Assembly: GCA_012845835.1 (NCBI GenBank)
Contig: JABAKD010000010.1
Span: 11,803,973 to 11,867,972 of the forward strand
Length of the DNA stretch: 64,000 bases
Direction: 5' to 3'
Origin: Undaria pinnatifida
Lineage: Eukaryota; Sar; Phaeophyceae; Laminariales; Alariaceae
Shown here: piece after piece, positions 1 to 64,000 of the stretch
Layout of the letters: every line of letters begins with the position of its first letter
Position numbering within the stretch: the stretch's first letter is position 1
Made by a program: the position numbers and the translations under genes
Notes under the pieces: model-generated
What the model saw: the letters and a program-made list of their open reading frames with translations, nothing else
Told to the model about the DNA's origin: nothing
Database searches by the model: none

Positions 1-512
1 TTTTTGGAGGAGTGTCTTAAGCTCCCAAATTGAGGAATAGTAATAAGAAAAAAAGTGGTGCACCTCTATCATAGCACGCATTTTTTTTTTTTGGGCAAAA
101 CAAGAATGGCCTGTTTCCGACGATTTGGGGTTAAGGAGCCCTATCATCCAGAAAAACACAAAAAAAGGCGAAAAAATTGCTACCTCTAACGTAGCACGCG
201 TCTATGTGAAGCGCTTTTCGGCCAAAATCATTTCTGACTCATCGGGGGGGGCCGGCTCCTCAACCACCATACTATGCCCAATCAATATCGTTTGGAACAT
301 TTTGTGCATGTGTTTTACGTTATTTGTGTTGTCGCGAAACTATTTTGTCGTCAGGTTATATATAAAGTGCACAGTTTTTTTTTTTTTTTTCTCGTTGTCG
401 TCAGATTTAAGTCTACAGTTTCCTGAAAGTCAGTTTTCGGGTGAGGTGTCAAGAGCTCCTCAAGAGATTAAGTAGCCGTCAGAAAAATCCGTACACCTCC
501 TACCGTAGCAAG
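1..512. repeat. Cluster of fragments of a TIR element family (MITE-A)
   Basis: Three right-end fragments carry the signature ACCTCTATCRTAGCACGC (near 62-80 and 182-200, with a weaker form near 494-512). Between them lies the internal block CGACGATTTGGGGTTAAGG. The same sequences form better-preserved copies near 34720-34972, 44579-44826 and 55664-55914, where both inverted ends can be seen. The left part of the first copy lies outside the window. No gene is seen here. Confidence 0.6.
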
Positions 513-522
513 AGTCAAAAGC

Positions 523-636
523 GCCCCCCCCGCCCCCCGCCCCCATACGACAACCTTGGCCTCGGGGAGAAGCGGAATCGCGGGGGCGCACGCAGGGGGG
601 GGAGGGGCGGAGGAGGGGGGGGGGGGGGGGGGGCTG
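523..636. repeat. C-rich then G-rich low-complexity tracts
   Basis: A poly-C stretch (about 523-543) is followed, after a short mixed sequence, by a G-rich stretch (about 595-633) with a run of roughly 20 G. The open frames across it are poly-Pro or poly-Gly and are treated as composition artefacts. Confidence 0.8.
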
Positions 637-869
637 GAATAGGTGGGCCACCATACAGTGAGATATGACCAGCTTCGGGCACAACACGAAATATGTTCTC
701 AAGCCTGGGACGGGTGGAACGGGCCACCGTTTAAACCATTCTGCTCGCCGCCAACCATGACCCTTGCCTACGGCATGTACGTACCGTAAAATGGCAATGG
801 CCAGATGTTTACCCGCCGGGATGGGATGTTTCTGCCTGTTTCGTGGGCAGCGCAAGTCGGGATTGACAC

Positions 870-1810
870 ATATTTTCGGGGATGTACAGATTAGCCGAAC
901 CACACGGTGCAAAAGAGGGAGCGGGATTTTTAGCTCGCATTTTGGTTTTGGTTCTGGTAGGCGGCGAATTTATCAGTGTGCACTGGAAATAATGGCGTAC
1001 AGCTTTCTTTGGTGTTGCTGGAGTCTGCGTGCGGTGATGGCAGGCACCGCAGGACTCCCCGCAACCCCATCTGTGTAGCGGGCGTGACATGTGCGAAAAG
1101 ACACATCCTTCATTTGCGTAGGCTAAAACCTTGATTATTAACAATATTTGTTCCTCCCTCTCGTCTGTTGTGGAAAAATCAGTCGCTAGCTGTGGGTGGC
1201 ACGCCGCGGCACAGGTTGAGGTATTGCGGCTCCCTTCGGTTACACTTGCCTCAACACTCTGCTTATCAATAGTATAACGCATGCTTGTGCAGCGTGCACC
1301 AGCCATGGCTTAACATGCGGCCGAGGGAAACAGTCACGCAAGATGTGGGAACTCCCGCACGACAACCACCCCGGCATGCAACCCTTGATGCCGGGCGTCT
1401 AAGCTCCTCTTAAAAAACAATAAAACAAAAAGAGACACCCACCATACCACCCACCGACACCCACCCACTCACCACCCACCCACTCCAAGATTCTACCCAC
1501 CACCCCCCAGTCACCACCCAACCAACTCACCACCCAACCACCCCACCACTCCACACAACATGCGCCTCTTTGAATCAGTTGTATACGTTCAAACAAACGC
1601 TGTAATTTCCGATGCCCCTGCAAATATTTACCAACTTGCGAGCTTTCGTATATAACATACGATCTGGACCCTCTAAGGTCCTCTACTTATGGGACAGAGG
1701 GTGTAATATACCCGATACACGCTGTTACCTACTTGTCGCTTAGCAACGAGCACAAAGAGGCCTCGACAAAACCTCACCCAAAGCTATTGGAAGCAAAGCG
1801 ATGGTCATTC
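870..1810. repeat. Dispersed repeat R1, copy 1
   Basis: This stretch is colinear, with divergence, with 31640-34030. Shared landmarks are the CACCGCAGGA block, a GCATGCTTGTGCAG block, a CACCCACC-rich stretch, CCGATGCYCCTG near 1608, and ACACGCTGTTA near 1720. Copy 1 lacks two insertions present in the second copy: a minisatellite and a 275-bp hAT-like element. No coding capacity is recognised, so the family is probably a decayed transposon of unknown class. Confidence 0.65.
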
Positions 1811-2639
1811 TTACAGGAAATGCCTTGCCCCCCCCCCCCCCCCCCCCCGCGGTCCACCACGCTCCGGTCACTTTTTTTCCTCGTCGTCCACGGACGGTGG
1901 CTCGCTCTACGAATACATCGCGACCCGTCTCGCACAGCCGCCAAGGCGCGCAGGACCCCAAAATAATGTATTAGTGCAGACGATTATATAAGGATCGCTT
2001 CCTTCATCTACAGCAAAAAAATATTTTCTTTACATTAAGCTTCTCCTTCCGCTACCACTTTGTAAAAACACGTTGCTACGCAACGCGGTAGACACACATG
2101 ATGCATGGCGACCGGGGAAGACCGCAGGCAACACCTGGTGGGTCGGGCCGTTCAATCAAAATGCCCCACCAGTTCCGCCCGATCGCTGTATACGGCATGG
2201 CTCTTACTGCAAAAGCTCTATCGTTCGGGTACTAGGGGGGGTGCAAGCGGACGATACCACGAACAAGCACGCGTCTAGTACGGTGCGAGTATGCCATCAG
2301 TCGTGCGAGGTTTTCCGGCGCGCCGGCGCTAACCTGCCAGCAGTACTGTACCGCAAACATCACAATGTTTGCCACCTCGCCGTCTACCTCCCCCCCCCCC
2401 CCCCATACGTCCGTCACTACCGCCACCCCCGCACGCCGCTACCACCACACCAAAGGCTTCATTCGCCGCCTACGTCATGCCCAAATTTTATGTGCCCCTC
2501 AATCACCCCCATTCCCCCTCCGAGGTTCTCAACGCGGGAATAAAAACGCGTTAATGCCAGAATGGTTAAAGTGCCTCGAATACCTTCCCCCCTCTCCGAG
2601 GTTCTCAAAACGGAGAAAAAAACACGTGATAAATGTCCA

Positions 2640-3090
2640 AATTATGGGTGCGCCTCAAAACAACCCGCCCCCTCCCCCCCTTTATCAGGTTGCCAACAAA
2701 AAAAGGTAAAATACGCGTTAAACTGAAACCAGCACCGCATCTTCAGACCCACATTGCGACGGCGGCGCCCTCACCCGTCCATGCCGCGTCCAATCCAGCA
2801 TTGGATGCGGCGTGGGACAGCAGCAGTCGACGTATTGCTGGACAAGCGAGACAGGGCAGGGCGCGGAGGAAGCGTTTTGGAAAAAATCCGAAGAGGAATG
2901 GCCAGCAAGCCAGACGCGTTAGTTTGCATGGTAATTACTTTGTTGGCATGCACTTCATGTAATGTTAACTGCTTGTTTTACGGTTGTTCTGGGGTGCCTT
3001 CAAAGGAGATATCCGTCTCCGTCTCGCGGGAAGTGGTGCGCAAATTCAAAAAAAGAAACGTACCGAGTGTTATTTGACATTTGCTATCGT
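2640..3090. repeat. Dispersed repeat R2, copy 1 (ankyrin-flank repeat)
   Basis: Similar in order and content to 35200-35650 and 37570-38015, the DNA next to the ankyrin gene tails in the tandem duplication. Landmarks are the CCGCATCTTCAGA start, a GGATGCGGCGTG core followed by a CAGCAG/CAGTAGCAG motif, and the TACTTTGTTGGCATG end block. A weaker relative lies near 36390-36560 and 38765-38930. It may be a former gene 3' region spread with the ankyrin family or an unrelated transposon. Confidence 0.55.
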
Positions 3091-3129
3091 GATGATGAAA
3101 TGTCACGCCTTTTCGTTTATAATAGCACT

Positions 3130-3815
3130 ACACACTAGCCTACTTAATCACGCGACTATGGCTTGATGTGTAGATCGTCCGCTTCTGACCACACGGTGTA
3201 AGTTTCTTGTTTCCCGGAGCAGTCCGTGGCGAGGGGAGGGCCTTGGGGATAAACGCTACGAACGAAGCCTGCGAGATTCGATGAACTCAAAAGCGCATAC
3301 GAAGTATTATTTTGGTAATATAGCACCACCCTGTGGGTTATAACACTACCCACTAGACTATTCAGCCACGTGACCAAATGGTCTAGCGGATGGTGCTAAC
3401 CAACCACCAAAATCTATAATTTCGAGTTACAGGGTGGTCGCATCTTGCCGGCTTCTTAGCATGGATCTCCGCCCCCCCCCCCTCGACACGTATCATACTA
3501 GTATCTATTACTAGGAGCACACTATCATAACCATTCCTATTATTGTTAATAGTACGATCCAGCGCGCACACTCGAAAAAGAAAAGTACATACGTGCAAGA
3601 TCCGAACACACGGCGCATCCTTTGCTATTTATGTAACACCATCCACTTCTGTAGACCACGCAAGTCATGCATGTACCTTGACCTTGAACCTCGAAGGTTT
3701 CACGCTTTAGGCTTTCTAGCATAGGCGCTGGAGAACAGCATGAACGGTAACGTTGCTTGCATAGTCCTACCCACTAGCCTATTCACTGTAGTCAGGTGGC
3801 TTTCTGGTCTATTGG
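3130..3815 (-). repeat. tRNA-like box A modules (SINE-like fragments)
   Basis: On the minus strand three places read like a tRNA D-arm/box A: near 3760-3800, 3340-3380 and 3130-3165, each with a form of TAGTCTAGTGGGTAGTG. A possible box B (GAGTTCATCGAATCTC) lies near 3278-3293. No tRNA cloverleaf can be closed, so these are best read as fragments of tRNA-derived SINEs. Related modules occur near 58610-59190. Confidence 0.35.
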
Positions 3816-3829
3816 CTAGTTCCATGTAA

Positions 3830-4400
3830 ACAGCTATATGCTTCAGAATTGGTTGAATGTCGCAGACTGTAGCATTGATCTCCGGGCACCCCCCTCGCCG
3901 CGGACTGCTTCCTCCGTTGGTGTTGTTACCACTACCTCTCTGCCGCTACTAGCAGCATGTCGGCGTTCAATACTGCTCATACTGCGAGTACTCACCGCGT
4001 TTTATCTACCAGGGATTTCTCACGGCAAGCTCAATTTGTGCAGCATTAGTATCCCCAGAAGCACGGCGGCACGACAACTAAACTACATATATCTATGTAG
4101 TACGATATGTGGTCGAGTTTGCAAGCCCAACGGGTATGATACGTTTACGTGCTGCAAATTTGGCGTCTCGCTTTATTGTAGTACAGCACCAGGACACTAC
4201 ACATGACTACTGCTTTACATGTGTGATGCCATTTCTTGAGTCGCATGCTTTTGCTTCTCATCGATCTGCGATACAATTGAAAGGGGCATCTCGTATCGTG
4301 CATAACCGGCAAAGCGTTTTACGGCAGTCCAGTCATGTATGGTGTGTATGGCAAGTAATGCAGTCCTACTCATCGTAGGCATGCCAGAGGAGACAAAATA
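3830..4400. other. Gap between repeats and the first ankyrin gene
   Basis: No gene, RNA or repeat is recognised with confidence. Since the first ankyrin gene has a splice donor just beyond its stop, its 3' UTR exon may lie in this stretch on the minus strand, but I cannot pick the acceptor or the polyadenylation site. Confidence 0.3.
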
Positions 4401-4401
4401 G

Positions 4402-4407
4402 TCTCAC
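4402..4407 (-). other. Predicted 5' splice site just after the stop codon of the first ankyrin gene
   Basis: On the minus strand the coding sequence ends TTG TGA AGCAG, followed at once by GTGAGA, a strong eukaryotic donor. The donor lies 5 nt after the stop. The second ankyrin gene has TGA AACAG then GTGAGAT at the same distance, and the relic tails at 35.9 and 38.3 kb keep AAGCAG then GTGAGG. Conservation across paralogs suggests a real intron in the 3' UTR. A junction this close to the stop should not trigger nonsense-mediated decay. Confidence 0.55.
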
Positions 4408-4412
4408 CTGCT

Positions 4413-6050
4413 TCACAAGAATTCTATCACGTTCCGGAACAAGTCGTCCTTCCCCATCCCCACCAGTCCCGCGACTACACGCTCGATGCCACCAGACAAG
4501 ATCGCGCGCTCCGCGGCTCCCTGGTGAGCGGTTTCGCGGCCGTCGACGTTACGGGCTGCATCATCACCCCTCCCCCCCACTCTCGCCAATCTCGCCCTCT
4601 TCCGCGTCACCATGCCGCAGGCATCGCCAGACACTCCGCCTCTCTCCGGACGCGTCGGCTGCGGAAGCTTTGGTTTCGCCCTGTCGGGGTGGGCGCGGCA
4701 CATCACAAAGAAGCCCCGGCGGCGCCACACCCTCTGTCTGCGGGCCTTGGCGAGCAGATCCAGTACCAACGCGTTGTTGGATGCGTCCTTTAATACCTCC
4801 GCCGCGGTGAGACCGTTCTTGTCTACGGCTGTGTCGTCCGCACCCCCTTCCAGCAAAGCTTCCACCATCTCGGCGGAGCTGTTCTGTTTGGACACCCGGG
4901 CTGCCAGATGGAGCGGCAGCTGCTTGTTGTTGTCGGGTGCGTTGGCGCTAGCGCCATGACCCAAGAGGGCGCGCGCGATTCCGACGTTGTTTAACCCGGA
5001 AGCGCGGTGGAGAGGCGTTCGTCCTGTCATATCCGGGGCGTCCAAGTCTGCTCCCGCACCGACGAGCAGGTTGATTGTGCCGACGGCCTCGATCGTTACG
5101 GTGGCGTGGTGCAAAGCCGTGCGGCCCTCCGAGTCGGCGGAGGTGACGGTCGCTCCGCGCTGGATGAGCGTCTTGATAAGTTCTACGTGTTCGTTGAGAA
5201 CCGCCAGGTCCAGCGCCGAAAACTCGTCTCCGCCTTGGCGGAGGTCGACGTTCGCTCCAGCGGCCAGGAGCGCTTGCGCGGCGTAGGGGCTCCCGAGCGA
5301 TTCGGTTGCGATATGCAACGGAGAACTGCCGTACCCGTCCAGTCTGTCCATTTCAGCTCCAAGTTCGCACAGTGCCGTCACTATTTCTGGAAAATTCTCC
5401 TGTGCGGCAATGTGCAGGGGTGTCCTGCCGTTGTTGTCCTGCGCGTTCATGTTCGCCCTGGCCCCTACGAGCGCCTTTATCACACCAACCTGGCCGCCCA
5501 CGGCTGCGGTGTGCAGAGCGGTGTAACCGTTGTAGTTGACGGCATGTACGCTCGCCCCCCCCTGCAGGAGGGCCATCACAACACCCAGGTTCCCTTTGTA
5601 AGCAGCCGCATCTAACGCCGTGCTGCCGATCACGCTGTGTTGGAGGTTGGCGTTAGCGCCGGCAGCCAGGAGAGCGGCGACCGTCCGAGGGTGGTTGTTA
5701 AGCGCTGCTAGGTGCAGCGCAGTGTCTCCTTCCGTGTCTAACGCGTCCACATCTGCGCCGCCGCTCACAAGTACCGATACAGCGTGCTCGTGCCCGGCCT
5801 TAGCTACCAAATGGAGAAGGCGTCCACCGCCCCTGGAGCAGACAGCGTTCGCGGAAGCGCCATACTCCAGAAGCTTCCTCATGTGCTTCACATCGCCGGC
5901 AGTAGCAGCGTGCTCGAGAGGTAGCTCCAACCACGCTGGCAGGTTTCCCAGAGCTCCACCGTGGTGGACATCAAACACTTTTGCCTTGTCTTTCTTAGTC
6001 ATCGCCATCCTATTTGTGACCGTGCGGCTACTCGTGTTATTACGAGGCAT
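4413..6050 (-). CDS. Ankyrin-repeat protein with brown-algal type C-terminal block
   Basis: The 545-residue frame opens at a Met (MPRNNTSS); Mets at residues 15 and 17 are alternative starts. Residues ~45-435 form about eleven ankyrin repeats with the usual G-TALHLAA and LL--GA patterns, e.g. GDTALHLAALNNHP and GRTPLHIAAQENFP. Such stacks bind proteins; no enzymatic domain is seen. After the repeats comes a basic WRRRGFFVMCRAHPD segment, then CGMVTRKRARL (NLS-like), and the end GKDDLFRNVIEFL. The second gene at 39.5-41.1 kb keeps all three tail motifs, so the tail is a conserved part of this family. No signal peptide or membrane segment is seen, so a cytosolic or nuclear place is inferred. 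The coding part appears to be one exon with an intron starting 5 nt after the stop. The partner is unknown. The frame is intact throughout, consistent with a working gene. Confidence 0.9.
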   Translation of the reverse strand: MPRNNTSSRTVTNRMAMTKKDKAKVFDVHHGGALGNLPAWLELPLEHAATAGDVKHMRKLLEYGASANAVCSRGGGRLLHLVAKAGHEHAVSVLVSGGADVDALDTEGDTALHLAALNNHPRTVAALLAAGANANLQHSVIGSTALDAAAYKGNLGVVMALLQGGASVHAVNYNGYTALHTAAVGGQVGVIKALVGARANMNAQDNNGRTPLHIAAQENFPEIVTALCELGAEMDRLDGYGSSPLHIATESLGSPYAAQALLAAGANVDLRQGGDEFSALDLAVLNEHVELIKTLIQRGATVTSADSEGRTALHHATVTIEAVGTINLLVGAGADLDAPDMTGRTPLHRASGLNNVGIARALLGHGASANAPDNNKQLPLHLAARVSKQNSSAEMVEALLEGGADDTAVDKNGLTAAEVLKDASNNALVLDLLAKARRQRVWRRRGFFVMCRAHPDRAKPKLPQPTRPERGGVSGDACGMVTRKRARLARVGGRGDDAARNVDGRETAHQGAAERAILSGGIERVVAGLVGMGKDDLFRNVIEFL

Positions 6051-6126
6051 CGCCCTTGTTGCTTGGAGGGAGGTATATTAGACCGAAATCAGCTGCCCAG
6101 TTTACGCCCGCCTGGTGGCCCACGTC

Positions 6127-6240
6127 GCCGGCAAGCAGAACAAGCTTCGGTTACGTAGTCTGGTTATACGTGGCACCGGGACACCGGCAAAACTAACAAG
6201 CTTTAGTTACGTAGTCGGTTACACGTGGCACCGGGACACC
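6127..6240. repeat. 57-bp tandem duplication upstream of the first ankyrin gene
   Basis: Two imperfect copies, about 6127-6183 and 6184-6240, share ACAAGCTT, GTTACGTAGTC and ACGTGGCACCGGGACA. It lies about 80-190 bp upstream of the first ankyrin start codon. The ACGTGGC core resembles bZIP-type G-box sites, so a promoter role is possible but not shown. Confidence 0.6.
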
Positions 6241-7010
6241 TGACCTTGAACTCGTATAGTCGTACGGACGCCGTACTGCTCTGTGGTAGATCGTGATGGA
6301 GGGGTACAGTAGTACCCTGCACGCGGAGCAACTGGAACTTAGGGTGTTGCCATTGACCAATCACAGCGGTCTATTATTTTTGTTTTGTCACAGATACTGA
6401 GGCGTTATCCGGGAAAACGCGGCGCAATAATTCATGAGCCTGTGAGAGCTCAGACTCTCGAGTTGTCGCTATCGAGTTGTCAAGCAACGCTGTCGAGCTG
6501 TCGGTTGTCGAGCTGTGACCTGTCGAGCTGTAAGCTGTAAATATGTAAATATGACGAACAGCAGGCCAGCAGGAGTTGGATGCGACGTGAGGCGCTTGCT
6601 GTAGCCTTGCTGCTACGATACCCATCTCGCTGGAAGGTGATACGATATGAGATACCTGGCAAGCACGGGTGATGGGTCGTGGCGGTGGCGATGCGAGGAG
6701 TATGTGAGACTGCTGGTGGCGATGCTAGCACCGCAGCAGGCGCCGGTGGAGAGACTGCTGCTGTTGACTATACTGCTGCGGTGAGTACAGTTCGCATTTC
6801 GCTTTTACTTCTATCAAGGTCTTAGCCGAGAAGGCTGTCTACGAGAAGTTGGCGCCAGTACTGCTGGAGTTGCGCACTGCATTGATTGCCAGCAGGATTG
6901 CTAACGTGTTGGCTCATAACTTATCAGTACGACAAAGTGCTACTGCTGTACTGAGAGGTACAATGTAATCTTCCAAGGTTATGTTCTGTAGGGTTTGTGG
7001 ATTCCGGGTA
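6241..7010. other. Intergenic stretch with a short GTCGAGCTGT minisatellite
   Basis: Between about 6450 and 6545 the decamer GTCGAGCTGT recurs in imperfect form (GTCGAGTTGT, GTCGAGCTGT, several copies). The rest, to about 7010, shows no coding region or known RNA that I can recognise. Confidence 0.5.
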
Positions 7011-7289
7011 AGGGTATCGGAGTCTTTACAGAACTTCCACAAGTTTCGGGTACGGGTATGAAAGTGTTGAAGCGCAAAGTGTTAAAGCGCAGTATAGCCA
7101 CATGAGCGCGGCTGTTGCCCCGGTCGCCACTCTATGAGGTTCACGATTTATCGCCTCTCTCGGTGATTTGTCGATAATTCATCATTCCCTTAAATCTACG
7201 ACCGATTGCCTCGGGGACATTGGCCCAGTGAGAACATACCACTCATGCAAGTCGGATTAAATCCTCAGCTTCAAATCGAACGTCCGCCC

Positions 7290-7645
7290 GAGGGGGTGTG
7301 CATTTACCCGGGTATTACCCGTACCAGGAACTTCTGTAAGTTCTGTAGGGCATTCATACCCTCACCCGGAACTTCTGTAAGTTCTGTACGCCCGTGCCAC
7401 AATACCCGGAACTGCTGGAAGTTCTGTAAGGTTTTCATACCCGTACTCGAACTTCTGTTAGTTCTGTAGGACATTCATACCCGTGCCCGGAACTTCTGTG
7501 AGTTCGGTACACCCCGTGCCACACTACCCGGGGTACGGTACGGCACCTTTTGTACCCGGCCGGAACTTGAGTGTTCCGTATGTCCGAGTCACAATACCCG
7601 GAACCTCTGGAAGTTCTGTAAAGCCCGTTTCAGAGTAGAAATCTG
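7290..7645. repeat. Minisatellite with GGAACTTCTGTAAGTTCTGTA core
   Basis: About seven degenerate units of roughly 40-55 bp share the core ACCCGGAACTTCTGTAAG and a spacer of type CATTCATACCCGTRCCC. A reverse-oriented relative lies near 7030-7075. It ends just left of the Harbinger-type element. The core is itself partly palindromic (GAACTTCTGTAAGTTC). Confidence 0.7.
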
Positions 7646-7678
7646 GAATCTGGAATGTCGAATTCAAAAGCGTTATAA

Positions 7679-8430
7679 GGCCATTTCTTATACAGTCGGA
7701 TTTGTCAGTCGAAAACGGCCTTTTTCGACTGGAGCCCAAATCGAGCTTTCTTACACAGTCGAAAAAGGGCTTTTTCGACTACACTTTTTTCGACTGACAA
7801 TTCCGACTGGCGGATCCAGTCGAAAAACTCAGTCGAAAAAGTTTTACACGTGTTTTTTTAACCGATCGCATCGTTCATCCCACCACCAAACACACATCCA
7901 CACGTCCACACGGCCACACACCCATACCACGTACCACACTGCAGTATCATACAAGGCACTGACGCTGGCGTGGCTATCACTGCTGTTGCTTCTCGCAGCA
8001 AGTCAGCGTGGCGCATTCCTAGTTCCGCTCGCCAGCAGCGTGTGTCACACGACGGCAGCAGCGCGCGGTCTCGATCCCATGCTGCCAACAACGGCTGCGC
8101 CTGCTGTAGCTTTGGCGGCTCTCGGCTGAGTGCAACTCCACGAACGTAGCTTCGGCGGCTTTCGGCTAAGCCCAAAGCCACCAACTCGTTGGGACGAGGG
8201 TTCGTCGAGCCGTTGCTCGCGGAGAAAGCGCGAAGCACAAAGCTGCCATCTGATTTCGACTGCTGTACAGCAGTACTCCCTCACACCAACCGCCTCTAGG
8301 AAGAGCACAAAAACTATAAAATCGACTCGACTGACGATAAGAAGAAGGACCAGAAGATTCCAGTCGAAAAAAAATCCAGTCGAAAAGGGCCGTTTTCGAC
8401 TGGCGGAATCCGACTGTGTAAGAAATGGCC
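7679..8430. mobile_element. Non-autonomous PIF/Harbinger-type element, 752 bp
   Basis: The ends are inverted repeats of about 54 bp starting GGCCATTTCTTAYACAGTCG. The left arm is 7679-7732 and the right arm about 8377-8430. The element is flanked on both sides by TAA (7676-7678 and 8431-8433), the classic 3-bp TWA target duplication of PIF/Harbinger. AGTCGAAAA motifs are repeated in direct and inverted order near both ends, so the ends can fold back further. No transposase frame is seen inside, so it would need a helper element. The match of both TIR and TSD makes the class call fairly firm. Confidence 0.8.
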
Positions 8431-8490
8431 TAAACGCGTATTTTTTTCCCACGAAACCCCGTGTGCCGGGAGTGAGCACGGGAGCACGGG

Positions 8491-8757
8491 GTGGACGCGA
8501 TAGACTTCGAGTGCGAAGCACAAGCCGATATGGAGGCGCGACGCCGTAGGAAACGGAAGAGAAAGCTACTATTGCTAGCTGCGTGGTTGTTGCTGGAGGA
8601 GGAGGAGGGGAGGAATGGCTCTACTCGCTCGACCGGCACCATAGACAAGACATCTTGGAAGGGAAGGCGGTGAACAGGCGTAAACAGCCCGAGGAACGGA
8701 TGGTACCGTGAAGGCAGGCACAAAGACTCCACGCGCTTCTACGACCTGTTCAGGATG
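8491..8757 (+). pseudogene. Possible transposase-like coding relic beside the Harbinger-type element
   Basis: A 60-codon open frame from 8491 has a basic stretch (EARRRRKRKRKLLLLAAW) followed by an acidic one. In a second frame near 8724-8757 the peptide DSTRFYDLFRMM resembles the N-terminal helices found before the DDE domain in PIF/Harbinger-like transposases. The frames do not connect and no catalytic triad is visible. The position next to a Harbinger-type element makes this reading attractive, but the similarity is from memory and weak. Confidence 0.25.
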
Positions 8758-8759
8758 AT

Positions 8760-10375
8760 GTGAGCTGCACGTTGACGCACTGTTTGTTTGGTAGGACCGA
8801 AACCTGGTTTGTTTCCGCGATGTGATGCGGAGCAAGGACCGTAGTTAGGAGAGGAACTCTTCACCGATAACTTTACGCCCGAACAACTTGCGTACAAAGT
8901 ACGAATCGGTTGGAGCAGCAATGTAGTGCGAGTACGCCGACGCAGCAGTGTTGTCGTAGGTCAACATTTCCAACGTTGTAGTCCGTTGTTGTCCCCTGCA
9001 ATATGCTGCTGCGCCAGGCTATTAGTCGCAGGGGACCTGGTCACCTCTGCATGGGCAACACCACAGCAGTGGCAACTTGAACCCCGCCTTAAAAATATAA
9101 ACCAAAAATAAAACGTAGCTGTTTTAGTGAAAATGCGCCAACTACCTTTCTTCTCCCCCCCCCCTATATCACGTACCAGGCACGGGTACGTACGTAATTA
9201 TAATTATGTCTTATATTAATAGTGTAGTCCCTTGTTGAAGTACGCTGCCCACCCAAACACTCTATTGGATTGTTAAAGTAGTGCACTGGGCAAAGGGGCA
9301 GCAGTTATGGACCTCTCTTAGGGACCAAGTCGCGAGCGTTTGAATACGTGGATCATCGCAGAGAAATATGGTGTTTCTTGTGCAGAGTCGCAGTGATTTT
9401 TGTACACGTCTTACCGCTCCATTTTGGTTGTCGCTGCGAGTGCATACCGGTAGTCTATTAACCCTATATTGGCACGCTCCGGTGGCTTAAATGAGTTATT
9501 TTGTACATATTAAACGCCCCACCAACCACGCGCACCCACTATGCACAGCAATAGTATAGGTGTACATGCTGCAGCAGTAGCACGTATGCCTGAACAGACG
9601 GCCAATGAACCACCGACGCACCCACCCCCATACGCTCGTAGGCATCCAACGACCCACCCACCCACCCACCCACCCACCCATCCACCACGCACTGCATCAC
9701 AGCAACACGTGGAGCTAAGGGTGTTGATTCATGCACGGTACGTTGACGGGGCGAATTATTCGCAAGATTTCACTGCTTGCTTACATCCCCGCCACCGCGT
9801 AGGTCGAGCAAGCCGTACCTTATCATGGTCTCGTCTAGCCGCGTCCGGACTCGTCTCCAGATCTTTTGCCGATACCATATCTAGCTGCCGGGCAGGGCGG
9901 GCGTGGCTCGGTCGCGAAGCCGCATATGGTTCGCATGGCGCGCGAGTCGGAGTTCGCTGGGGATATTTTAGTTTCAGGTAGTTTTGATGAGCCAACACGA
10001 CATGTTGAGTTGTGTTGAGTTATTTGCGTGGAATACTCTAGGTACGCTGCAGCTTCGGTTCGGTGCGAATTTTTTTTCGGCGGTTCCGATATGCTCCCAA
10101 ATACGGAAATACTGAACGTACGTTGAAAGCATTTACGTTCGGCCAATGACATCACCTCAACAACACCAGCTGTGAATATCAAAATAATGGGGAATAGCCA
10201 TACACACACACCCTGGAGGGTGCACCATGCGCAGCAAAACCACAGCAGTACGGCGGCAGAAAGAGGTTGACTTAACTGGGACCGACCCACGGACCCACTC
10301 ACGCACCGTGTAGTGGCTGTTGTTGTTGTTGCTGTTGTTGTTGTGTTTGTAGTTGTTCTCACGTTGCTCGCATCA
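8760..10375. other. Intergenic region with CCCA and TTG microsatellites
   Basis: No gene recognised. A (CCCA)n tract lies at about 9651-9680 within a wider CCCACC-rich stretch, and a (TTG)n-like tract at about 10317-10350. Short open frames here are low-complexity or lack any family resemblance. Confidence 0.5.
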
Positions 10376-10376
10376 T

Positions 10377-10505
10377 CAAGCCCGTGGTCACATAGAAGAC
10401 TCCAGTCTCTCTGGAGTGGAAGAATTCCCCAGGGAAAAAAACACGATCAAACCAACAGTGGTATACGCATATATCATAGCTGAAGCAATTCATGCATCCG
10501 CTAAA
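10377..10505 (+). repeat. Dispersed repeat R3, copy 1
   Basis: From AGCCCGTGGTCACA through CTCTGGAG, CCCAGGGAAAAA and GTGGTATACGCATA to GCAATTCATG this block matches the reverse complement of about 62995-63150. It starts with CCGTGGTCAC, a motif also at about 59981-59990 and, less perfectly, near 41320. The class is unknown. Confidence 0.6.
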
Positions 10506-10578
10506 AAAGAAGAAAAAGCAAGGAAGAGACAAGTAAAAAGTGAACCAAGGAAAATGTCAACGTGAAAATGTAACTACG

Positions 10579-11610
10579 TTATACGCGACGTGGAATGCAT
10601 TGGTCGGACATGATTTCCGTGATGCCAGCACGGCCAGCGGAGTCACCGACTGCGCCGCCAAGAGAGCCGCCTGGTCCACCCCTCGCTAGATCGGACGCAC
10701 TGCCAGCGCCACTATCACTACGGACTGCACCGCCACGAGAGGTACCTGAGCCAGCTCTTCCAAGTCGGGCTGTGCTGCCGGCGCCGTCCTCACGTTGGAC
10801 TGCTTCGCGGTCAGCCGTACCTGGACCGTATGTCGCGAATCCTGACATGTTGCCTTTGCCGCCATCAAGACCGACTGCTCCACCACGAGAGATACCTGGG
10901 CCATCTCGAACGCCGAATCCAGACGTGCTACCAGCGCCGCCCTCATTCGAGACGCCATTGACATTTTCTGCCCCAAAGTCAAACCTGGAGCCAGACTCCT
11001 CATTGTCATCTCCGCTCGTCTCGGGTTGGGAGCGAGAAGCGTGCTCGCCCATACTGCCCCCCGTCCCCTTTGCTTGCACTTTAGCTCTACCTTTGCCTTT
11101 CCCCTTCGCACCACCGGCGCGACAGCTACCGGCACTTGGAATGGGCACGCGAGGAGGTAGCTTGGCATGATACGTTTGCCTGTTGCCCTCCTTCTGCACC
11201 ATGTGGCTCCTGCCAAAGGCAAGATCACGAAGCTCGGCCATTTCCGCCCGCTTGTCTGTGCCCCTGGCGGGTGCGGGGTTGTCCCCATCGCTTCCCGGAG
11301 TAGGTTGACGGCCAGGCGGTCCTTCCGGGGTTCCCCCCGCGGCCCCTGTGGTGGATGGTCTCCTGTGAACAGTTTGAGCAGCCTGGTAGGCCCCGACCGA
11401 GTTGGACGCTTGCGATCTTTGTTTGCTAATCCGTGTGCGCTCGACGGATACCATGGACCGATTGAGCCTTCGCCCTATGTCGTACTTGGTCTTGTCGGGC
11501 CCGTTTGCATAGTCGATGTCCTTCCTGAGACCCTGACGCACAGGTTCCAGGAACATAGCTTCCCAGTTGGTGTCGTTGATGCCCCGTTGGCCTCGTCTGT
11601 ATTTCATGTC
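10579..11610 (-). CDS. Putative terminal exon of a multi-exon gene; Gly/Ser/Arg-rich C-terminus
   Basis: On the minus strand a pyrimidine-rich stretch ending GTTGGTGCAG precedes an open frame that starts GACATGAAATACAGACG and runs 343 codons to a stop at 10579. The first ~70 residues look like ordered protein (NWEAMFLEPVRQGLRKDIDY, KTKYDIGRRLNR). The rest is low-complexity: a lysine/glycine patch (KGKGKGRAKVQAKG) and then about four degenerate repeats of ~25 residues with the theme GPG-SRGGAV-D-GAGS. Such tails occur in nucleic-acid-binding or scaffold proteins, but no domain is recognised, so no function is assigned. The frame continues upstream of the acceptor through a C-rich stretch that looks non-coding. 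Exons further upstream probably include 14345-14464. The acceptor choice is inferred. Confidence 0.5.
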   Translation of the reverse strand, partial: DMKYRRGQRGINDTNWEAMFLEPVRQGLRKDIDYANGPDKTKYDIGRRLNRSMVSVERTRISKQRSQASNSVGAYQAAQTVHRRPSTTGAAGGTPEGPPGRQPTPGSDGDNPAPARGTDKRAEMAELRDLAFGRSHMVQKEGNRQTYHAKLPPRVPIPSAGSCRAGGAKGKGKGRAKVQAKGTGGSMGEHASRSQPETSGDDNEESGSRFDFGAENVNGVSNEGGAGSTSGFGVRDGPGISRGGAVGLDGGKGNMSGFATYGPGTADREAVQREDGAGSTARLGRAGSGTSRGGAVRSDSGAGSASDLARGGPGGSLGGAVGDSAGRAGITEIMSDQCIPRRV

Positions 11611-11639
11611 CTGCACCAACAGGGCATGTAAGAGAGCAT

Positions 11640-13900
11640 GTGGGGGAAGGAAACAGAAGGTGGGAAGGCGGCGGGGGGGGGTGGGGGGGGTGGGAGTGGG
11701 GGGTGGGGGGGTAGTGAGTTTGTGCATGGCCGTAGACGTATGACCATAGATCCTCGCATCCCTGATATGCTGGGTCGGAGGATGTCGGGTTTTAGTCATC
11801 CAGGCGGAGCGGGGGGTGAGGGGGGTGTTGGTAGGGGCAATTGTGATATAGACGCTCGCATACCTATCATGCCGGTACGCAGCACGCGTTGTTTTCGCGT
11901 CTGAGATAGAGACCGCTTGCACCAAGCGTGAAGCGCCGTAAGATTTTCAGCGAGACGCATGAAGGGCTAAGTGGACCCTTCCAAGAACCGCTCGTAAGAC
12001 AGACTTGCGCACCTTGTGCCTACTTTCTTGCTTACGGATGACAACGCCAATGCGTGGTAATTTGTTCTGGTGTGGCCACTCCAGATATGGCAATTTGTGT
12101 TACTTTGTAACTACCATAACGGTGGCGTACCATAACACCAAGTGATGCCAGCATTCCCCTTGTGCATAGTTATGGTTCTTCACGCCGCACACATGATCTA
12201 ACTCCGTGAATATCATGGTGACCGCCCGAAAAACAAAACGATACCCTGTCTTTCGAGCTCACCCAGAGATTGGTATGCTTTACAGGGTCGTTGCCAACCG
12301 ACGCCAACCTCAACATACATATGATGTTTTACAACGTCAGGACAAGCCGAGGTCAACCGTTATACTCTATATAAACCCTAACCCAAAATATATACATATA
12401 TTGAAGGGGGGGGGGGAGGGGGGGGGGGGAGGGGGGGGGGGGGGGTTGGGGTAGGGAAGGGGTTTCTGGGAAGTTGGGGAGGGGGGGTTGGAGGGAGGGG
12501 GCTTGCCACGGGATAGGTGCGTGTGAAGTACGTGGACGAAAGGTTTTAAGGTTATATGTGACGTCTGTGCGCGTTAATATATGTGCGAGTGGATGAGAGA
12601 GCTCAATATGCGGAACAGGACTTATCGCGTTGGTCTGCGCACATGATGTAATTAGACCAATATGGATGGACATAATAACAAAATAAACAAAAGCGGGATG
12701 CTGCTCCTCTACGTCGTGCTGTGATGGACTTGATTTTCGGTGTCGTGTTGTCAACCGCATAGAAATCAAACGATGAGGGAGGAGGGGACGATCGGCTGCC
12801 GATGAAACCATGTTCGGGGGCATAGGGAAGGCAAATGGGGGGGGGGGGTGTTGGTGGGGTAGTTAAAGACGATAACTATGTGATCATAAAACATAGACAT
12901 AAATTTAATCGCACACTGTTCGGGATTTGCATGCCAGGGACGTGAAAATCAGTCCCTCGCAGTGTCTATATGATACTCGTTAATTTTCCAGAGGAGTACA
13001 GTGGAAGTGGCCGATCATGCACAACTGTATCTCGAACGGAAGTCTATTCGGCCCAGGATCGATTTCATGATCATAATTATAACAAGTCACGGAGCAGGCT
13101 AATCGTTTTGTTCGTTTCGAACCCGGTTTCGAAATGTACGTCCGGTGGAGCATGCAAATGGGGCGATCTCACCACATTAACATCTGAAATAGACCACAGT
13201 TCATTGCGACGACAGAGGACATGTGTACCAACCCACGGAGAAAATGCCTTCGATTGTGTTGATAAACCTTGGATTGGATGATGAACCCATGATTGTGGGC
13301 TTGAGTATAGGCCCATCAACGGGGAACGCTGAGCAAGCAGTTATGGATGTTGGAACGAATCGTGTAGCGGGATCCTAACCTACACGTGGGCCAGTGGGCG
13401 GGGGAGATAAAGCGTGTTGATAGTCGTTGAGGAGGGAACCCTACGTAGGCGTGAGCACGAGGGGGGGGCGGCGGAAGGTGTGTTCAATAATCGAACATGC
13501 TTGTAGGATATGAACCCATAGGCCGTCACTGGAATAGAAGAGGTCAATCTCAAGGGGCGAACACCGTTTGCGCCGACCGCGAAGCACTTCGGGGAGTTAA
13601 TTGAGGTACACGAAAATGGTGTCGATGGTGGAAAGGGCCATTGCGTGTAAGTCCCCTAATCTGAATTACAGCGTCAAAGGACACTTCCTCACCCTCTGGG
13701 GGGCGTTGGAGGGGGGGGGGGGCGTACGGGGTCGTACCGTTTATGGGCGCCGTGGTAAATAAACAAATGAGATAAGAATCGCATTTGGAGAAGTAACTCC
13801 TTCCAGAAACAACACGAGAAAAGTAAACATTTGATCGATTAAGGCGCCCTTTCAATAAAACAATAAAATATCAAAAGTTATTATATCCGCTTAATGTTTC
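11640..13900. other. Probable introns and weak exon candidates on the minus strand
   Basis: This lies between the putative last exon and exon candidates near 14 kb. It holds G-rich tracts (11669-11715, 12405-12450 and 12837-12848). On the minus strand two stretches could be exons: near 13540-13600, where the frame reads LPEVLRGRRKRCSPLEIDLF, and near 13175-13250, ending at a GTGAGA donor. Neither could be fixed at both ends. Confidence 0.3.
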
Positions 13901-14344
13901 ACCGTCTGCGGCCGCCACGTAATTCCTAGGTTAAGCGGGAGATATTATCGGTAAATACATTGCGCCAGGCACGAAATGGGGGTAAAACAACGCCATACGA
14001 CCGTTCGCTGATAAACACTTGCAGTCGGGGTAGGGGGCTGGGGGGTTGGTGTGGGTATTCATTAGTTTTAGTGAAACGACATATATATACGGGGTGTGGG
14101 TCTACCTGTGCGTGTGTGTGGGGGGGGGGGTTAAATATTTTGGCTACAAATACTTCGATGTTCGTTGAAGACAACAATCGAGTTTGTCTAGCGGTGTGTT
14201 GAGCGAGTATGTGTCGCGGTGTGTTGAGCTGTCGGTGGCGTTGGTAAAGGAAGGCACACCGAAAATGATGAACACGTAGGAGTTGGTGCAGTTTACGTCG
14301 AGTTTTTGTCAAAGGGCAAGATGACCTTACGGTACAACACTCAC

Positions 14345-14464
14345 GTCGAGGTTGCCTGTCGCCAGTGTCTTGAACATGAGCACCTTCTCGCAATCCAGGA
14401 ACGGGAGGGGCATCGTGTAGCCAAGGTGTTGCTGGACGTACTCGTCAGCCTCTCGCTCAGCCGT
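14345..14464 (-). CDS. Predicted internal exon (40 codons, phase 0)
   Basis: On the minus strand the segment is preceded by CTCAGCAATTCACAG (acceptor-like) and followed by GTGAGTG (strong donor). It is exactly 120 nt and open in one frame, encoding TAEREADEYVQQHLGYTMP and then a hydrophobic stretch ending TLATGNLD. The amino-acid composition is that of a globular protein. It probably belongs with the exon at 14914-14948, whose phase fits, and possibly the terminal exon at 10579-11610. The gene is not recognised. Confidence 0.5.
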
Positions 14465-14913
14465 CTGTGAATTGCTGAGAGGTCAATAATAGGGAAGAGG
14501 CGGAGAGAGAAAACTTTACATATAACACATCACCAATCGCTTTTGGGATCACCTCAACCCAACCCAGGGAAAGGAAAAAGTGGACCAAACAAAGCTTAAG
14601 TTAAGTTAACGAAAAGGGAGGGATCCGTGATCACGTACCATTACCAGACCCTAATATTTGACAGTCCTATGAACATGCTAACACAAGCAAACCAATAATC
14701 ACCAGAAGACATAGACCTAAAGATGGTTCGCGGTAGGTGGACGCTGAACGAGGTAGACGCTAGTGCATACCCATATCGGGTTGTATACCACTTCTTGGGA
14801 AGTCCGGGGCCTTATTTTGCCGTGCTGCGACATGAAGACTTTCTGGAATTATACGGGCGTGATTAATAAGTGGTTTAAGTTGGGCAGCGGACGTAGTGTC
14901 GGGGCCGACTCAC

Positions 14914-14948
14914 CCAAGAGAAGAAAGACGCCCGGGCGTATTGGTCCT
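14914..14948 (-). CDS. Predicted 35-nt mini-exon
   Basis: On the minus strand ATATGGATTAG precedes, and GTGAGTCGG follows, a 35-nt segment that reads DQYARASFFSW after a two-base partial codon. It ends in phase 0, matching the phase-0 start of the exon at 14345-14464, and the ~450-nt intron between them has good ends. Mini-exons are easily over-called, so confidence is modest. Confidence 0.35.
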
Positions 14949-15029
14949 CTAATCCATATATGCCTATTAACATACCGCTTTGCGTACAGAACGAACGGAA
15001 ATTGTACTATGTATCGCATAATACGTTAC

Positions 15030-15165
15030 CTTCCTCTTGGCGTTGTTCTTTTTCAAGCAGCGTTTTGGTGGAGCAGGCTTGCTGCCGCCTTCCTTACGGC
15101 TGTCGCGTCGTTCGGCCGGGTTTTTCGTCGGCTCTTGCGAGTCAGAGCACCAACAGAGGAGAACA
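15030..15165 (-). CDS. Candidate upstream exon, Lys/Arg-rich
   Basis: On the minus strand the frame reads EPTKNPAERRDSRKEGG and then PKRCLKKNNAKRK, ending at a GTAACG donor (exon end 15030). The composition suggests a nuclear localisation signal. The 5' boundary is not determined and the phase does not join directly to the mini-exon at 14914-14948, so another exon or a different donor would be needed. It may belong to the same unrecognised gene. Confidence 0.3.
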
Positions 15166-15169
15166 TGTG

Positions 15170-16100
15170 AAAAGTCTATAAGAGTTTGCCCAAGGGTGAA
15201 CAAGTGGCTCGTGACGGAGTGGCCTCTCTTAACCCACACCGCTCTTAACACACACCGCTGCGCAACTACGAACTTAAGGCTAGCCAAGCAAGCATGACGA
15301 AACAAAAAACACACTCTGAAGATAATCGGTTTTGTAAGCGGATCAGGTAAAATACAGCCCAAACGAAACCCGTGCGAGTTGAATCACCACACGTGGCAAC
15401 ATTACCATATACAGAAGACACGTATTTCAACCATAGACGTAGTGTATCGTATGGTGGTGTGTTGATGCGTTTGTTCGCGAAGCCATACCGGTAGCTGCGA
15501 TAGGTGAAGATGCAGCATGTTGTTCGGAGGCTCTGCACTTGAAGAACTCCATGCTAAATTGAAGATAAACTGAAATTGCAACCCGATGGACGAACCTATG
15601 ATGAAGGCATTCGCAAGACGCTGCGTTTTAAAAAAACAATGACATCCCAACGATTAAGGGAAATGAAGCCCCGTCATCGACGGAAAAAAGTAGAAAAAAT
15701 ATTCTACGCCTTTCGTAGCACGACTCGAAAAAGGGAGCGCGGCAGATCATGGTTCCCAGGGCGTAGGTTATAAGGAAGAGTACAGTCGCCATACATTAAG
15801 CACCCTCTATTTTTGTACTGGTATTCGACCAAATTTAGTATCCCATGAATAGAGGGTTATGTGCTAACCTAGGGGCGTGCAAGTGGTGAAAAACAAATGC
15901 AGGAACCGAGTGTATGATTATTAACAGGTCAACACTATTTCTAAAAAAAGGAAGACACTACAACAACTGTACGACGCTGAGAACGGAGATCGGACGAGAC
16001 AGCAGGAAAAAACTCGTACGAAACCGTAATGCTTATCACCTGCGGTGAGTGTTTTAGTTTTCTCAGCGTAGTTATGGACCAGCAGCTGACACGCCGCGAT
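15170..16100. other. Intergenic stretch, nothing recognised
   Basis: No coding region with family resemblance, tRNA, or obvious repeat was found. Open frames on the plus strand (near 15576-15773) are short, basic and without a recognisable start context. Confidence 0.4.
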
Positions 16101-16104
16101 CGAT

Positions 16105-16500
16105 CACCCCCCCGCCCCCCCCCCCTTCCCCCCCCCCCCCCCCCTCCCGCCGCCCCTCCCTCCCCCCCTCCCCCCCCCCCCCCCCCCCCCCTCCCGCCGC
16201 CCCTCCCTCCCCCCCTCCCCCCCCCGCCGCCCCTCCCTCCCCCCCCCCCCCCCTCCCCCCCCCCCCCTCCCTCCCCCCCCCCCTCCCTCCCCCCCCCCCC
16301 CTTCCCCCCAACTCCCCCCACCCGCATCCCCCCTTCCCCTCCCAACTCCCCCCACCCGCCCTCCCTCCTCCCCCCCCCGCCCGTCCACCCATACCCCTAC
16401 CCCTAACGCCCACCACGCGCCCCCTAACCCCCCCGCCATCCCCCTGTTTCCCGAAGCCCCTACCGCCCCCAACTACCCCCCCCCCCCCCTCCCCCCCTCC
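16105..16500. repeat. ~400-nt pyrimidine (poly-C) tract
   Basis: The plus strand is almost wholly C with scattered T, G and A, and repeats blocks of type CCCGCCGCCCCTCCCTCC. The minus strand is correspondingly G-rich with many runs of three or more G, so G-quadruplex and, on the C strand, i-motif formation are likely in principle. The long open frames across it (poly-Pro, poly-Gly) are artefacts. Similar shorter tracts occur at 12405-12450, 20527-20698 and 31550-31570. Confidence 0.9.
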
Positions 16501-17076
16501 GTAATCCCATTCCAGGAGCATGCTTACGTGCCCCTGCTGCATATACTTATTAGGGCCATATTTGCCGATCTTCTCCATTCAACGCAATTGGACGTCACCA
16601 CATTATGGGCCTTGTTATGGAATCCAACGCATTTTCTTCATTTTTCATTTAGAAATGAAATTCCATTGCATGGGAAGGCGTTTGTTCGAAGGATGTACAG
16701 CAGATGAATACCTATTGTTGTGTATGTAGTGCGATAAAACAAGTACACAGCAGTGGCCTGCAAATAATCGCGGCAGATGACACCACTAAAATTGAATTTG
16801 ACTAATAGTCCAAGAACATCATGTGATACCCGAAGCAGTATATCGGAACACTTTACACTGCGCGTGCGACATGTATATAAACCTTCTGCTGTACAACAGC
16901 GGTAGCACGGTGATATCGCTACGAAAGCGGACGCTGGCCAGGTTTACCCCCCTGTTAATAGTAATGAATGGATACCGCATACGCACGTATCATACACACT
17001 GCTGTAGGAAGCTGGATTCAGCATGCACTCGCAGGCTTTGCTCAAAAGTGCACTACCTCAACGCCAGCAGTATCTA

Positions 17077-18094
17077 AGCAGGGTTCACGCACAGGTTTGA
17101 CGGATCTGCACACCGAAAACATACATGATGATTGATGTATGATACTCGTATCATACACACCTGCAACGAGGCGTGTTCACGAGCACCACACCGCCGTGGC
17201 AATAAGATGGATCTATGCTCGTACATACATACTTGTGTCGTACTTGTATTCGTGGATCCAAAAGATTACCGCCCGCCTTGGAAATAGGGTCTGCAGGTCT
17301 CGATGATGAAGCCCCCGCACTCGGGTTAGAAACTACCGCCCGGGAGGGTAAATCGACCTTGCCATTCCGAGATCTCGACCTCTCGACGAGCTCTAAGGCA
17401 ATGCTGGACGAAGGAGAGGCAGCGCTGAGGTCAAGCAATTGCTGTGCGGCCTCGCGCTGTCTCTCCACACTCCAACGCCCTGGACGCGCACTATTGCCCC
17501 TGAGCAGCCTCGTAGCACGAGCGGGGCTTTCGGCGGGGTTGCTCTCCGAAGCTAGTGATGCGAGGGGTGGTCCCCCTGAAGCAGCAGCGGCAGTCTGCTG
17601 TGGCCGCCGCGAAGAAGGCTCGCTGCCCGTCCGCGTGACCGATCCACCTCGAGACACAGGCGCCCTCACGCGGCTGTCGCCGCGATGCTGACAAGTCCTC
17701 TTGGAGGCACGGACAGCACGGGCAGCGGACCCACTCGCAGCTTTCGCCGGTGGTACGTTGCAACTGTTGCTTGAGGTCGTATACTCGAGAGGTCGAGATC
17801 TCGGAATGACAAGGTCGATTTACCCTCGCGGGCGGTAGTTTCTAACCCGAGTGCGGGGGCTTCATCATCGAGACCTGCAGACCCTATTTCCAAGGCGGGC
17901 GGTAATCTTTTGGATCCACGAATACACGTACGACACAAGTATGTATGTACGAGCATAGATCCATCGTATTGCCACGGCGGTGTAGTGCTCGTGGACACGC
18001 CTCGTTGCGGGTGTGTATGATACGAGTATTATACATCGATCATCATGTATGTTTTCGGTGTGTAGATCCGTCAAACCTGTGCGTGAACTCTGCT
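17077..18094. mobile_element. 1.02-kb element with ~310-bp terminal inverted repeats
   Basis: The left arm (17077-17386) and the inverted right arm (17785-18094) agree over about 310 bp with roughly ten differences by eye. The outer ends start AGCAGRGTTCACGCACAGG and are flanked by TA on both sides. The ~400-bp spacer holds an open, Ala/Ser/Arg-rich minus-strand frame running into the arm (near 17151-17669), perhaps a captured gene piece. Long arms suggest a Mutator-like or mariner-like non-autonomous element. A TA flank favours Tc1/mariner, but the class is not certain. A transcript would form a very long hairpin. Confidence 0.7.
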
Positions 18095-18099
18095 TAATA

Positions 18100-20520
18100 G
18101 ATCATACCATAACTTACCCCGGCTGTGGCGGTTCAAAACAAAAAATGGCGGTCGCAAGCCCATATTTGCCGCCACAGCTCGATTCGCGACAAAGAAGCGA
18201 AACTACCGAGAACACAGAGTATAGTTTAAGACGCCGATGGTAGCTGCATCGCCGTCACGGCAGACCTATGTATTATTCCGATCGGATTTTTTTTTGACAA
18301 TACGCAGCACGTGATTTCTTCCCGATTGGAGCCAAATTCGTATGTTTCCACCAAATCGAATCGAATTCAATTCGATTTATGGAAAATGAGTGTTTTCGAT
18401 TAAAAAAAGTCCTTCGTTAAGGGGCCTCTTCGGCATTTTGAAAAATAGTTTCATGCGGCAAGATTGAAAGCATACTCCGAAGAAGTACTTTTAGAGTTGT
18501 GGAAACCCCTGTTTGATTACACCGCAGGCACAAAGAGCCTCCTATTCGGTGGTGGCGTCCTGTACAATACCTCAACAACGGCGGAAGCATGGAAGCCCAA
18601 ACAGGTATGGTAGGAACCACAGCAACATGACATCGGCATTGCCTAGCGTAGGTACTCCTTGCGTTTGTTTTTAGGATGTTATGTTGAAAATTGGCGACGA
18701 CACATCGCCGAGGGCCTCGTTCCAAGCCCCTTCCGACCTGGCCTCGACCACGAGAACCACGCTAGTGCATTTCACAGATCTTGCCTTGCCGACAATTGAA
18801 CATACACGGTGTCCGCGTTGACCTCCTAGAGGTGTAGGTAGCGCTCGAACTGCGAGGGAGGTGCCCTGCGTATATGTTTGCATCGTGATATGTCCGGGTT
18901 GCAAGGTGTTGTTTTGGGTGCTGGTATGTGAGGGGTATGGTATCCATACTCTGCTGCGTGCGTTGAGCATGCCACTAACGGTCCCACGAGAGGTGCAGAT
19001 GCGTTTCGCTAGTACTGCGTGGCCATTTCGTCGAAATCTGGGTGAAGCCAGTGACAGTTGCGCGAGAAACGAGCTTTTTCCCGAATTCGACCAGGTTTGC
19101 TTAGACATGAGGAGTTCCAACTGTGAAGCAGGCATTTTTGCGCGGAAACTATGTGTCGGTTCAAACTTTTCTAAAGAGATATCCCTTCAACGCCACCCAT
19201 GGCGGATGCATGCCATCTGACTTTTTTTCGCCCCCTACTCGTGCCACCTGGCCACGAACCGCCCTGCTGCTTCGAGGACCCCCGGAAGACCCCCCTTTAC
19301 TGTCTGATCGCGCGGATCTTTCGGGGGGGTCAATATGTTGACGTTTGAAACAAATACAAGGTCATCGGCTGGTAATAGGCATTTGTGTCGGTTCTTCAGT
19401 CTCCTGCCTGGTCCCGGGTTCTCCCTACTGGACAGGGTCGCGAAAATCACCCTGCCTACTGGGCGATCGCCCCTCGTTTGGCCGTCGGGGTGGTTGCCCT
19501 CGCGAAGAAAAGCTATATACGGATAGCCGTTTTGACGCTCTCGCATTTTGTATTCGTGAGGGCCTCGGCGTACGAGAGGGTGGCGTGGTCGGAACGTTGT
19601 CGGCCTTTGGTAGCCTATGAGTCGGAGAAGGACGTGGTGGTGCGCAGTTCGGAGCTCGGCGAAGTGGTTCACGCTGAGGGGCCGCGTCAAAAAACCCGCA
19701 CGGCATGGTCTCAAATCACCTCGCTCGGCCGTCAGCATGCAAACTTTTATCACACTTCAGAATGAAGAAGTTGCCGTGTATACCATACATTGTGTTGGGA
19801 ACTCGCGCTGGTGGGAGATTTGGTACACTCTCCAGCTACTTTGCTGTATGCGGTGGTGGACAAGGATGCGTGCGAATAGTACACAAGAAATGGGTCTTTT
19901 GGGACGCGTCAAGGTGGCTTTTGAACTTAGTGTACTATTTTTAGTGCAGAGGGTGGTCAGCCAAGGGGCAGAACCGCAGCCTCCTATATACCTGGTAGCA
20001 CCTTTGCTGGTGGACGGCATAAAAATATATTTCGAACAATGTGAGTCCCCTAAGATTTATGAACGACGCGGGTCTCGGGCTTCGCTCGGCTCAAAAAGTC
20101 CCTACACGCACTTGAACCCTCCAAACTCACCGTCGGTTGTACACTTTGGAAGCGGTGGGTTTTCAGGTTTCAGCGAGACAACTTAACAGATTGAGACACA
20201 GTGGAAGAAGTGAACATAAATGCCACTGGTTCGAGTTTTTGTTATGGGGCTGGTACGATACTTTTTACAGCAGTGCTGGATCCTGCAACGAGTGAGTGTT
20301 GAAAAGAGATTGGTACCTGCTACAGAAGTAGCATTTCGCCATTGTGTACACATGCAGCGCGCTGATACACAAACTAAACGCCAATACATAAGGTATGATA
20401 GTGAGTTTTGAAATGATCGGTTTGTTTGTACGCTTTGAAATTCAAAATCTTTGCTTTTTTCAAGCTCGCTTGTACTGCTCAATTCGACTTACCGAACACG
20501 TGCGCCCACATCCCGCAATC
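18100..20520. other. Intergenic region without recognised genes
   Basis: Short open frames exist on both strands (longest near 19235-19753, minus, and 19617-20186, plus), but neither has a recognisable domain, splice context or biased composition. A self-complementary AATCGAATCGAATTCAATTC stretch lies near 18355-18376. Confidence 0.4.
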
Positions 20521-20526
20521 CGCTGC

Positions 20527-20698
20527 CCATCACCCCCCCCCCTCGCCCCCCCCTCCCCCCCCTCCTCCTCCCTCCCCCCCTCCCCCCTTCTCCTTGACCC
20601 TCTCCTCCTCCTCCCCCCCCCCGCCCTCGCCCCCCCCCCCCCCCCCCCCCATCCCTTCCCCTTGACCCTCTCCTCCTCCCCCCCCCCCCCCCCCCCCT
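20527..20698. repeat. C-rich low-complexity tract
   Basis: Poly-C interrupted by CTCCTCCTCC motifs and a repeated CTTGACCCTCTCCTCC segment (near 20592 and 20660). This is pure composition, with no gene. Confidence 0.85.
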
Positions 20699-20699
20699 C

Positions 20700-22155
20700 T
20701 CTTCGCTGCCTTTTTTGTACAGTCGGCCCCAGGTATAGAATATCGTAAGGCAACTGCTGAGGGTGGACCCAGAGGAGCGAACGACGACAACTGGTGCGCT
20801 TTACCACCCCTAGCTCCTCATGAAGGGCCAAGCATGGCTGATCGCGACCTCAAATTGGGCCTAGAAAAGCTCATAATCCTCAACGCCAGGAGAAAACTGC
20901 GAGCTGCGATCCAGTCGGTGAGAAGCGGAGTCGTCCGTATTGAAATAGGTGTCCTCATTGAGATTTTGGGCATCTTGGGAAATTGAACTTGTTTTTCAAA
21001 GCCGGGTATTGCAAGATTGGGGGACAGGTAGAAAGGGCCGCAACGTGATGACTCTGCTCGCCGCCAACGATGAGCGTTGCCTACGGTATGTATGTACAAA
21101 GTGCAAGGCGCTTCGTTCCGCGGGCGGCATTCACCGCCCGCTACGCTCGCTCAGGAATAAAAGTACAGCAAAAATTATGTGAAGCAGACAGAGCCCACGA
21201 TTGATTGTAGGTGCAAACTGGCGACGTGAAAATACCAAGAGTCACGCCGCCATGCTCCAGGGAAACAGCCCGGACGCCACATTCTTGAGTATGCCGTATG
21301 CACCTGGTACATTGCGTTATGTACTTGTGATGTTTGTGCCTGTCTCGAAGTTTGTGACCACAGCGCTTGTGTCTCTCTCTAGGATGACAAACCGGCACGG
21401 ACACTGGGTGTGCTGGACATCGATGGGTGGAAAAGCAGCACATACACACTGTAGCGTGGAAAATGTGGTTGAAGTGGCAGTAAAGAGGCGGCTGTTGGGG
21501 GGTCACGTCAGTCACACCTGATGTTTCGTACTAAAAATATATCAAGTTCGTCTAGACGGCGGTCCGTCACAGGGCTGGCTGAGTGTCAGCGGTACTTGAA
21601 AAAAATCAAAATTTGTTGTTAGTGGCTTTATTACGCGTTATTCTAATAACGACAACAACAAAAAGGAAAAAGGACACCAAAAATACTCGTACTCGTACGT
21701 GCATGGTGGCTCTTGGCGAAACACTTGTTCTTGTCTTCTGGCTTGCGTTGTCGCACTCTGCTGTCCGGTCGGCACGAACGTACTGCTGTATGTACTTTGC
21801 TGCCCTGTGCAGGGTCGATTACAGACTGTTCTGTGCTTGCGGTACGTAGATACCGTGATTGTCGGATAATGGTTTGTGATTTCGTTGCGCGGTGTACCCA
21901 GAAAATGTAGGTTAAAAATAAGGGGGCGGGGGGGGAGGAAAAAGAGGAAAACACAACAGATCGGTCCGAAAAAAAATATTTTCCCTTCGGCAATTAAGAG
22001 CTGAGAGTAGGCTAAGAGGCCAGGGAACTGTCGTGGGCGACCTCCAGTGCACCGACATTAGAGTAAGTGAGGGTATGATGTTAATGGCCAACTTTATTTC
22101 AGGATGCGATGCTTTTGCCGGTGTCTTTCGCAGCATAAGTCCAGATTACTGCAGC
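20700..22155. other. Intergenic region without recognised genes
   Basis: No family resemblance, tRNA or clear repeat was found. Open frames near 21141-21521 on both strands overlap each other and are not supported by splice or start context. Confidence 0.4.
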
Positions 22156-22157
22156 AA

Positions 22158-22410
22158 TATATGCACATGTAAAATATCTTCGCTGCTCTCCGGCGGCCGA
22201 GAGTTTTCTTCTCGCACTTTGGGCCGCGGGGCAAGCTAGCCTGCCATGGGTACATTATGAAGCATGTCTGGATCTCGGCCGAGCTCCGTGGCGGCCCTCG
22301 GCGCATTAAACATCGCTTAGCTGGCTCTATTTAGCAAGGGATTGCGTTCCGCCTCCCTGAGACGAGCAGGTCACTTGAAACACCCCAAATTGTTGTTCAA
22401 ATTTTGATAT
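22158..22410. repeat. Dispersed repeat R4, copy 1
   Basis: Matches 25776-26046 over about 250 bp, from ACATGTAAAA through CTCTCCGGCGGCCGAG, GGGGCAAGCTAGCCTGCCAT and CGCTTAGCTGGCTCTATTT to CAAATTTTGATATTT. Identity is high by eye, so the copies are young or conserved. No coding frame is shared. Confidence 0.75.
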
Positions 22411-22671
22411 TTAACAGTTGCGGAAAACTTTTTTTTCCAGAATGAACATGAATTACCAGAATCAGAGGAAAAATCGCGTTTCGTTCTGGGTTTCGCCCCC
22501 AAATCCAGAACCAGGAGATTTTTTTAGGCTCTCGTTCTGGAAACTCAAGTTTCGGTTCAAAACCAGAATGAACCGGGCCCAAAACGTGGTGTGTCAGTGT
22601 TTTAGTGTGGAGAGCGCGCTGATGTGAATTACCCACACCACGTGCCTACTACGGCAGTACCTGTACCTGGA

Positions 22672-23045
22672 TGTTGAGGTATTAGTTGGGCATTAGTCTG
22701 TTTGACCACTTGCAAAAGGTTAACCAATAGCTTACCCAAACTAAGCCTTACAACACTCTCCCCCCTGAAACGGCGGGATAGCAGGTCGGCCGGGTATACG
22801 GGCGGACCTGTCAATATCCAAGCGGTTTCATTTCCTGAGGATACCGGGGAAAGTATTTTTCAAGTTCGGCGTGTGGAAAGCCTGAAAAATTTATGGTTGT
22901 GGATGGTGGGAATTGAACCCACGACTCAAAAACCCATGGCCTGTCGACGACGCCATTTGTTAAGGTAGTAGTGGGGTATTAGTTAGTTTGACCACTTGCA
23001 AAAGGTTAGCGAATCAATTGCTTACCCGAACTAAGCCTTATAACA
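22672..23045 (-). mobile_element. TRIM (miniature LTR retrotransposon), structurally whole
   Basis: Two direct repeats, 22672-22755 and 22968-23045, start TGTTRWGGT and end YTTAYAACA on the plus strand. On the minus strand they read TGTTRTAAGG...AACA. Two bases inside the first minus-strand LTR is TGGCGTCGTCGACAGG, a primer-binding-site-like stretch. Directly before the second is CAGGGGGGAGAG, a polypurine tract. TGGA flanks both ends (22668-22671 and 23046-23049). The ~210-bp interior has no coding frame but includes a tRNA-like TGGGTTCAATTCCCACCA. Size, ends and flanks fit the TRIM class. The two LTRs differ at a noticeable fraction of sites, so it is not brand new. Confidence 0.75.
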
Positions 23046-23049
23046 TGGA

Positions 23050-24265
23050 CACACATCAGACATGTGAATATAGCGCTTCAACCAACAAACAAAGCACACC
23101 CCGTACCACCAGTAGCTAGCCGCCGCAGCAACAGCAGCAGCAGCGAGACACGCATGCAGTAGCGAACGGTCGCAAGGATGCGGGCCCCCTCAACAAAGGT
23201 TCGAGTCGGTGCTGGCACGCTACAATGGGCAAAGGAGAGGACAGCTGGGAGCGGTGGTGCTGGGTGCTAGGTGCTGGGGAGAGAGGCTTGCCAACAGGGC
23301 CAGCTACAGCGACAGCGAGGCACAAAAGGGCTTTCGAACCTGCGGGTATCGTCTTACTCGCCGTGCACTCCCGGTGCGTGCTTTGTTGCTTTGGCAGCCT
23401 CGGTTCAAGTCTGTGTTTGGCAGGGTCGTCGATTTCGCGAAATAGTGTACCTGCTGTTGAAAACAACACCTGGTGTACCTGGCACGCGAATTCGCGCACA
23501 CCCACACACAGCTACGTATGTGGGAGTTGATTTTGATTGCTGACAACCACTGACACAGAGCCACTGACTTATTCTATGTTTGAGCCGACCACGGGTACGC
23601 AGGTCCTGGCCACGCGCTGCTGCTACTGCTGCTGCTTCGTCGCACGCGCTGGTTATAGGTGTTTAGCTAGCTCCCTGCTGCTGACGTTCGTTCATTCCTC
23701 GGCCAAATGCAAAAGGCTAAAACACGCGAAAACATTGTAAAAACTCAATCGGTCGTACTTTCAGCTGACATTTTTCAATTTTTTATAAAAAAATGAAAAA
23801 TGTGAGCTGTGAGGACGACCGATTGAATAGTTGAAACTCAACTTTGCAAGCTGCGTGGTACATTAGATCTGTGTTTCATTTATGATACGGTGTTTGTGAA
23901 TTAAACCTGGTTGTTAATACACAGCTTCACAATTTGTACGGACGGTCGTTCGCGCGTGTTCTATATTTTGTCCTCATGAAGGATATAGGTCGGTGACTCC
24001 CGTGGATGTTGTCAGGGTCAACAGGACGATTTTTCATAACCATTCTTATAAAACCTCTCCAGCTTGACCTCTCGGAACGCGGCCAACTTTGACATCAAAC
24101 AGCACGAAACGTCATTTTGCCATTTCGTTTTGGAAAATGAAGAAAAAAGTGGTTCTGGAAAAAGGTTCATTCTGATTCTGGAAAACGAAAAATTATTTCC
24201 GAAACTGTCTATTTTGATGAACTGTTACATTTTTTTGTTATTTTCGTTGTTTTGTTCGTAAAAAA
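23050..24265. other. Intergenic region with a small palindromic element
   Basis: No gene recognised. GCAGCAACAGCAGCAGCAG occurs near 23124-23142. The palindromic element at 23745-23826 is listed separately. TTCTGGAAAA-type fragments near 24130-24200 resemble those near 22430-22570. Confidence 0.4.
23745..23826. mobile_element. 82-bp near-perfect palindrome, miniature inverted-repeat element
   Basis: TCAATCGGTCGTACTTTCAG at the left is mirrored by the inverted right end (CGACCGATTGA). The arms continue through GACATTTTTCAATTTTTTAT to an A/T-rich centre with only a few mismatches. It would fold into one hairpin across its whole length. No target duplication is certain. Confidence 0.6.
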
Positions 24266-24269
24266 ATGG

Positions 24270-24500
24270 CCTGCTACTCAACTAACCTCAGCAGCAGCAC
24301 AGCAGCAGTAGCAGCAACCGTACGGACTAAATTAACGTCAGTAGCAGCAGCACAACAGCAGCAGTGGCTGCAACTTACAGCAGTAGTAGCAGCAGTACAC
24401 ATGTAGATCGGATTAGTGTGGAGGTTGGGGGCGCGCCGCCTTGGGCCGTTTTGGCCTCGAATCTCGACGTGGGTGCGTGGGCATGGGTGCAGACAAGGGT
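24270..24500. repeat. Dispersed repeat R5 with (CAG)n, copy 1
   Basis: Matches 26096-26328: GGCCTGCTACTCAACTAACC, a CAGCAGCAGCACAGCAGCAG run, TACACATGTRGATCGGATTA, then GCCGTTTYGGCCTCGRATCT and GTGCGTGGGCATGGGTGCAG. In the second copy R4 lies directly to its left, so R4 and R5 may be parts of one larger element. Confidence 0.7.
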
Positions 24501-25775
24501 AAACAGGTCTGCGCTCTCCCGCCCTGCGGGCGGCCGCTCGTCGAGGCGGCAGCGAAAGCGTCTAGGGGCGTGGTTGACCTCGTGTGTTTATTTTTCTCTT
24601 GCGGGGTAACTATTCGTGTCCGAATGTAAGGACCATTTTTACTTGAACGAAAAGACATATCCCGCTATTATATTTCCGGACAGGGCGGATGCCAGCAGGA
24701 GGAGGCTGGGAGGTAGAGGCCGGGAGCAGCCGAGTGTTGGAACGATACGGCTTGCATCTCTTCGCGCGGAAGACGGGGCTCACAGGGACATAGAGCGGGG
24801 GAAGCTTGGAAGATGGCGCTGAGCGCGGCGAGGGTGGCAGGCATCGCGAGCGCAGCATGCACGCGAGTCTCGACCAGGCCAATTTTTTTTGGGGGGGGAG
24901 AGTGGAACCATGGGTAGGGTTCAAGGATGTATAACTCCTTATTAGCGATAGTCAAAATCAGGTATGTATACGGTGCTGCTGTGGTCAAAATCGGGTACAG
25001 TTATATTTCAGCGTTCGCCACGCGCTCGGGACGCCATCCGATTGGTTGGGTGGATCGGTTCTAGGTCTGTTGCTATTATCTTACACACATACCATACCGT
25101 ACACACATATCATACTGTACACACACATTTCTGACCACATGCATCAACTAGTGGCGGGTTCCGGCGGGAACACTATCGATCTAGCTATACTTTCTACGGG
25201 GATAAACGAGGAGTACATCAAGGTTTCGGTTCCCCTCAAACACAGTACCAAAGCGCCGAACACTACCTCCAACTCATGGAAAATCCTACCACGTACGCCA
25301 CACATACCGAATTGTTTCCGCCAACCAAATAATTATTGCACAACGTCCAAGAGCGGCTGACATTAGCTGGTCAACCCTATCCATTACCACCAAATGCAAA
25401 CACATGTTACGTATTATATAGCAACGAGCACTATTCCACGTACAGTACACAGCATCCCCTGACCACTAACAGTTCGTTTGCACGTACATCAGTACAACGT
25501 GCACCCACCGCTATCGTACTCTTCCCGCTGAGTACTACTGATTTTCTTAGGAGCAATGCACTAGCTCGTGCCACACGTTCCTCTAAGAAGAGTGCAGTGA
25601 GTGGGGTTTATATGTGTTCCTCTAAGAAGAGTGCAGTGAGTGGGGTTTATATGTGTGAGTACGCGTAACACCATTATAGGTCGAAAAATATGTATACGTG
25701 TGTCACCAGTGTCTCCCTTTTCGCCTTGCGACGCCCCCGGGATTTCATGTTACCCGCATTCCGAAGGAGAACCCT
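24500..25775. other. Intergenic region with a 39-bp tandem duplication
   Basis: No gene recognised. At 25577-25655 a 39-bp unit containing CTCTAAGAAGAGTGCAGTGA occurs twice in perfect tandem, a recent slippage-type duplication. Repeated ACACATATCATACTGTACAC-type motifs lie near 25084-25130. Confidence 0.5.
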
Positions 25776-26328
25776 ATATGTACATGTAAAACATTATCTT
25801 CGTTTTTTTTTCAGCTCGCTGCTCTCCGGCGGCCGAGTGTTTCTTCTCTCACTTTTGGCCGCGGGGCAAGCTAGCCTGCCATGGGTACATTATGAAGCAT
25901 GTCTGGATCTCGGCCGAGCGCCGTGGCGACGCTCGGCGCATTAAACGTCGCTTAGCTGGCTCTATTTGGCGAGGGATTGCGTTCCGCCTCCCTGAAACGA
26001 ACAGGTCACTTGGAACACCCCAAATTGCTTTTCAAATTTTGATATTTTGATAAACTTTTACAAAATATTGTTCTGCATTGTTTCGTTCGTGAAAAGGTGG
26101 CCTGCTACTCAACTAACCTCAGCAGCAGCACAGCAGCAGTAGCAGCAACCGCCCGGACTAAATTTACCTCTCAGCAGCAGCATAGCAGCAGCAGCAGCAA
26201 CATACAGCAGTAGTAGCAGCAGTACACATGTGGATCGGATTAGTGTAGGGTTTGGGGGCGCGCCACCCTGGGCCGTTTCGGCCTCGGATCTCGACGTGGG
26301 TGCGTGGGCATGGGTGCAGACAAGGGTA
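25776..26328. repeat. Repeat R4 copy 2 joined to R5 copy 2
   Basis: 25776-26046 matches 22158-22410, and 26096-26328 matches 24270-24500. Here the two lie in one block ~50 bp apart, while in the first location they are ~1.9 kb apart with the TRIM and the 82-bp palindrome between. This suggests the first location is the interrupted one. Confidence 0.7.
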
Positions 26329-26399
26329 CGTATACATATAACGATTCTGTTTTTCGAGGGGAGAGGAATTTGGTCAGGAATTTTTTTCATCTCGGCCTC

Positions 26400-27405
26400 A
26401 GTATGGGATTCTCGGAACTGGAATTTCTCGGTCAAATCGCTTTGCTCGAGCGCCGTCTTCGGGGAGCTGCTCCAACGCCCCTCGCTCTGCCTTATCCGTT
26501 CCGCACCTCGACGTGAACGCGGATGGATGCTGAGCGAAACAAGCGAGAAGCGCGCAAAAAGAATATATTGAACGGTACTCTCCAGTTATTCTTCGGATCT
26601 TGATGTATGGAGAGTTTGATAAAATAAAACTTGGCAAGACATTATTTCCAAACTGGCGTCATATTTTGTCCCATAGCAAATAATATTTACTGTAAAAAAA
26701 GTCCAAATGGTACCGCGGTAGGTATCATAGTAGTGCATTTAATTATCGAATTTCGGTTGGTACGTCCATACACGGATATAGACGTGGCATGCGCACGCAT
26801 GACAAAAACGAGGAGGTAGTGATTACGATTACTGTTCCAGGAAAAGCCACACGACAGCATTACGAGTGGCTGCGTCCCCGGCCTCGAGGGTGGTAGTTCG
26901 GGCACATCGAAATAGCTTATACTCGTGCAAGTAAAATAGGTACGAGTAACAGCACACACACAGACTGATGCGTTAGTTCACACACGCTTTTTGTTTGACT
27001 TATAGCATGGGTGGGGAGGGTGTACCAAAAAACAGGGAATAACTTTTCGACATGAAAAACAAGGGGGAAAATCGTTCCTATTGTTAAGCTGCGCCACGCG
27101 AAGGTCGCAGTAGTAGTACACGGTATCCACGGAAGAAACCAGTGGCATGCATTCGTCCCGGTATCGCATCGGCGGGTGGTTCTTTTCCCCTAGAAGACTC
27201 TATGGTGAAGTATAAACGGTGTGGATGGCGTGCTTTGTTGTTGCTGTGGTGCAAGTCTCCGTTGCTGTTTTGGTCGTTTGCCGCGGTCAACTGGAAAAAA
27301 AGCGGTCGTGTTGGTACGTAACTGCCAAATAATTTTGTATTGCTTCCTACTTGACGTGCTCCTTGCTGCTGATTGCTGACTGATCATCTCTAGTGAATTA
27401 TTTAG
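26400..27405. repeat. Large dispersed block R6, copy 1, left part
   Basis: The left end (26400-26550) is one copy of the ~145-bp R7 repeat. 26560-27405 is colinear with 59265-59935: shared TTGATGTATG, GGCGTCATATTTTGTCCCA, GTAGTGCATTT, GGATATAGACGTGGCA and ACGTGCTCCTTGCTGCTGAT. The block continues through the SINE at 27407. Then 27800-29560 has no counterpart, and 29560-29985 resumes the match (to about 60740-61130). Confidence 0.7.
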
Positions 27406-27406
27406 A

Positions 27407-27749
27407 GCCGGTCGCCCCGGTGGTCTATCTAGTGGTTACCTTCGAATACTGCTAGCGTTGGTCCTTAAGTTCAATTACCGCCGTTGTGAGATGTTTTACT
27501 TTTTTGCAGAAATGCAAAAGTAGGACCAACTACTAACTGCTGAGAACGCCCAGCAGCGTGGGTAGGTACAATTCGACGCGAATCGACGAGGGAAGAAAAT
27601 GCCGAATTCCTCTCGCGCTAAAAATTAAGGCATGTATCGTAGTGGGGAGGGACAGGAGGGCCCGCTATGTGACCCCTGATCTGAGTTATACTACTACTGG
27701 GAGGGAGGGCGAGAGTAGTGCAAGGATAATAAATGGGATGAAAAAAAAA
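27407..27749 (+). mobile_element. tRNA-derived SINE-1, copy 1
   Basis: The head GTCGCCCCGGTGGTCTATCT is a tRNA-like box A region (compare Glu/Asp tRNAs, GGTGGTCTAGTGG), with a degenerate box B at TAAGTTCAATTACC. The body has GGTAGGTACAATTCGACGCG, GGGAAGAAAATGC, GGGCCCGCTATGTGACCCC, and the 3' end is AAATGGGATG followed by an A run. Copies at 60250-60613 and 63290-63620 share head, body and tail. SINEs depend on a LINE for movement; none is seen in this window. Confidence 0.8.
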
Positions 27750-27799
27750 CTGATACAAAATCGAGAACAGCTTTTCAGACAAGCTACACCAACACGCCA

Positions 27800-28600
27800 T
27801 TAATTAAAGCAGTACAGTGGGGGTATTCCGATTCAAGATCAGCCTGTGACAAGCCGAAGCAGGCGCTCATTGCTCTTATCTGTTGTGTGGGCAATACATG
27901 GCTGTTAGTATGCCGGGACATTGCGATTTGACCACTCTTATGTCCCGAATGGCTTTATCTTTGACGCTCTGGGTACTAACTGTATGTATTCATGCTGAAG
28001 TCGAGCGTTTTTTTCGCGGTCGCATGGCGAATTTTTGCCCTACTCGAGTAGTATGCAAGAAAAACCGCGAAAATATTAGCGAGCTTAGGTTCTTAACCAA
28101 TAAGCAAATGAAAACGGGATTTTCAGCAGTTGTTTTCGGTGTCGCATAAGCGACAAAGAGGTGATTATAGTGTTCCATGATTATTCGACCATGACGCGAG
28201 TCAAATACGCACTGTTTCGGCCTCATTTCAGGCCTTTTTCCATGGTTGTTATGCTCGAGTTGTGCCGGTCTTTTAGTTCCATTTCTAATATAATAGTATG
28301 TCGTTTTGCTTCGAACACCTCCTTTTTGCTTCAAATTGTGCTTATAATCGGGGGGCCCTGAATCCTGGATAGCTCTAATTCGTCCACCTATGTTGCGTTT
28401 GGTGATGTTGTTGCTGTTCAAGTGTTTCTCTCATCCTCATTTTGAGCGTGCTTGCTCGGCACGCCAACCTGATATAGGCTTAAAATCGCTTTTTTGTGCA
28501 ACCTATCATGCACATATCTTGTCGAATTGCGTTCGCATTGCAAATGTTTGCCGTATACGGAAGTATGCGAGAAAACCCGAGTCGTTCGAAATAACCGTGA
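27800..28600. other. Stretch absent from the second R6 copy; includes an R8 repeat fragment
   Basis: 28390-28510 (TGTTGCGTTTGGTGATG... through CGTGCTTG, CACGCCAACCTGATATAGG, CGCTTTTTTGTGC) matches about 57425-57520 and 58130-58240. The rest holds no recognised gene. Confidence 0.5.
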
Positions 28601-28729
28601 GGTACTGGGTCAAAGCCTACCAGCCAATCACGAATAAGCCAAAGGGGTCGGGGATAACACGCCGTGCGGGAACGTTCGACCCGGGAGATCACCGTTATAG
28701 TTCCCGCGTTGTTGGAGCTGTAGAGATTC

Positions 28730-29240
28730 GGAGGATTTCTGAACTGGGGATGGGGCCCTATCTCCCCCGTGTGCGACGAAACTGCCCCCCATTGGTTGGT
28801 GAGCCTCTATCATCCTCCTAGGGTGGGGCGGCGAGTTGAGTTTGAACCAGTCGGCGATTTTAGCCAACGGAGTTGGGATTTCCACACTGTGAGGGGCGGT
28901 GACGCCCCGAGAGACCTCGGTCTTATTCCCCGGTTTGTCTAACTTCTAGAGATATAGAATGACCTCAGGATCGGGGATGGGACCCTATCGTCCCTGGGTG
29001 GAGCTGGCTCTATAGTATACGGCCCCCGGCCAATCAGAGATCGGCCGGTCGGTACTGTTGGAGATTATTTCCCCACTGTACGGGGAGGTATCAATCCTGG
29101 TGATATCCGTGTTCGTTGTCGGAGTTGTATATGTATGTGTGAATGGATTATGGTCGTGGGATGGGACGCTTTCGTCCCCAGATGACGGTTACTTTATGTA
29201 CGATCCCCGGCCAATGAGCGACCAGCGATCAGACAAAAAG
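28730..29240. repeat. Degenerate ~230-bp tandem repeat
   Basis: GGGGATGGGRCCCTATCKYCCC-type cores recur near 28745, 28973 and 29156, each followed by a CCCCGGCCAATSAGMGA-type box in the last two. The copies are old and diverged, with no coding frame in common. Confidence 0.45.
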
Positions 29241-29559
29241 GCCATACCAGGTAGTATGTGTTTGCTTGTTTTTTCCGTCTAAAACTCGAGCCTGAAATTC
29301 TTAACTGCCCAATTATCAGTGCAGTGCTATCGCGTACCACTAATACTCTATCTACCAGATAGCAACAAGTAGCAGTATTATAATATCATTCGAGGAATTG
29401 AATGACGAAGGCAGCGGCACCGTGTTTCACGCCTAGAATCCCGGCAGTAAGTCTGTCCACGATCAGACTATACACACACAGACAGTCGGTCTGCGAACCT
29501 CGGATCTAGATACTATAATGCATAGTGTAGCAGAAGCTGGCTCAGTGCGCGCCTCTCAG

Positions 29560-29985
29560 TGTCTGCGCAGAGAACATGCAGCATACATAGGCACCCCCTT
29601 GCTGGCCCTGGATGCTTGGTTGAGTCAAAACATGTAGAAACGCACTTGAAACGTTTCTTCGTGGCCAGACTAGAGGGTCAGTCTGCGTGGGCTCGGATTT
29701 ATCCGATCAAAATATGACGAAGCTCGGAATCGGATTCACGCAAGAATTGGCAGAAGTAAGTAGTCCACTGTTAGTTTATATCGATCTCTTGGCATTACTT
29801 TACATTCTACACGCGTAGACTATGTGTTGTGTTGTAACGTTTTTGACTCTCTATCGAATATTGAATGGAACAAGTCGTAGTGCTGCCCTGCCCTACCCGT
29901 AGCATGGGTGCCGGCATATGCCGGCACCCATGCGGAGCCCTTGAATATATATATAAATATATATCCCGGGAGGATCGCAGTTCTG
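29560..29985. repeat. Block R6, copy 1, right part with terminal hairpin
   Basis: Matches 60740-61130, including ACGAAGCTCGGAATCGGATT against a close relative. Near its right end, 29902-29933 is a perfect 32-bp palindrome (GCATGGGTGCCGGCAT and its mirror). Copy 2 keeps it at 61071-61100 with one change at the centre. The similarity stops shortly after, in an AT-rich run. Confidence 0.65.
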
Positions 29986-30819
29986 CTTGTCGTCGATTCG
30001 TATTGTGTGTGTGTCGTTCGATCAATAGATTGGAGCGCCAGGGGTGCTACGGCAAGCCACTGGCTCAGGACAAGGGCTTGTACTCTGCCTTGCCAAGGTT
30101 GTTTCGTCAGGCGCCAAAAAGGGAAGAAGCGACACGCGTGGTGTGATTCGTTGGGAATTCGCGTGCTTTAGCCGCTACTAAAAAAACGCAACATTAGAGC
30201 CGTCGAGGTCAAGTTGTCTATATAGGTCAAGGGTTTTCAACCGTTGCCCCGCAAGACGATCGCTTCCTATTGTGCGCTCCATCGGTGTTGTTTGGCGCCC
30301 CGGGCCTCTCGGCAGTCATGCTTTCGGCCGTACGAGTACGTAGTGGGAAGGTGTGCAAGGTGTACACCGCCAGACCCAAACCGTTGGCGTGCGATAACAA
30401 GAAATATACTCGGAAGTGAGGGCAAAGCTCAGCGAGTCGCGCAGTCAAGGTATGATCCTCCCCAACACCCTAGTTTTATTTTTGTGTTAGGTGATGGAAT
30501 TGAGTCAATTGTTGATTCGTCACTGTCTTGTGAAGAATCCGGGAGGTTGTTGATTTGGGATTTTCAGTATGACAGTTACTTGTCAGTTTCGTGCCGGTTC
30601 GGGCTATTGGGCTATTATTGGGTACCTAGTAGTACCTCTGGCTGGAGTTCTTGATGGTAGGCTGCTGTAAGCTCTCGCTCGGGAGCTCACTTTTCTCGGA
30701 GGTCTCACGCATGAGTTCTCTTCTCGAAGACGTGGGTGGTAGAACCCAATACCGGGAAGGTACACCTCAGAAACATTCCACCTGTCCCCTCGCGCCCAAG
30801 TGAGACTCGCAAACAAGTG

Positions 30820-30905
30820 TCATTGCTTTAGGTCTGAGAGCGGCGTGAAGAGCACGTCATCTACATACACCATGCTGCACCAACGTACCCCTGAAGTGCT
30901 TATTT
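30820..30905 (-). mobile_element. Possible Ty1/copia reverse-transcriptase fragment (fossil)
   Basis: The minus strand reads MVYVDDVLFTPLSDLKQ, resembling the catalytic YVDD box of copia-type reverse transcriptases. No LTRs, integrase or other pol parts were recognised around it, so this would be a short broken relic. A chance match cannot be excluded. Confidence 0.3.
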
Positions 30906-30909
30906 TTCA

Positions 30910-31635
30910 ACCCTGTAGAGGGGAAGTACTCCATGTCCGCCACGTAGAAGGGAGGCATGACACTTCGTTGGCTCTGCAAACAGATCCCAAGACTGTGAGA
31001 TTCGAAGGCAGCTTTGACGTAAGCGAGACCAAAAAAGACGGCGGTGGCGAGAAAGCTGCGAAAGGGCAAGGTTAAGGCTATCAGAGCCCCCGCAGCACGC
31101 CGGAAGGTCCCACAGCAGAAGAGTAAGCGTGTCAGAGCCCCCATAGTACGCCGTAAGGTCTCCCAACAGAAGGGGGGGTCAGATGAGTCAGACGAATCAC
31201 ACTCAGACGAGTCACACTGAGACGGTCGCCCGAGGTTGTCGTAGACTTGTCGCAAAAGCATTGAGGAGCAAGCAAGAAGCAAGCGCTTGAGAAGCAAGAT
31301 CTTTGTTTTTGGTTTTGAGGCAACTTGGGGGGGAGTTGTCTCCAAGCATCACACTTCCGCAGGCGTCGCCAGCCCGTCATAGATTATTGCTCCTATGCAT
31401 CTCAACCTATCTATTGGTATGTAGAACGTCTACGTGTAGTAAATAAAACCAAGCGCGCAAGCATAGCATTAGCATTGAGACCAAAGTTGAGAGAGGAAAA
31501 AGGCCAAGAAACGCCCAGGAAAAACCAAACTTTTTCTTCGGCCCTCCGCGGGGGGGGGGGGGGGGGGGGTAGTGTGGTGTGCCTGGTAACTAACTTTCTT
31601 TGTGCGCCCTTGGACTACGGCGTGATTTATCTGCA
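30910..31635. other. Intergenic stretch with a G run
   Basis: A 38-bp motif with TCAGAGCCCCC occurs twice (31082 and 31130) in near-tandem, and short GACGARTCACACT repeats lie near 31191-31220. A run of about 20 G lies at 31550-31569. No gene recognised. Confidence 0.4.
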
Positions 31636-32459
31636 TTATTAGGAACATGACGTGCAGCCGTGTTTGTGTTGCTGAGATCCAAGTGTGGTGTTGGTAGAAC
31701 CGCAGGACACCGCAGGATCCACTTCATCCCGCTTGTATGACGGGTGCGACAGTTGCGAAGAGATGGATGGTTCCTCTTGTGCAATCTAAAGCCCCAATAG
31801 TTAATAACAATAAAACCACCTTCCTTGGTGTCTGCAATCGGACCAGTCGTGAGCTGGGTGATACGCCGCGACCTTGATTGAGATGTTTGTCCCTTCCGTT
31901 TTGAACTTGCGCGTGATCCCACTTGCCTCCCGCTCTGTGTTGTACTGGTATATTGCATGCTTGTGCAGTATAGTCTAACCATGAATTAACTTATGGCCCA
32001 GGGGAAAGAGCCATCCCACGCTAGGGGTGCAGCAGATTCTAAGAATTTTTTGAGCTCCTAACATGAGGAACTAGCTCAATATCTCATCTCGAAACATGAC
32101 TTCGAAGGCGTTCGTTCGCGCGACCCGACCAACATTTCTATGCGGTAGTCCTAACGCAGATGTACTCGTAACAGTATCGTGCTGCCCGATAGTTCCATGG
32201 TTGAGGAGCCAGACCGGTCAGGTATACCTTTTGTTGGCTCAAAACGTGCGACCCCTGCCGTGTGATGACTCGAAACTCAAGCACGATATTGGATCTCTCG
32301 CGCGACAACTATCCCGGCATGAAACCCCTTTTGGGGGGGCATCTAGTCATCCTGAGAGGAAAAAAAATGCCCAACCACCCTCCACTCACGCACCCACTCA
32401 CACACTCACCCACACACCGAACGCCCAGAGATGCACATTATCGGGCTCAAAACAATGGG

Positions 32460-33185
32460 CACACCGGCGCGATTTTCGTAGGTGATTTATGGGCGACCCA
32501 TAGTAGACCGATGGGTAACCCATGGGCGACTCACGGATGACACGCATTGGCAAAAGCCACGGTGAGGGCGATGTTATAACCCCGTTTTTATTCTGAGCAG
32601 CGTAAGAACCAACCACATAGCATTGTAACTCGCGAAGCAGCAAAAGCACAAAGCCTTACGGCTTGCAAGTGAAACAGGGTAGAGCTGCTCGCGCGATTGG
32701 CCCTGAACCGTTGAGAATGAAGGCCCAAAAGTGCTCACTTTACCGTAGCCTTGTCCCATGGGCGACCCAGAGGTGGCCGATGGGCGACCCATGGGCGACC
32801 AATGGGCGAGTGATGGGTGACGACCCATGGGCTACTAACATAGCGTCATGAGAGACCCACGGGCGACCCATGGGCCAGTACGATAAAGTCATAAGTGACC
32901 CATGGGCTAGCACAATAAGCTCATGGGTGACCCATAGGGCGCCCCTAGGGCAACTACCACTAAGTAATGGGCGAGCCATGGGTGGCCTATGGGCGGACCG
33001 TGGGCTTGTGCCATGAACTCGTGGATTCCCATGAGCGACCCGTGCACTAGTACCACAAAGTCATGGGCAACCCACGGGTGTCTCACGGGTGACCCTAGGG
33101 TGACCCACGGGTGATCCATGGACGACGCACGGGCTAACAAAACGTAATCGGCGCACCACGGGCGACTGATGGGAGGCCCACCCAA
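32460..33185. repeat. Palindromic minisatellite, ATGGGCGACCC unit
   Basis: About 725 bp of degenerate tandem units related to GACCCATGGGCGACCCATGG, with spacing of roughly 11-30 bp. Most units centre on CCCATGGG, itself a palindrome, so the array can fold at many places. Both strands are open over long stretches simply because the unit lacks stops. Confidence 0.8.
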
Positions 33186-33611
33186 CCCCCACCTACCGAC
33201 TCCACTGTCCCGTGTCTGCACCGCCCTCCACTGCCCACTCCATCCCTACAACCGTCCACCTGCACTCTCGACCACTCTACTCTCCACTCCGCCCGCTCAT
33301 TCTACTGTCCACGCCTACACCATATTCACATCGCCCCCTTTTGACCCATATATGCCATATCAGTTTCTCGAAACCCCGTGGATGCACTCTACCAAAATCA
33401 CCGTCGCAACATCCGTTCTCAACTTGTGCACCCCAGTCTATCCCGCTCTCCGCCCCTTCACTCCACCGTCCGCTCCACTCAACGCACGTGCCTCACCCAC
33501 TCCATCTATCTACTCCACCTACCCACTGCACCCACCCACCCTCCTACCACACCACACAACATCCACGTTTTTAACTCAGTTTTCTACGTTTTAAAAAGAT
33601 GCTGAAATGTC

Positions 33612-33888
33612 TAGAGCTGTGAGGGGGCAGGATTTCGCGACTACTATGTAGTCGGTAGGTGCCGTAAGCCGATTAACCGACTTTAGTTGGCGAGTCCGCC
33701 GGAAAAGCCAGCTGAGACAGTCAACTTACCCATTTAAATCAACGACAAGGCGTGCTGCAATTAACCGCCATTCCCACCATGAAACTACTGGATGGAAGTC
33801 CAATAAATCGGATGGTTGGCACCTCCGGGAAACGACTTTTGGTCCGACTAAAATAGTTGATGACTTAAGTCGTGCCCTCACAGCTCTG
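33612..33888. mobile_element. hAT-like non-autonomous insertion, ~277 bp
   Basis: The ends are TAGAGCTGTGAGGG and its mirror CCCTCACAGCTCTG, fitting the hAT terminal pattern. The flanks GAAATGTC (33604-33611) and GTGGCTTC (33889-33896) both resemble GTAATTTC (1602-1609) at the same place in the element-free R1 copy, which fits a diverged 8-bp target duplication. No coding frame lies inside. Confidence 0.6.
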
Positions 33889-34029
33889 GTGGCTTCCGAT
33901 GCTCCTGAAACTATCACCAACTTGCGAGCTCTTGCATGCAGTACTCAATACACGCTGTTATTCGCTTACCGCTTAGCGACGAACACCTCAACGAAGCCTC
34001 GCCCAAGGGTTCTAAAAGCGAAAACCACG

Positions 34030-34700
34030 GATGTACCAGAACAGGAAACATTTGTAATCATGAATCTCTCTTTCTTTTCGACTATTCCTCGGACGGCTGT
34101 TTTTTTCTTGACCGCGGTTGGGCGGTATTGTGCAGGATAGATAACCTTAATTATGCACAAGGGGGATGATCGTATCACGTAGCATACATTCGGCCAGGCA
34201 CGCAAGAGGCAGCTACAGAGTCGTTCTACTTAGCCAATTCTAGAATGAAATCGCCTTTTTTTAAACAAGCTCCAGGTCGTATGTCTTGGAATACGGCGCC
34301 CCTTGCAAGCCGAAACACACACGAAGAGATTGTTTCCATAGCATCCTTCCTTGTGTCGAGCAGCCATGAAAATCTCGTTCAAGGGAAATCGCTGGTTTTG
34401 GGGGGGCGCTATCGTAGAATCAGTCTACACAGTCTCTAGAACGACGGTGCCGGAAAGCAGTCTCGTCATTCGGAGTTGTCATCTGCAACGAGAGAGTTAA
34501 GCACAAAGTGCCGAAGTCCGCCCCACTGGCGGATTTCGGGAGTTCACCCTTCATACGATTCCCTGAACATCTCACGGCGCTTCGAGCTTGGTGACATTAG
34601 CTGCAGCAAAGGTGCACGATATTTTTTTCTGGGGGTTCTCCTTGAGAAGCTTCATTACATACCTTACCCAAAATGAAATATTTTGAGCAAAATAAAAAGA
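34030..34700. other. Intergenic stretch, nothing recognised
   Basis: No gene, tRNA or clear repeat was found; the open frames are short and overlap on both strands. Confidence 0.4.
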
Positions 34701-34719
34701 GCAACCCAAGGCTTAGGTA

Positions 34720-34972
34720 CAACAAAAATGTCGGAAATTCAAAACAAAGAATGCCGACTTTCCGACGATTTTGGGTTAAGGGGTCCCCGTCGGTCAGACA
34801 CAAAATTTGTCGAAAAGTGCCGCCTCTATATCCCCATGACCTAGGTACACCAAAAAAATCGGGAAATTCAAAACAAAGAATGCCGTTTCCCGACGATTTT
34901 GGGTTAAGAAGCCCCGTCGTTCAGAAAAAAAAATTGTCCAAAAGTGGTATCTCTATCGCAGCACGCGTCTAA
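34720..34972. mobile_element. MITE-A fragments, internal part duplicated
   Basis: AATTCAAAACAAAGAATGCC and CGACGATTTTGGGTTAAG occur twice, about 127 bp apart. The second ends with CTATCGCAGCACGCGTCT, the right terminal repeat of the family. The left terminal repeat is not clear. Confidence 0.55.
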
Positions 34973-35930
34973 AAATGTTACGCAACAAATGCTACCCGAG
35001 TTGTTTCCTTCTAAACTCGTTTTTCCACCACATTTTCTACCTGGTCAGCTAAAAGCCAACGTGCTCCGTGCCGATTGTTAGGAATGCGAGGGTCTTCGGC
35101 CTAACGACTACGGCCATACCTGGTACCTGGTACGTGGTAACACGAGTTTATCGCCCCCCCTGCTCCGAGTTTATCAAAAACGGGTAAACAACGCGTTCAT
35201 CACCAAAATTGTCGTAAGAAGCCTCCAGCCCGTCCCCCCCCTTCCGAGGTCCTCCTTTACGGGGCAAAAAACGCGTTAATTTTTAACTAGCAGCCGCATC
35301 TTCAGAACCTCGTTTCGACGGCGAAATCCCTACCCGTCCCATGCCGCGTCCAGTGTTGGATGCGGCGTGTGGCAGTAGCAGTCGTCCTAGTGCTGGACAG
35401 GCAGAACAGGGCAGGGCAGGCATGTAGTCGTTGGTTGGGTTCGAGAAGGAACGGGCAGCAAGCACGGCGCGTTCGTCTTCGCGGTCTTCATAATGGGTCG
35501 GCGTGTAGTTTGTTCCGTCATTGTTCCGGAATGTTTGAAAGGGGATTTATCTCCGTCTCGCGGGGGTGTGGGGAATTAACCAACAAAAACGTACGGAGGG
35601 TTTTCGTATTTTGTGGCATTTTGATGAAGAACATGCGACAACAAACACTCCGAACGGTGGTGTCTATGTTTTCCTGGAACGGTTGGCTATGACCAAAGCA
35701 TAGACGTATACCCTCGCGTCCAAGACAACCCACGCCGGATCGAACATGTAATATCATACTACACTACAAAAACGCAGATGCAATTTTCACTTTGCCCCGT
35801 AAACACGAGATGAAGGCGCTCCGCGGCCTGGATAATGCTTTCTCTTAATGCTAGGTAGCGTCGCCTTCAAATGTTGTAAAACATGTCCGTTCAGTCGTAA
35901 TCTACCGGAGCGGAAACATCAACCTCACCT

Positions 35931-36246
35931 GCTTTGCAATCACTGGTCACGTCCCGGAACACGCCCCGCTCCTCCATCCCCAACACTATCTTCGCCACAC
36001 GCTTGATGCCATCAGCCACCTTCCACGCACCCCGCGGCTCCCCGGCTATCGATTATCTGGCTGCATCACCCCCACCCCATCCCCCAGCCTCGCCAACTTC
36101 GCGTACTCGCTGATCACCATGCCGCAGGCCAAGCCAAACGGTCCGTCTCGCTCCAAACGCGTTGGCTGCAATCTGTCGGGGTGAGCTCGGCACGTCACGC
36201 GGAAGATGCGATGGCGCAACGCGCTCTCCCGGGGGGGACATGGCAT
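35931..36246 (-). pseudogene. Relic C-terminus of a third ankyrin gene (unit 1)
   Basis: In one minus-strand frame near 36046-36200 the sequence reads VTCRAHPDRLQ and then CGMVISEYAKLARLG, matching the CRAHPD and CGMVTRKR segments of the 4.4-kb gene. After a frame change, near 35946-36040, it reads KIVLGMEERGVFRDV, matching the GKDDLFRNV end. The normal FL-stop is replaced by a longer read into AAGCAG and a GTGAGG donor. No ankyrin repeats precede it, so it is a decayed tail and not a gene. Confidence 0.65.
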
Positions 36247-37096
36247 GCAGATCTAGCACAGGCCGCGTTGCTGGGCGGGCCATCCATATGGTAACCTATG
36301 TTTTCTTGGTCCCAAGTCACGCACACTGCTCTGCCGCCATTCGCATCAACAACCTTCTCGTTGTTTGTGAAGGTGAAACCCGTACCCGACTACGCCGCGT
36401 CTTGCTCAGCGTTGGACGCGGCGTGTAACAGCAGTAATCGCCGTAGAGCCGGGCAGGCGGAACAAAGGCATGGGAGGGTTATTGGTAAATTTTCGAGGTG
36501 GAATTAACAGCAAACACGGCGCACTGTTTTTGTTTTGCATGTCATTTCATCATACGTTGGGCTTGTAGTTTGTTCCGCTGATGTTTTCGGTTGCTTTTTG
36601 GAGGATCATTCCTTCCGTCTTTCAGGTTGTGGCTTCTAAAAAGCTGGACAAAACTCAACGATTTTCATTTGATATTTCGTTATCTTTTTAATGGCATTTT
36701 CACGAAAAATACACGACCGGCTTTCCTGCAACTAGTCCAAACTGGGGTGTCGTAGTTTCGCTGGAACTGTCGGCTGTGCATGCCCTCGTGTACAAGACGA
36801 ACCCCATTCGATCGTAAACAATGTGTCATTGTACTAAACGGCGCTAACTTGATTTTTCAAGCTGATTCATTACATGAGATGAAGACGCCTTGCGACCTGT
36901 GGCGTGCTTTCTCTTGACCCTCTCGTCGGTAGATGCCCCTTTGAAGTTTTTTCTTGAATGCAAGAGGTACGCACATAGCATAAATGCATCCTGCGTCGGC
37001 AACGGATATTACACCGCTTGCTTTCCGCAACCCTTGCGTGTGCAGTCGTACGCACCATAAGCATATGCCAGCGAAGGCAAATGGATCTCACCTGTT

Positions 37097-37473
37097 TCAC
37101 AAAAATCCGATCAAGTTCCGGAACACGTCGTCCTCCTGCATCTCAGCAACTGCGTCCAGCACAGCCTCGATTCCCTGGCCACCCCCATCCACCATCTCCA
37201 ACTTCGGTCGCTTCCTGGTGACCACGCCGCAGGCTCCACCAGACGCTCCATTCTCCTCCGCAGACTTTCGCTCCTGAAGCTCTTTCCGAACCTTGTTGAG
37301 GCGAGCTCGCCACATCACCGGGAGGCACCGTCGGCGCCACGCCCTCTCCCTCCTCTCCGTGAGGGCCGTGACCAGCAGTGCTAGCACGACATCGTTTGTA
37401 GGCGGGCCATTTGGGTTTACACCCGGCTGCACGTCATACCCTAACACGTCCGCCGCGGTTTGGCCATCGTCGT
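37097..37473 (-). pseudogene. Truncated copy of the second ankyrin gene tail
   Basis: This is the duplicate of 39469-39845 and encodes the last ~125 residues including AWRRRCLPVMWRAR, GVVTRKRPKL and QEDDVFRNLIGFL, then stop and the AACAG-GTGAGAT donor. It lacks all ankyrin repeats because the duplication junction cuts it. The frame is still open, in keeping with a young duplication. Without a promoter or start of its own it is probably not expressed as protein, though a Met happens to lie just upstream across the junction. Confidence 0.8.
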
Positions 37474-38304
37474 CGACTACGGGCATACCTGGTACCTGGT
37501 ACGTGATAACACGAGTTTATCGCCCCCTCTGCTCCGATTTTCTCAAAAACGGGTAAACAACGCGTTCGTCACCAAAATTGTCGTAAGAGGCCTCCAGCCC
37601 GTCCCCCCCCTTCCGAGGTGTTTCATTACGGGGCAAAAAACGCGTTAATTTTTAACTAGCAGCCGCATCTTCAGAACCTCGTTTCGACGACGAAATCCCT
37701 ACCCGTCCCAAGCCGCGTCCAGTTTTGGATGCGGCGTGTGGCAGTAGCAGTCGTCCTAGTGCTGGACAGGCAGAACAGGGCAGGGCAGGCATGTAGTCGT
37801 TGGTTGGGTTCGAGAAGGAACGGGCAGCAAGCACGGCGCGTTCGTCTTCGCGGTCTTCATAATGGGTCGGCGCGTAATTTGTTCCGTCATCGTTCGGGAT
37901 TGTTTGAAAGGAGATTTATCTCCGTCTCGCGGGGGTGTGGGGAATTAACCAACAAAAACGTACGGAGGGTTTTCGTATTTACTTTGTTGGCATGTTGATG
38001 AAGAACATGCGACAACAAACACTCCGAACGGTGGTGTCTATGTTTTCCTGGAACGGTTGGCTATGACCAAAGCATAGACGTATACCCTCGCGTCCAAGAC
38101 AACCCACGCCGGATCGAACATGTAATATCATACTACACTACAAAAACGCAGATGCAATTTTCACTTTGCCCCGTAAACACGAGATGAAGGCGCTCCGCGG
38201 CCTGGATAATGCTTTCTCTTAATGCTAGGTAGCGTCGCCTTCAAATGTTGTAAAACATGTCCGCTCAGTGGTAATCTACCGGAGCGGAAACATCAACCTC
38301 ACCT

Positions 38305-38620
38305 GCTTTGCAATCACTGGTCACGTCCCGGAACACGCCCCGCTCCTCCATCCCCAACACTATCTTCGCCACACGCTTGATGCCATCGGCCACCTTCCAC
38401 GCACCCCGCGGCTCCGCGGCTATCGATTATCTGGCTGCATCAACCCCACCCCATCCCCCAGCCTCGCCAACTTCGCGTACTCGCTGATCACCATGCCGCA
38501 GGCCAAGCCAAACGGTCCGTCTCGCTCCAAACGCGTTGGCTGCAATCTGTCGGGGTGAGCTCGGCACGTCACGCGGAAGATGCGATGGCGCAACGCGCTC
38601 TCCCGGGGGGGACATGGCAT
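38305..38620 (-). pseudogene. Relic C-terminus of a third ankyrin gene (unit 2)
   Basis: Same sequence as 35931-36246 with a few substitutions, carried by the tandem duplication. It keeps the CRAHPD-like, CGMV-like and VFRDV motifs in two frames and the AAGCAG-GTGAGG donor. Since both copies share the same damage, decay came before the duplication. Confidence 0.65.
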
Positions 38621-39457
38621 GCAGATCTAGCACAGGCCGCGTTGCTGGGCGGGCCATCCATATGGTAACCTATGTTTTCTTGGTCCCATGTCACGCACAC
38701 TGCTCTGCCGCCATTCGCATCAACAACCTTCTCGTTGTTTGTGAAGGTGAAACCCGTACCCGACTACGCCGCGTCTTGCTCAGCGTTGGACGCGGCGTGT
38801 AACAGCAGTAATCGCCGTAGAGCCGGGCAGGCGGAACAAAGGCATGGGAGGGTTATTGGTAAATTTTCGAGGAGGAATTAACAGCAAACACGGCGCACTG
38901 TTTTTGTTTTGCATGTCATTTCATCATACGTTGGGCTTGTAGTTTGTTCCGCTGATGTTTTCGGTTGCTTTTGGAGGATCATTCCTTCCGTCTTTCAGGT
39001 TGTGGCTTCTAAAAAGCTGGACAAAACTCAACGATTTTCATTTGATATTCCGTTATCTTTTTAATGGCATTTTCACGAAAAATACACGACCGGCTTTCCT
39101 GCAACTAGTCCAAACTGGGGTGTCGTAGTTTCGCTGGAACTGTCGGCTGTGCATGCCCTCGTGTACAAGACGAACCCCATTCGATCGTAAACAATGTGTC
39201 ATTGTACTAAACGGCGCTAACTTGACTTTTCAAGCTGATTCATTACATGAGATGAAGACGCCTTGCGACCTGTGGCGTGCTTTCTCTTGACCCTCTCGTC
39301 GGTAGATGCCCCTTCGAAGTTTTTCTTGAATGCAAGAGGTACGCACATAGCATAAATGCATCCTGCGTCGGCAACGGATATTACACCGCTTGCTTTCCGC
39401 AACCCTTGCGTGTGCAGTCGTACGCACCATAAGCATATGCCAGCGAAGGCAAATGGA

Positions 39458-39463
39458 TCTCAC
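39458..39463 (-). other. Predicted 5' splice site after the stop of the second ankyrin gene
   Basis: The minus strand reads TTG TGA AACAG then GTGAGAT. The spacing of 5 nt between stop and GT is the same as in the 4.4-kb gene. A 3' UTR intron is inferred. Confidence 0.55.
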
Positions 39464-39468
39464 CTGTT

Positions 39469-41052
39469 TCACAAAAATCCGATCAAGTTCCGGAACACGT
39501 CGTCCTCCTGCATCTCAGCAACTGCGTCCAGCACAGCCTCGATTCCCTGGCCACCCCCATCCACCATCTCCAACTTCGGTCGCTTCCTGGTGACCACGCC
39601 GCAGGCTCCACCAGACGCTCCATTCTCCTCCGCAGACTTTCGCTCCTGAAGCTCTTTCCGAACCTTGTTGAGGCGAGCTCGCCACATCACCGGGAGGCAC
39701 CGTCGGCGCCACGCCCTCTCCCTCCTCTCCGTGAGGGCCGTGACCAGCAGTGCTAGCACGACATCGTTTGTAGGCGGGCCATTTGGGTTTACACCCGGCT
39801 CCACGTCATACCCTAACACGTCCGCCGCGGTTTGGCCATCGTCGTTGGCGGCCGCCACGTTCGCGTCCCAACGCAGAAGAAGCTTAACCACGGCGGCGGA
39901 GCTGTCGTCCGTGGACACTCTGGCTGCCACGTGCAGCGGCGTATTCCCGTCGTAGTCGGGCGCGTTGACCTTTGCACCGTGCAGTAAGAGGCCGTGCACG
40001 CCTCCGACCGCCGACCACCAGGCAGCGTAGTGGAGGGGCGTTCGGCCGTCTTGATCGCGGGCGTCCACGGCACCTCCCGCCTGAACGATCGCGTTGATCA
40101 CGGCTAACCTTTCAGGCCCGTTGACCTTGTGCAAAGCCGTTCGGTGCTTCCCGTCGACGGCGTCAGTGTTTGCTCCGTGATCGAGCAGCATCATCACCAT
40201 TCTCACGCTCCCGTAGGCGGCAGCCATGTCCAGCGCCGAGGCATTTGTATCGAGTTCACGGAGCTCGACATCCGCTCCAGCGTTAAGGAGCTCTTCCACC
40301 GCGTCAAAGGACATCTCCATAATTGCAACATGAAGCGGCGCAAAGCCGGACGTGTCCAGCATGTCGACGTTTGTTCTTGATACACACAGAGCCTTCACGC
40401 ACTCAGCATTGTTCCGGTGCGAGGAAAAGTGCAGAGGCCCCCACCCGTTTATGTCCCGCTTGTTGGTGTCCGCCTTGGCCTGTACGAGCTCGCGAATTGC
40501 GTCAACATTATCGACCATGGCTGCTTGGTGTAGAGCGGTAACCCCCCCCGCGTTGGCAGCATTGACGTCCGCCTTGTGCGCGAGGAGAACCTTAATGGTA
40601 GCCACGCTTCCATTGTAGGCGGCCATCTCTAAGGCCGTACTACTGTATGAATCGAAGCGGGAGATGGTGCTTGCCCCCCCATCCAGGAGCGCGGTGGCCG
40701 TGTGAGGGTTGCCTATGAGAGCTGCCACCTGAAGTGGAGTGAACGAGCGCCCATCTAGGTGGTCTACAGGTGCGTGGTGTTTCAGAAGGACGCGTACGGC
40801 GTCGTGTTTGCCAGCGGCAACAGCCAAATGAAGAATGCACCCCCCGGTGCAGCCGACGGTACCCGGGGACGCGCAAAGCGTCAGCAATACATCCAACAGA
40901 TCCGTATTGCCGGTGAAAGCAGCGTACTTGAGCGAGGGGGCCAATGCCTGCGCCTCGTTCCCTTTGTGGTGGCGTAGAGCGTTGAGCACCCTATCCATGT
41001 CCTCTTGGGTTGTTATATTGCTGATGAACGGCATGTCGTTATCACCAGGCAT
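39469..41052 (-). CDS. Second ankyrin-repeat protein, 527 residues
   Basis: The chosen start is the Met of MPGDNDMPFISN. The open frame continues upstream to 41271, but only through an Ile/Met run made by a GATGAT microsatellite. A good acceptor (pyrimidine stretch ending GGATCCTCAG at about 41110) lies between, so the upstream part is probably intron. Residues ~35-400 hold about eleven ankyrin repeats (for example GVTALHQAAMVDNV, GRTPLHYAAWWSAV, GNTPLHVAARVSTD). The tail keeps AWRRRCLPVMWRAR, CGVVTRKRPKL and the end QEDDVFRNLIGFL, like the 4.4-kb gene. Repeats diverge clearly from that gene, so they are old paralogs. A splice donor follows 5 nt after the stop. Function is inferred only as protein-protein binding; the TRKR patch could direct it to the nucleus. 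Confidence 0.88.
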   Translation of the reverse strand: MPGDNDMPFISNITTQEDMDRVLNALRHHKGNEAQALAPSLKYAAFTGNTDLLDVLLTLCASPGTVGCTGGCILHLAVAAGKHDAVRVLLKHHAPVDHLDGRSFTPLQVAALIGNPHTATALLDGGASTISRFDSYSSTALEMAAYNGSVATIKVLLAHKADVNAANAGGVTALHQAAMVDNVDAIRELVQAKADTNKRDINGWGPLHFSSHRNNAECVKALCVSRTNVDMLDTSGFAPLHVAIMEMSFDAVEELLNAGADVELRELDTNASALDMAAAYGSVRMVMMLLDHGANTDAVDGKHRTALHKVNGPERLAVINAIVQAGGAVDARDQDGRTPLHYAAWWSAVGGVHGLLLHGAKVNAPDYDGNTPLHVAARVSTDDSSAAVVKLLLRWDANVAAANDDGQTAADVLGYDVEPGVNPNGPPTNDVVLALLVTALTERRERAWRRRCLPVMWRARLNKVRKELQERKSAEENGASGGACGVVTRKRPKLEMVDGGGQGIEAVLDAVAEMQEDDVFRNLIGFL

Positions 41053-41149
41053 CGTGATTGAAGTGCCAATCGACAGGTTTTTTCCGGGGTCCGTTGTACA
41101 ATGTCCTACCTGAGGATCCCGGAGGCAGGGAATCATAAAAAGGTTCAGT

Positions 41150-41283
41150 TTCGGGATAGTGATGATGATAGTGATGGTGGTGATGATGACGATCAAGATG
41201 ATGATCATGATGATGATCATGATGATCGTGATGATGATCATGATGATCATGATGATGATAATGATAATCATGATGATGTTCTA
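41150..41283. repeat. (GAT)n / GATCATGAT microsatellite
   Basis: About 130 bp of GATGATGATCATGATGAT and variants lie just upstream of the second ankyrin gene, probably in its first intron or 5' region. It gives the spurious poly-Ile/Met extension of that frame. Confidence 0.85.
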
Positions 41284-41375
41284 ACAATAGCTTATTTGTT
41301 TACATTCCCTTGAAATCTAGCCCGTGGTCGCAAAAACACGGTCTTCCACATTACGATCGATTTTTTCTCGTCGAA

Positions 41376-43575
41376 GTTCATGAAAGTTTTCATGGAAGCT
41401 TCCACCGTTTCCATGAAAGCTTCCACCGCTTCCGTGGAAGCTTCCACCGCTTCCGTGGAAGCTTCCACCACTTCCACCACCTTCTTAGAAGCTTCTACAA
41501 CTTCCATGGAAGTTTCTACTACTTCCACGGAACCTTGCGTGGGAGTGGTGAAAGCTTCCATGGAAGTACATCGGAGTGGTGAACGTTTTCATGGAAGTTT
41601 CCGCGGCAACTTCCGTGGACTTTTCCACTATTCCATGAAAGCTTTTCCACTCTGTTCCATGGAAGAGGAACGATTCTATGCACTTCTATGGACGCTTCCA
41701 TGCAAGTAGTGGAGACGTCCATCTAATCGTTCTCCCTGGGAGAGCGAATTCTGTCGCGGAAGCTTCCGTGGAAGTAGTGGTGGCTTCCGTGGAAACAATG
41801 GGAGATTCCACTGCTTCCAATTTATTCCACCACGTCCACCATATCCATGGAATTGTTGGAGTTTGTGGAAACTTCCGTGAAAGTAATGGAAGCTTCCTCG
41901 GAACCTTCCATGGGAGTAGTGAAAACTACCGCGTACTTCCGTGACCACATTGGAGGCTTGCACGGAAGCAGTGATCGCTTCCGTAGAAGTAATAGAAGCT
42001 TCCACGGGAGTAGTTGAAGGTTCCGTGGAAGCTCTCATCGCTTCAATGGAAGCTTTCACGGAAGCAATGGAAGCTTACACGGAGGTAGTGGAAGCTTCTA
42101 TGGAAATGGTGGAACCCTAAGCCTCTATGGAAGTGTTGAAGCTTCCAGCTTCCGCAGAAGCAGTACGATATTTCAATTCCAGTAATCCTCGCGACGATTC
42201 CACTTATAGTGTTTCAGGGAAGGATTACAATTGCCCAGGAGTGTTTTATTCGCTTTTAAGTGCCAGGTGGAAATCGAGATCCGCAGTTCGCAAATCGTGG
42301 TCTACAGTTCGGAACAATTGAAACCAAATCGAAAGCTGCGCAGCCGTATTTTTGGCCCGTTTGGGGTCCGGTTTGGGGTCAGGGTTAGGGCTAGGGTGCG
42401 GGATTGAGTTGGGTATACGCCTGTGCCTTGGCCCCACCGTCAGAAGTACTTCCTAGCTCGAACAATCGTGAGCAATCAACAACCGGGCCCCTGGAAGACA
42501 TATAATAAAACCGTTTTTTATATACAGCTTTTCAAATTTTGCATGTGCCTCCACAAAAACATGGAAGCCACTTCCGTGAAAGATTAAAGTACTTGAAGCT
42601 TCCGTGGAAGTAGTGGACGCTTCCATGGAAGTAGAGAGGAATATTTCATGGAAGTAGTGGGAGCTTCCATCACTTACTGGAAGCGTTTATGGAAGTAGTC
42701 GAAGCTTCCATCACGTCCATGGACGTAGTGGAAGCTTCCATGGAAGTAGTGGAATATTCCATGGAAGTAGTACAAGCTTCCATGGCAGTACATGGAATCA
42801 TTGGAGATATCCGTGGAAGATTATATGCAAGTACTGAACGAGTGGAAGTCACTTCCGTGGGAGCTTCAGCTACTGCCGTGGGAGCTTCGACTACTTCCGT
42901 TTAAGCTTCCGCAACATTCCATGGAGTTATATCAATGCAAATTTTCGAGGAAGATTGCGTTACTCCCATGGAAGATCCCACGGAAACACAAAAGGTTCTA
43001 AGGAATCTTCCACGGAAAATTTCACGAAAGTTTCCAAGGGATCTTCCACGGAAGCTTTCGCGGAAGTTTCCACGCACGGTTCCATGGAAATTTCCAGTAC
43101 TTCCGCGGAAGCTTCGATGGAGGATTCCACTACATCCACGGAATCAGCTTAGATGAAAGCTTCCGCAACTCGTATAGAAGATTCCACCACTTTCATGAAG
43201 CCTTCTAAGGACGTTTCCTTGGGAATTTCCGTGGAAGGTTTTACAAACGTTTTCGTGGAAGTTTCCACGGTGGAAGCTTCCATGTACTTCATGAGCTTCC
43301 ATTTAACTATCACCAACCCTAACCCTAGCCCTTGCCAAAGATCTCTGCTTGGTTGGCGTGCTTTGGAAAGACTCTAGGTCGCCTTGCTCGGAAAAAATCC
43401 CTGTCACTGTGCTTCGAACGACTCCACGGAATGTCGCAGTGCTCGGGTATACTCTAGGTCGCTGTGCTCGGAAATTTCCATGGAAGATTTCGTTCACGAT
43501 TCCACGACTCCCATGTACTGCCATGGAAGTAGTGGAAGCTTCCATGGGAGTAGTGGAAGTGGAGGAAGGGTGAAT
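41376..43575. repeat. Palindromic satellite, GGAAGCTTCC / TTCCATGGAAG units
   Basis: About 2.2 kb of degenerate units such as TTCCATGGAAGTAGTGGAAG, built from GGAAGCTTCC and TTCCATGGAA palindromes 12-30 bp apart. The stretch 42140-42590 is mostly other sequence and includes a telomere-like GGGTTAGGGCTAGGG; a mirrored CCCTAACCCTAGCCC lies at 43317-43331. Thr/Ser/Glu-Ala open frames are by-products. The YR element lies at its right edge, and satellite-like CGGAAGCTTCCG reappears at 46712, after that element. Confidence 0.85.
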
Positions 43576-43580
43576 TTTCC

Positions 43581-46500
43581 GGTAGGCGAAGTAACGGTCT
43601 CCGTAGGTGCGTTGATCGGCATATCACGGTTTATTGTAAGAGATAATTAGGCATGTTTATATCGCGGTCTGGAGGGGGGGGGTTGGGTGGGCTTGGGGTT
43701 AGCCGAGCGCAAAACCAGCGCCCTTCCTCCGACGCCGGGTCGCTCACGCGTCCGCCTCGATCGCGAGTGCCATCATAACCTTACGTTTTGGCGTTCGATA
43801 CTAGAGAAGACGACGGGGCCGGAGGGGGCAGGTACACTAGACGTTCCATTGTTAATCTTTTATGTGCAGAACCACTTGCGCACGCTAATCAGCGATGCGT
43901 CTGGGGACGCGATGGGTGTGTGCTTGGAGACAGGGTTGTGGTGGAGGATCGATTTCGACAACGACACAAGGAAACGCCTTCGGGCCCACGTGCAAGGGAG
44001 GGATTATGGTGTCTGTTAATGTTTTGGAACTACTCGCCATGACAGTCACGGTGTGGGCATTCACAGTTGACGCCATTGTAGCACCCCAATACGTAGGCAA
44101 AAGTATCCTAACGCGTGGAGACAACATGTCGGCCGTCCACTGAGTCAACCGATGAAGGGGGGGGACGCGAACCACGGGCGTGCGCGCTTATGCGAACACC
44201 GGGCTGTCTAGATATGATCATTGGTTGGTGCTTTGGGGAAAAACACGTGCCTGGTGCCGCGAATGTTCTGGTGGATGGTGTGTCACGTTGGGATCGTTCT
44301 ACCATCGCTCCTAACCTTTGTGCGCTCCGTCCCGACGTTGACTGGCAGGAGCAGCGCTTGGGCAAGGCGGGGGCGGGTCTCTGCATCGGCATCTTGTCCT
44401 CCAGTACGTCGGAGGGTCAGTTGGGGACTCGACTAGGCGCACGTACGAGGTTGGTGTCTGATCTTGGCGTTCGTTTCGCAGGTTAATGGGTTATCCGGAG
44501 TATTTGGAGTCGAGAGATTCAGGGAGCAGCAAGGCCAGGGCGTAGACTGAGTTGCCTCGTGGTGTCTCGTGGTGTTGACGCGTGCTACAACAGAGGTGCG
44601 TAGCACTTTTGGCTGAAACGTTTTCACGATAAAATGGGCTTCCTTAACCCCAAATCGTCGGAATTTTTATAATTTTAGTCAAGTACCTTAGCTAGGCCAT
44701 GGGATTTTTCAAAGGGCAGCACATTTTTTTTGTCCCCCCTATATCAAGTTTTGGGCGAGGTACAAAGCTCTCCACGCGAGGAACCTCCCAAAACAAAATG
44801 ATGAACCTCTATCGTAGCAAAAGTCTCTTGTGCGTCAGAAGGTAATCTGGCGAATACTATTTCCGGAAAATTCGTCGCTATACAGCAGTATCTCCATCGG
44901 TTCGAAGTAGGAGTGGAGCTGCCGGTTTCAGCTCCCATGCTCCAGTGTGCACTGGAGGGTATCTCACGGGCTCATGTGGCGGCGGGAACGCCCCGCCGTA
45001 CGTCGTCGTCTACCGGTTTCATTTCGCATGAGTTTGACGGGGGAAGCTCTCATCCCATCATGGGGTCCGGAGGGGAAGGTGATGTGGATGTGTTTTATGC
45101 CTGAGTTATTTCCTGTTGACAACGTCGGACGAGATGTTCGCCGCCTATTCTGGGGCGGTACTTTCCGTGCATTGCCTGACGCGGGGTGATGTTGCGTTTT
45201 ACCCCGACGGCATGCAGTTGGAAAACATGCGATGGCGACAGGCCGACAGGGTAGTGGTGCGTTTTAAGGGTCATAAGGGTGATCAGGAATAGATTGGAAG
45301 CGTACGCGTGCGGACACGGAACGAGGTTCGCGGTTCGAAGTCGTCATTTAGGGTCGACAGTGGTGCCGTTTCCCTTATGTTGGATTTGATGTCGTGCTTC
45401 CCTAGCCTTCTCGGCCACGCCCCCCTTTCCTCGTATCGTTGTGGCAAGCCCTGAAGAATAGTGAGGTACGGTCGTTTTCTTCGAGCAGTCAAGGAGTTAG
45501 TGGTGAAGTCCGGTCGTAATCCCGATGAGTTCACCCTGCACTCGTTGCGTATCGGAGGAGCGACCAAGCTCGCGGCAGGAGAAGATGCATCGAAACGAGC
45601 GACTCAGAAATACGAGAGGTGGAAGCCCGACGCGTACAAGACGTATACGTGTAACAACGCAGAGGAATCGAGAAGGGTATCCCGTAAGCTAGCAGTGGCA
45701 AGCGAAGGGAGTTAGAGACAGCCGGGGAAAGGAGCGGTCTGGGGTAGGTAATGATAACTGCAGTAGTATTCAACATCATTGGTCTCAGAGAACCTCGGAG
45801 TTGGAGGAGTCGAATGGCACTATACCATTCGGAGGCTTGGTAATCCGAGGCGACCGTACGCGGTAATAGCTCACAACCCGGCTGGTATCATAAAAGGGCG
45901 AGAGGGGCGGTAGAAGTGTGGGTGAGATACGCAGGGGGTTGCAGGAGGCCGCGACGGTTGTGTCTGGCCAAGGGGAGAAACGTCTCTCCCAAGACCCAGA
46001 ACACGATAATAATGCTGCAAAATTCGGAAGATATTCAATATATGATAGATTTGAAGGTAAACGGAGTAATATTTTCCGTAGTTGCGGTGACCGGCATATC
46101 ACGGTTTATTGTAAGAGAGAATTGAGCATGTTTTTATCGGGGTCTGGGGGGGTGGGGTTGGCTTGGGGTTAGGCGAGCGCAAAACTGGTGCCCTTCCCCC
46201 CTCACTATTGAGAGCAGACCTCACCAGTAGGTTAGCAAGAGCGATTCAAACACAAGCGAGTTGGGGTTCTTGTTGGGAGCTTCAGCAGATTGAGGTGGTC
46301 ACTGGGTTGGCCAACCCAGTCAGAAGTCTGTGCCTCTCCCTTCTTCCTCTTCCTCTCCCCCCTTTTGCTTTCGACGGGGGGTAGGGGTGAGCAGGGGGGA
46401 GAGCTACTGCAGGTAGCCGGGGGTTCCGTGATTTTGTTTTTTGTTCTTGTTTTCTCGAGTGGAGGAATAGGAGTCGAATGGTACGGTACCATTCGGAGGC

Positions 46501-46705
46501 TTGGTTGCCCGAGACGACTGTAGGCGGTAATAGTTAAGAACCCGACTGGTGTCTAAGAAAAGCGAGAGGGACGATAGAAGTATGGGGGAGGTACGCAGGG
46601 GGTTGCACGAGGCTGCGATGGGTGTATCTGGCCAAGGGGAGAAATCTTTCTCCCAAGACCCAGAAAACGATAGTAACAACGACATGTGGAGGATATTCAA
46701 TAAAT
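43581..46705 (+). mobile_element. Tyrosine-recombinase retrotransposon (PAT/Ngaro/DIRS-like) fossil
   Basis: Parts in order: direct repeat A1 (43581-43740), an RNase H-like region near 43870-44340 (motifs RGDNMSAVH and KHVPGAANVLVDGVSRWD), a tyrosine-recombinase region near 45120-45715 (motif FTLHSLRIGGATKLAAGEDA), then B1 (45805-46043), A2 (46056-46200) and B2 (46469-46705). A1 matches A2 and B1 matches B2, the split-direct-repeat layout A1-genes-B1-A2-B2 known from PAT and Ngaro elements. An upstream reverse-transcriptase core was not recognised. A MITE-A copy (44579-44826) is inserted inside. The element is broken, with several breaks, and the repeats differ by roughly 10-15% by eye, so it is old. 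The orientation is plus. Confidence 0.8.
44579..44826. mobile_element. MITE-A copy nested in the tyrosine-recombinase element
   Basis: The left end GCGTGCTACAACAGAGGTGC and the right end GAACCTCTATCGTAGCA are inverted relatives. The interior shares TTAACCCCAAATCGTCGG and TAGGCCATGGGATT with the copy at 55664-55914. It postdates the element it sits in. Confidence 0.65.
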
Positions 46706-46849
46706 CGTCTACGGAAGCTTCCGTTAACTTTCACGAACAACACAACCCTGTGTAAGACCGAGTGATTAGGGCTCCGGCGTTTGCTGCGCGAATCGCCGGA
46801 GGCAAAGCTGCGAAAATTGTGTGAAGACACGCCCGAAAAACACTTGACA

Positions 46850-47120
46850 AAGTGCGCTTAGACGAACGATGCTCAAATTTGACCTTTCCACGGCCTTGGT
46901 ATGGCACTGCCATGGACTTCATGTCGACTATAAAAGCCAGCTAAAGCTCGCGAAAGCCGATGGACGCCTGCGAAACGTCATGACTCCCATGGCATCGCTT
47001 CGACACTGCCAAAGAATGGCCGTGGGAGCCCACAGTGATGTCATGACAGTGCCATGGAAGCCCACGACTCGTGCCATGGCACGGACGGCCATGACGCGCC
47101 ATGAAAATATGAAGTACTGT
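46850..47120. repeat. Degenerate array with GTGCCATGGCAC-type palindromes
   Basis: Motifs such as CACTGCCATGG, CTCCCATGGCAT, CAGTGCCATGGAAG, GTGCCATGGCACGG and CGCGCCATG recur within ~270 bp. Like the arrays at 32.5 and 41.4 kb, the units centre on CCATGG, but the flanking bases differ. Confidence 0.55.
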
Positions 47121-47399
47121 ACGCCTATTCATTTGGTGGAAACACCCTATTGATAAGGAGTAAGGATGGGTCGGCAGTAGTACTGGCCGCGGGAGGTGAT
47201 GCCATCGTTTCGACCGACACTAGGCCGGAAGACGCACAGGCGCAAATATACTGCTGAATCGTGGTGCATACGTACCAGGTACGTCCTATACGGACTATGA
47301 CCACCACAAACTGGTACATACCGCAAGATGCTGCTGTAGCTGTATTAATAGCTCTCGGTGTTGATAGGAACTCGCGCTGATGTTACACATGAAATATCA

Positions 47400-47975
47400 T
47401 TCCACAGACACGCACAACAGTCGTTTTGTCGAAACACGCGTTAACGCTGCGCGTAACACGCCGACCGCCCCCTGTTGGGCAAAACAATATCCGCCTCGAA
47501 AGTTGCGCCAATGCAGCAGCGCAACATTTATTTGATGCCCCTGGGTACGAACCACCACGCAACGAACGGGTAAAAAGGAGCTATCTGCGGGCTGCAGCGC
47601 AGTATTACCTCGTGTCACTTGCAGACCAAAATGCTACCGGATATCACCAGCCCTGGTATCACTTGCGAGCCATCGAGTGTTTTCCCCTATTTCTGCCCCT
47701 CGTAGTAGGACTCATGATGACATACTGCACATAACCCGTCGCACGCGCGATGGAAGTATCAGACGCAGCTTGCTAATACGAGGTCCAACAAAGTACTCTT
47801 ATCTCTCAGCTGAGGTGTCTTTTTTAACTACTTGTACAGCAGTAGCACTGCTTCTCGCGAAAAACCCACGGTTTGATATTCATGCCGCCGAGAGTCAGTA
47901 TTTGCTTCAGCTACTGCAGTACCTGGTAGTTGATTTCACGCGATGCTTGGATTCAACCGCCGTGGAGCCGTAGGG
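47400..47975 (+). other. Two overlapping open frames, unrecognised
   Basis: Frames at 47426-47734 and 47677-47973 encode peptides with globular-looking composition (for example NERVKRSYLRAAAQYYLVSL in the first and AESQYLLQLLQYLVVDF in the second). They overlap by 58 nt in different frames and no splice pair was fixed. A small gene or a decayed one is possible; no family is recognised. Confidence 0.25.
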
Positions 47976-48119
47976 ATGTACTCGTAGACCGTACGCGAAC
48001 GACGGGCGGAGAGCTACAGTATGGTATGAGGCGAGAGTAGAGCGGACAGCACAGATCACACAACGAACGATGCCCGTGCGGCGCAATTAGGGACGTTTTT
48101 TACCAGTCGATATCCAACA

Positions 48120-48795
48120 CCAGTACTGTAATCCAGTGTTAATTGTTCTGGTGTAACCGGCCGACTCTTGATTCTTGATTCTTGATTCATTGCCCAATCA
48201 CAGCATGATCTTTGGCATTTTGAAGAGGAACCTATGCGTTGTTGTCAGGTGTTCGGTTTTCGCCGTATGATACATGATACTCGCATGATACCTCATCGTG
48301 TACATACTCATCAGCTGCTGCTGCTATGAATATGCTGCCGTCGCTCTGCTGTACTGGCGTACTGGCTGTAGGACGATCGCTGTGGTCACCGAAAGGACAC
48401 ATTGAGAGTAGACATACATACACACGACGTCGTACCTGGTACCCGGTAAAATAACCACCATTCGTTGTGTCTGGTGTCAGATACTTTTTCCTCGAATAAG
48501 GATTTACCCAATCGATACCTGGTACCTGGTATCATGCGTATGCCATATGATACGCACTCCAGGTATGTATCATACGTATAATAGGATGATATTGGTATGA
48601 CACGATATAGGCATGCAGCGCCAACGATATGCGTCGCCGTGCTGGTACCTGGGTAACATATGAGACGTACCACCAAGTACCCAGGGTATGTATGTATTAT
48701 AGGACATTCCTATCATCGTGCAGCGCCATCGATTTTTATGTGTTGTCGTGCTTTTCTCTAGGTGTTCATATTGACTAACGTGAGACGAATATTAA
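48120..48795. other. Intergenic, rich in GGTACCTGGTA-type palindromes
   Basis: GGTACCTGGTA and relatives occur near 48436, 48520 and 48645, and GTATCATACGTATAATA-type motifs lie between. TTGATTCTTGATTCTTGATT (48171-48190) is a short tandem repeat. No gene recognised. Confidence 0.45.
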
Positions 48796-48797
48796 GG

Positions 48798-49516
48798 CGT
48801 TGCCTTGCGGGATCCTTGACAATAACAGGGTCCACAGAAGGGGCACAGATGTGTCTATCGCGAGACCACAGCTGTCAGCCGGATAACCCAGATGATAGAT
48901 TTATATTACTGTTAAGGGGCAATACTTGCTTGGTTTGGTCAGGATACAAGAGTGAGAGAGAGGGGAGCGGGGGGGGAGGAGTAGCTCGACCATAACCAAG
49001 CTACGAGGACGGCTCTCGTACTGGCGAGGAATAAAAAGCGTCATCCAAGACATCGCTCCTAAGCGCAAGCTGCTATCCGCCTACGTAGGACACTTCTACA
49101 AGGCCACGCGCGTGACGTGCTGCATACTTGAAGCAGAAGTAAAGATCAACCCCTAACACGGCCAATCACATCGAGTCCTGTGCACTTCTAAGAACCAAAC
49201 TGCCCATAATGCTGGCGCGCAGTTGTACTATCTGGGCCAATCAGCACGGGGCGTGGCTCGAGACAGGATGCTACCATTATTATACTCGTACTGAGCAGAT
49301 TCCCTGGCTCATTATACTGTCGTGTCATAGTTGTACGTGCTTATTCGTAGTTCGCACGACAGGTTTCCTAATCGCACAACAGATTCCGAATGCCACGGTC
49401 GATTCCGAATCACACGATAGTTGAATATCAGAAATCATACCTTAATTAATCAACAGGGATGGGTGGTTGGTCTATTGCTCATAAAAATGGCGATTACGAA
49501 GTGTAACACCATAACA
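48798..49516 (-). repeat. Left long terminal repeat (3' in element orientation)
   Basis: It matches 54085-54801 almost base for base, including ACCCAGATGATAGATTTATA, GGCTCTCGT, TACGTAGGACACTTCTACAA and the end GTGTAACACCATAACA. Small differences include an AATAAC insertion near 48820. Confidence 0.8.
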
Positions 49517-49789
49517 TTAGCCCACCCTGAATAGTCGCAGTGCAGATCACACGACGATATAGTGATGGCTAACCAAGACATCAGGAAATCGGGAAGTGGA
49601 TCGAAGATACTGTTACTCAAAACGAGGACAGCAAATGAGGCTATACACCAACCCACACCTCGTGATGATGGTTGATGATTGATTATTGAGGCTAAGACGC
49701 CTCTGGTAGGGGTTAATCCGTAGGCCCACTGTCAAGCAGAGGGCTTAGCAGAAAGTACTGATGCATGACAACGCAGAATACAAGGGAAG

Positions 49790-50400
49790 GGGCTCCGAAA
49801 AGGTAATAGTGAACTGAGGAAGAGAAGGCGTGCACTGCAAGATACCAGCCAGCGGCTGAATCTCTGTGCTTGGGACGCATGGGCTTGGGTAATAGAGCAC
49901 CAGAAAAGGTATCATCCGAACTGAAAACAGACTCGTGCACTGCAGGATACCAGCCAGCGACTGAATCTCTGTGCTTGAGACGCAAGGGGCACCAGAAAAG
50001 GTGACACCCGAACTGAGAACAGACACGCGACCTGCAGGATACCAGCCAGCGACTGAATCTCTGTGCTTGGGACGCATGGGCGTGGGTAAAGGGGCACCAG
50101 AAAAGGGAACACTCAAACTGAAAGCAGACACGTGCAAAAAATAATCAAGGATAGTGAAACGCCATACCGAATAGGGAAAACGACAAGGTCACAGCCGCCA
50201 CAAAGGCTCCGTTACTGAACCAATGAAGTTATAATACTTGAATCTCTATGCTTGGGGTGCATGGGCGTGGGTGAAGGGGCACCAGAAAAGGGAACACTCA
50301 AACTGAAAACAGACACGTGCAGAAAATAATCAAGGATTGTGAAAGGCCATACGGAATAGGGGAAACGACAAGGTCACAGCCACCCCGAAGGCTCCGTAAC
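49790..50400. repeat. ~100-bp tandem array inside the 6-kb element
   Basis: About five units share ACTGAATCTCTGTGCTTG, GGGACGCATGGGCGTGGGT, GGGCACCAGAAAAGG and AACTGAAARCAGACACGTGC, starting near 49855, 49960, 50052 and 50235. Unit length varies from ~95 to ~190 bp. Confidence 0.75.
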
Positions 50401-51849
50401 TGAAAATAGTACACCCTAAAGATGCCACAGCTCATGAGGAAGACGAAAACACAAACAAAAACATAAGACACTGAAGCTATGGTTGACCCCAGTTTCCTGA
50501 CTTACTAAGGGGAGGTAAGGAGGGCTCCGCGGGGCCCATCGGCATTGCGTAGGACACCTCGAGCCAGTCCCCCGGTCTGATGACGCTGAAGGCACCAGGA
50601 CCCGTGGACGACGCTCCGTGAAGTGGTGTAATGTGATGACAGGAGGTCGATCTTGATCGGTCCCGGGTCATCGAGGGAGCAAACGATGTAGCAGTTGGCG
50701 GGAGAATTGTCGATCGAGGCGCGGTGGGTTACCTTGCCCAATCACCAGAGACCGCCGCGGGCTTTATACCAGAGGTGTGCCCCCGCGGGGAGGGTAGTGG
50801 AACTGAAGCGTTGAAGCCAGAGGGTGCGCGGGACAAGTCTGTATCCGGGAGCGAGAAAATATCCGCCCGGGTCCACGCTAGTTCGCGGTGAGCGGCCCCG
50901 ATGCGCATCTGTCGGTATAAGCGGTTGGACTGGCGGTGTTGTGAAGAGGTGCCCGACCTATAACGGAGGATGTGAAGCCAGTGGTGTTGTAGGTCTTGTT
51001 CGTGTTCTCATGAAGGACTGAGAAGAACGGTGTTTTCGTCGGTGGTGTGTAGCTGGCCTTTTGTGGCGAGGGTTAGGACCTCGGCAAGAGGTGGGCGATG
51101 TGTCGAGGGGGTGTAGTTCAAGAGGTCGTGCGGCGGTGGCGAAAGTGAACCCAGGGAAAAGAACCCGAGGGTGGCGGAGCAGAGGGGCTCGGCGCGTTGC
51201 TCGTGCACCCAGTCGGTGCAGGTGTAGTACTCGACGCAGGAACGGAGATGGAGGTCATCAACGGGCTCGACAATGGGCTACGGTAGTCGAGGTGTTGCTT
51301 GCACAGTAGGGGGGGGCGGGGGAGGGGGTCTTGAGTCGGTGGTCTGCGATGATGAATGGAGGTGTCCGGTGGGGGGGTACTTATTGAGTTCGCGGTTGAA
51401 GACGACGAGGTGCTGGGTGCAGCGCGGCGTTGTGTAGTAACAGGTCGTTGGGCAGCCGGCTTGGACTTAAGAGTAGGTAGGCGGTGCTGGGGAGATGATC
51501 TTGAAGCGGCGGTACCCGGGGGCCGACGGTCAAAAATTCGTAGTTCGCAGGAGTACGGGAAATTCCAGCTGCAGCTGCGGAGCGGTTCCGGGTCCGAGAA
51601 AGTATCAGGCCTGACGAGGCACGAGGAGAGGTCGAAACCGAGACGTCCGATGTGGACGATGGGGAGACGACGGGTGGCCTGCAAGCCAAACCGGGAAGTG
51701 CGCCAGTACCACGGCGGCTTACTCGGAGCTGGAAGACGATTCGGCGATGTGGTCGAAAGTAGAGATGTGGCCTACAGAAGCGACGCAACGCGAGTTGACG
51801 GCAACGTATTGGACAAAACATTGGGCCGGCGGGAACGCGGTGTAGCGAT

Positions 51850-52260
51850 GCCGCGGTGGGGTCTTGGTCTTGGACGATTCGTTGGCCGACGGGAGCGCCG
51901 TGAGGCGGTTTCCACGGCGGGATCTTGGTCTTGGACAAAGCGGTGGCCGATGGGAACGGCGTGAGGCGATGCCGCGGCGGAATCCTGGCAAAGATGTGGC
52001 CGACGGGAACGGCGTGAGGCGGTGCCGCGGCGGGGTCTTGATCTTGGACAAAACGGTGGCAGGCAGGAACGCGGTGAGGCGGTGCCGCGGCGGCGACTTG
52101 GTCTTGGACAAAGCGGTGGCCGGCAAGAACGCCGTGAGGCGATGACGCGGCGGGGTCTTGGTCTTGGACAAAGCGGTGGCAGGCAGGAACGCGGTGAGGC
52201 GGTCCCGCGGCGGGGTGTTGATCGTAACGTGGACCAACAAAAACGCGGTGAGGCGAGTCG
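51850..52260. repeat. 60-bp coding-type minisatellite
   Basis: Six to seven units of about 58-62 bp share GCGGTGAGGCGGTGCCGCGG and GGGTCTTGRTCTTGGACAAA. On the minus strand each encodes a ~20-residue Pro/Arg unit (KTPPRHRLTAFLPATALSK). It lies within the 6-kb element. Confidence 0.8.
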
Positions 52261-53639
52261 GTGGTAAGGCCTTGAGTAAAGTGGGGGCTAAGGGGAAAGC
52301 TGTGGGGCGACCCCGGCGGTGGGGGCTTGGATTAAGCGAGGGGCGAGGGAAAGGCTGTGAAGGGATCCGGAAACGGAGTTTGGGGCAGCAATGGCGGCCA
52401 CGAATGGCCGAGTAACCTGGGCTGAATCCGCGGTGCCCATACGCTGTCCGTGGTGGCGGTAGTCGCCGAAATCGTTGTTGGTCTATGAAAACGGGGGGAT
52501 GGGCTCGGGGCAGCTTGAAGCAGGTGGTATGAGCCCACCTTAGCCAATGCCCGGGGTGAACGGCTCGAATGCAATGAAATCGCAGTCTTGGATGAGGTGG
52601 GTCGTGATTCTGTGGTAATGTCCTGTAGGGTCGATGTCGAATTTGTTTGAAGGGGGAAGAGTTTCCAAGAAGGTCGACTGGTTCGAGGTCAGTGGATCTC
52701 GAGAGCGGGATTGTTTGGTACCCTTTGGCGACGAAGATTTCCGCTTCAGAGGAAACGCCGTCGCGGGGAAGCATGTTGATCAGGCAGTGGCCGGTGAGGG
52801 CTGGGACACCCGAGGAGCGGACCAAGTTGACGGGGACAAGATACGGCGTGGACGAAAGTGATATTACGTACACGCCGGCGAACTCGAGGTGGAAGGTGTC
52901 GATGGTCGGTCAGTTGTCGCTGGTGAAGGTGGAGAGGCCTTCGGTGCGAGGAACCGAGGGGGAAAGTTCGCCGAAGATCGGTTGGGAGGGCTGGCGGGGC
53001 AGGATGGTGTATGTGCGCTGTGCAAAACTCATCCAGTTGTCTCATCCCAGTAGGACAGGTTGTTGCATAGTGCCCGCTGGAACAATGCGCACCCAAACCG
53101 CGAGCTGAGCGGAAGGGGTGTCGCCATGCAGAAGCTGGATGCTGAGCCTGACGGAGGTCAAGGTGAGGAGGGGGGGAAATTTGCCGAAACCTTCCAAGAA
53201 CGAGGGGGCGCGTGTCGTTCACGGACGTCCGATCCGGCGTTGTTGTACTTCATGCGGGCCCAAGCTTCAGCGCAGATAAAAGTCTGTGGGGAGGCGGTGT
53301 GCAGGAGGGATACTAGGCCGTTGGGGCCGATGGCGGAGGGCCCGCTATGTGCTTTGATCCTGGTGATGAAGGAGGCGTCATCGATGGTGGCAATGCCGTT
53401 CGAGAGGCCAGGTCCATGTTCGGCGATAGGGGGCGGTGGGGTGTCAGAGGGATCAAGTCCGGGTGTAATGGTCGAGACCAAAGTACATGCCGGAGTTGTT
53501 TCTGGAAGGAAGGGGGGCAGGAGACGGTCCAGTACGGAGGTTCCTGTAGGGGGTGCCATGGTCGCGCTAATCTCGTGGGTACCATTGTCCGAGGACGAGA
53601 CGCGAGTGGGGCGGGATGGAGGGGAGGGGTGGTCAAACT

Positions 53640-54085
53640 GGCTGCAGATCTTCATGAGGATGTCGCCGAAAACGTTGAGTCCCCGCCACTGCTGAGATCG
53701 GAGGGCTTGCCAGTCGGCAGTCCTGAAGCCGATACCCCAGACGAGATCGTGCGGACTGACTTCGGCGAGGAACTTGTCACCGGTGTCCAGTAGCTGCCGG
53801 CGGAAGGGAGGGGTCGAAAACTTGGCGAGTTTGTCCTTGTAAACGATGTCATAGCGATGACGTTCCCAGAGCCCTTGGTTGAAGTTGGATACGCGGAGCG
53901 TCCGAAACGTTTCTGCTCCGCAGGGTCCAAGGAGGCTATAATATCCCGGCGGGTGGCTGTATCGTCAAAAACTTGGCCTTCTCCGACATCATGTACTGTT
54001 CTGCGCAGTTGTAGTACTTCTTGTCGTCGGTGAAGGCCGAGGTGTACCACTGTGAAACCCTGCTGACGTCGCAAAAAATGAAGGT
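53640..54085 (-). pseudogene. NADAR-like domain inside the LTR-type element (fossil)
   Basis: Minus-strand motifs, in order, match the NADAR family: VSQWYTSAFTDDKKYYNCAE with EQYMMSEKAKF (about 53965-54060), SLDPAEQKRFGR (about 53905-53945), and near 53645-53800 the WGIGF and WRGLN motifs. NADAR proteins (YbiA-like) are N-glycosidases acting on riboflavin-pathway intermediates, and related folds act on ADP-ribosylated DNA or NAD metabolites. The domain begins right at the inner edge of the right LTR. Treated as a fossil together with its element; it is not intact. Confidence 0.6.
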
Positions 54086-54801
54086 GTTGCCTTGCGGGAT
54101 CCTTGACAGTAGGGTCAACAGAAGGGGCACAGATGTGTCTATCGCGAGACCATAGCTGGCAGCCGGATAACCCAGATGATAGATTTATATTACTGTTAAG
54201 GAGTAATGCTTGCTTGGTTTGGTCAGGATACAAGAGTGAGGGAGAGGGGAGCGGGGGGGGAGGAGTAGCTCGACCATAACCAAGCTACGAGGACGGCTCT
54301 CGTTCTGGCGAGGAATAAAAAGCGTCATCCAAGACATCGCTCCCAAGCGCAAGCTGCTATCCGCCTACGTAGGACACTTCTACAAGGCCACGCGCGTGAC
54401 GTGCTGCATACTTGAAGCAGAAGTAAAGACCAACCCCTAACACAGCCAATCACATCGAGTCCTAGTGCACTTCTAAGAACCAAACTGCCCATAATGCTGG
54501 CGCGCAGTTGTACTATCTGGGCCAATCAGCACGGGGCGTGGCTCGAGACAGGATGCTACCATTATTATACTCGTACTGAGCAGATTCCCTGGCTCATTAC
54601 ACTGTCATGTCATAGTTGTACGTGCTTATTCGTAGTTCGCACGACAGGTTTCCTAATCGCACAACAGATTCCGAATGCCACGGTCGATTCCAAATCACAC
54701 GATAGTTGAATATCAGAAATCATACCTTAATTAATCAACGGGGATGGGTGGTTGGTCTATTGCTCATAAAAATGGCGCTTACGAAGTGTAACACCATAAC
54801 A
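54085..54801 (-). repeat. Right long terminal repeat (5' in element orientation)
   Basis: Partner of 48798-49516. It starts TGTTGCCTTGCGG and ends ACACCATAACA on the plus strand. The NADAR-like reading continues from the interior into its edge, which is unusual for an LTR. Confidence 0.8.
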
Positions 54802-54849
54802 CGGAGGCCTTTTTTTTCTGGATTTTTAGTTCTGAGGCTCCCAACCCAC

Positions 54850-55015
54850 CCTGTTATGGTGTTTCCTGATCAAACCAAGCAAGCTTTGCCCGATAATAAT
54901 CAGAGACCTCCTCTACTACTTGGGTTTTATACGGCTGTCAGCTGTGGTCTAGCAATGGACACACCTGTCCCTTCTGAGGATCATATCGTCAAGGAATCCC
55001 CCACGGCGCACCTTA
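54850..55015 (+). repeat. Diverged inverted fragment related to the 718-bp LTR
   Basis: On the plus strand TTATGGTGTTTCCTGATCAA, ACCAAGCAAGC, GCTGTCAGCTGTGGTCTAGC, ATGGACACACCTGTCCCTTC and GTCAAGGAATCCC match, in the same order, the minus-strand reading of the LTR but with far more changes. It is therefore an older related copy, in the same transcriptional direction reversed against the neighbour. Confidence 0.55.
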
Positions 55016-55019
55016 ATAC

Positions 55020-55660
55020 CAACAACACCACAAATATGTACATGGCGGCACGAAGGGAATAGAAGGTACAGTACAGGGCACCGAATAATAATCAGGTTAA
55101 CAAGAAAGGCACCACCAGGGGAGCTACCCGCACATCTCAATAAATATGCTTGTCAACTTTTTGCTTGCTCTTCCTATTTATACTATAATAGTTGTGCCTT
55201 CTCTACCACTAAAATATGAAAAATTGGTCTCACTGCTGTATGGGAAAAGGGTTCACGCTGTTAGATCATGTGGATATAGAGACTGACAGCTCAGAGGTTT
55301 AGCTCAAAGACAACCTAGGTAAGTCTACTGTAGGGGATTATGACATTGAAGCCGAGGGGGCGGAGCGATGGAGTCATTACGATTTACGATTTCCCAATTT
55401 TGACCACTGAATACGTTATTTCGGATCGTGCTCGTGTGCTGATGGTGTCACTGCCTCTGTTAGTTTGGTTTAGAAGCGAGTAAAATCGCTTTGGTATGTA
55501 TGTACACTCGCCGCCACTAACGAAGAGCTAGAGAGTGGTTGATTGTTTTCTATGTTGTTGTGATCCAGGTAGGGATACGTATCAAGGCGTGCAAATGCAA
55601 GTATTGGCCTACGAATAAGAAACAGCATCATAGTGATACACACGTACGCCAGTGTCACGT
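55020..55660. other. Intergenic stretch, nothing recognised
   Basis: No gene, tRNA or clear repeat was recognised. Confidence 0.4.
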
Positions 55661-55663
55661 TCG

Positions 55664-55914
55664 AACACGTGCTACGCTAGAGGTGGCACTTTTCGTCTGA
55701 AGTGTTTTCTGAATGACGGGGCTCCTTGACCCAAAATCGTCGGGATTTCGTCCATTTCTTTTTCGTGCTTTTCGTCGTGTACTTAGGCCATGGGATTGTT
55801 CATCCGGTATCAGTTTTATTTTTCTCCAAATCCGTTTTTAAGAGAACTCTTAAGCCCCCAAAGTGAGGGGTAGTATTAAGAAAAAAGTGGCGCACCTCTA
55901 TCGTAGCACGCGCC
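55664..55914. mobile_element. MITE-A, best preserved copy (~250 bp)
   Basis: The left end CGTGCTACGCTAGAGGTGGC is mirrored by the right end CACCTCTATCGTAGCACG, giving terminal inverted repeats of about 25 bp with few mismatches (continuing into ACTTTT / AAAAGT). The interior has GGGGCTCCTTGACCCAAAAT and TTAGGCCATGGGATT. No coding frame and no certain target duplication. Other copies are at 44579, 34720 and 1-204. Confidence 0.75.
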
Positions 55915-56690
55915 TTCGGTTAGCTGCAGCAGCTCCCTTCGCGCTGGAGGGCTAGCAAAATTTGCTCAATGCTTTTTTTTGTTTATTAAAGGCTTGGCCG
56001 TGTTTATTCCAGTACATAATCGGACGGACACGTCTTCATCACCGGACACGTTTCATCGGACACATTTGGACTTGCCGTTCTAGAGGCCCTAGGCTGACAC
56101 CTAGGTTTTGGTTTTATACTAGCAATACATTTTTGGGTGGTACGATCTTTACAAGAACGTGATGACTACATGCGCGTGCCAACCATGAAGAAGAGATAGA
56201 TGCGCCGCTTGCACCCAAGAATTATCCCACAATAGGGATTGCATTGTTTGGACGAAAGAGTCATCCCACAGTAGGGGCTACAGTTTTTTTGCCAAAAAAA
56301 GGTATATCTGTCCGAATGAGCTCCTCACGCGAGAAACTACCGATTACCTGGTAGTCATTAGTCAAGTAATTTCACGAGTATATATTTTTTGGGGACTAAG
56401 GCGAACAAGGTTGGTCGGGTTGTGCGAACGAATGCCTCCGAAGTCATGTAGCATCGGGTGATATATTGAGCTCCTCTCGTGTGAGGACCTCAGGGACTGA
56501 TGCTTGCACCCCTACCGTGCGGGATGGGTCGAAAGGTTTGTTACCTCTTACCTGTTACCGGTTGAGCTCTTCAAGCGTGGAACTATCGACGATTAGTATT
56601 GGCATTGTTACAAATATAATATTTGTTTTAGGGCTAGAGCATATAAGTATATATTCGATCATTCTTTTTGGGGGGGATTCGGTTGGGAGT
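55915..56690. other. Intergenic with short repeated motifs
   Basis: GAGCTCCTCACGCGAG and relatives (a small hairpin) occur near 56319, 56468 and 56563. A ~45-bp unit with ATCCCACARTAGGG is doubled near 56226 and 56273. No gene recognised. Confidence 0.45.
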
Positions 56691-56699
56691 TTTTGTTCA

Positions 56700-58530
56700 T
56701 CTCGGCCTTTGTATACGGTTCGCGGAACTGGAATTCTCGGTCAAATAGCTTCGTTCGAGCGCCGTCTTCGGGGGGCGGCCCAAACGCCCCTCGCCCTGCC
56801 GTATCCGTTCCGCATATCGACGTGAACGCGTCCGGATGCCGAGCGAGACAAGCGAGAAGTTGCAACATTATTGGATGTCGAGGAGGAATTCTTGATATTC
56901 TGGTTGTATCTTGACGTCTGCAGCGCCTGGATGATTTACAAAATTGGCATCATTTCCAAACGATGGTTGCTAATGTTTTGAGTTTTGCAGTGGCATACTC
57001 TCGAGCGTTTGTTTTGGTTGACGTCTGCAAGGCTTGAGCGTTTGTTTGTTTTGCTTCACGTCTGCTGGGCTTGAACGAATGAAACACGTAAAAGTCTTCG
57101 GGGGGCGGCTCCAACGCCCCTCGCCTTTCCTTATCCGTTGGGCACCTCGACGTAAACGCGGATGGATGCTGAGCGAGAGAAGGGAAAAGTTGCAAATATA
57201 TTGTATTTTGGTGAGGTAATCTTGCGCCTTCGGTCGTATCTTAACGTCTGCAGTGTCTGGATAATTTCCAAAATTGGAATCATTTCCAAACGGTAGATAG
57301 TTGCTAGAGTTTTGAATTTTGCGGTGGTATACTCTTGAGCGTTTGTTTTGCTTGACGTCTGCAGGGCTTGAGCATGTGTTATAACACCAGTAGTGTAGAT
57401 CGCTCTAATTCGTCTTTTTATATTATTGCGTTTGTTTGGTGCTGTTGAAGTGTTTCTCATTTCGAGCGTGCTTGGTCTGCACGTCAACCTGACATAAGCT
57501 CAAAAGCGTTTTTTTGCGCGACCTTATGACGCAAATAACGTCTGCAGGAAAAGTTGTGAAGAATGTGTATAACTTCGGGTGAATACGCACATGAAAAAAA
57601 TGTCTGATAAAATATTAATTGGGTACGCGCCAACAACAACGTACAACAACGATGGACAACCTACGAAAAGAAATAAACAAATAACACGTGAGCGATGACG
57701 TGCTTTTTGTACACGTATATACTACGACATGTGCGAAAGGCTCCCTACGGCCGGGAACGAAGTCGGGAATACAACTTTATTTAGGAAGTAAAATTGTAGA
57801 CGGACACCCTTCATGAACAAATAAAAAACCCCTAGATAACATACATGATGCAAATAACCAGCCGAATTGCGACCGCGTGAATAATTGCGAGTTAGTAGGC
57901 TTCGACCCAATAGGCCAAGGGTTTTTTCGCGACCTATTATGCAAGTAACTAGCCAAACTGCGGTTGTTTTGCTGGCCGTCTGCAGGGCTTGAACGAATAA
58001 AACACAGGAAATTGCGATTAGTGGTGAAGAATGCCATGCAAGAAGATTAGAAAGGCTGCAAGATGAACATGATACGTGCAGAAGAACGCGTGTTATACCA
58101 GTTGTAAATCGCTCTAATTCGTCTTTTTATATTATTGCGTTTGGTGCTGTTGAAATGTTTCTCATTTCGAGCATGCTTGGTCTGCACGTCAACCTGATAT
58201 AGATAGGCTCAAAATCGTTTTTTTGCGCGACCTTACTACGCAAATAACGTCTGCAGGAGGAGTATGCGATTCTCGGAACTGGAATTTTCGGCCAATAGCT
58301 TCGTTCGAGCGCCGTCTTCGGGAGGCGGCTCCAACGCCCCTCGCCCTGCCGTATCCGTTCCGCACATCGACGTGAACGCGGATAGACGCTGAGCGAGACA
58401 AGCGAGAAATGCGTTTTTTTTTTGTATTTTGGGCGGTATACGCCCGAGCTATTCTTGAATCTTGGCATATGTAGAGCTTGAACGAATAAACAAGGGACAG
58501 CATTTCCAAATTGGCGTCATTTCCAAATTG
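56700..58530. repeat. Mosaic of repeats R7, R8 and R9
   Basis: R7 (~145 bp, core GCGCCGTCTTCGGGGGGCGG then CATCGACGTGAACGCG) occurs at 56712-56860, 57090-57190 and 58262-58410. R9 (AAAATTGGCATCATTTCCAA, GAGCGTTTGTTTTG) occurs near 56940-57010, 57268-57350 and, in part, 58500. R8 (GTGCTGTTGAARTGTTTCTC, GCACGTCAACCTGAYATA) occurs at 57425-57520 and 58130-58240. Order and spacing differ between copies. No intact protein frame is recognised. Confidence 0.7.
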
Positions 58531-58609
58531 ACATCTAAATTTCTTCCCGACGATGCTTTTTTCATGGCCGCCTCCAAGCGCTTGCCCTATCGTAGCTACT
58601 ACTACTGTG

Positions 58610-58686
58610 TGTCGTTTCCTTCCGGCTCAGTGGGTATAGTGCTATGTAGCCAACGAAGGATGTGTAGTGAGTACGATTCTCACCTA
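58610..58686 (+). repeat. tRNA-like head (SINE fragment)
   Basis: GGCTCAGTGGGTATAGTGC resembles box A and AGTGAGTACGATTCTCACC resembles box B, about 45 bp apart as in tRNAs. No full cloverleaf with acceptor stem is seen. It is cut at its right end by the 105-bp TA-flanked element. A similar module with GAGCTCGATTCTCACC lies at 59031-59063. Confidence 0.45.
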
Positions 58687-58791
58687 TTACGGGGGACCGT
58701 AGTAAATAGGACCAAATATTGTTAGTCAAAATAGGGAAATATATTGGTTTTTGTGTGTACCGTAGGTCCTATTTACTATGGTCCCCCGTAA
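58687..58791. mobile_element. 105-bp Tc1/mariner-type MITE with TA target site
   Basis: The ends are 27-bp inverted repeats (TTACGGGGGACCRTAGTAAA then TAGGACC) with one mismatch. They are flanked on each side by TA (58685-58686 and 58792-58793). A ~50-bp A/T-rich centre has no coding. TIR plus TA fits a Tc1/mariner-type miniature element. The near-identical ends suggest a recent insertion. Confidence 0.8.
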
Positions 58792-58979
58792 TAGATCATG
58801 TTTGGTATTCAGGAGCGTGCACCCTGGAGACGTTATGAATGGTTATGATAGTTGTTACTGTTCTCTACAGTACTACTAACTGTAGTAGTACGTGAAGAGG
58901 GGATAACTCCGGAGATCGCTCTTACGAAGTCGGTGAGAATTAATTAAAGAACTCGAAAGCGTATTTGGTTGGTTTTTTA

Positions 58980-59190
58980 CATAACCCACTCACTGTGAGT
59001 GTTACCGAGTCAAGTGACAGTGGGTAGTGATATGTGTCGTGAGCTCGATTCTCACCGACTTCATATTTGCATTTTTCAAGCGCGCGCGCTGACGACATTA
59101 TGAATGCTTATTATGGTATTTTAATATATATATGTAGTAGCACTACCCACTGAGCTACTGAGTCTAGTGATTAAGTATAGCTTAGTGGGC
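58980..59190. repeat. Facing tRNA-like modules
   Basis: A plus-strand module (near 58990-59063, ending CTCGATTCTCACC) faces a minus-strand one (near 59133-59190) that reads AGTAGCTCAGTGGGTAGTGC. Both look like SINE heads; the pair could fold as a hairpin. Confidence 0.4.
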
Positions 59191-59194
59191 AGTG

Positions 59195-59937
59195 CTTTGG
59201 CATTTCTCGGTCAAATCACTTTGTTCGAAGGCCGCCGTCTGAGCGAGAAGCGCGCAAAATTTTGTATTTTGAACGTTACTCTCAGTTATTATTCAGATCT
59301 TGATGTATGAAGAGGTTGATAAAATAAAACTTGGCAAGACATTATTTCCAAATTGGCGTCATATTTTGTCCCAAAACAAATAACAATATTACTGTAAAAA
59401 AATCCCCATGGTACTGCGGTAGGGATCATAGTTACTGTAGTAGTGCATTTGTTTATTGAATTGCGATAGGTACACGTACAAGCATACATGGATATAGACG
59501 TGGCAAGCGCACGCATGACTAAACGAGGAGAATGTAGTAGTGATTGCGATTACTGCGCCAGGAAAAGCCACACAGCAGCATTGCGAGTGGCTGCGTCCCC
59601 GGGGCCTCGAGGGTTGAATTATACAAGTTCCTTCTGCTGTTAACCTGCGCCACGCGAAGGTGGTAATAAGTAGACAGTATCCACGGAAGAAACCAGTGGT
59701 GGCATACATTCGTCCCCGTATCGCATTGTTGGGTGTTCTTTTCCCCCGAGAAGACTCTTTGGAGAAATGTGTGTGGATGGCGTGCTTTGTTGTGGTCCCT
59801 GACTCCGTTGCTGTGGTCGTTTGCCGGTCAAGTGCAAGCGGTCGCATTGGTGCGTAACTGACAAATAATTTTGTGTTGCTTCGTACTTGACGTGCTCCTT
59901 GCTGCTGATTACTGATTGATCATCTCTTCGAGCGAGT
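59195..59937. repeat. Block R6, copy 2, left part
   Basis: Counterpart of 26440-27395. It begins with a truncated R7 (CTCGGTCAAATCACTTTGTT) and continues with TTGATGTATGAAGAGGTTGA, GGCGTCATATTTTGTCCCA and so on to GATTGATCATCTCT, where SINE-2 interrupts it. Confidence 0.7.
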
Positions 59938-60240
59938 TTTTTTTTTGGCACACTTCTTTTTTCCAGCTTCTGGACATACAAGCCGTGGTCACAGGTGTCG
60001 TCCTTCCCTTCCCCCCCCGATTATTGCCTTCATTTTTGTTGGCGCATAGGGTTCAGCACCCACTGATCGTCAATTTGTCATCGAGTGTTGCTAACTCACG
60101 CTCTCGCGCTTTGCGCAAGTCAATTAGTGCACAAGACAGAAATTTATACGAGTACGCACTTGGGGGGATTCGAACTCACGAAGCTGACCTATAATACCAG
60201 GCTCGAGGGTATAACCTGATACGCCACCGGGGCAGTGAGT
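59938..60240 (-). mobile_element. tRNA-derived SINE-2, complete-looking
   Basis: On the minus strand it opens with ACTGCCCCGGTGGCGTATCA (box A-like), continues to GTGAGTTCGAATCCCCCC (box B), has a ~220-bp body with GTGACCACGGCTTGTATG, and ends in a run of ten A (plus-strand T run at 59938-59947). The homologous place in R6 copy 1 (near 27390-27405) lacks it, so it inserted after the two R6 copies parted. The head is close to that of SINE-1 but the body differs. Confidence 0.7.
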
Positions 60241-60249
60241 GATAGAGAG

Positions 60250-60613
60250 CCAGTCGCCCCGGTGGTCTAGTGGGGTTATACTCCAATTCTACTACTATTA
60301 ATACTAGCGTTGGTCCTTGAGCTAAATAACCACCGTTGTGAGCTTTGTTGGCTTTATTTATTTGCGGAAATAAATTGGAAAAAAAGGATCAACTAACTGC
60401 TGACCTCGCCTAGCAGCGTGGGTAGGTACAAATCGACGCGAATCGATGAGGGAAGAAAATGCTGAATTCTTCTCGCGATAAAAACTAAGGCAGGTACCGT
60501 AGTGGGGAGGGGGGAGGGGAGCCCGCTATATGACCCCGGATCTAAGTTATACTACTGGGAGGGCGAGAGTAATGCAAGCATCACAATAAATGAGATGGGA
60601 AAAAGAAAATAAA
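60250..60613 (+). mobile_element. tRNA-derived SINE-1, copy 2
   Basis: Head GTCGCCCCGGTGGTCTAGTG, body GGTAGGTACAAATCGACGCG, GGGAAGAAAATGC and GCCCGCTATATGACCCC, tail TAAATGAGATGGGAAAAAG. It sits in the same relative place as copy 1 in block R6, so this insertion is older than the R6 duplication. Confidence 0.8.
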
Positions 60614-60739
60614 TGAAGGGTATTACTGCTGCTGCAATAATACGATACCCAAGCAAGTTGCACCGATCGACTCGATCTGGACTGACTGCTGTCTCATGCA
60701 ATTGGTCCATGTAAAACTTCTCTAATCACACGCAGCGGA

Positions 60740-61130
60740 CATGGTCAGTCACCTTACTGGCCCCGGATGCTTGATTGAGTAAAAATATCATAAGAAACGC
60801 ACTCGACACGTTCGTCGCCAGACTAAAGGGTCAGTCGGCGTGTGCTCGGATTTATCCAATCAAAATCTGATTAATGAAGCTCAGAATCGGATTCACTTAA
60901 AAAACGGTAACCATTATTGGTAGTGCATTGTTATGATTGTTAGTCTATATCGAACTCTTGGTATTACCTTACATACTGTACGCGCAGACTCTGATTGTAT
61001 GTGGTGACTTTTGGTACTCTACCAAGTATTGAATCCAACAATTCGAAGTGCTGCCCTTCCCTATCCGAAGCATGGGTGCCGGCGTATGCCGGCACCCATG
61101 GTGAGCTCTTGTATAAGTATAAATATATAT
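60740..61130. repeat. Block R6, copy 2, right part with hairpin
   Basis: Counterpart of 29580-29985. 61071-61100 is CATGGGTGCCGGCGT and its near mirror, followed by an AT-rich run where similarity ends. Confidence 0.65.
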
Positions 61131-61194
61131 AAAATCATTCCTTGAATATCGAGTCATTCCTTGGTGTCACGGACTTTGGTCAGGAGTTTTTTGT

Positions 61195-61495
61195 CTCGGC
61201 CTAAGTATGCGATTCGCGGAACTGGAATTCTCGGTCGAATATGGCTTGGTTCGAGCGCCACCTTCGGGGGGCGGCTCCAACGCCCCTCGCCCTGCCGTGT
61301 CCGTTCCGCACATCGACGTGAACGCGGACGGGCGCTGAGCGAGACGAGCGAGTGTCGAGGAGAAATTTTGCAAAAATTGTTGAATCTTAATGGCTGCAAC
61401 GCCTGAATTATTTACAAAATTGGCATCATTTCCAAACGGTACGTGATAATGTTTGGAATTTTGCGGTGGCATACTCTCGAGCGTTAGTTTCTTTG
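61195..61495. repeat. R7 and R9 copies
   Basis: 61205-61355 is an R7 copy (GGAACTGGAATTCTCGGTC, GGGGGGCGGCTCCAACGCCC). 61410-61490 is an R9 copy (AAAATTGGCATCATTTCCAA, CATACTCTCGAGCGTT). The minus strand again reads PSAFTSMCGTDTAGRGALEP, as in other R7 copies. Confidence 0.7.
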
Positions 61496-61735
61496 CTGTA
61501 CTTTTTTACTAGTTCGTTTGGTTTCTTGCTCGGCATTTTATTGCTTTTGTTTCTGCTCGTGTTGCCAGCTGGAAATTCAATTTCTTAGTGTGGGTTCACC
61601 TAAACGTGACAAAACTTACCGACGATATCCAACAACTTCGTGACACGAATTACCGACGGCAAGACGTTTCGTGACCAAATAACTCCCAAATCATGATACT
61701 TTCACGTAACAGAATTTCGAGACAAAACGGAGCAG

Positions 61736-62510
61736 GTAGAGCCGTCTCTTCGGCCTTTGGCCCTGGCTTTAGCACGGCCGCTGACACTCCAGCCAGCCTC
61801 TGCTGTAGGCATGAACGAATGCGGTTGATTCGCAGCGAACTATCCCGCTGTGCTCGCTTCTATGTGGCCATTGTCCATGCCATTTCATGTCACCTCCCTT
61901 CTGTTTTGAGCTCGTCGTCGTACGGTTGAGGTACGAGGGAACCCGTACGTACTCGGTGAGAACAGCAGTATGTACGACGAGCATGAACGCCAATTGACGA
62001 CATTGGCAAGCAAAAAACAGCAGGTGCAGCAGCAGTAGCCGAAGGGCGAAACGTTTAGCACATAATGCAGCAACTAGTAGCAACCAGAACTACAGCAGAT
62101 AGCTCAAAGTGCAGTACCACGCAGGTAGAAGAGCCGTCTCTTCGGCCTTTGGCCCTGGCTTTAGCACGGCCGCTGACACTCCAGCCAGCCTCTGCTGTAG
62201 GCACGAACGAGTGCGGTTGATTCGCAGCTAACTATCCCGCTGTGCTCGCTTCTATGTGGCCATTGTCCATGCCATTTCATGTCACCTCCCTTCTGTTTTG
62301 AGCTCGTCGTCGTACGGTTGAGGTACGAGGAAACCCGCACGTACTCGGTGAGAACAGCAGTATGTACGACGAGCATGAACGCCAACTGACGACATTGGCA
62401 AACACACAACAGCAGGTGCAGCAGCAGTAGCCGAAGGGCGAAACGTCTAGCACATAATGCAGCAACTAGAAGCAACCAGAACTACAGCAATTAGCTCAAA
62501 GTGCAGTGCG
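61736..62510. repeat. 392-bp tandem duplication
   Basis: Unit 1 (about 61736-62127) and unit 2 (about 62128-62510) differ at around a dozen sites. Each begins GTAGAGCCGTCTCTTCGGCC or close to it and ends near CAAAGTGCAGT. Each holds an open minus-strand frame of 104 codons (61769-62083 and 62161-62475). Confidence 0.9.
62161..62475 (-). other. 104-codon open frame kept in both tandem units
   Basis: It starts MLLVAALCARRFALRLLLLH, a signal-peptide-like hydrophobic start, and ends AYSRGWLECQRPC. The sister frame at 61769-62083 is the same length with about ten amino-acid changes. Equal length after divergence may be chance because few substitutions have occurred. No family is recognised and no promoter or splice evidence is seen, so it is not called a gene. 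Confidence 0.25.
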
Positions 62511-62519
62511 AGTGCCGTT

Positions 62520-63285
62520 CGTTGGCAAGTTTAGTCGTACACGCATTACTCTCAAGAGCCAACAAGAGGCAGGGCAGGGGCCCCCAACACAGAGACACGT
62601 GACAACCACGGCCAGCTGTCGATCGCGTAATTGGCCGGTAGTCCGTGCTTCGGTGGGTGTATCGGAAGTCGTTCGTAGTACTACTGCTGCTGTAGACCGT
62701 CGAAAGACCACGTGACATGTGACATCCCGTTCTGGTGGCAGCCTCGCCAGTAGACCCCCAAAATATATTTTTATTTTATTTTTCTTGGCCCCATGCACCC
62801 GTTTCCTTTCCTTTCTCTTCTTTGTTCTTTGTTTCTTTTTTCCAATTGACTTGCGTCTGTTGTGCGTATGCGTAGTGATAGATACTACGTGTGATATATA
62901 CGTGGTAGTCTTCTTGGGTGCCAAGCGGTATAGTCGGTTTTCCCAGGCGCGAGTAATGAGACGTATGCACCGGTGTGGACCTGGCACATCGTATACTGAC
63001 TCCCAATCTCACTTTTATATGTTTCTGGTGGAGGCATGAATTGCGTCAGCTGTGATTTATGCGTGTACCACCTTGGGTTGTTTGTGTTTTTCCCTAGGGC
63101 ATTTCTCTGCTCCAGAGTGACTGGAACCAGTCCTGTGACCACGGACTGGATTGTGCGAGTTAATGTGAGAACAACAACTGAAATATTGCCTGTTTCTTGA
63201 CCTTTCAGCTGCTTCCTGCCAATTTGGTTTTTCTGCCCACACGATTTCGAACCCTATGCAAAGATCCTGTTTTGTTTTAATCAGT
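62520..63285. other. Intergenic; holds R3 copy 2 in reverse
   Basis: 62995-63150 is the reverse complement of R3 at 10377-10505 (CCCTAGGG, CTCCAGAGTGACTGGA, GTGACCACGG). The rest includes a T-rich stretch (62765-62845) and no recognised gene. Confidence 0.5.
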
Positions 63286-63289
63286 TGTC

Positions 63290-63620
63290 AGCCGGCCGCC
63301 CCGGTGGTCTAGTGGTTTTACCCTCGAATACCTCCAACGTTTGGTTGTCCTTGAGTTCGACACCCACCACGATGAATATGACCTAATTTGCAAAAATGCA
63401 ATCAAAAGAAGAGATCAACTGCTGAGAGCGCCTGCTAGGTACAAATCGACGCGAGTCGACGAGGGAAGAAAATGCTCGATTCTCCTCGCGGTAAAAATGA
63501 AGGCACGTGCCGAAGTGGGGAGGGAGGAGGAGGGCCCGCTATGTGACCCCGGATCTGAGTTACTACTGGGAGGGAGCGCGAGAATGGTGCGGGGATGATA
63601 AATGGGATGAAGAAAAAAAA
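63290..63620 (+). mobile_element. tRNA-derived SINE-1, copy 3
   Basis: The best preserved head: GCCGCCCCGGTGGTCTAGTG (box A) and CTTGAGTTCGACACCCACC (box B), spaced as in a tRNA. The body has GCTAGGTACAAATCGACGCG, GGGAAGAAAATGC and GGGCCCGCTATGTGACCCC, and the tail is AAATGGGATGAAGAAAAAAA. This copy has its own flanks, showing the family moved independently of block R6. Confidence 0.85.
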
Positions 63621-63624
63621 TGTT

Positions 63625-64000
63625 GCAAAGAAAGGTATATGATTATTTCTACCAGTAAATAATATGTCAGTCTCTGGGAAATACGCACGGCACCATCAGC
63701 AGTCGTCATGGTAGAGACACTCCGGATATTATGTATTGAGGGGACGCGTCCGATTTCGACAACGTGAAAGCACCCACGAAGCAAAGATAGCAGACACACA
63801 TATCCCGCCTTCTCGAGAAAAAACAGAGAAGAAGCGCTACGCCAACCTCCCGTACGAGCAAAGCCACCCCCGCACCTATCTTAGACAACGCCGACGCAAC
63901 GAGAGATCGCCCTCCTCTTCTTCGTTTTTCTCCTCGCCCGCAACCACGCAGACCAATCAATGCGACAGCCTTCACGTAACTAACAAAGCAAACTTCTTCC
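63625..64000. other. Right edge, nothing certain
   Basis: An open minus-strand frame (63706-63975) starts MKAVALIGLRGCGRGEKRRR with a hydrophobic centre (GVALLVREVGVALLLCFF). It could be a 5' exon of a gene, but no splice partner or family is recognised. Confidence 0.2.

Follow-up and report, generated by a model that had tools for sequence, protein, structure and literature searches.

A retroelement lineage that carries a NADAR domain has already been described: a Ty3/Gypsy lineage with NADAR is known from Ectocarpus (PMC12477816; Genome Biology, September 2025). In the available text of that report, the blastp matches outside Ectocarpus are almost exclusively bacterial, oyster Tx1 LINE ORF1 proteins appear to carry NADAR too, and the authors offer the processing of RNA intermediates as a possible role for the domain. 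Gypsy-12_Ec32, an example of this lineage, is named there among the families with a putative C-terminal chromodomain, and Copia families with a single gag-like ORF are described from Ectocarpus as well (PMC12477816). Among the literature matches listed, it is the sole report of NADAR in transposons, to judge from titles, the openings of abstracts and passages of the text. Two further NADAR proteins lend themselves to comparison. The NADAR of Phytophthora nicotianae (PDB 8bau) is an intact enzyme and an orphan member of the YbiA subfamily, for which the passages of PMC11543638 at hand mention no link to a retroelement. Esi0017_0056 is a stress-induced Ectocarpus protein with DUF1768/NADAR and thus belongs to the same family in a brown alga; it is encoded by a host gene with two predicted introns, and the string 'transpos' is absent from the main text of the paper (PMC7922944).

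The 64-kb stretch of DNA analysed here (the window) contains a locus that is, in our view, probably an LTR retroelement in decay, non-autonomous and of the Ty3/Gypsy type with NADAR known from Ectocarpus, to which it is likened by published description. The first-pass annotation had proposed that an element family took in a NADAR domain, an idea that is right in kind in view of the available Ectocarpus work (PMC12477816) and hence not new. The finding itself is real but its central idea has been published before, and the window's sole addition to the published picture is an example that lacks a recognisable RT-integrase core. The features of the locus are as follows.

48798..49516, minus strand: LTR, left copy, 719 bp, with about 97% identity to its right counterpart (3' LTR in a minus-strand reading of the element)
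49787..50404, no strand assigned: tandem repeats with units of 92 and 185 bp, close to the left repeat
50508..50957, minus strand: possible remnant of the C-terminal part of Pol, barrel-like (chromodomain or Tudor-like), a by-eye conjecture
51809..52220, minus strand: tandem repeat with a 60-bp unit (6.9 copies), rich in Pro and Arg when translated on the minus strand
52649..52909, minus strand: open piece after the possible protease, coding-like (codon-position G+C 0.57/0.45/0.72)
53045..53379, minus strand: possible remnant of an aspartic protease, split between two frames (53215-53379 and 53045-53212), a by-eye conjecture
53629..53901, minus strand: NADAR C-terminal piece, third frame (ORF 53158-53964, PF08719 E 3e-20; PDB 8bau E 3.2e-08)
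53898..53975, minus strand: NADAR middle piece, second frame, from the joint profile alignment and aligned with 9 relatives
53966..54088, minus strand: NADAR N-terminal piece, first frame (ORF 53936-54184, PF08719 E 5.9e-05, alone below the curated cut-off)
54085..54801, minus strand: LTR, right copy, 717 bp, with TG...CA ends (5' LTR in a minus-strand reading of the element)
54860..55007, plus strand: fragment of a related repeat end immediately beyond the element, diverged and inverted (73% over 150 columns, E 1e-15)

The NADAR domain is encoded by the minus strand next to the inner end of the right repeat, where motifs of the family had been noticed in the first-pass annotation. It is nearly full-length, twice frameshifted and spread over three successive frames; in its present state the copy has no single frame for the entire domain. 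A Pfam profile check of the translated window, proposed together with that annotation, gives a significant match without any correction of the frame (PF08719 against ORF 53158-53964: 73.5 bits, E 3e-20), and the three frame pieces joined with X at the frame jumps reach 121.8 bits (E 4.3e-35, profile positions 12-159 of 163), both above the curated cut-off of 35.1 bits. By this profile the domain is a YbiA-subfamily NADAR, above the curated cut-off across nearly the whole domain. Another profile, built free of the window from nine (L006-L014) of 25 fetched relatives, recovers two pieces of the domain (1.2e-22 and 2e-11) and a marginal overlapping frame (0.012), and finds nothing further at E <=1 in the stop-to-stop ORFs (25 aa or longer) of the window. 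Given the PF08719 matches and the recovery of two pieces by the window-free profile, the identification as NADAR is right. Codon-position G+C also shifts phase along the minus strand, as it does in a frameshifted coding region. The N-terminal NADAR frame continues out of the repeat, with the PF08719 match starting at 54061, some 24 bases inward of the repeat edge, and there is no room for a Gag between the right LTR and NADAR.

As in the Ectocarpus NADAR-Gypsy lineage, the NADAR of the window is N-terminal on the coding strand, running from 54088 downward on the minus strand. Compared with Gypsy-12_Ec32, however, no RT or integrase was found in the window element, which has no recognisable chromodomain and a doubtful protease, and its NADAR is frameshifted. 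It resembles Copia-N1_Ec32 and Copia-11_Ec32 in being an LTR element without a recognised enzyme core, but these are of Copia type with an ORF homologous to gag, whereas the recognised domain of the window is NADAR (PMC12477816, in its available text). The window NADAR is similar in sequence to the Phytophthora protein 8bau (E 5.9e-13); that enzyme is intact and the window copy is frameshifted. Four ligand-site residues were compared, and all four match: the window pieces keep, in the 8bau alignments, the E and K seven residues apart that correspond to E43 and K50 and the E and D five residues apart that correspond to E125 and D130, the comparison being limited to these positions and chain residue n being the paper's n-2 by our own count. 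In the passages of PMC11543638 at hand, the four residues serve in ligand binding or catalysis, E125 is the residue tied to the YbiA subfamily, and NADAR enzymes are able to remove ADP-ribose from nucleic acid. The most likely role of the domain, to judge from the enzyme family, the kept residues and the suggestion of the authors of the Ectocarpus report, would be to hydrolyse a modification of ADP-ribose type carried by nucleic acid, perhaps by the RNA intermediate. The first-pass annotation had suggested that the domain might counter host defence, where the Ectocarpus authors point to RNA processing instead. Since more than one kind of retroelement has taken up NADAR, namely Gypsy in Ectocarpus and, it appears, Tx1 LINEs in the oyster (PMC12477816, available text), ADP-ribosylation of nucleic acid may matter for retrotransposition or its control in eukaryotes.

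The two direct repeats are identical in 706 of 730 aligned columns, a little flank included, and enclose an interior of 4.57 kb. Over 714 ungapped sites they differ by 13 transitions and 4 transversions (K2P 0.024, the first two repeat bases with their one difference being left out) and by gaps of 3 and 1. Direct repeats of about 718 bp with TG...CA ends had been reported at first pass; the repeats stand and so do the ends of the right copy, but on the plus strand the left copy starts with CG, a change in one end dinucleotide out of four. Bases 54083-54084, on the inner side of the right repeat, also match the left flank. Since a diverged, inverted repeat-end fragment lies at 54860-55007, the repeat is probably not confined to this pair. 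The outer side of the left repeat (48790-48797) and the end of the inverted fragment (54860-55020) both read CCTTAATA in repeat orientation, which reflects a preference for the target or else a repeat end that is longer.

The remainder of the interior is less readily named. Retropepsin-like motifs had been placed downstream of NADAR at first pass, but neither Pfam nor PDB returns a match there, and what is left is motif-like text with a hint from codon composition. By eye, the minus-strand stretch 53379-53045 can be read as a remnant with what we take to be an altered catalytic motif of a protease. The composition of its two frames (codon-position G+C 0.55/0.55/0.73 in 53215-53379 and 0.66/0.48/0.68 in 53045-53212) fits a coding origin, and the stretch could be a protease in so far as the by-eye reading identifies it. 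Pfam shows no protease family in six frames of 49400-54200 or in four protease and post-protease queries, one of which consisted of two frame pieces with X between them. A PDB sequence search returned nothing for ORF 51722-52909 and a chance myoglobin row for the protease-like stretch (E 1.7), and the single-sequence fold of this stretch is too poor for use (mean pLDDT 33.3). A zinc-knuckle-like text at 53052-53084 was rejected, its frame having a dissimilar composition (G+C 0.36/0.82/0.45) and overlapping the protease-like frame. The open piece at 52649-52909 belongs to no known family in Pfam or PDB sequence searches. The Pro/Arg repeat noted at first pass is indeed there, as the 60-bp tandem unit of 51809-52220. 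A chromatin-reader remnant at 50508-50957 found no support, the stretch giving no Pfam match, a chance PDB row (E 0.65) and a fold too poor for use (mean pLDDT 35.6). Altogether, Pfam recognises no family besides NADAR in six frames of 49400-54200, where one chance-level CAP160 row appears at 0.12.

In agreement with the first-pass annotation, which had seen no reverse transcriptase or integrase, no RT, RNase H or integrase was found in six frames of 49400-54200 or in 5 kb on either side. The 5-kb flanks hold no RT or integrase at E <=0.1, their only rows being Ribonuclease_P at 0.014 and, at 0.013, a Dickkopf subdomain, each short of its own cut-off, and Gag gave no profile match in six frames of 49400-54200. 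Read on the minus strand, the element would lead from the 5' LTR (right copy) directly into NADAR, then into the possible protease remnant and a further interior of tandem repeats and unrecognised coding-like stretches, and would end with the 3' LTR (left copy). Because the RT-RNase H-integrase core is missing, any movement without it would have needed the enzymes of a full element. The earlier description of the element as a non-autonomous fossil is supported by a NADAR spread over three frames and by RT and integrase not being found.

How far the decay had gone when the element inserted bears on whether it belonged to a family of its own. With rates calibrated on the LTR pair, that is on 17 substitutions and 2 gaps, the NADAR stretch has 2 frame changes where 0.64 are expected (P 0.135), and 52543-54088 has 4 frame changes and 2 stops where 2.15 and 0.83 are expected (P of the sum 0.082), the counts outside NADAR depending on our own frame reading and the stops on an assumed fraction of 4.5%. 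Neither stretch shows a clear excess of lesions over this expectation. Since the lesions are not significantly above it, the element may still have had an intact frame when it inserted. It is conceivable, then, that the locus represents a separate, non-autonomous LTR family, in which NADAR, with the protease-like stretch, would take the place of Gag at the 5' side next to the LTR and be the main enzyme, and which would be copied in trans by RT and integrase from elsewhere, much like the Ectocarpus Copia families with a single gag-like ORF (PMC12477816, available text). If so, NADAR would act on the element's own RNA or particle. That no Gag and no RT core were recognised would suit such a family, as would a frame possibly intact at insertion. 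However, the element is present in one copy only, no second copy of its interior being found within the 64-kb window, and the core could equally have been deleted after insertion. Moreover, the recognised domain contains two of the four frame changes and neither of the stops, and the calibration draws on few differences and on the assumed stop fraction. We consider a separate family unlikely, and a decayed copy of the NADAR-carrying Ty3/Gypsy type the better account of the locus.

The hallmarks of insertion leave room for a further alternative, close to the second one raised at first pass, in which a NADAR gene of the host decayed where it stood and came to be framed by two copies of an unrelated LTR, for example as two solo LTRs or as a recombination product. 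No target-site duplication of 4-6 bp was found, only a 4-base match at unequal offsets, and no TGG primer site lies within 33 bases of the inner end of the right repeat (minus-strand reading) or within 50 of that of the left (plus-strand reading). In the 50 bases before either repeat there is no uninterrupted purine run of at least 7. Because interrupted purine-rich stretches occur in both readings, a polypurine tract is silent on orientation, and since the insertion hallmarks are thus either not found or readable both ways, the minus-strand orientation is taken solely from NADAR. These results would suit a framed host gene, and a free-standing NADAR gene does exist in Ectocarpus with Esi0017_0056 (PMC7922944, main text). 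They also count against the element reading, as do the lack of room for a Gag, a protease that no search supports, the interior found once in the window, and the viral-contig scans with the NADAR C-terminal half and linker, the protease-like stretch and 50508-50957, which yielded no relative. However, the NADAR frame emerges directly from the edge of the repeat and is read in the direction away from it, which fits a gene of the element, and a published Gypsy lineage bears such a domain (PMC12477816, available text), which makes a framed host gene less likely. The repeats themselves also speak against it. They differ by only K2P 0.024, as is often the case for two LTRs of one insertion. We therefore hold this scenario to be quite improbable, and again prefer a retroelement that carried NADAR as its own gene. 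That the locus is a product of chance or artefact, with neither NADAR nor repeats, is next to impossible, being refuted by the Pfam match of E 3e-20 on an uncorrected piece and by repeats of about 718 bp at 97% identity.

For the window NADAR, a collection of bacterial and archaeal genomes yielded 24 related loci, all bacterial by title, with a best identity of 43%; the top eight of the 24 are 36-43% identical in their best segment, over 147-158 of 164 query positions. Since this collection is limited to bacteria and archaea, the bacterial affinity lends weak support to the corresponding statement in the available text of PMC12477816. In IMG/VR, a scan followed by tblastn produced one relative among seven candidates for the whole NADAR, and none among 36 candidates for the NADAR C-terminal half with linker, 12 for the protease-like stretch and 15 for 50508-50957. 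The relative is a viral contig (L006) whose NADAR at 8001-8414 is 41% identical to that of the window over query positions 11-158, and it resembles the element in the NADAR stretch only. A 19-base LTR pattern picked out five IMG/VR contigs (L001-L005), which were discarded, none having a blastn match to the window or a tblastx match to the element. The whole element gave no match to phage records in distant mode.

Further features lie elsewhere in the window. An inverted repeat of 312 nt (17075-17386 / 17785-18096) has arms that are 96% complementary and 398 nt apart, and is possibly the end pair of a DNA transposon or a foldback element. A tandem duplication of about 2.1 kb (35105-37236 / 37474-39608) is 95-99% identical in the four 300-base blocks listed, at a spacing of 2369-2374. 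Dense tandem repeats, mostly of 21 bp and made of GGAAGCTTCC-like words, fill 41391-43094, and a 392-bp unit occurs twice in tandem at 61738-62507 with 96% matches. A 126-nt repeat is present in five copies (at 26425, 56734, 57064, 58284 and 61230), four of which are 71-87% identical to the reference copy. Two ORFs on the minus strand are rich in ankyrin repeats, one of 554 aa at 4416-6077 (Ank, E 4.8e-59) and the other of 603 aa at 39472-41280 (Ank_2, E 1.1e-49).
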